In this document: in pieces, positions 1-30,762 of the stretch | Position numbering within the stretch: the stretch's first letter is position 1 | Layout: every line of letters starts with the position of its first letter | Virus record (IMG/VR): IMGVR_UViG_3300025118_000085 | Location: 1-30,762 of that record | DNA: 30,762 nt | DNA from: a virus | Direction: 5' to 3' (one strand) | Made by a program: the position numbers and the translations under genes | The notes under the pieces: model-generated | Seen by the model: only the letters and a program-made list of their open reading frames with translations | Databases searched by the model: none | What the model was told of the DNA's origin: nothing

Positions 1-647
1 GGATCGAAGTATTCGTTGCTATACACATCTACTTCATAACCCTCTTGTAATGCTAAATAAGTATAATGTAAACTACCATTATCTAATAACCATTCTTCTA
101 GTGGATCATATCCATACGGCTCTGACATTCTTTGAACTGCACCTATATTAAGCGATAATTTACCCACATTATATCTATATCTTTGTGATGTTTCAAAGTA
201 TTCAATATCTGCAAAACCATCTTGTAAATATTCACCTTTTAATATATACCAATTACCCACATATCTTATAAAATGATTTTGATCTACATAATCTACACCT
301 TCTTGTCTCTTTATATCTGTTTCAAATAAAAATTCTAAACCTTTTACTTTACCTATACTAGCACCGTCAGACCATGAAGTTTCTGTACCATCATAAAATG
401 TATTAGCTTTGTTTTCATATCCAAATCTAGCTATTTTTCTAATACCAAAAGCTAAATTATAATCGAATGGAGTTTGAATAGTCGATGTCTCTAACCCATT
501 TTTAACAGAGAATACATCTACATCTGATAAAGACGTACCTCCACTAGCCGCCGCATAAAATGTAGAGAATTTAAATAATTTTTTAATATCTTGAGCCGCA
601 GCTAAATTTGATATTAATAATAATAGTATAATTAGTTTTTTTATCAT
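1..647 (-). CDS. Secreted or outer-membrane-like phage protein, 3' end beyond the window
   Basis: An open frame of 215 codons starts at an ATG at 647 and reaches the left edge without a stop. The N-terminus is a textbook Sec signal peptide: two lysines at residues 3-4, a run of Ile/Leu at 5-12, then NLAAA followed by Gln, giving a predicted signal peptidase I cut near residues 18-19. There is no lipobox Cys. The mature part is rich in aromatic residues and in alternating polar/hydrophobic stretches (for example NLAFGIRKIARFGYEN and EYLQDGFADIEYFE), which would fit beta strands, perhaps of a beta-barrel; that is inference. It follows the giant ejection protein by 11 nt, so it is probably co-expressed late. 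I do not recognise a named family. It could modify the host envelope, block superinfection or assist lysis, or be a virion protein whose N-terminus only resembles a signal. The reading frame is certain; the function is unknown. Confidence 0.85.
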   Translation of the reverse strand, partial: MIKKLIILLLLISNLAAAQDIKKLFKFSTFYAAASGGTSLSDVDVFSVKNGLETSTIQTPFDYNLAFGIRKIARFGYENKANTFYDGTETSWSDGASIGKVKGLEFLFETDIKRQEGVDYVDQNHFIRYVGNWYILKGEYLQDGFADIEYFETSQRYRYNVGKLSLNIGAVQRMSEPYGYDPLEEWLLDNGSLHYTYLALQEGYEVDVYSNEYFD

Positions 648-658
648 TATTTGTTTTT

Positions 659-3600
659 TTACCATCCCACAGGGGCGTTTTTCTTTCTTGATTTTTTCTT
701 TTGATAATCTGCAGCGCCAACATCATAAGGGCTATATCCCATAAAATTATGCGCTCTTTGCCACATAGCGTTTTGCTCATCTAAAGCAGATTGTATATTT
801 CTACTCTTTTTAAAGTAGTTATATGTAGGCGCGTTTGTTATAGATTGTATAGTTTGAGCAACAGCTTCTAATCCACTTGTATTATCTAAACTGAAACCTT
901 TTTGAAGGATAGATTTTTTATTATATTTATAAGTGTTACCTGAAGCATCAGTTCCACTAAATTTAGATCCTATAGTTGGTGATATATTTAACAATGCTTC
1001 GCCAACCTCACTAAAATCACCACGATAACCTTTTTTGTTTTGTTCTGCAAATTTCATCACAGCGTTTTTGAAACCAGCTAATACAGCTCCGGATATACCC
1101 ATACCTCTTAAGAACGAATCTGCCATAGTATTAGCTGCTCTTACTTTTTTCTTAGCTAGTAATGGCTCATCATCACTCATAGTCCACATTGCAAACGCGG
1201 CTGATTGCAGTCCAGCGAATATAGCTGATTGTACCGCCCAATAATAAGATATTTTATTCATTTTATGAGTAAGAGAATTTTCTCCATAGAAACCTTCATA
1301 TCTACCTTTAGATATATCAAGCAATTCCTTCATACCTATTCTATTCATCTGCATTGGAGTGTTTCCAAATGGCAATACTAATCTACCTGCTACTGACACT
1401 TGTTGTTGCGATAATAAATCAGGTCTAGAAGATTGCTGGGTTTTCTCTGCTATAGCTTGAAAATCTATCCAAGCTTTTCTCTCTGCCTCTTTAGTTTTTA
1501 AACCTTGCCTTTCATACATCTTAATTCTATTACGATAATATGTAGCACCACCTGAAGCTATAGCAAAACTATCTGCAATTTTTGTTGGTAAATAACCGTG
1601 TTTCAAAATAGTAGCTAATACTCTTTTACTAGATTCATAAAATCCTTTTTTACCCGAACTTGCCGCTAACGCTAGTTCAGCTTCTGATACATTTATTTGT
1701 AAGCCAGCGCGCCTTTGTTTTAACATAGGAGAATTCATAATATGCATAAAATCTTTCCAGTATTGCGGTTGATTCGCAAACGCTTTAGCTGCGGCGAAAG
1801 GATTGTTCTCACCATGATTAATAAAGTTAACAGTAGATATTAACTGTAAGAAAGCTGATCTAGTATTTAAATGCATGATAGCGCCAGTAGCTCCATTTAA
1901 ATAATCCATTACCTCATTACTAAGTCTATCTAAATTTTCTGCCCTCATTCTACCACTTTCCATTCTATAAAGCATACCATCCATAGCTTCTCTCCATCTA
2001 GGACCAAGTTCAGATTCCATTTTGGCTAAATTTTCTTCAGAAAATATTTCGTTTTTAGCTTCTATCCAATCTTTTATATATTTATCTCTACCAATAGTTC
2101 TACCAGTTTCACTAACTTCTGTAGCTAAAGTTTCTCCCCACCAATACTCACTAGGTTTTTTTAATCCAGTTTCAATTTTAGTAAGATTAGCTACTGATTC
2201 TGCATAAGCTTGTAACTTAGGATTATTAGCAACATGTTTTAATAATTTATCTTTTGACGTTTTAGTTAAACCAGGTACTTCAAAACCCGCTTTGTTCCAT
2301 ATGTAAACTCTAGCTGCTTGATCAACTGTAAAACTAGTTCCTTCAATTGGTTTATCTAATGATTTTACCACACCCTTATTCTGCTTACGTAACGCCATGT
2401 AGTCATTAAGTATAGCTTGTCTAGCGTTATTTAAATCGTTAATACCTCTTTCAAATGGTTTGTGAAAATTTTTGATAAACCACTTTCTATTTTCTATACC
2501 TTTCTTACCTCTACCCAACAATGGTTCTATTAACAACTCTAAATCAGCAGCAGAATCTGGTATAAAAAATTTCCTTCTTTTTTTATCACTACCCCTCATT
2601 TTTCCTTCAGCTGTAGAAAATCTCTTTTTAGATCCAATATCTAAAGAATGTTCTAAAATCGCGTTAAGTTGCTTATTCAAATCTCCTTTAGCAGCTCTTG
2701 CTTGTTGCACTTTTGACTTAATGTCTAATTGATCTAAAACATGTTTAACAGCTTTAACGTTAGATATCGCGTCATCAACAAAATACATATCGTTATACCC
2801 TTCAGAAAACTTTTCTAACATCCACATTGCTTTAGCTTCACCAGTACTATTACCTAGTCCAGTTATATTTTTTAAAGGTATATTAACACCTTCACTTTTT
2901 AACCACTCATGTATTGCTGTAGCACTTTCTGGAGCTCTGGCTGTTAATATAAAAACATTTTCATTACCAAATTTTTTAATTTGATTTTTAAGTTTTTGCA
3001 TTAACGGTCCTGGTTTTCCTTCTGTAACTTTGTTAAAATCAGTGAAATCTAACTTCCATCCTTCAGCTCTTAATTGTTCACCTACAACTGGCCAATCTTT
3101 AGAAGCTATCTTTCTAGTTTCTTTTCCTTTAGTTGCTATAATATAATTTTCGCTTACACCTACGGTTTCGTCAAAGTCAAAAGTACTCAAACCCCTTTTC
3201 TTTTTGTACATCTTTCTACCTTCACTTAAAGCTTTATCTACGTTTTTAAGTTTATTTATAAGTTCTTTATTTGTTTCTCCTTTTGACGCTTTATAACCAG
3301 TTACTTTCTCAAGTTGTTTAGCGTTATCTTCTTTTACTATTTTATTACTTTCTTTATTTTTAACGTTCGATTCAAATTTAACAGTTTCAACCGTAATAAC
3401 TTCAGGGTTATTTCTTCTTACAAGATTAATAACTTCAAGTATTTGTTTCTTACTATACTTGTCCATTAATCTCTCTCCAATAGTTTGTCCTGGTATTTTA
3501 GATGTTAAATCTATCATCTCAAAAGATATACCTGGTCTGTACATAATATTAGCTATAGAAGACACAGCGCCTAGAGGATGTTTTTTAAACCAATCTACAA

Positions 3601-6600
3601 AACCTGTTTTTCCACCATGAAGTGGAGAATCATACACTTGCATATCCTCAAACCTTGTAATAGCTTGCTCGAATAATTTACTAAGTACTCCTAATTCTTT
3701 TTTAAACTGAGTCTTATTATTTAATGTTCTAAACACAGTGTCTAAGAACATAGCCGTATGATTTAACAATTGTAATTGATGTTCGCCTCTAAATCTAGTT
3801 CCTTCGATAGTTTTACTTTTAGGACGCTTTTTGACAGCTGTAGGATCTTTTATACCTAATATAGAACTAACAGATGTTGTGGTAGCTGTACCTTTTATTA
3901 TACCTTCACCAATCTCAGTCTGCATTCTTAGATGCCTCATCACTGCTTTTATAGCTTTAGTTCGAGCTTCTCCAGGTTTTGCTTTCTTTATAATATTTCT
4001 CAATCCTGTTAAATGAAATTCTCTAAGCGTTCTGTTCGCTTCTATAACTTCTTCAAGAGTAGAAGCTTTCAAACCTTTTTTAGCATTCTTCTTGTTTGCC
4101 GCTTTAGAAGCTTCAGATCCTTTAGTTAAATAATTTCTAGCGTAATTATATATATCTACATTACTACGTGTCATTTTTCCACTAGAATTTACACTTTCAA
4201 GCATCCACTTTGCTAAATCAGTCTTGAACGTACCCATATTAACAATACTAACGTGCTTTAATGCTTTTCGCATTTTTGCACTTAGATTCTTGGTGCTAGG
4301 TTTCCACTTCTTACCAGTTATAATCTTATACATTGTGGGGAAATCACCTGTCTTACCTTCTGGGTGCTTTATATTAGTCCAAATTTCTTCACCGTTTTTG
4401 TTTTTACCATGATACTGTTGCCCGCCTCTAACGCCTTGCCCTAAAGTTCTTAGTATTAATGTATGAAATTTCTTTGGTATCCCATCTGGATAAAGACTAG
4501 CTACTTCACCCATTACATCCATAAAGTCCTTATACTCATCTGTGTTTTTTCTCCAATCCTTTGAACCTTCCTCTAAAATATTCTTTAATTCTGGTACTAA
4601 TTTTGTTAAAACTTTATTCTCCTTTAATTGTTTAACGATATCATTATATCTTGTTCTTTCTAGTACTTCTTGTTCAAATTTACCTTCTTTTATTAAAGCT
4701 TTTATCTGCACGTCAAGATTTCCCTTACCTGTCTCAGCTATTCTTATGATTTCAGCTAACTCTTTTACAAAAGGATGATTCATACCTATTCCCTCTCTTT
4801 TAAACTCTTCACTAGTTAACAAGGTCATTAAACTACCGTAAGTAACAGGATCTTTGTTGTCAACTAAATCTTTTTTAAGTTTACTTAATAGAATTTCAGA
4901 AACTTCACCTTTAGCAGCTGTACCTTCCGCTTTACCAGCTCTAACACTATTAATAAATCTATTAATATTATCTTTTACTTCAAACTGTTGAGGTATGCCA
5001 GACTCTTCTCTTTCTTTATCGAGTTTATTTAATTCTGATTCTTTTTCATTTAATAACTTTTCAATCTTATTATCTACTTCAAATGTTGATTTATTTTCTT
5101 TACCTAAACTTTCTCTTTTTCTTTCTAATGTATTTAAATCTTCATTTATTCTCTCAATATTCTCAAGTATAGGTTTTCTTTTCTCAGTAGACTCTTCCAT
5201 GTGCCGTCTAACCGTTTGATTAGTTATCATTCTACCTATTTCAGCTATAATACCATTTATACGAGCAGATGAAATATCAGTTGATTTTCTAACCTGTGAT
5301 TTTATTCTCGATGTAATAACCTTATCTATAACCAGTTTACCATTCTCTAGTATTTTTTCACCATCTTTAGTTTTATAAACAACATCTATGCCTAATCTAT
5401 CTAAGAACCACTCTTGTGCGTTTTCTTTTGGTAATAATATTTTCTTTTGAACTTTTAAACCCGCTTTCTTACCGGTTTTTTTAGCTGTTGCTAGTGCTTT
5501 TTTTCCTTTCCTAGTAGTTTTCCCGTATAGAACACCATCCATTAGAATACCCTTAACTAGAGTAGATAAACCTTCTATTTCAGGTATACCAGTTTTAAGC
5601 ATAGCTCCTTTTGGTAAAGCATTATATATAACCCTCCAATTTTCTGCAATAAACTCAGCTTGTTTTTGAATTGTTTTTGGTCCGTCTACAACTGGTTTAC
5701 CATTTTTTAATATTCTTTTACCGTCCTTAGTTTTATAAGCAACGCCAAACATTTTCTTAGTAAGTTCTGGTGATAGATCAAACAGTTTAGCAAAATTAAC
5801 AGTTCCATCTAATATCCAAGGTGAATTTTTAAAAGAATCAATAATACCTTTTAAATGAGTACCTGTAACTGCCTGTAGATCTTTAGCGCTTTTTAATGCG
5901 TCTGCTAAATAAACTCCTTTACCTATCTCTGCCACTTCACCAGTATATCCAGCATCACCTTCTATTTCTCTAGCTTTTTCTAAGCCTACTTTAGGTTTGT
6001 TTACATCTAGACCTCTATCAAGTATACCGCCCTCTCCTCCTGCGCGATGTCCTAGATTTTGCATTATATACTGTGTGAGAGGAATATTTGGATTCTCAAT
6101 TTGATCATAAGCTTTTAACAGTTTCTTTTCACCAGTTTCCTTCTCAATTCTTTTACCAGGAGCAGGGTATGTTAGTTTTAAAACCTCTGCCCTTAAGTCT
6201 TGTATAAAGTCCGCCTTTGTATAAGCCTGTTCTTTTTGAGATTCTTCCCATTCTTTACCTCTCCAATATTTATTAGCAGTTTTTTGTACAAACGCTTCCA
6301 TTTCCGCAACTATCTTATTCTTTCTATTTTGCAGACTTAATTTTTTATTTTCATATATTTCTTGAACTCTATCAGATTGTTCTTGTAAAAGATCTTCTTC
6401 GGTTTTTACAACTTTTCCAGCTCTAATATCACCAATAATTTCCTCCCATCTTTTCATTAATGGCGCTCTCTGATCATTATAATCTTTTACTGTAATTTTA
6501 TTTTTACTTACACCTTTGGCTAATTTTCCAAGTTGTAATTTAATTCGCAATTGTTCTGCTACAGCACCTTTACTAGCGTTTAAAACTATACCATCTTTTT

Positions 6601-9600
6601 TAGATGTAGTGTATTTACCATTTGGACTTATTTTTATATCTTTGAATTTTTCAACTAACCTATCTACCATCTTTTTATTATATCCACCTTTACCCCAAGA
6701 TGTCGACATTCTAGATAAAAATTGCATTAAACTCGCACCATCATTAATATCTAGTTTAGGTGCAAATTTTTCAAGCCCCCACCTAGAACCAACAAACAAC
6801 TTTTCACGTAAACGATTAAAGTTTTGTTTAATCTGACCACCTAAATTATTAGTGACTAAAAGTGTTTCACCAATTGGACTATCAAATAATTGTAAAATAT
6901 TCCCAACATATTCTTCATCAAAAGTACTTTTATCTTGTGTTTTTTTGTATATTTTTTCAATAAGTTCTTCTACAGTACCTTTACCAAGAACTTTCTCAAC
7001 TTCACCTTGAATCTGATGTTTTAACTTAGTTGCTAATTGTGGATCTGCTAAAAGTCGCTTAATCATTATAACGTGAAAAATCTCATGTGGTAAAGTTCCT
7101 GCTTTAAGTTTTCTAGCATCTACAATAACTCTTGTTGGTTTACCTTTTACGCCTGGTATAACTTTAGCGTCTTCACCTTTTTCTAGACCTTTACGGCTTT
7201 TTTGAATAGTAGCCTCAAAAGCTACTTCACCATTATGTTGTTCGGCGTATCGCTTATTAAATCTTTCAAATATCCTCTCTGTATCTCTACATAATAAATT
7301 TATATCTTGATATTTATAAGTTTCATTTAAAACATCTAGTTGTCTAGTACATTCGTTAGCTATTTCAAAATGTTTTGCGGCTTCTTGCTTATCACCCCTT
7401 GTTAAGGCTTCCATACCTAGTGCACTAGATTCTGCCATTAAATCTTGCTTACCTTTAATAGTGAACTTTAAATCAGCAGGTTTCATATGTGTAAAACCTA
7501 AGGCTCCGAATAGCAAAAGATCTTGAAGGGCTTTTCTCCCAACTTTACGGTAAGCAAAATTACCATCTTCATCAAAGTAATTTTCTTCCCAGAAAGTTTT
7601 AAAATCTTCATTATCCATCATATCACTAAAAACTGCTTCTAATGGAGTTGCCACTTGAGCAGCTACCATACCACCAACACCTCCTAAAAGATTTTTTTCT
7701 AAAAACGGATTAAGGGCAGCGCCTGTTGCGCCTTTCATTCTCCAAGGTACTAGTGATCTAAACGCTGTACCACCTGCGTAAAAACCAAGTCCTGTACCAG
7801 TAGGCATATCAACCCCGAAAAGCGGATCCATTAACTGCATTTTACCTTCTTCAACAAGGGCATAAAAACCATGGAATTTTAGTTTATCTAACGTACCACC
7901 AGTTAATTTTACTAAACCTTTACGTTTAAGATATACATCTAATGATACGCCTGCTTCTTTAGCTGCAGTTTTCACTGCTTTCTCTGTTAAACCTCTTGCT
8001 AACTTTGTCTTTTCTAAAAACCTTTTACTCTTTTTTACACGTTCAGTTACATAAAGAACGTTTCTAAATTTTTCGAAATATGACAATAAACGGGCACCCT
8101 TCAAAATACCTCCTGTTGCCGCGCCTAAAAATGCAAATTCTCCAATCATAGGTACGAACGAACCTGCAGCGTAAGAAAAATCCTCCCAAAAACTCATTTG
8201 GAAATTCTCTTTTTGTGATTCAGATAATTTAATTGCTGGAGTGTTTGAGAGTGCTAAAAACTCGTTAACATCTGTCAACAGACTTTCCATATTAGTTAGT
8301 CTGTTCATATCTGTATTGCCAAGATAATTTTTTGTATATTCACCACCAAAATGATCAGTTATACCTTGAGCAGCTAACATCCAATTAGGTTTTTCTATAC
8401 TACCAGGGTTAAGATTACAAAGATATATATCTTGCCAAGCTTCTTTTCTTGCTAATATACTACTATAACTTTGTCTAGCAGATATAAACGCGTTAACTTT
8501 ATTATCATCGGTTATAGGTTCACCCATAAACGTTTTTGAACCAGGCACAAACTCCCATCCTAATTCATCTTTTTCAGAAAATTCAGCACCAAGAGTTGGT
8601 TGAAGAGCGGTTTTCCCAGGTTTAGTAATTCGTTTTTCTCCCTGTAAACTAAATCCTTGTAAATATAATAATGGTGCATTTTCAAGTTCAACTGTACCTG
8701 TTATTGATTTTACTCCTCTTATTTGAACTTTATCATATTTATTAGTTGGTTGTATTATATCTTCTGAAGTTAGTATTTCTCCAGTTTCACTATTTCTAAT
8801 ATTAAAACCATCTATCCCTTCACTAATTTTTATTAAATTTATCAAATTACCTTCTTTACCGATAGAAGTATGGTACGTGGTGTTGACTTTTGTATTTCGT
8901 AAATATTTCATGTAGTCTTCTTCCCCTATCATGAACATCTCATGCGCAACTTTAAGTTTCTCATGATCTACAGGGCCTTCTTCTGTGCTCCATAGTTCAG
9001 CTATAAGACTTGCTTCTAATTTGTAATCTTCTGCAACATTAACAAAGTTATCTGATTTAAGATCTTCTTCAGTATTTAAATCTGGATTATATTTTCTACC
9101 AGTAGTTAGGTCAATAAAAAAAGCATGGCTTTTATCTGTTAGTACAGTACCATAATCGTTAACCAAAACCTGGGCATCATCTATTTTTTTTGTAAGCTCA
9201 ATATACTCTTTGGAACTCTTATCTCTTATACCTTTTCTCTCTTTTGTCCACCGTAATATATCTCGATTAAGTAAAGCAACACTTTTTAAATCAGGATCAG
9301 TAATGCTGCCATACGCTGCGTCCTCTAAAATTTGTATGTCTTCATCAAAATCCTCAGGATCTCTCTTTCGTTTCACGTATGCTTCTAGTTGCTCCAATTT
9401 GTGACTATCAGTCTCTTTATCTACCAACGTTTGTATTGCGTGATTCCAAACTTTATCTTGCTGGTATTCTGATAATCCATCTTGCTCTAAAATATCTCCA
9501 CCCCACCAATCTTGAAACATATTTAAATCACCTTTTTCTCCGAGTAACTCTACACCATACTCATCAACTATATCCCGCTTTACATCATTAAATATATCAG

Positions 9601-10273
9601 CTATACCTTTTTTATTTTGATTTTCATATAACCATGTAAAAGGTTTAAAACTTTTAGTACCATAACCTAATTCTGCAGCCGCACTTATTATTTTATCACG
9701 CGCTTTGCTTGTGAAATCAGTGTGGATTTTATTTCTCAACCTCACTATTTCTTTAGAAGTTTCTAAATCTTGGTTTTCGTTTATAAATTTAGCCACTACT
9801 TCTTGCGAAGTGTTCGTGGAAATTTGCATTGTTTCTTTGTTAGGGGCGACCACATTAATTGTAGAAAAACTATTATGATGAGTATCCGGTTTAAATTCAA
9901 AACCGTACCTACCATATCTCGCCTCGTATTGCTTAGCTAGCCGCTTAACATTTTTTTCTATTTTGTCTAATGAAAGACTCGACGATGCGGTCGCTATAGC
10001 TGTATTAAAAACATCTTCGTTCACTTTTTCGTATTTAAAATGACTTATACCTTTTTGTAAACCTAAAAAATCTCCAATACGACTAGTGGTTGTTATTTTA
10101 TCTTTATATTTTAATAAAAAATTTTCTATAGTTAATTCTTCACCTTCTGCAGCTTCAGCGATAGTGCTTATATTAAACTCCTTACCATCCACGTTAAATC
10201 TCGCGTCAGCTATCTCCTGTTGACTAAGAGGTTCTATTTTAGGTTCTGTTTTTTGTTCGTCTACTGGAATCAT
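659..10273 (-). CDS. Giant polyvalent internal virion (ejection) protein with zincin and HAD domains
   Basis: This 3204-residue protein is probably packaged in the particle and injected with the DNA, like T7 gp16 or the giant polyvalent proteins of other phages; that role is inferred from size, domains and position. Visible parts: hydrophobic Gly/Ala-rich stretches near 695-742 and 858-878; a zinc-metallopeptidase motif HEIFH (H1063, E1064, H1067) with acidic residues at E1120-E1121 that could supply the third ligand; a duplicated YKTKDG block near 1510 and 1629; a charged coiled coil near 1690-1770; and a HAD-type phosphatase domain with FDFDET (D2366, D2368, T2370), T2444 in FILTARAP, K2481 and D2500-D2501 in MYFVDD. 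The last 300 residues hold a block with RPDLLSQQQ and LPFGNTPMQ near 2935-2990, of a kind seen in large polyvalent proteins, and more hydrophobic helices near 3010-3031 and 3052-3075. No DxDGD polymerase motif is present. The ATG lies 1 nt after the upstream TAG. Confidence 0.85.
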   Translation of the reverse strand: MIPVDEQKTEPKIEPLSQQEIADARFNVDGKEFNISTIAEAAEGEELTIENFLLKYKDKITTTSRIGDFLGLQKGISHFKYEKVNEDVFNTAIATASSSLSLDKIEKNVKRLAKQYEARYGRYGFEFKPDTHHNSFSTINVVAPNKETMQISTNTSQEVVAKFINENQDLETSKEIVRLRNKIHTDFTSKARDKIISAAAELGYGTKSFKPFTWLYENQNKKGIADIFNDVKRDIVDEYGVELLGEKGDLNMFQDWWGGDILEQDGLSEYQQDKVWNHAIQTLVDKETDSHKLEQLEAYVKRKRDPEDFDEDIQILEDAAYGSITDPDLKSVALLNRDILRWTKERKGIRDKSSKEYIELTKKIDDAQVLVNDYGTVLTDKSHAFFIDLTTGRKYNPDLNTEEDLKSDNFVNVAEDYKLEASLIAELWSTEEGPVDHEKLKVAHEMFMIGEEDYMKYLRNTKVNTTYHTSIGKEGNLINLIKISEGIDGFNIRNSETGEILTSEDIIQPTNKYDKVQIRGVKSITGTVELENAPLLYLQGFSLQGEKRITKPGKTALQPTLGAEFSEKDELGWEFVPGSKTFMGEPITDDNKVNAFISARQSYSSILARKEAWQDIYLCNLNPGSIEKPNWMLAAQGITDHFGGEYTKNYLGNTDMNRLTNMESLLTDVNEFLALSNTPAIKLSESQKENFQMSFWEDFSYAAGSFVPMIGEFAFLGAATGGILKGARLLSYFEKFRNVLYVTERVKKSKRFLEKTKLARGLTEKAVKTAAKEAGVSLDVYLKRKGLVKLTGGTLDKLKFHGFYALVEEGKMQLMDPLFGVDMPTGTGLGFYAGGTAFRSLVPWRMKGATGAALNPFLEKNLLGGVGGMVAAQVATPLEAVFSDMMDNEDFKTFWEENYFDEDGNFAYRKVGRKALQDLLLFGALGFTHMKPADLKFTIKGKQDLMAESSALGMEALTRGDKQEAAKHFEIANECTRQLDVLNETYKYQDINLLCRDTERIFERFNKRYAEQHNGEVAFEATIQKSRKGLEKGEDAKVIPGVKGKPTRVIVDARKLKAGTLPHEIFHVIMIKRLLADPQLATKLKHQIQGEVEKVLGKGTVEELIEKIYKKTQDKSTFDEEYVGNILQLFDSPIGETLLVTNNLGGQIKQNFNRLREKLFVGSRWGLEKFAPKLDINDGASLMQFLSRMSTSWGKGGYNKKMVDRLVEKFKDIKISPNGKYTTSKKDGIVLNASKGAVAEQLRIKLQLGKLAKGVSKNKITVKDYNDQRAPLMKRWEEIIGDIRAGKVVKTEEDLLQEQSDRVQEIYENKKLSLQNRKNKIVAEMEAFVQKTANKYWRGKEWEESQKEQAYTKADFIQDLRAEVLKLTYPAPGKRIEKETGEKKLLKAYDQIENPNIPLTQYIMQNLGHRAGGEGGILDRGLDVNKPKVGLEKAREIEGDAGYTGEVAEIGKGVYLADALKSAKDLQAVTGTHLKGIIDSFKNSPWILDGTVNFAKLFDLSPELTKKMFGVAYKTKDGKRILKNGKPVVDGPKTIQKQAEFIAENWRVIYNALPKGAMLKTGIPEIEGLSTLVKGILMDGVLYGKTTRKGKKALATAKKTGKKAGLKVQKKILLPKENAQEWFLDRLGIDVVYKTKDGEKILENGKLVIDKVITSRIKSQVRKSTDISSARINGIIAEIGRMITNQTVRRHMEESTEKRKPILENIERINEDLNTLERKRESLGKENKSTFEVDNKIEKLLNEKESELNKLDKEREESGIPQQFEVKDNINRFINSVRAGKAEGTAAKGEVSEILLSKLKKDLVDNKDPVTYGSLMTLLTSEEFKREGIGMNHPFVKELAEIIRIAETGKGNLDVQIKALIKEGKFEQEVLERTRYNDIVKQLKENKVLTKLVPELKNILEEGSKDWRKNTDEYKDFMDVMGEVASLYPDGIPKKFHTLILRTLGQGVRGGQQYHGKNKNGEEIWTNIKHPEGKTGDFPTMYKIITGKKWKPSTKNLSAKMRKALKHVSIVNMGTFKTDLAKWMLESVNSSGKMTRSNVDIYNYARNYLTKGSEASKAANKKNAKKGLKASTLEEVIEANRTLREFHLTGLRNIIKKAKPGEARTKAIKAVMRHLRMQTEIGEGIIKGTATTTSVSSILGIKDPTAVKKRPKSKTIEGTRFRGEHQLQLLNHTAMFLDTVFRTLNNKTQFKKELGVLSKLFEQAITRFEDMQVYDSPLHGGKTGFVDWFKKHPLGAVSSIANIMYRPGISFEMIDLTSKIPGQTIGERLMDKYSKKQILEVINLVRRNNPEVITVETVKFESNVKNKESNKIVKEDNAKQLEKVTGYKASKGETNKELINKLKNVDKALSEGRKMYKKKRGLSTFDFDETVGVSENYIIATKGKETRKIASKDWPVVGEQLRAEGWKLDFTDFNKVTEGKPGPLMQKLKNQIKKFGNENVFILTARAPESATAIHEWLKSEGVNIPLKNITGLGNSTGEAKAMWMLEKFSEGYNDMYFVDDAISNVKAVKHVLDQLDIKSKVQQARAAKGDLNKQLNAILEHSLDIGSKKRFSTAEGKMRGSDKKRRKFFIPDSAADLELLIEPLLGRGKKGIENRKWFIKNFHKPFERGINDLNNARQAILNDYMALRKQNKGVVKSLDKPIEGTSFTVDQAARVYIWNKAGFEVPGLTKTSKDKLLKHVANNPKLQAYAESVANLTKIETGLKKPSEYWWGETLATEVSETGRTIGRDKYIKDWIEAKNEIFSEENLAKMESELGPRWREAMDGMLYRMESGRMRAENLDRLSNEVMDYLNGATGAIMHLNTRSAFLQLISTVNFINHGENNPFAAAKAFANQPQYWKDFMHIMNSPMLKQRRAGLQINVSEAELALAASSGKKGFYESSKRVLATILKHGYLPTKIADSFAIASGGATYYRNRIKMYERQGLKTKEAERKAWIDFQAIAEKTQQSSRPDLLSQQQVSVAGRLVLPFGNTPMQMNRIGMKELLDISKGRYEGFYGENSLTHKMNKISYYWAVQSAIFAGLQSAAFAMWTMSDDEPLLAKKKVRAANTMADSFLRGMGISGAVLAGFKNAVMKFAEQNKKGYRGDFSEVGEALLNISPTIGSKFSGTDASGNTYKYNKKSILQKGFSLDNTSGLEAVAQTIQSITNAPTYNYFKKSRNIQSALDEQNAMWQRAHNFMGYSPYDVGAADYQKKKSRKKNAPVGW

Positions 10274-10274
10274 A

Positions 10275-11588
10275 CTATTTTTGTAAAGCCTTAATTAAAT
10301 CGTTAACATCGTTACCGGTAAAAGCTCTTATTGCATCATTTGATATCTCTCTATTCTTAACGAATTCGAGACTTTTCCATTTCACTGTACCATCGCTCGC
10401 TGTCCATTTGTAATTTTCATTTTTCTTCTTATTTTTCTTTGGACTATTATCAGGATCCCATGTAAAATAACTATCTGATCCATCAAGACTATAGATAATT
10501 TGACCTTCTAATTTATCGTTTATCTTTTTTAAATGGGCAACTTGATCTTTAACTGGTATTTCTTTTTTAGCTATAACGTTATATGTTTTTGGTCCAGTTT
10601 TAGTTTTCGATTGATAGGATCTACTATGTACACCTTTGTAGTGTTGCATTATATATTCTTCAAAAGCTTTTTTAAACGTTTTACCATCGTTTCCTTTAAC
10701 TGTTCCTAAATCTTCATTCCTTAATCTTTCTTTTTCATCATATATCGCTTTGGGATTAGTTATACCATTATTTCTCATCCATTTATCTATGAATTTTTCA
10801 CCACCAAAAAAATCAGAATCAAACGCGGCCATACCAACACCTTCATTACCTAAACTTCGGAGTATTTGTCTAACTCCTTGCCCAATTTGTGGCCCTGCCG
10901 ACCTCCAATCCAGACCTTGATTCGCATTTACCATAAGACCTTGTTGTAACTCTCCAAACCCAACATCACCTTCACCTGTTACAAACTTATTATGTGCCAT
11001 TTCAGAAAGTCTAACTCTTTTCTTTGGATCATCATCTTTTCTAGTTGGATCAATAAACCAAGCTCCTTTTTCATCGAATTCTATATTGTTTTTTAAATAA
11101 TCATTATTCCCAGATAATAAATTGGTTAAAGCATCTCTACTTACAGGTGAATTCCACTCAGATATATCTAAATTATTTAATATACCCTCCTTACCATTTT
11201 CTCTTAGTAATAAAAAAGCTTCAAGATCTTCGTTAATAAGTGTTAATCCATTTTGCGCAGCATTCATTTGCTGAGTATATACATCGAAATTTGGGTCTTT
11301 ATAACTAACGCTTTGTACCTTATTAGCGGCGTTTGCATACATTCTTTTCATCGCGATTGCCGCACTTTTTAGTTTGTCTTGTAATTGTACATCTACTTTA
11401 GAAAAATCTATTTGAGGTAATTCCAATATAGCTTTTTTTACCGCAGCTTCATTTGCTTTCACTTGTTTAGTATACTCGTCTATTAGTGGTACTAATACCT
11501 CACTATAATCAATAAAGTCACTTTGACTTTCATACATCTTTGCAGATATATCTAATAAAGTTGTGTCTGGTCCGTATCCTTTTGCCAT
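10275..11588 (-). CDS. Probable internal virion protein, 437 aa
   Basis: I do not recognise a named family. The product is hydrophilic and mostly helical in appearance, with no signal peptide or membrane segment. Residues 1-160 look like long alternating helices (runs such as EYTKQVKANEAAVKKAI), the middle is Gly-rich (GEGDVGFGELQQGL, GPQIGQGVRQILRSLG), and the C-terminal 120 residues are strongly basic with many Lys and Tyr. It sits between the 216-residue T7 gp14-like protein and the giant protein, the slot of T7 gp15 in the gp14-gp15-gp16 ejection set, so a role as an internal core or ejection protein is inferred from position. It ends in TAG, one base before the ATG of the giant gene, which suggests coupled translation. 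The start is an ATG preceded by an A-rich leader with no Shine-Dalgarno. Confidence 0.7.
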   Translation of the reverse strand: MAKGYGPDTTLLDISAKMYESQSDFIDYSEVLVPLIDEYTKQVKANEAAVKKAILELPQIDFSKVDVQLQDKLKSAAIAMKRMYANAANKVQSVSYKDPNFDVYTQQMNAAQNGLTLINEDLEAFLLLRENGKEGILNNLDISEWNSPVSRDALTNLLSGNNDYLKNNIEFDEKGAWFIDPTRKDDDPKKRVRLSEMAHNKFVTGEGDVGFGELQQGLMVNANQGLDWRSAGPQIGQGVRQILRSLGNEGVGMAAFDSDFFGGEKFIDKWMRNNGITNPKAIYDEKERLRNEDLGTVKGNDGKTFKKAFEEYIMQHYKGVHSRSYQSKTKTGPKTYNVIAKKEIPVKDQVAHLKKINDKLEGQIIYSLDGSDSYFTWDPDNSPKKNKKKNENYKWTASDGTVKWKSLEFVKNREISNDAIRAFTGNDVNDLIKALQK

Positions 11589-11605
11589 ATTATTTTATTT
11601 TTATT

Positions 11606-12256
11606 TTAACCACTAATCCCTGCTCCCGCAACAGAACCAAGTGTCTGCATTAGAGCCATATTAGCATCATTCCTAGCTTTTTGAGCCGCTGTTAATCTTT
11701 GCATATCCATGCCAAAAATAGTACCAGTTTTTCTATATTCTAATTGTCTAGATAACTCTTCACCTTGTAATTCCATTTGCTGAACTCCCATAGCGCCTCT
11801 TGCTCGCATTTTTTGATTAGCCGCTTCTTGTTGTCCAATAGACGCAGAAGCTTGCTGTGCTTGAATTTGTCCTTGATTAGATATTACTTGAGCAAGACCA
11901 GCTACACCAGCACCACCCGCCGTACCACGCAAACTCTCTAATACATTAGCTTGTTGTTGCATTGACTGTTGCTTCATAAACTGTGCTTGCTTTTGGTTTA
12001 TAGTTAAATCTTCATATACATTTTCTAAATTAGAAGATAAATTACTAGTATCTAAACCCTCCCAAGCTGCTCTTGATTTTTTTTGCGCGGCTTGAGCTGC
12101 TCTTATCTCAGCTCTTCTTTTACCACCTCCCATTAAATGACTAGCTACTCCCAAAGCGCCTGCAGCCGCAGGTAGCATCCAAGGTGCGAACGGCACTTTA
12201 AACGGAGATCTTTTCATTTTAAACGGTCCTTTCATTTTATATACACCTAAAGCCAT
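11606..12256 (-). CDS. Probable internal virion protein, T7 gp14-like in character
   Basis: This 216-residue protein has a basic, proline-containing N-terminus (KMKGPFKMKRSPFKVPF), then one hydrophobic Ala/Gly segment at about residues 26-43 (WMLPAAAGALGVASHLMGG), then a long Gln/Ala/Met-rich helical body (QKQAQFMKQQSMQQQANVL and QIQAQQASASIGQQEAANQ), ending in a second Gly/Ala stretch. The same character, one membrane-active helix plus a Gln/Ala-rich body, is seen in short-tailed-phage internal proteins such as T7 gp14 that are ejected and inserted in the outer membrane. The family assignment is by character and context, not by alignment. It is followed within 17 nt by the 437-residue gene. 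The leader is A-rich without a Shine-Dalgarno. A tape-measure fragment is less likely given its size and the podovirus-like setting. Confidence 0.65.
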   Translation of the reverse strand: MALGVYKMKGPFKMKRSPFKVPFAPWMLPAAAGALGVASHLMGGGKRRAEIRAAQAAQKKSRAAWEGLDTSNLSSNLENVYEDLTINQKQAQFMKQQSMQQQANVLESLRGTAGGAGVAGLAQVISNQGQIQAQQASASIGQQEAANQKMRARGAMGVQQMELQGEELSRQLEYRKTGTIFGMDMQRLTAAQKARNDANMALMQTLGSVAGAGISG

Positions 12257-12311
12257 AATTTTTTGTTTTTTGTTTATATTTTAATATTCTTATAATTACA
12301 CTTATTATCAT

Positions 12312-12710
12312 TTATTTACTACTCTCAGAAAACTCGGTACTAGCAGCAAATAATTCTGCTTTTTTTGGAGAGTCATTTATAAACGTTGTTTCAGCATAAT
12401 AACCAAGTAAACTATTTAGATTAGCTTGATTATTTTTACTAAACATAATAAAATCGCCTAATTGTAATCCGCTTGAAACTAATAACTCGTCAGCAGGAGA
12501 TAGATTAGGGTTTACCAAAACGTCCATTATATTTAAATTTCTATTAATAATAGTGCACTCACCCATATGTACGATACCAGTGGCAGGAAGATTTTCATTA
12601 TCAACAGTATCAAATCCTCCTCTAAATTGATTAGGACAATAATAAACATCATCTCCAACCTGTAAAGATTCATTTATATCATGATCAAATCTGAGTTGTA
12701 TGGTAGTCAT
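12312..12710 (-). CDS. Small virion-associated protein, 132 aa, unknown
   Basis: The product is soluble and acidic, with a beta-rich look (IQLRFDHDINESLQVGDDVYY) and a region around residues 85-110 (LQLGDFIMFSKNNQANLN) that pairs a GD turn with hydrophobic strands. Two Cys occur (residues near 25 and 52) without a clear metal motif. It lies 12 nt after the tail fibre gene and 55 nt before the internal protein gene. Small proteins with a VGDDVYY-like opening are, as I remember, common in aquatic phage structural modules, but I cannot give a function. A fibre chaperone, a small tail or capsid accessory, or a plug protein are all possible. The reading frame is well supported by tight spacing and strand; the role is unknown. 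Confidence 0.65.
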   Translation of the reverse strand: MTTIQLRFDHDINESLQVGDDVYYCPNQFRGGFDTVDNENLPATGIVHMGECTIINRNLNIMDVLVNPNLSPADELLVSSGLQLGDFIMFSKNNQANLNSLLGYYAETTFINDSPKKAELFAASTEFSESSK

Positions 12711-12722
12711 ATTTAAGTTATT

Positions 12723-15700
12723 TTATACTATAGATAGAAAGTTATCTAAACTAAGTGTTGAGGTAAAACTATCTATACCAAATGTTGTTATTGTTCCCTT
12801 ACCCGTAATAGTACATGTACCAGTAGGAAGTCCTCCGTTAGCGCTAAACGTAGCTGTTAAACCACTTATATTCATATCAAACATACTACTAAACGCTAAT
12901 ATATCATCTTTTTGTGTAGTTTGTTTTGAAGAAAGCTCAACGGTTGTTCCTACAATACTTTTCACTGTTACTGTTTCGTATATATCTATATTACTTCCAG
13001 TAACTACCATTCCAACTCTTATACCTGCTACGTTATTTAAATGAATAATACTTCTATCATTCAAATCACCTTCTCTAATTGTTTTTGTAACTGTGTTTAA
13101 AGTGTTAGAAAAATCGGATGCTTCAGAATCGATACTAGAAAATCTCGGTTCTCTAGATGCTTCTAAATTACCATCACTTTTTATAGCTGTCATATTTATA
13201 GTAATATTTCCATTTGCTCCTGCGGTTCTATTAGCTTTGCCTGTAAGTGTAATTGTACCTGCTGTTGTTACATTTGCAAGGGCTGATGAAGGAGAGATTT
13301 GCACAATTGGATTTACATATTGATAAATAGAACACGTAGAAAGCACGTCACTATTTAGCAACGCCATTAAAGGTTGTATTGTTATATCATATCTATTATC
13401 TGGCATTTCAAATGATAATTCTGTCTCATCAGCTATTGTTTGACTATCTGAAACTGCTACGGTAACACCATCAGCATTAACACCATTACTTGATATTATT
13501 GGGTCATTACCATCAACACCAGTACCAGTTATCTTCATACTATCTTCTAAATCGTCGTTATAATCTAAATCTAGAGAAGTAGTACCAGAGGCTACTGTTT
13601 TTAACGTTCTTTTAAACTTTTCTAATACTGGGAATCTTTGAGTAAAAGAATAAGTACCACTATCTGGTATTGCTACCTCTGTTATATCTCCTTCTTTTGC
13701 AAAAGTAATACTATCATCAACTGCAAAAGTTAAGTGTGAAGAAATAGTTATATATGTAGTCGATGTTTCATTTATAGCGTCAACATTAGTTTTAACAGGA
13801 TCTGATATACCCGTTATTTTCACACCTCTTCTTTGGTCGTTTAATACTACCATTCCAATTTCAAGATTTCTTGCGTCATTCAGTTCTAAAGTAGCAGAAG
13901 CGCTAGCGATTGTTTTTACAGTTTTAGTAATACTATTAGTATAAGGTAAAACATTTCTACCATTTTTATCTTTTATAGTTAAAGAGAAAGTAGATCCTGG
14001 AGTACCAATAATACTTATGTCCCTTGAATCTCCGGCGCTATCAATGCTAAATTTATCAACAAGTAACGCTGTTATTTCTTTCATTTCCGTAGATTTAACC
14101 ACTTCTTTAGTTATTTTATTTGTAAATATAATATTGTGTCCATCTTCTTCAAGTACATCAAATCCAGTGTTTTTATAACTAATATTAAACGTTTTTTCAA
14201 TAACATAACCGTTAGCATTTTTACTTTCTGATTCAACCTTTATTTTATAATTTTCACTACCAGGGAAATTCATATTTAGCGAAGGACTTTTTGAGTAGTA
14301 GTAGTCTTCGTTAGTTTTAAAAGTTATATTAAAAATATTTTTAGTGGAATCTAATAGTATATCACCGCTAAATTTTAATATTTTTTGAGTTCCATTTTCT
14401 TCTTCGGTTAAAAACATACTATCGTTACCAACCACCTCTACCGTTTGGTTATCATTTTGAATATAGTGTGCTTTACAGTTAATAATTGCTTCCTCACAAA
14501 TATTAAGATTTGATGGATTAGATAACTTTGAAGGCGGTAAGGAGCAACAGTTTAATGTACCAGCAGGTTGTAGTTGAATTGATGCCATAGTTGCAATAGG
14601 GTTTGAAGCCCCAGCTGGGACGTGGTTTGGTGGCACTTCCGCTCTCCAAGGATAACATCCTAATGGGTAGCAGTTTGGATCATCTACACAATATTTTTCC
14701 CAAGGTAAACTCATTGGAAGAGATAACCCAAGACCTCTTGCGCTTACTCCACTATTTAAATAATTATCTAAATTCGCAGTATTACCAAAAGGTTTATTGT
14801 TATTGATTATCCCACTACTTGCATGTCTTTCAAATTTTATATAATATCTTCCTCCTATTGAAAGATCTAAATTTACTATACTATTACTTCCAGATATATG
14901 AGTTCCATTTTTTAATTTCCATTTCACAGAACAACCGTTCCAAGTAGGGCATCCGGTAAACACGTGCCACCATTCGTATTCCCAATGACCAATGAAATTT
15001 TCCTGTATATCCCATATTTTAATATGTAGTTTTTTTCCTGACATATTATTTGATGGGCCATAAGTACTATGCCAACTATTAAGTAAAGTATCTCGTTTAT
15101 TAATATATAATGTTAACCAAGGGTATCCAATAGTATCCCAAGGACCTTGATTATAAGCGTGGCCTGATTGCCAATAACCTGTAGTGGCTACTTCAGCTGG
15201 AAATCCAACGCCAAGTCCTTGACTCTTCTTCCATCTATAATTATAATCTATTCCAGGTGAAGAAGTACATTTAAACATTCTTATAGGTCTTACTGAGGCG
15301 GTGGAACATCTATCCATTATTTGTGGATTACCAGCTACAACATTAACCCCTGCGGCTATAGTATCAAAAACAGTTCCAGGAGGGCCCGCTAAAACAGAAG
15401 AAGTCCAATAAAACGCAGATGCAGGATGACTAGTGCTTGTACTAAGATCAGCTATATTAATTATATTGTTAATTACAGAATTAGGACCTAAATTCGATAC
15501 TAATTCTGTCATTTCTGTTAAAGATGGTAGAAACCAATCTTTAGTTCCGTTGGGACCAGCATAGTCAACACATAGTTGAGCTGCTAAATCGTGTATGTCT
15601 AATACTGGATTTGTAGGACTACCAGTATATCCACCCCAAGATGTTGGGTATGAGTTTAAATGAATAGTATTATTACTACCATCCCCAATAAACTGACCAT

Positions 15701-15968
15701 TATCAGTAGGTGATATTATTTCTTTATGTACCCCAAATTCTGCGCCGGGTATAGCGTTTGCAATACCTGTACAGTCAAACGCTTGTGTTTGCCCTAAAGT
15801 TGTCGATACTTGAGCTCTTTGTGTCGTAGAAACATCAACAGGAGCAGCTTCAAAATAATAATTTGTACTATTATTACCCTGTCCTGGAATGGAGAATATT
15901 ATACCTCCGCCAGGACCAGTATCACCTATTTGATAAGGCGCGTTTGTAATTGGATTAGTGCAACTCAT
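12723..15968 (-). CDS. Tail fibre/adhesin with N-terminal DUF1566 (Lcl C-terminal-like) domain
   Basis: This 1081-residue protein probably binds the host surface. Residues 10-233 match the layout of DUF1566/Lcl_C domains, which adopt a C-type-lectin-like fold in adhesins: IGDTGPGGGIIF at 14-25, DWFLPSLTEM at 144-153, FYWTSSV at 186-192, and SVRPIRMF at 225-232 as the closing strand. Residues 234-510 form a Trp- and Cys-rich region (motifs GCPTWNGCSVKW, YCVDDPNCYPLGCYP, NCC) that could carry disulfides. The remainder is Ser/Thr-rich and beta-like, with three diverged copies of a module of about 70 residues starting near 683, 786 and 961, each with a GM(V/K) turn and an ITISS or VELSS-type strand. 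It follows the big tail protein by 20 nt. Attachment by its C-terminus or N-terminus cannot be decided. The fibre/adhesin role is inferred from domain type and position. Confidence 0.65.
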   Translation of the reverse strand: MSCTNPITNAPYQIGDTGPGGGIIFSIPGQGNNSTNYYFEAAPVDVSTTQRAQVSTTLGQTQAFDCTGIANAIPGAEFGVHKEIISPTDNGQFIGDGSNNTIHLNSYPTSWGGYTGSPTNPVLDIHDLAAQLCVDYAGPNGTKDWFLPSLTEMTELVSNLGPNSVINNIINIADLSTSTSHPASAFYWTSSVLAGPPGTVFDTIAAGVNVVAGNPQIMDRCSTASVRPIRMFKCTSSPGIDYNYRWKKSQGLGVGFPAEVATTGYWQSGHAYNQGPWDTIGYPWLTLYINKRDTLLNSWHSTYGPSNNMSGKKLHIKIWDIQENFIGHWEYEWWHVFTGCPTWNGCSVKWKLKNGTHISGSNSIVNLDLSIGGRYYIKFERHASSGIINNNKPFGNTANLDNYLNSGVSARGLGLSLPMSLPWEKYCVDDPNCYPLGCYPWRAEVPPNHVPAGASNPIATMASIQLQPAGTLNCCSLPPSKLSNPSNLNICEEAIINCKAHYIQNDNQTVEVVGNDSMFLTEEENGTQKILKFSGDILLDSTKNIFNITFKTNEDYYYSKSPSLNMNFPGSENYKIKVESESKNANGYVIEKTFNISYKNTGFDVLEEDGHNIIFTNKITKEVVKSTEMKEITALLVDKFSIDSAGDSRDISIIGTPGSTFSLTIKDKNGRNVLPYTNSITKTVKTIASASATLELNDARNLEIGMVVLNDQRRGVKITGISDPVKTNVDAINETSTTYITISSHLTFAVDDSITFAKEGDITEVAIPDSGTYSFTQRFPVLEKFKRTLKTVASGTTSLDLDYNDDLEDSMKITGTGVDGNDPIISSNGVNADGVTVAVSDSQTIADETELSFEMPDNRYDITIQPLMALLNSDVLSTCSIYQYVNPIVQISPSSALANVTTAGTITLTGKANRTAGANGNITINMTAIKSDGNLEASREPRFSSIDSEASDFSNTLNTVTKTIREGDLNDRSIIHLNNVAGIRVGMVVTGSNIDIYETVTVKSIVGTTVELSSKQTTQKDDILAFSSMFDMNISGLTATFSANGGLPTGTCTITGKGTITTFGIDSFTSTLSLDNFLSIV

Positions 15969-15988
15969 ATTATTTTATTTATTAATTG

Positions 15989-18900
15989 TTAAACGGTAGT
16001 AATTACAGGTGGGTTCGTTACTGTCCCTATTCCTTGTGTTGAAAATTCTTTAGTATCTAGATTACCACCAGCACCAGATATTGGAGCATTACTACCATCT
16101 GGTACTATTCCGTTTCTCCATATAGTTTCTTCCCCTATTATATAGTTAAACCATTTACCTTCTTTATTTATAAACTCAGCTACAGTACCAGTCTGTTGAT
16201 CTGTTATTACTGAATTAACATACCATCCTAACTCTGGTTGGTTATTATAGTATTTATTATCAGTTGACCAATTTACTGTACCACTACTATCCGTATAGCC
16301 AACTCCAGCTAAATTTTCTATTATCTTAGATTGACTCCCTTCGTAATTCAATGTAGTAAAACTTTTTATAACACTAGGTAGATCATTGAATAAAACTGTT
16401 ATTGACGAAGAAGTATTAATAGTTCCAGTATTATCATAAAAACTATTTCTATCTACAGAATCTTCGTGATGTTTCCATAATCTACCATCTTGCGCTGTAT
16501 AATATTCATTATTCAAACTAAACCCAACTTCTGGATTAAAAGCTTTAAAACTCACCCATCCTTTAGATCTTTCACTAAAACTTACAGTCGGAGTTGGAAC
16601 GTAATCTTTTAAAGTAATATTATATAATGCTTTTCTACTATCGTAATTACCTATTAATGTGTTTACAGTTTTCAAATTATCTGCAAACCAATCTTTCATG
16701 CCGTGATCAGATATTGGGGTTAAACCGTCTCTTGATAATCTCATTACCGCACCTCTTTCTCTATCTGTAAAGTAAGCTCTAAATGCTTCTGAAGCAAACG
16801 ATTCTGGATTTTTAGATATTCCATATTCACCAACAAAAGGTATACTATTACCTAGAACATTACTTGTAGCTGTTATATTTTTAGTATCATCAGCATTGTA
16901 TAAAGCATCTTTATTAGATAATACTTTTAAAATCTTGTCTTCACATAGTGTAATTAAATCAGTATCCCTAGTGTGTAGTTTTTGAATACTACCATAACCT
17001 GGATTTAAATCCTTAGTAATATTCTCAGCCATTATAAACTGGTTTAATCTATTTACTCCGTTCATAGAATTATATATACCAGAGAATATTAAACCATTTT
17101 TTCTATTTTCTTCTTTATATTGTTCTGCTAATGTAGTAGATGCTTTAACACCTTTATCTATGGTTACAGCGTTAAACAGATCTCTAACTCTATTCGATTC
17201 TACACCATTACCAAAAGAGTAACAGTTATAATAATCTAACAATTGTTTTTCGCCATGCGCTAAACTACTAACACATATACTCATAGAACCTAAAATAGGA
17301 TTAAGAGGATTTTGTGTTACTGTTGCAGTGACTATACTTCCATCTGGATTTTTAAACGATATTACTTCATTAGCAGCCATAATAACCATTTGATCAAACA
17401 AAATACCTGTTGCGGGGGGAGAAGTAGAATTTGGAAATGGATCACAAACACTTCCAGTAACAGATACTACCGTGACTTCTGAAAAATTAGTAGTAACATA
17501 ATCAACTGTAGCACCAATTTGTATATACAATTCTTCTGTATCGTCTTTCATGTGAACAGGATACGCTTGACTAACTTCGTGATAAATATCTAATCCAACA
17601 TCTTCTTTTGGTTCTGTCTCCCAAATAGCGGGTCTTGTTGGCATCTCTTGTTTTTGATCGTAAAAAGGTTCAACAAACTCTATACCAGCTCTAGATATAT
17701 CAGTTCCACCACCATTAGCGTATTTAGTAACAGCATCATTAGCGCCAGGACCAACTGGGGCAGAGTTAACATTTGGTGGATCAGTAACTATATAACCACT
17801 CGCTCCTTGAAAAAGCTTCATAGGAGTTCCATTTGGATTAGTCAAAGGATCTTTAGAACCAGGTTCTATTAATTGTAATCTAAATCTTACCCTCATATCT
17901 ACCCAAGATCTGCTCACAGCAGCGGCAATACCCAATCCCATAGGGTTATACCCCACATGATCATAATTTTTATGATAAGTTCTTGAAACACTACCAATCT
18001 CATACTCAATATTATCTGGATCATCTATAAATCTAAATATTTTCCCAGCGTGGGATATTCTTTGTACAAATTCTGCTTCACCTTGGTGTAAACCTTCAAA
18101 GTTTCGCCATGTTCCTGTGGAACTGGAGGTAGTAGAATGGCCTAGGTATGGCCAATTCCTCGTCCCAATCCAAGATACATCCATTTCGGTATTACCTTTG
18201 ACCGCCCCTATTCCAGTATCATTTTTTAAGTACACAAGAGCTCTTACGTTAAGTGAAACATGTTGTTGGTTAAAAGTACTATACGTTGTCCACTCATTAT
18301 AGGTTTGGTTAGTTGCACTCAACGAGGAACCACTATCCTTTATCTCGGTGCCTAAACAGTGATACACAGGTTCTTGATCTATAAACCACCAACCACCTTC
18401 GTTACCACCAGTACTACCAGCGTTACTATTAGCCCATGGAGTGCCTGGTGATATTGCACTCCCACCAGTATAATGTGCTAAACTTAGATAATTTTTATAA
18501 AAATCATAATATTCTCCTTTAGCTCTCCATGGAGTTCCAATAGTTGTTAAATTAGAATATCTAGGATAATGTACCGCAACACCACCGTTAGCAGCTGTTG
18601 CGGTGGGATTTACAAAACCAGTACCATCCCACACAAGTCCTGAGGGTGTAGTAGAGCTACTGGTAGAGCTTGATCCACCTATATCGTATGCTATAAAATC
18701 TTCTCCAAATCTAGCGTCATCTAATACAGAAGTATAATGATCATCGAAGTTAGATAATTGTTGGCCCATAATTGTTTCACCAGTAGTATCATTAGGATCC
18801 GCTGTAGAGTCTTTACCCATATAGTAAAATAATTTCTGTCCAGTAGTATGTCTAGAGGTTACTCGTGCATCAGCTTTAATATATCTCCTAAAAATATCAT

Positions 18901-21829
18901 CATCATCGTGTATTTTAACAAAGAATCTACCATCAAATTCTGGTTTATTTTCTATTATCTTCTTTTGGATATCCACTTGTAAGTCAGCGATTGCTGTGCC
19001 GGGTGTTCCACCTGTAGACGTGAAATCAATATCATCATTATCAAATCCTTCAGTTACAGTTATTTGATAAGTACTAGTACGATTACCATATCCAGTGCCG
19101 CTTTTATTCCAAGTAATGTTTATAACGTCATACCAATTTGAGTGATTTGCATTGTTACCTGTCCTTATCCTCATTTGTAACGAAGCCCCTCTATTTGATA
19201 GTATACCTTGGTATAGCGACTGTTGATTTTCTCTATATTGTAAACTAACTAATTCACTTTCTTCCCATGCTTCTCCGTCAATTTTAATATTTTTTACACC
19301 GGTTGTTGGAAATCCTACTAGATAACCACTAGGAATAGTTGCGAGAGGATCAGTATTAGCATCAAATGTAGCTAATATTTCTTCTGTTGTTTTTATAAAA
19401 TCTGGCGCTTCATTTTTTATGGCTAAAATCTTATATCTTGCTTGTTCTAATACAGCTTGTCCAAAATCACCAGCACCTCTTTTTAATAGTAAAGTAGTTT
19501 CTTCATCTACTTTATTTCTATCTTCTGAAGGAAATGCTAACCAAACACCTTCGTCTTCAGCATCATACCACCTATCCATCGCTAGATTATAATATTCATT
19601 AGACGTTTCTTTTACAAAGTATTTAAAAGAATCTGCCCAAATAGGGGGTGGTGTTATTGTTTGTACTGATATAGAATTAACTGATGCGGCGTGTATATTC
19701 TCTGTTTTAATCACACCACTTGGATGTGTTATTACTGGCGTTTCTCTACCATAAATATCTTTATAAACAATACCTAATTGGTATGTTCTCATTGATTTTA
19801 AAGATTTTTCAGGAAAGTTTATAACATTAATAGGATCACTATCCATGAATACCTTAAATTCAGGTTTTACATAATTTCCACTTGCAGTTGCAGTTGTAGA
19901 TAGATTATAATTTTGCAAATAATTACCATACACTAATCTGTTTCCAGTGATTTCTTGAGCCAACGCTTTTCTAGGAACATTATCCCAAGGTCTAAGTAAC
20001 TGATTCGACGCAACAACAGCGTGGATCAAATCATCTTTAATTTCAAAATTACCTTGATGATTACCAGTTCCTGCTGCAGTCCATTCTGGATCAATATCTG
20101 TAAAAGATCTTATAGTATATACATTTGGAGAATCAGATTCTTTATATAGAATATCTACTTCAACAACATCTTTAGGTATATTTGTAGGTATAAAATCTTT
20201 TATAATTAACTTTCTTAAATGGTTTACCATACCTAAATTGTAACCTTGTTTAGGATGATATTCAAATTTACCTGGTAAAAAAGCTATTTCAGAGAATGGG
20301 GAGAACGCAGAATATTCACCATCTTCATATTTATATCTATAAGCAAATTTAGGGAATTTTAATTCATAGAGAGAATCTTCTTTAGATTGAAGTTCTATAT
20401 ACCAAGTTTTTCTTTGATTATTATCAATTTCAGCCTTAAACTTATCGGTAACATCAAGTATCTTAACTTCTAAATTTCCAATTGTAGGTGAATTTACTAA
20501 CGTAGGATTGGTTGACGTTGAATCTGACGATGTAACTATTAGTTTTACCTTCATAGGTCCTCCTATGGAATCAGAACAGCGTAATATATCACCAACACGA
20601 TAATCAGTGGCCGTATCTAGGTCGATCATAACTGGGTTAACGGCTGGATCAGTATTAACTTGCCGTGATGTAGTGCCAGCCTCATACAAACCTGTAAAAG
20701 CACCAATAGTACCTTGCCATGCCCAATTTGATATTATGGAGGAAGATGAATGAAGAGTTATTCCATCAGCAGCATATCTTTGCACAGCGTCACTCATCTC
20801 TAACTTAGGAGGAGTTAGTGGTGATTTCTTTATAACAGTAATATGTTTTTCTTGGATGTATTCTTGTATACCAGGCACAGGAGGATTTAGCGGTATACCA
20901 TTATGAGATGTGTTTATTATCGTATTTCCATCAACTACAAGTTCAGTGTGTGTTGTTCCAGGGACTATATTTCCGTTAAACGTATAAGGATTTATAGTAT
21001 TATGATTAAAATTACAAGCTCGACAGATATTTATAGGAGGTATTGAACCTTCTTTTCCCCTTGTTATATTTACTTTCTTTGGTTCAGAATAATTATCTGT
21101 CCAAAACAACATATCATCAACAATATTAACACCTGTAATAAGATTATTTCCATTAAAATTAAGAACCCGCGGAGCCGTGAAATTAACATTAACATCTACA
21201 CTCTGATTATTAAAAGCGTTACTATTCGTAAGAATACCTTGGGGAGTATCACTTGTGATAGGTGAAGATAAAATTACCGTATTAGATGTAGGTATCTCTG
21301 TTATTATAGGACGAGGTAATTGCTGTGTCCACGCAAGTATTCCAGTGACAGTAACGTCAATTTCCATACCTATTCTTAATCCTTCTACACTAGTTAACGT
21401 ATATGTTAAATTCGAAAGCGAGGCATTAGTAATTCCAGTACGTACATTATAAATATCTACTATAACTGGCAACGTAGTGCCAACACCAGTAACTGCGCTA
21501 TTGTATTCGACAACCAAATCAGAGGATATTACATGCGTTAACGCTCTTACTCTTCCTGACGATATAGTGGGTGGTTTACCAGCGATAAAATAATATACAT
21601 TATTAGTTTTATCGTCTACAACATTGCCAACACAAGTGCTTTCATTATCTGGAACAAGATCAGAGATTAATTTATTCCCTAGACAAGTTTGCACAGCACC
21701 CATATCAGATCCTTCTGAAGTTAAAACCTCAATATTTGCTGCGTCTCTATATTCGCCATTAGGCACTAATCTTTCGTCTAAGTCTTTATTCATACGACCA
21801 GACATAAACGTATGTTTTAACTCTGGCAT
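15989..21829 (-). CDS. Tail stabilisation/muzzle-type protein (P22 gp10-like), 1946 aa
   Basis: The N-terminus contains MNKDLDERLVPNGEYRDA (residues 13-30), a block I remember as conserved in large tail proteins of Bacteroidota and crAss-like phages, often labelled packaged-DNA stabilisation protein. A fibronectin-like or beta region includes YQLGIVYKDIYGRETPVI near 680-700. The C-terminal third carries propeller-like strands, for example YFTDRERGAVMRLSRDG near 1683-1700 followed by a GMKDWF element. A beta module near 126-197 (TSVEGLRIGME ... TVILSSP) resembles the repeats in the neighbouring fibre gene. The roughly 600 residues between about 830 and 1450 look like inserted, Ser/Gly/Trp-rich beta domains and may be surface exposed. 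The protein probably closes the portal vertex and forms the distal tail. Its ATG follows the upstream TAG by a single base. Family assignment is confident in kind but made without alignment; exact structural homology (gp10, hub or muzzle) is inference. Confidence 0.75.
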   Translation of the reverse strand: MPELKHTFMSGRMNKDLDERLVPNGEYRDAANIEVLTSEGSDMGAVQTCLGNKLISDLVPDNESTCVGNVVDDKTNNVYYFIAGKPPTISSGRVRALTHVISSDLVVEYNSAVTGVGTTLPVIVDIYNVRTGITNASLSNLTYTLTSVEGLRIGMEIDVTVTGILAWTQQLPRPIITEIPTSNTVILSSPITSDTPQGILTNSNAFNNQSVDVNVNFTAPRVLNFNGNNLITGVNIVDDMLFWTDNYSEPKKVNITRGKEGSIPPINICRACNFNHNTINPYTFNGNIVPGTTHTELVVDGNTIINTSHNGIPLNPPVPGIQEYIQEKHITVIKKSPLTPPKLEMSDAVQRYAADGITLHSSSSIISNWAWQGTIGAFTGLYEAGTTSRQVNTDPAVNPVMIDLDTATDYRVGDILRCSDSIGGPMKVKLIVTSSDSTSTNPTLVNSPTIGNLEVKILDVTDKFKAEIDNNQRKTWYIELQSKEDSLYELKFPKFAYRYKYEDGEYSAFSPFSEIAFLPGKFEYHPKQGYNLGMVNHLRKLIIKDFIPTNIPKDVVEVDILYKESDSPNVYTIRSFTDIDPEWTAAGTGNHQGNFEIKDDLIHAVVASNQLLRPWDNVPRKALAQEITGNRLVYGNYLQNYNLSTTATASGNYVKPEFKVFMDSDPINVINFPEKSLKSMRTYQLGIVYKDIYGRETPVITHPSGVIKTENIHAASVNSISVQTITPPPIWADSFKYFVKETSNEYYNLAMDRWYDAEDEGVWLAFPSEDRNKVDEETTLLLKRGAGDFGQAVLEQARYKILAIKNEAPDFIKTTEEILATFDANTDPLATIPSGYLVGFPTTGVKNIKIDGEAWEESELVSLQYRENQQSLYQGILSNRGASLQMRIRTGNNANHSNWYDVINITWNKSGTGYGNRTSTYQITVTEGFDNDDIDFTSTGGTPGTAIADLQVDIQKKIIENKPEFDGRFFVKIHDDDDIFRRYIKADARVTSRHTTGQKLFYYMGKDSTADPNDTTGETIMGQQLSNFDDHYTSVLDDARFGEDFIAYDIGGSSSTSSSTTPSGLVWDGTGFVNPTATAANGGVAVHYPRYSNLTTIGTPWRAKGEYYDFYKNYLSLAHYTGGSAISPGTPWANSNAGSTGGNEGGWWFIDQEPVYHCLGTEIKDSGSSLSATNQTYNEWTTYSTFNQQHVSLNVRALVYLKNDTGIGAVKGNTEMDVSWIGTRNWPYLGHSTTSSSTGTWRNFEGLHQGEAEFVQRISHAGKIFRFIDDPDNIEYEIGSVSRTYHKNYDHVGYNPMGLGIAAAVSRSWVDMRVRFRLQLIEPGSKDPLTNPNGTPMKLFQGASGYIVTDPPNVNSAPVGPGANDAVTKYANGGGTDISRAGIEFVEPFYDQKQEMPTRPAIWETEPKEDVGLDIYHEVSQAYPVHMKDDTEELYIQIGATVDYVTTNFSEVTVVSVTGSVCDPFPNSTSPPATGILFDQMVIMAANEVISFKNPDGSIVTATVTQNPLNPILGSMSICVSSLAHGEKQLLDYYNCYSFGNGVESNRVRDLFNAVTIDKGVKASTTLAEQYKEENRKNGLIFSGIYNSMNGVNRLNQFIMAENITKDLNPGYGSIQKLHTRDTDLITLCEDKILKVLSNKDALYNADDTKNITATSNVLGNSIPFVGEYGISKNPESFASEAFRAYFTDRERGAVMRLSRDGLTPISDHGMKDWFADNLKTVNTLIGNYDSRKALYNITLKDYVPTPTVSFSERSKGWVSFKAFNPEVGFSLNNEYYTAQDGRLWKHHEDSVDRNSFYDNTGTINTSSSITVLFNDLPSVIKSFTTLNYEGSQSKIIENLAGVGYTDSSGTVNWSTDNKYYNNQPELGWYVNSVITDQQTGTVAEFINKEGKWFNYIIGEETIWRNGIVPDGSNAPISGAGGNLDTKEFSTQGIGTVTNPPVITTV

Positions 21830-21830
21830 A

Positions 21831-22979
21831 CTAGTGTTTTATTTGTTTAGACTTACCTCTCAATATTTGAGTGATTTCCTCTAATTTTATATTTGACAAT
21901 CTTAATTTTGCTTTTCTAGTTTCAGCAAATTTTTCTTTTTTATATCTATTAATTATATATTCTGGAATACCGATTCTAGTAGACAAAACAGAATAAGCAA
22001 TCCATTTATACATCGCTTCTTCTGCAAACTTATGAACTACCATTTCATCATCTGTACCTAAACCATCACTTATGTATTCTAATATAACGGTTTTTCCAGA
22101 TATATTAGAGCTAAAATGTATTTTTCCAGTATTGCAATCTATAAAAAATGAACCATTAGTTTGAGCATATTGAGGATCTAATCCATATCTTTCTCCTGGA
22201 GATGGCCAATAGGTATCATCTTGAGAATCATTTTGACCTGTAGACGGTGTTGCAGATTTATAACTATTCCAAGTATCTGAATTACTATTATGAATTAAAT
22301 TCGTCGTATCATCTCTATCACCTATTTGTGGGGTGGTATCGTCATCAATATCAAAACTATAATGACCATCTGCATCTTGTTTTATCGCTGATGGATTAGA
22401 TGTTTTTCTAGCAGGATAAAGCACGTGCTCAATGCCAGCGGCATCACTCCATGTCAGTTTAACATAGTTAACATAATCATGCGGTAAAATCATTGTAAGC
22501 GAAGCTGGTACGGTTATTTCTTGGGCTTTACAAGATTTAAATGTATCAAAACTTAGCTCTTGTATTGCTCTTTGTGCGTAAAAAGCAACATCAGCTCTTT
22601 TAGCTTTGCTTATAACTTTATCTTCACCAACATAAGCTATCATAAATTGATTTACAATACTATCTAAAGATGTAAATTGATAATTACCAAAATTATTATC
22701 TACCTCAATTGTTATAGTAACTCCATTTGCAGGTGCTGTCGCAAAAAACACATTCCATCCATTAGCGTTACTATGACTAAACGCATAATTAGTTCCACTT
22801 GCAGAACTAGGTGTTTGCAAAACATCATCAAGATATATTTTTACATTTGTCTCATCATACCCGGCGGGAAAAGCACTTAAACTGTTTGCTACAGTAAAAT
22901 TTACTGTTGTACCATCTCCAGTAAAAGATTTTCTATCACCACTATAATATTGTTGTTGAGTTTGTGTTAATAATCCCAT
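21831..22979 (-). CDS. Neck/tail connector (ring) protein with fibre-like N-terminal module
   Basis: Residues 15-93 form a beta module with the pattern FTGDGTTVNFTV, VKIYLDDVLQTP, Y-x-F, NGWNVFFATAPANGVTITIEV. This Gly-x-Gly start with an APxNG ending is typical of small domains in phage tail fibres. From about residue 98 the protein changes to a helical block (TSLDSIVNQFMIAYVGED, then YAQRAIQELSFDTFKS), followed by a beta stretch (ITVPASLTMILPHDYVNYVK) and a long Lys/Arg-rich C-terminal helix (residues 315-382). The helical-plus-beta part, next to the 241-residue ring protein and upstream of the big tail protein, fits a head-to-tail connector of the P22 gp4 or crAss ring type; that is inferred. 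It follows the upstream gene by 4 nt and ends in TAG, leaving one base before the next ATG. Confidence 0.65.
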   Translation of the reverse strand: MGLLTQTQQQYYSGDRKSFTGDGTTVNFTVANSLSAFPAGYDETNVKIYLDDVLQTPSSASGTNYAFSHSNANGWNVFFATAPANGVTITIEVDNNFGNYQFTSLDSIVNQFMIAYVGEDKVISKAKRADVAFYAQRAIQELSFDTFKSCKAQEITVPASLTMILPHDYVNYVKLTWSDAAGIEHVLYPARKTSNPSAIKQDADGHYSFDIDDDTTPQIGDRDDTTNLIHNSNSDTWNSYKSATPSTGQNDSQDDTYWPSPGERYGLDPQYAQTNGSFFIDCNTGKIHFSSNISGKTVILEYISDGLGTDDEMVVHKFAEEAMYKWIAYSVLSTRIGIPEYIINRYKKEKFAETRKAKLRLSNIKLEEITQILRGKSKQIKH

Positions 22980-22983
22980 TTAT

Positions 22984-23709
22984 TTATTGTTTTTCTTGTT
23001 GAATATCTTTCACTTCTTCTTGAGCTGCTACTTGGTATAAACCTACATCTTTCATAACTATACCGGATAACTGTAATATCTTTAAGACTAAATTCGTTTC
23101 TTCCGAAGGATGTAATTCAAAGTGTACTGTTGGTGGTGTTGCGCCGTTATGCTGCGCGTAACAATTTACAACTACATAACCCCAATCTACTCTATCTGGT
23201 CTTCTTATATAATTACAACTAACACCTGTAGTAATTGCTTGAGCGTTTCCGGTTAATGGATTATGTCCAATTGTTTGAATTTGATTAATTCCATTGGGTA
23301 TATAAATAGGTCTATTATTTTTTGGTTGCATTAACGGAGAATTCTGAATATATGACCAATCTTTTTCGTTCACTCTTTCCGCCTCATTCGTAACACCACC
23401 TTGAGTAACAAATATGCCTCCTAATCTGTATATAGCTGGTGCTAAAGGTAAAGCTGTACCAGTGCCTACTGCAGCTCCTCTAACTTGAAACATATCGATC
23501 TTTTCATTTAAAACATCTAGCATATCTGAATATTCTGTTTCATTTCCAGGTATTCTGCTAAATTGATTTACATCATAAAAATACTGCTCAAATATATCCA
23601 TTTGTGCTTGATTAGCAAACAAATTAAATTCTTGAGGAGTTATATATCCTCTTTGCTCTTTATTAGCAATAGCCAAAACTCTTTGATATACAGTATCTAT
23701 ATTTACCAT
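22984..23709 (-). CDS. Neck ring/head-tail connector protein, crAss-like type, 241 aa
   Basis: The N-terminal helices contain NKEQRGYITPQEFNLFANQ (residues 17-35), a block that I associate with a conserved neck or tail structural protein in Bacteroidota phages including crAss-like ones. A beta core follows (LPLAPAIYRLGGIFVTQGG; CNYIRRPDRVDWGYVVVN) and ends in a helix with FELHPSEETNLVLKILQLSG, typical of connector proteins that bind under the portal. There is no signal peptide. Its ATG overlaps the stop of the 55-residue gene by one base (TAATG), so translation is likely coupled. It directly precedes the 382-residue connector, which supports a shared neck assembly. The structural role is well supported by position; calling it a ring protein is inference from remembered families. 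Confidence 0.7.
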   Translation of the reverse strand: MVNIDTVYQRVLAIANKEQRGYITPQEFNLFANQAQMDIFEQYFYDVNQFSRIPGNETEYSDMLDVLNEKIDMFQVRGAAVGTGTALPLAPAIYRLGGIFVTQGGVTNEAERVNEKDWSYIQNSPLMQPKNNRPIYIPNGINQIQTIGHNPLTGNAQAITTGVSCNYIRRPDRVDWGYVVVNCYAQHNGATPPTVHFELHPSEETNLVLKILQLSGIVMKDVGLYQVAAQEEVKDIQQEKQ

Positions 23710-23876
23710 TATTTATTTTTTATTTTATACGGAATAGCTTTATTTAAAGCTTCTTTCCTTTTGTTACATCCACAATCTTTTACCAACCCATTAGAGTGCA
23801 AAAAGTTTGTGAAAGATTTTATACCTGTTGCTTTTGTGAATTTTTCTATTGAATCACCTAATCCTCTTGATTTCAT
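23709..23876 (-). CDS. Small CGC-motif protein, 55 aa
   Basis: A short reading frame of 55 codons starts at ATG 23876 and stops with a TAA whose last base is the first base of the next gene's ATG (TAATG). The product opens MKSRGLGDSIEKFTKATGIK, continues with a short helix, and then has DCGCNKRKEALNKAIPY near its C-terminus. The GLGDxIEKFTKATGI opening and the CGC-x-KRKExLNK ending are, as I remember, a recurrent small-protein pattern in phages of Bacteroidota, so I consider it a real gene. Cys35 and Cys37 could bind a metal or make a redox pair, but no other ligand is obvious. It lies between the second internal terminator and the neck genes. Function is unknown; a head-tail joining accessory is possible from position only. 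Confidence 0.8.
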   Translation of the reverse strand: MKSRGLGDSIEKFTKATGIKSFTNFLHSNGLVKDCGCNKRKEALNKAIPYKIKNK

Positions 23877-23893
23877 ATTATTGTTTTTAAAAA

Positions 23894-23930
23894 AATAGCC
23901 ACCCCTAAAAAGAGTGGCTATTCTTTAGGG
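23894..23930 (-). terminator. Intrinsic terminator with an overlapping alternative hairpin
   Basis: On the minus strand a 9-bp stem (AATAGCCAC, 23922-23914, with GTGGCTATT, 23902-23894) closes an 11-nt loop and runs straight into seven T residues in total, the pattern of a Rho-independent terminator. It begins 11 bases after the stop codon of the 279-residue gene. The sequence CCCTAAA just upstream (23930-23924) is complementary to TTTAGGG in the loop (23909-23903), which allows a second, competing hairpin. The plus strand has no U-tract after the stem, so it works in the minus direction. Confidence 0.75.
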
Positions 23931-23933
23931 TTG

Positions 23934-24773
23934 TTATTTTAATCTCTTCTCTATATTAGAATAGATTTCCATTCCTTCATCAGTTTTAAACCAATGTGCT
24001 AAAGCAGTATATGGATGTTCATCAAATGGTATAACCATTAATTTTCTTCCATTACTACCCCATAAGAAATTTCTTTGATCAGAGGATAATCTTAATATTC
24101 CAGCTTCTACAGCTCTAATACCAAAATTTCTTAACATTACGTTCTCATCATCTGCTAACTCTAAGAAGAGTTTAGGGTTATTTCTAGCAAATACCAATAA
24201 ATCACGTCTAAGTTCCTTAGAACTCAAGTTTGATACCTCAGAACCAACCTCTGCTCTCATAATAGCTTCAGCCATGTCAATATCTACATTTCTAGCTGCA
24301 ACCAACGCTTCAACTTGTTGTTCTAAAATATCTATTTCTTCAGCTGCAACTTTTGACGGTATATGCTCGTAATATATTTGATCTCTATGTGGGTGATATA
24401 AAGATAGTAGTTTTTGTAAAACAGTTTTTTCTTTTGGTACAAATAAACTACCACTTCTAAAAATGACGTGTTCTAATCTTTGGTCACCCTTCATTTCATC
24501 TACAAAAGATGTTTTTTGATTTTGACAATATTTAAGTTCTCTTTCGTAACCTTTTTCTTCGTCAAACCAATATATGTTTGATGACCTGATCATTCTTGAT
24601 AAAGGTTTTTTATTACCTTTTAAATAATACATTCTATCTTTTATCTCCCATTCATCTTTCGATCTCTTTCTTTCTCTTGCTTTTGGTTGTTCTACAACCG
24701 GGGCAGTTTCAACTACCACTTCTTCTTGAATTTGAGGTTCTTCCACCTCAACTTTTTTTGTTTTTTTTGCCAT
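23934..24773 (-). CDS. Probable head/neck structural protein, 279 aa, unknown family
   Basis: I do not recognise the family. The first 40 residues are low-complexity and charged (MAKKTKKVEVEEP, then Glu/Val/Pro/Gln, then a basic ARERKRSKDEWE), likely disordered. Residues 45-125 look mixed alpha/beta and include FRSGSLFVPKEKTVLQKLLS. From about 135 to the end it is helical, with an acidic segment (EEIDILEQQVEALVAARN) and FARNNPKLFLELADDENVMLRNFG. It lies alone between two intrinsic terminators, directly after the capsid gene, which is the usual place for head-completion, decoration or neck proteins. The ATG is preceded by an AT-repeat leader nearly identical to that of the scaffold-like gene, and both products begin MAKK. 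A virion role is inferred from position only. Confidence 0.65.
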   Translation of the reverse strand: MAKKTKKVEVEEPQIQEEVVVETAPVVEQPKARERKRSKDEWEIKDRMYYLKGNKKPLSRMIRSSNIYWFDEEKGYERELKYCQNQKTSFVDEMKGDQRLEHVIFRSGSLFVPKEKTVLQKLLSLYHPHRDQIYYEHIPSKVAAEEIDILEQQVEALVAARNVDIDMAEAIMRAEVGSEVSNLSSKELRRDLLVFARNNPKLFLELADDENVMLRNFGIRAVEAGILRLSSDQRNFLWGSNGRKLMVIPFDEHPYTALAHWFKTDEGMEIYSNIEKRLK

Positions 24774-24803
24774 AATATAATATATAATAAAATTAATAAA
24801 AAT
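24774..24803 (-). repeat. AT-repeat leader, copy 2 (before the 279-aa gene)
   Basis: Thirty bases directly before the ATG read, on the minus strand, ATTTTTATTAA, then TTTTATTATA, then TATTATATT. They closely match the leader at 27605-27634; the eleven bases nearest the start codon are identical. There is no Shine-Dalgarno. The motif may be a ribosome-loading sequence for a Bacteroidota host or a remnant of duplication; the role is inference. Confidence 0.6.
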
Positions 24804-24835
24804 AAAAGGACCGAGGCCGAAACCTCGGTTCTTTT
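24795..24835 (-). terminator. Intrinsic terminator after the major capsid gene
   Basis: On the minus strand AAAAG (24835-24831), one mismatch, ACCGAGG (24829-24823), a six-base loop TTTCGG, CCTCGGT (24816-24810), one mismatch and CTTTT (24808-24804) form a stem of 7 plus 5 bp, followed by ATTTTTATT. It lies 9 bases after the capsid stop codon. The GC-rich core stands out in this AT-rich region. The structure is nearly symmetric, but all genes here run leftward, so the minus direction is the relevant one. Confidence 0.85.
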
Positions 24836-24844
24836 AAAAATAGA

Positions 24845-26380
24845 TTAGTTCAATAACATAAAGTTATTCGCACCTTGTGTAATTAAACATCTTTCTGTTA
24901 ACATGTGAATTTGCATCGCATCTAAAGCAGATGTAGCAGCTCCAACAGAACCAGTAACCCAAGTCTTGAAGTATCTGTTATCTGTTTGAGAAGCTCTATA
25001 ACGAACATGTAAGAAAGGTCGTTTAAGATTCTTTCCTAATTGTTGGTCATATACTGAAGATGTACCAGCTGGAATAAAAGCACCTCTAATAGCATTAGCA
25101 GCATTAGCAGCGTTAATACTACCTCTAGTGGCTTTATCATTTAGATATTTCCAATCAGTTTTGTAGAAATCGTAAGAACCTCTACGGAAACCTGAGAAAC
25201 CTAAATTAAGCGCCATGTCTTCTGAGTTACTGAATACTCCGTAAGAAGTACCACCAGCACCATAAGAATTCATTGAAGCAAGCATGTCATCCATTGCAAG
25301 AGCAGTAGCCCTATTAGCGAATATCATGTTTTCTTCAATAGCACCTTGGTTATCAAACTCAGCTAAAATAGCATCAAATTCAGCTAGATCAGTAGCTGCG
25401 TTAACACCAGTAACACCAGAACTCATATTACCTCTTTGTTCGATAGCTTCAAATAAACCTTCAGTACCAGCATCTCCCATTGTTGTGGCTGTAGTGTGTG
25501 GTAAAACATTAGTAGCACCATCAACTAAAGTGTTGGCAGCTGTTCTTGTTAACACACCTTCAATCATTGCCATTTCAATGTAATCAGCAAAGCGCATTCT
25601 AGTTTCACCTTCAGCTTTTAAATACCAAAGATATCCACCTGTTCCGTCTTCTCCAGTAACTTCAACCCAACCAATTCTAGCTGTATCAGAACCTGATACT
25701 TCGTAGAAATCTTTCATAATAATTGGTTTGTTAGTAAAAGACGTGAATTGTGGTTCGTTAGCTCCTCTAGAATCACTTGAAGTTGCTAAGACACCACCAT
25801 CTGGATAACTAGCAGCTTTAGAGAATTCAGAACCATAAACTAATATAGTTGTATCATTCGCGCCAGCAGTAGTTGCTAGTAAACCTGTACCAAGACCACC
25901 ATCGTCGTACGGTGCAACATCTACGTTAGCACTATTCAGTGTAGTATCTACAACTAAACATTTGAAAATACCATTTGCGTTAGCCACAATAACAGTATCA
26001 TTTGTTCTAATACCATGAGCAGCGCCAGCAGCGTTACCATCAATATCGTTACCTATAACGATTCTAGATGTTGCCCCTGAACCAGCATCGGCACCAGTAC
26101 CAGTAATTTGTCCTGTGTATGATAAATGTAATCTACCTTGTTCTGACCAAACTACTTGGTCTGAAGTCATAGATTCTTCAGCTCCTACTTGTGAAAGAAA
26201 TCCTGAAACTGTTCTGTTACCGAACACTTCAGCTTCTTTTTCCATAAGATCTGGTAAATATTGTTGTCCCCAGTTTGCGCTTGCAGCGGCTGTGGACGTA
26301 AAATCGATGTAGTTTGATGCGAGTGTCTGTTGTTGCGGTGACGGTACGCTATTTAAACTACCTCCGGGTGTAATTGCCAT
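24845..26380 (-). CDS. Major capsid protein, probably HK97 fold
   Basis: This 511-residue protein builds the head shell. The assignment rests on position (terminase, portal, scaffold, then this gene), on length, and on an unusual composition: Ala/Gly/Thr-rich, no signal peptide, no low-complexity tails, and the window's clearest terminator right behind it, as expected for the most abundant product. The N-terminal arm includes FGNRTVSGFLSQVGAEESM (about residues 52-70), followed by strands WSEQGRLHLSYTGQI, a central domain with NTLVDGATNVLPHTTATTM, and a C-terminal region with FKTWVTGSVGAATSALDAMQ. These look like an extended N-arm followed by the alpha/beta P and A domains of the HK97 fold, but I could not run a structure prediction. 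No prohead protease is visible in the window. The start is the ATG 21 bases after the scaffold gene, behind an A/T-only leader. Confidence 0.8.
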   Translation of the reverse strand: MAITPGGSLNSVPSPQQQTLASNYIDFTSTAAASANWGQQYLPDLMEKEAEVFGNRTVSGFLSQVGAEESMTSDQVVWSEQGRLHLSYTGQITGTGADAGSGATSRIVIGNDIDGNAAGAAHGIRTNDTVIVANANGIFKCLVVDTTLNSANVDVAPYDDGGLGTGLLATTAGANDTTILVYGSEFSKAASYPDGGVLATSSDSRGANEPQFTSFTNKPIIMKDFYEVSGSDTARIGWVEVTGEDGTGGYLWYLKAEGETRMRFADYIEMAMIEGVLTRTAANTLVDGATNVLPHTTATTMGDAGTEGLFEAIEQRGNMSSGVTGVNAATDLAEFDAILAEFDNQGAIEENMIFANRATALAMDDMLASMNSYGAGGTSYGVFSNSEDMALNLGFSGFRRGSYDFYKTDWKYLNDKATRGSINAANAANAIRGAFIPAGTSSVYDQQLGKNLKRPFLHVRYRASQTDNRYFKTWVTGSVGAATSALDAMQIHMLTERCLITQGANNFMLLN

Positions 26381-26401
26381 AATTTTGTAATTTTAAATTA
26401 A

Positions 26402-27604
26402 TTATTTTTGTTTAATTTTAAACTTGAAATCAGGAGAATTATCATCTAATACTCGCACTTTAATACCACCTGTTTCAATTTCACCATGGGCTTGCCTTGG
26501 ATCCATATTCACATTTTTGGCTTTAGCAACACTATCTTTCATAGCATCTGCTTTTCCTTGTTCATAAAAGTGGTTTGCAACAGTGTCAGCATTCATTGCT
26601 GTGTAAAGAGATTTATGATAACCTTTTGCGTCGTTCATCATGTTCTTTTTATCCAAAAACTTTTGGACAAAATTACCGATGTCACTTTGTTTTTCTTTTA
26701 CCTCATTAACATCTTTTACATTGAATCTAAACTTCTTTTCCCCGATGTTATATTCAAAACCTTTGAATTTATCATTAAAAACTTGATCAGTTTTTTGGGT
26801 AAAATTAGAATTTTGTGCATCCACTACTTTCTGATTTTCCTCAGATTCCTTGTTGTATCTATTAAAGAAATCCATAGCTTTTTGTTGTTCAGGAGTTAAC
26901 TTACTCCCAGCTTTGATATCTTCATAGTATTTGGACTTTTGCCCGTCCAGGTGGCTTTTAGCGCTGGCAACTTGCTCTTTTAACGCTAATTTTTTTCTAC
27001 GTATATCTCTTTCTTCATCTACATCTTCGTCGTAAGAGAACGTGTCTTCCATAAGGAAGTTAATTTCTTCTGTGTTTAAATGAGGTTTTGTTTGAGCGTA
27101 ATATTCTTTTAATAAAGCTTCATCATTTAAACCGCTATAATCTTGATTAAGTTTTACATAATCATTTATATCACCACCAGTTTCATCCATAAAATCCATT
27201 AACTTTTGAATATTCTCTGGTAATGGTTTTCCAGTAGTTTCAGTTTCGATAACAGCTTCTTCAACTTGCTCTTCTAGTTCTTCAACTTCTTCGCTTGTAA
27301 TCTCTTCTAAAATAGGTGTTTCAGTATTTTCTTCTGTAGATTGTTCAATAACCTCTTTTTTATCAGTCGTTTCTTCAATAGTCTTTTCTTGAACTTCCTT
27401 GGTTTCTGTGTTATCAACTGGCTGTTCATTTTCTTCCTTTTCTTTTGGTGGTTTACTTAAATCTACTTTTATTGCACCATCAGGATCGTTGCTAAACTTT
27501 TTCATTGATGGTTTTTTCTTTATTTTAATTTTTTCGACTGTATTGTCTACTTTTGGTTGTTCGGTAGTCTGTTCTACTACCTTTTCTTTTTTCTTCTTTG
27601 CCAT
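26402..27604 (-). CDS. Scaffold-like capsid assembly protein
   Basis: The 400-residue product is hydrophilic throughout. Residues 1-40 are basic and Lys-rich (MAKKKKEKVVEQ; KIKIKKKPSMKKF), 45-125 are very acidic with Glu/Thr/Gln runs, and 125-270 form a helical region containing NIQKLMDFMDETGGDINDYV, LLKEYYAQTKPHLN, DEDVDEERDIRRKKLALKEQ and KYYEDIKAGSKLTPEQQKA. A Lys-rich C-terminus follows. Such highly charged, coiled proteins between portal and capsid genes are typically internal scaffolds, and the DETGG...KPHLN layout is one I remember from phages of this kind. It would guide capsid assembly and leave or be cut before DNA entry. The ATG has a leader nearly identical to that of the 279-residue gene. 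It lies 30 bases after the portal gene. Confidence 0.75.
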   Translation of the reverse strand: MAKKKKEKVVEQTTEQPKVDNTVEKIKIKKKPSMKKFSNDPDGAIKVDLSKPPKEKEENEQPVDNTETKEVQEKTIEETTDKKEVIEQSTEENTETPILEEITSEEVEELEEQVEEAVIETETTGKPLPENIQKLMDFMDETGGDINDYVKLNQDYSGLNDEALLKEYYAQTKPHLNTEEINFLMEDTFSYDEDVDEERDIRRKKLALKEQVASAKSHLDGQKSKYYEDIKAGSKLTPEQQKAMDFFNRYNKESEENQKVVDAQNSNFTQKTDQVFNDKFKGFEYNIGEKKFRFNVKDVNEVKEKQSDIGNFVQKFLDKKNMMNDAKGYHKSLYTAMNADTVANHFYEQGKADAMKDSVAKAKNVNMDPRQAHGEIETGGIKVRVLDDNSPDFKFKIKQK

Positions 27605-27634
27605 AATATAATATAATAATAGTTAATAAAAAAT
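27605..27634 (-). repeat. AT-repeat leader, copy 1 (before the scaffold-like gene)
   Basis: The whole portal-to-scaffold spacer reads, on the minus strand, ATTTTTTATTAAC, then TATTATTATA, then TTATATT up to the ATG. It is a near copy of the leader before the 279-residue gene, about 2.8 kb downstream in the operon. There is no Shine-Dalgarno and no hairpin. Confidence 0.6.
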
Positions 27635-30043
27635 TTATCTAGGATCAAACGCACCTAAATCAAAATCTCCGGTAAGTGTATCATTACCTGCGGACTCAAA
27701 GTTTTTAGGTGGTTTTGCGTTATTTCTTTGATCAATCATCTCGCTTTGTTGAGATGCTTGAATTCTAGTTCTCTCGTCTTTACGATCTTCTTTTTCTCTT
27801 TCTTTAGCCGTGTTACCATCAACTTCAATACCTTTTAACTGCATATTGTATTGAAACTCTAGTTCCATTAATTGTTTCTTAATTTCAGCTTCTTGTGTTA
27901 ATTTTTGTACCTCTAAATCAGTTTTAATTTGTTCAAGTTCAGCTTGACTTTGTGTTATATTTTGTTGTTTTTGAATCTCCAACTGTGCTGCGGCTTGCTG
28001 AGTTTGCATATTAGCTTCTGCTTGAGCTTGTATATTTTGTTCTTGTATTAATTGATCTTTTTCTTCTTTTTTCTTTCTACGTATTTTTAAAACTTGATTT
28101 GCTAATTTAACATTCTTTATTTCTCTAACATCAATAGCATCTTCTAAATTTATATCTTGCTGAGCTATAGCTACTTGTATATTGTTTTCTAATAACATTT
28201 TCTCTTCCTCATCTGGTGACAACTCAATAAATATACCAAAATCATATAAATGCAAGTTCTTCATTTCGTCTAATGTAGCTACATTATGAGCGCCTATAGA
28301 TTGTATAAAAGCATTTGCTGTTGGGGAATATTCTAATATATCAGATATTCTAAGCGATAAACATTCTGCAACTTCAGTTGTTAAAAATAATCCAGATTGT
28401 AAAATATGTCTAGTAGCGGTATTTGAATTTGCTGCAGCTAGTTTTTGAACACCTACTAAAGCATTCTTATCTGGCATACTACCATCTCTAGCTTCGTTAA
28501 GACCAGTCACATCTCTAATCATTTGTAAGTAGTAATTATAATTACCAATTAAAGCTTGCATTTTATTACCACCACTTCCGCTTGTAATTTCTTGAATAGG
28601 AACTTTACCTGGATTCATATCACCGTCTTGAGTAAATGATCTTCCTATTACAGAACCAGTTTGGAAAAACATATTTAAAGCCTCTTGTGGATTATAATTT
28701 GTTCCATTACCTAAATCTATTTCAGCCAAACCATCAGCATCTAAATAAATTCCATCTGGAACCATTCTAGATAATACTTGCTGAAGTTTTAAATGTGTCA
28801 ATTGAATCATGTCAGCAAAACCTGTAATCCTACCAACTAATGATTCTATTTTTCCTTCATACATTCTAGGTGCACAAATAGCATAATTCATTTTAACCTT
28901 AGTAAAATCACTTTTAGGACGTAACATATTTTTAGCCATCTCCCATTTAAGTAGTTTTTCTGTACCAAGAATTAATGCACCTTCATAAAGACATTCTATA
29001 CTTCTTAATAATTTACTATAACCACCTTCTAAATTTTCTGGTGGATCAAAATTATCATCTTTAGGTATAATCTTATCAGCACCGCTACCCATCTCTTTAA
29101 CTTTATAAACCTCATTCATGTAGGTTTTATAGTTAAAATAAAGAACTTGAACTTTATTATCGTCTTCATCTTTATTGCGCATATTGGAATTATGATTAAA
29201 AGGTGTTTTTACTATTTCCTCTAAATCTTCGTGTTCCAAATGCGGGAATTGTTTAGCTAATTCATTTATTGGTATAGACTTTACTTCACCAACATAGTAT
29301 ATATCTTCAAAGTAAGGTGAATCTGTATGAGAATAAACTAAATTAGCTGGATCAACATAATCTATAGTAACACCTTCAGAGGTATTAAATCCAGTTTTTA
29401 CAGCACCAATACCTATAGTTGTTAAATCATAATAAAAACGTTTCTTTATTAATTCGTAATTATTTCCTTCCATTAATACTCGTATAGCCTGTTCTTCTGC
29501 TAATTCAACAGATTGCTTATAAGTTAATTGCATATGTAAATCTAACTCTTCCTCGCTTTCTGGCAACATTTCCTTGTCATTTTCATATAAGTCAATACCA
29601 AATGCTTCTGCAGCAAAATCATTTAACTCAACAGTACGCATGTCAGCTAATATAGATTCCATGTACTCAGTTCTCTTTTCTACACCGTAAGGATCTTGAG
29701 AATAAGCTTTAACATCATACATACGTTCTGTAATACCGTTTACAACTATATCTACAAATTTAGGTATAATAGGAACTGGTTTCCAATCTAAATTAAGATA
29801 GGACAAATCACCATTAATTGATAATTCATCCTTATATTTTTGGATAGACTGTTCGCCTCTAGCGTATAATCTTAAATTATGGAAGTTATTTTTATGTGTT
29901 ACGTGTCTATTACCTTGTCTATCATTATGGAACCACTCAGCCGCTATAGCTTTAGCAACCTTTAATCCATAATCGTAACTAAGTTTCTCTTGATCGCTAA
30001 CTACTTGACTTGGAAAATCTATATTTGCATTCTGGTGCGCCAT
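27635..30043 (-). CDS. Portal protein
   Basis: The 802-residue protein is the dodecameric portal at the DNA-entry vertex. The N-terminal third holds a block typical of crAss-like and related Bacteroidota phage portals: NLRLYARGEQSIQKYKDELS followed by LDWKPVPIIPKFVDIVVNG (about residues 54-102). Later parts include KKRFYYDLTTIGIGAVKTGF, which fits the portal wing, and NEARDGSMPDKNALVGVQKL around 500-520, which fits the clip/stem region. From about 610 to 770 it turns into a long Gln/Glu/Lys-rich coiled coil (runs such as QAQAEANMQTQQAAAQLEIQ), likely the barrel reaching into the capsid. The terminase stop is one base upstream of its ATG (TAA T ATG), so the two are translated together. Length is at the upper end for portals because of the coiled-coil extension. 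Family naming is from remembered pattern plus position. Confidence 0.85.
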   Translation of the reverse strand: MAHQNANIDFPSQVVSDQEKLSYDYGLKVAKAIAAEWFHNDRQGNRHVTHKNNFHNLRLYARGEQSIQKYKDELSINGDLSYLNLDWKPVPIIPKFVDIVVNGITERMYDVKAYSQDPYGVEKRTEYMESILADMRTVELNDFAAEAFGIDLYENDKEMLPESEEELDLHMQLTYKQSVELAEEQAIRVLMEGNNYELIKKRFYYDLTTIGIGAVKTGFNTSEGVTIDYVDPANLVYSHTDSPYFEDIYYVGEVKSIPINELAKQFPHLEHEDLEEIVKTPFNHNSNMRNKDEDDNKVQVLYFNYKTYMNEVYKVKEMGSGADKIIPKDDNFDPPENLEGGYSKLLRSIECLYEGALILGTEKLLKWEMAKNMLRPKSDFTKVKMNYAICAPRMYEGKIESLVGRITGFADMIQLTHLKLQQVLSRMVPDGIYLDADGLAEIDLGNGTNYNPQEALNMFFQTGSVIGRSFTQDGDMNPGKVPIQEITSGSGGNKMQALIGNYNYYLQMIRDVTGLNEARDGSMPDKNALVGVQKLAAANSNTATRHILQSGLFLTTEVAECLSLRISDILEYSPTANAFIQSIGAHNVATLDEMKNLHLYDFGIFIELSPDEEEKMLLENNIQVAIAQQDINLEDAIDVREIKNVKLANQVLKIRRKKKEEKDQLIQEQNIQAQAEANMQTQQAAAQLEIQKQQNITQSQAELEQIKTDLEVQKLTQEAEIKKQLMELEFQYNMQLKGIEVDGNTAKEREKEDRKDERTRIQASQQSEMIDQRNNAKPPKNFESAGNDTLTGDFDLGAFDPR

Positions 30044-30044
30044 A

Positions 30045-30762
30045 TTATTCTTTAATTATTTTAGACATACTACCTTTATTTTCATATTTAGAAATTTGTA
30101 TGTTTAATTTTGGTTTTTCTATTTTTGCGTTTGGAGCATATAAATGTCTATTGTTAGCCATAATAGCTAAACCTGAACTAATTGTTGCGTCAAACTTTGT
30201 ACGTTTAGTTATATCAAATCTAGTCCAATCATTTAATAGATCATTAAAATATAAATCTCCAAATGTTCCATCTTGTTGCATGCCTACGTGATCTTGTATA
30301 TACATTTCAATAGCAGCGGCGTGGGCTTGTTTTATATCTTCACTAGAGTTTGGAATTCCTCCAACTTCTTTTTCTGCTACAGATAATTTGTTCCATACTT
30401 TGTCTGGTCTATTCATACTAAACCCTCTATAACCTCTTCTTCTTAGATAATAAAGTAATCTAGGTTTATTATTCTCGCAAAGTATTGGCATTCCGTAAAA
30501 TACTATAGCCATTAAAACATCCTCAAAAAATATTTCAGCCGTAGGTGGTCTTGATAGGTATTCTAAAAAGAAGCTGTTCGCAGGAGCGTCCTCCATACTA
30601 AACCTGGTTAGGCCGTGTAATGCTCCTTTAGAACCTTGTCCATCTACGGTTCCTGATATATCATAAGAATCGCAACCAAACGCTCCCATGTGTTCATTAC
30701 CAGGATATTTTATACCATTTTTAAGTACCACTCTATTTTGTAATTCAGTTTTTGGAACCCAA
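30045..30762 (-). CDS. terL: Terminase large subunit, C-terminal nuclease domain (5' part beyond the window)
   Basis: This is the end of the packaging motor gene. The reading frame stays open to the right edge; ten further in-frame codons (WVPKTELQNR) precede the GTG at 30731, so that GTG is not the true start and the ATPase domain lies outside the window. The nuclease domain has an RNase H-like layout: GAFGCDSYD supplies the first metal-binding Asp, IFFEDVLMAIVFYGMPIL with its Glu and hydrophobic strand comes next, followed by ENNKPRLLYYLRRRGYRG, and RTKFDATISSGLAIM gives the last catalytic Asp near the C-terminus. The domain cuts the concatemer during packaging. It is followed after one base by the portal ATG, the normal terminase-portal order. 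The assignment is strong. Confidence 0.87.
   Translation of the reverse strand, partial: WVPKTELQNRVVLKNGIKYPGNEHMGAFGCDSYDISGTVDGQGSKGALHGLTRFSMEDAPANSFFLEYLSRPPTAEIFFEDVLMAIVFYGMPILCENNKPRLLYYLRRRGYRGFSMNRPDKVWNKLSVAEKEVGGIPNSSEDIKQAHAAAIEMYIQDHVGMQQDGTFGDLYFNDLLNDWTRFDITKRTKFDATISSGLAIMANNRHLYAPNAKIEKPKLNIQISKYENKGSMSKIIKE

Follow-up and report, generated by a model that had tools for sequence, protein, structure and literature searches.

A 3204-residue gene closing the structural operon of an uncultivated virus encodes a putative polyvalent-type ejection protein with zincin and HAD phosphatase signatures

The DNA analyzed here (the window) is an uncultivated viral contig of 30.8 kb, represented by a linear record of 30,762 bases. 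A single open reading frame, intact from ATG to stop and with no internal stops, occupies 31% of it and encodes a protein of about 356 kDa (Table 1), exactly as the original prediction had described when it assigned almost a third of the window to one gene. This giant closes, as its last gene, a structural operon on the minus strand with the order terminase end, portal, 400-aa protein, capsid, 279-, 241-, 382-, 1946-, 1081-, 132-, 216- and 437-aa proteins, and giant. The terminase, portal and virion structural names come from PHROG matches, and "capsid", "ring" and "muzzle" were read from gene order and size; in these terms, the 241- and 382-aa products are two ring/tail-type virion proteins and the 1946-aa product is muzzle-like. 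The 1081-aa protein (positions 12723-15968) matched no PHROG at E 0.1, whereas most of the neighbouring proteins did, and its start resembles by eye a lectin-type tail domain. The muzzle-like protein (positions 15989-21829) corresponds to an open frame of 3318 aa in L191, the record that carries the relative L102, and the two are 41-55% identical in separate pieces, suggesting that this protein also grows through insertions.

Table 1. Positions of the giant gene, its segments and the two genes preceding it in the operon
Feature	Position	Strand	Basis or remark
Giant ORF, 3204 aa	659-10273	minus	ORF and translation; 110 relatives; putative polyvalent-type cargo/ejection protein
Residues 1-560, N-terminal part	8594..10273	minus	no detectable relatives
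Residues 586-1018, helical segment with weakly hydrophobic stretch 706-724	7220..8518	minus	about 30 relatives, hydropathy, model
Residues 1019-1130, zincin-like metallopeptidase domain, later invariant Glu E1121	6884..7219	minus	invariant columns, predicted strands/helices
HEIFH motif, residues 1063-1067	7073..7087	minus	sequence motif
Residues 1215-1899, middle part	4577..6631	minus	about 3 relatives among 110; probable coiled coil at about 1696-1765
Residues 1900-2345	3239..4576	minus	in about 23 of 110 relatives; modelled part mostly helical
Residues 2360-2528, HAD phosphatase, motifs I-IV	2690..3196	minus	alignment, catalytic residues, fold match
DFDET, HAD motif I, residues 2366-2370	3164..3178	minus	kinase inserted just after it in about 19 relatives
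Residues 2529-3186, all-helical C-terminal block, polyvalent-protein type	716..2689	minus	alignment, AlphaFold2 model, structural matches
437-aa protein	10275..11588	minus	position of medium ejection protein, as phi40:1 gp100 (in virions); basis is position
216-aa protein	11606..12256	minus	homologous to phi40:1 gp099, profile match E 4e-24

The structural genes of the window resemble those of short-tailed Flavobacterium (elemo), Maribacter and Cellulophaga (phi38:1) phages. The portal is 36-53% identical to those of Cellulophaga phi38:1, Flavobacterium elemo, Maribacter Panino and an uncultured spring-water phage, each of which has a very large gene at the position of the giant, and the window virus is a short-tailed phage, probably of a Bacteroidota host. 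The last three genes of the operon have phi40:1 gp099, gp100 and gp101 as positional counterparts, and the GenBank record of phi40:1 bears for gp097-gp101 the remark "annotation based on experimental MS/MS proteomics analysis". The 216-aa protein is also homologous, at the profile level, to its elemo and Panino counterparts, and a search for homologues of the 437-aa protein among the recovered loci gave none. The arrangement is that of the podovirus ejection set, in which small, medium and giant internal virion proteins end the structural operon; the order is that of phi40:1 gp099-gp101 and the small member is homologous. By analogy with phi40:1, the giant would be packaged in the virion of the window virus. 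Public annotations of such giants look misleading, as in "reticulocyte binding/rhoptry protein" and a DUF3293 note (MW202828.1 741-12320; elemo gp18).

Three IMG/VR scans yielded 110 non-redundant giants, 90 of them complete and spanning 2166-4072 aa (median 2963), and a profile of the C-terminus detected at least 525 loci in uncultivated viral contigs of IMG/VR. The capsid proteins of the relatives were 56-77% identical to that of the window in 39 of the 40 records tested, and the portals of eight relatives were 68-79% identical to the window portal, which indicates that the carriers of the giants are one related virus group although the giant itself differs greatly among them. From N- to C-terminus, the giants share a plan of a variable N-terminus, a weakly hydrophobic helical segment, a zincin, a variable middle, a HAD phosphatase and an all-helical C-terminus of about 650 aa. 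Coverage of the window giant among the 110 sequences is uneven, with about 30 relatives over residues 560-940, about 23 over 1900-2345, at most 67 in the zincin zone and nearly all at the C-terminus; across most of the N-terminal half, the first 19 relatives were 21-26% identical or showed no detectable similarity. Direct family searches with the whole giant against Pfam, PHROGs, NCBIfam and PDB gave no significant match, the C-terminal 1000 aa matched none of 50,697 phages by tblastn, and profiles of the HAD domain and the C-terminus were not significant against the giants of MW202828, elemo, phi38:1 and Panino. PADLOC, applied to 15 relatives, returned nothing beyond weak single matches. The C-terminal block was also found in six contigs of bacterial MAGs (L181-L186, assigned to Sphingobacteriales, Flavobacteriaceae, Bacteroidetes, Aliivibrio, Maricaulis and Ilumatobacteraceae); three of them are labelled Bacteroidota, and all six are probably phage contigs binned into MAGs.

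The peptidase motif noted in the original prediction is real and lies well beyond chance, since exactly one HEXXH is present in 89 of the 90 complete giants, when 0.026 would be expected per shuffled sequence. In an alignment of 30 sequences, H1063, E1064, H1067 and E1121, 58 residues further on, are invariant columns, in keeping with the HEXXH and the downstream Glu zinc ligand expected of zincins. The model of this region places strands ahead of the HEXXH helix and a later helix bearing E1121, with a mean pLDDT of 69 (moderate), and Foldseek with the model of residues 560-1230 gave no PDB match with E <1e-3. The zincin profile also matches the elemo giant (E 7e-5), which is annotated as a structural protein. 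The sole exception among the 90, L128, reads HEVLGH. This form, with one extra residue in the motif and the rest of the domain retained, was observed in two relatives (L005/L128 and L014/L063). Processing of the chain has been proposed as the role of zincins in polyvalent proteins (Iyer et al. 2017, PMC5512222), and by analogy the zincin of the window giant fits those described there.

The predicted phosphatase domain was likewise borne out. A full set of HAD motifs I-IV (DxDx[TV], T/S, K, DD) is made up of D2366 and D2368 in DFDET, T2444, K2481, D2500 and D2501, and the last four residues (motifs II-IV) do not vary in any of the 88 aligned relatives. The domain is found in 108 of the 110 giants, is 53-86% identical to that of the window in the first 19 relatives and is conserved more than the C-terminal block. 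The structural model aligns with HAD phosphatases in most of the top rows, with middling Z scores of 7-8.6 over about 100-125 residues, and a Foldseek search of the HAD-containing model against PDB gave nothing with E <1e-3. A phosphatase activity is predicted for the window giant. The synonymous four-fold sites of the HAD domain are saturated (0.48 identity) while the protein is conserved, which indicates that selection, and not recent homogenisation, keeps the domain; recent gene conversion was rejected on the same grounds.

These data bear on whether the giant could be a plain ejection or channel protein, packaged and injected, whose main job is to form a trans-envelope conduit and in which the zincin and HAD folds either persist as relics or serve a structural purpose. 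The operon position is that of an ejection protein, the model is mostly helical and two relatives carry the disrupted HEXXH, all of which such a protein would accommodate. However, neither the invariance of HAD motifs II-IV in the 88 aligned relatives nor a HEXXH intact in 89 of 90 giants is expected of relics, and the saturated four-fold sites of a conserved HAD protein sequence argue that selection maintains the domain, so that we judge this explanation unlikely. The length, the helical content and the weakly hydrophobic segment of the giant would also suit a tape-measure or a conventional tail protein. We regard this as extremely improbable, because the operon has the make-up of a short-tailed virus (its portal, capsid, ring-like and muzzle-like proteins are related to those of podovirus-like Flavobacteriia phages), none of the genes in the window was recognised as coding for a tail tube, giants of 2166 to 4072 aa occur in viruses whose capsids are related, and both enzyme signatures are nearly universal.

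In about 19 relatives, a P-loop kinase of about 200 aa lies between HAD motif I and the remaining HAD domain, in the cap position, and in L145 a kinase stands just after the HAD domain instead of being nested in it. The kinase matches Zeta_toxin (best E 9e-13) and AAA_33 in Pfam and polynucleotide kinase in PHROGs; its profile found nothing among PDB sequences. The kinase-HAD region of one relative matched 8 of 50,697 phage records, through the kinase only and with the HAD part unmatched, and kinases of this kind that stand alone are present in marine Kyanoviridae. The window giant has no kinase and therefore lacks the P-loop kinase adjoining a HAD domain that would make it a polynucleotide kinase-phosphatase.

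The original prediction had pointed to RPDLLSQQQ (residue 2950) and LPFGNTPMQ (residue 2967) as marks of a C-terminal block of large-polyvalent-protein type, and both lie inside the conserved C-terminal block of about 650 aa, which is all helical in an AlphaFold2 model of residues 2005-3204 (mean pLDDT 74.7). Foldseek with the C-terminal model against viral models gave 49 matches with E <1e-3. The four best viral structural matches are to uncultured viruses at 26-55% identity, that is, to close relatives; the more distant matches, about 12% identical, include several under the names large polyvalent protein associated domain, ART-PolyVal, MuF C-terminal or PolyVal ADP-ribosyltransferase, whereas an internal virion protein of Xylella phage Cota fell just past the 1e-3 threshold. 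These model-based fold matches are the best independent support for reading the giant as a polyvalent protein. At the sequence level, the window giant matched none of the LPD models of Pfam, and an LPD14 match was found in 1 of 30 relatives scanned. Polyvalent proteins combine at least two functionally distinct domains in one chain, and the giant carries a zincin, a HAD phosphatase and the C-terminal helical block. At the C-terminal end, many relatives carry a Cys/His-rich tail (C..RC..C..H) resembling a small zinc-binding element, which the window giant lacks.

Outside these domains the giant is much less conserved. Residues 1-560 matched nothing among the 110 giants or in a direct IMG/VR scan, a scan of IMG/VR with the middle part found no relatives, and no known domain was found in residues 1-560 and 1214-1900. 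The original prediction that large parts would match nothing recognisable holds for these two stretches, which are almost without relatives, but not for residues of about 586-690, which belong to the segment shared by about 30 relatives, nor for 1900-2345. The new effector domains that the original prediction suspected in such parts may or may not be present in the two stretches. The first 400 aa of the window giant are one of 13 singletons among the 90 complete giants. The idea that every N-terminus is private was rejected, as 66 of the 90 first-400-aa segments join by single linkage; that of the window does not. For the 560-1230 zone, hhalign of the profile against the phi38:1 and MW202828 giants was not significant, single relatives gave weak matches (L017 against phi38:1, E 1e-4), and the VIA matches of the model were mostly generic helices. 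The hydrophobic helices predicted near both ends turned out to be marginal: the best 19-residue Kyte-Doolittle windows score 1.53 (residues 706-724, 22% of the way along the chain) and 1.07 (residues 3014-3032), both below the 1.6 that we took as the usual cut-off for membrane helices. The coiled coil listed in Table 1 was judged by eye from the appearance of the sequence.

The histories of the conserved modules also differ. Identities in the HAD domain and in the C-terminal block are nearly uncorrelated (r 0.15, 99 sequences), and this disagreement indicates that modules have been exchanged. In L102, the clearest case, the nucleotide sequence matches the window in just two places of the gene, the C-terminal 2.1 kb (84% identity) and a 264-bp part of the HAD domain (80%); the HAD block of L102, which contains a nested kinase, is only 60% identical at the protein level. 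In L102, L090, L008 and L144, an extra module of 190-530 aa separates the HAD domain from the C-terminal block, and after it the HAD tail, VLDQLDIKSxVQQA, occurs a second time, which suggests that these modules were inserted through homology at the HAD tail. We propose that the N-terminal and middle parts are an exchangeable, virus-specific payload.

The pattern of conservation also weighs on a further alternative, namely that the giant harbors a virion RNA polymerase or another transcription function, as do N4-like and crAss-like giants. Its position and size resemble those of the N4/crAss-like virion polymerases, some of which have a zincin (PMC5512222, PMC7886860). We consider this very unlikely, because the only acidic DxDxx motif noted, DFDET, is part of a complete HAD site, the domainless parts are the least conserved ones, unlike a polymerase core, and no polymerase family match to the giant was obtained in Pfam, PHROGs or other family searches.

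Taken together, these results make it likely that, among the ejection (cargo) proteins of a short-tailed phage, the giant is the third and the largest, and that it is of the polyvalent type. The polyvalent cargo protein of the original prediction is largely borne out: the zincin, the HAD domain, the fold neighbours of the C-terminus and the operon position shared with phi40:1 gp101 speak in favor, and the missing LPD match, the weakness of the hydrophobic helices, the moderate confidence of the zincin model and the lack of direct homology between the HAD domain or C-terminal block and the giants of cultured phages speak against. For the window virus we infer packaging, ejection, proteolysis and a phosphatase substrate along the following lines. 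The helical C-terminal block would pack the giant into the capsid, and the protein would leave through the portal and tail, ahead of the DNA and together with the 216- and 437-aa proteins, the weakly hydrophobic segment (residues 586-1018) possibly aiding the crossing of the envelope. The zincin might then cut the giant, or a host protein, and free domains, and the HAD phosphatase could act in the cytoplasm on a phosphorylated host or nucleic-acid substrate during the first minutes of infection. A possible but doubtful extension of this proposal is that the conserved core is a virion-delivered phosphotransfer device, consisting of the HAD phosphatase and, in some viruses, of a zeta/PNK-like kinase in its cap site, that is injected before viral gene expression starts and either reverses a host antiviral signal or repairs nucleic-acid ends cleaved by the host, with the N-terminal payload swapped by recombination at the HAD border.

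If the ejection reading holds, the giants would form an extensive family of injected multi-enzyme proteins that has gone unannotated and probably belongs to Bacteroidota phages. That conservation is stronger in the HAD domain than in the C-terminal block, and that some viruses nest a kinase inside this domain, speaks for a specific reaction early in infection, and the exchangeable flanks would be a source of unknown early effectors.

Among known systems, crAss001 has giant cargo proteins that are packaged and ejected (PMC10172136), and these, like the T7 and P22 ejection proteins, are large, helical and leave the capsid ahead of the DNA, as we propose for the giant; in contrast, their enzymes differ, and no sequence similarity was found in PDB and the family libraries. 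Gp101 of phi40:1/phi38:1 and gp18 of elemo share the operon position of the giant, gp101 being present in virions (MS/MS, phi40:1) and elemo gp18 sharing the zincin; however, the HAD domain and the C-terminal block are undetectable in them, and phi38:1 gp101 is 1691 aa long and has no HEXXH. The zeta-toxin/polynucleotide-kinase P-loop kinases are the superfamily of the nested kinase of about 19 relatives, absent from the window giant; zeta-like kinases have been described fused to MuF domains, and not nested in a phosphatase (PMC5512222). The large polyvalent proteins of the same survey resemble the giant in uniting several domains in a very long chain, in a zincin thought to process it and in the fold match of the C-terminus. 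That survey (Iyer et al. 2017, PMC5512222) does not use the word "phosphatase" in its main text, and the giant differs from those proteins in having no match to an LPD model and in that its most conserved enzyme is a HAD phosphatase.
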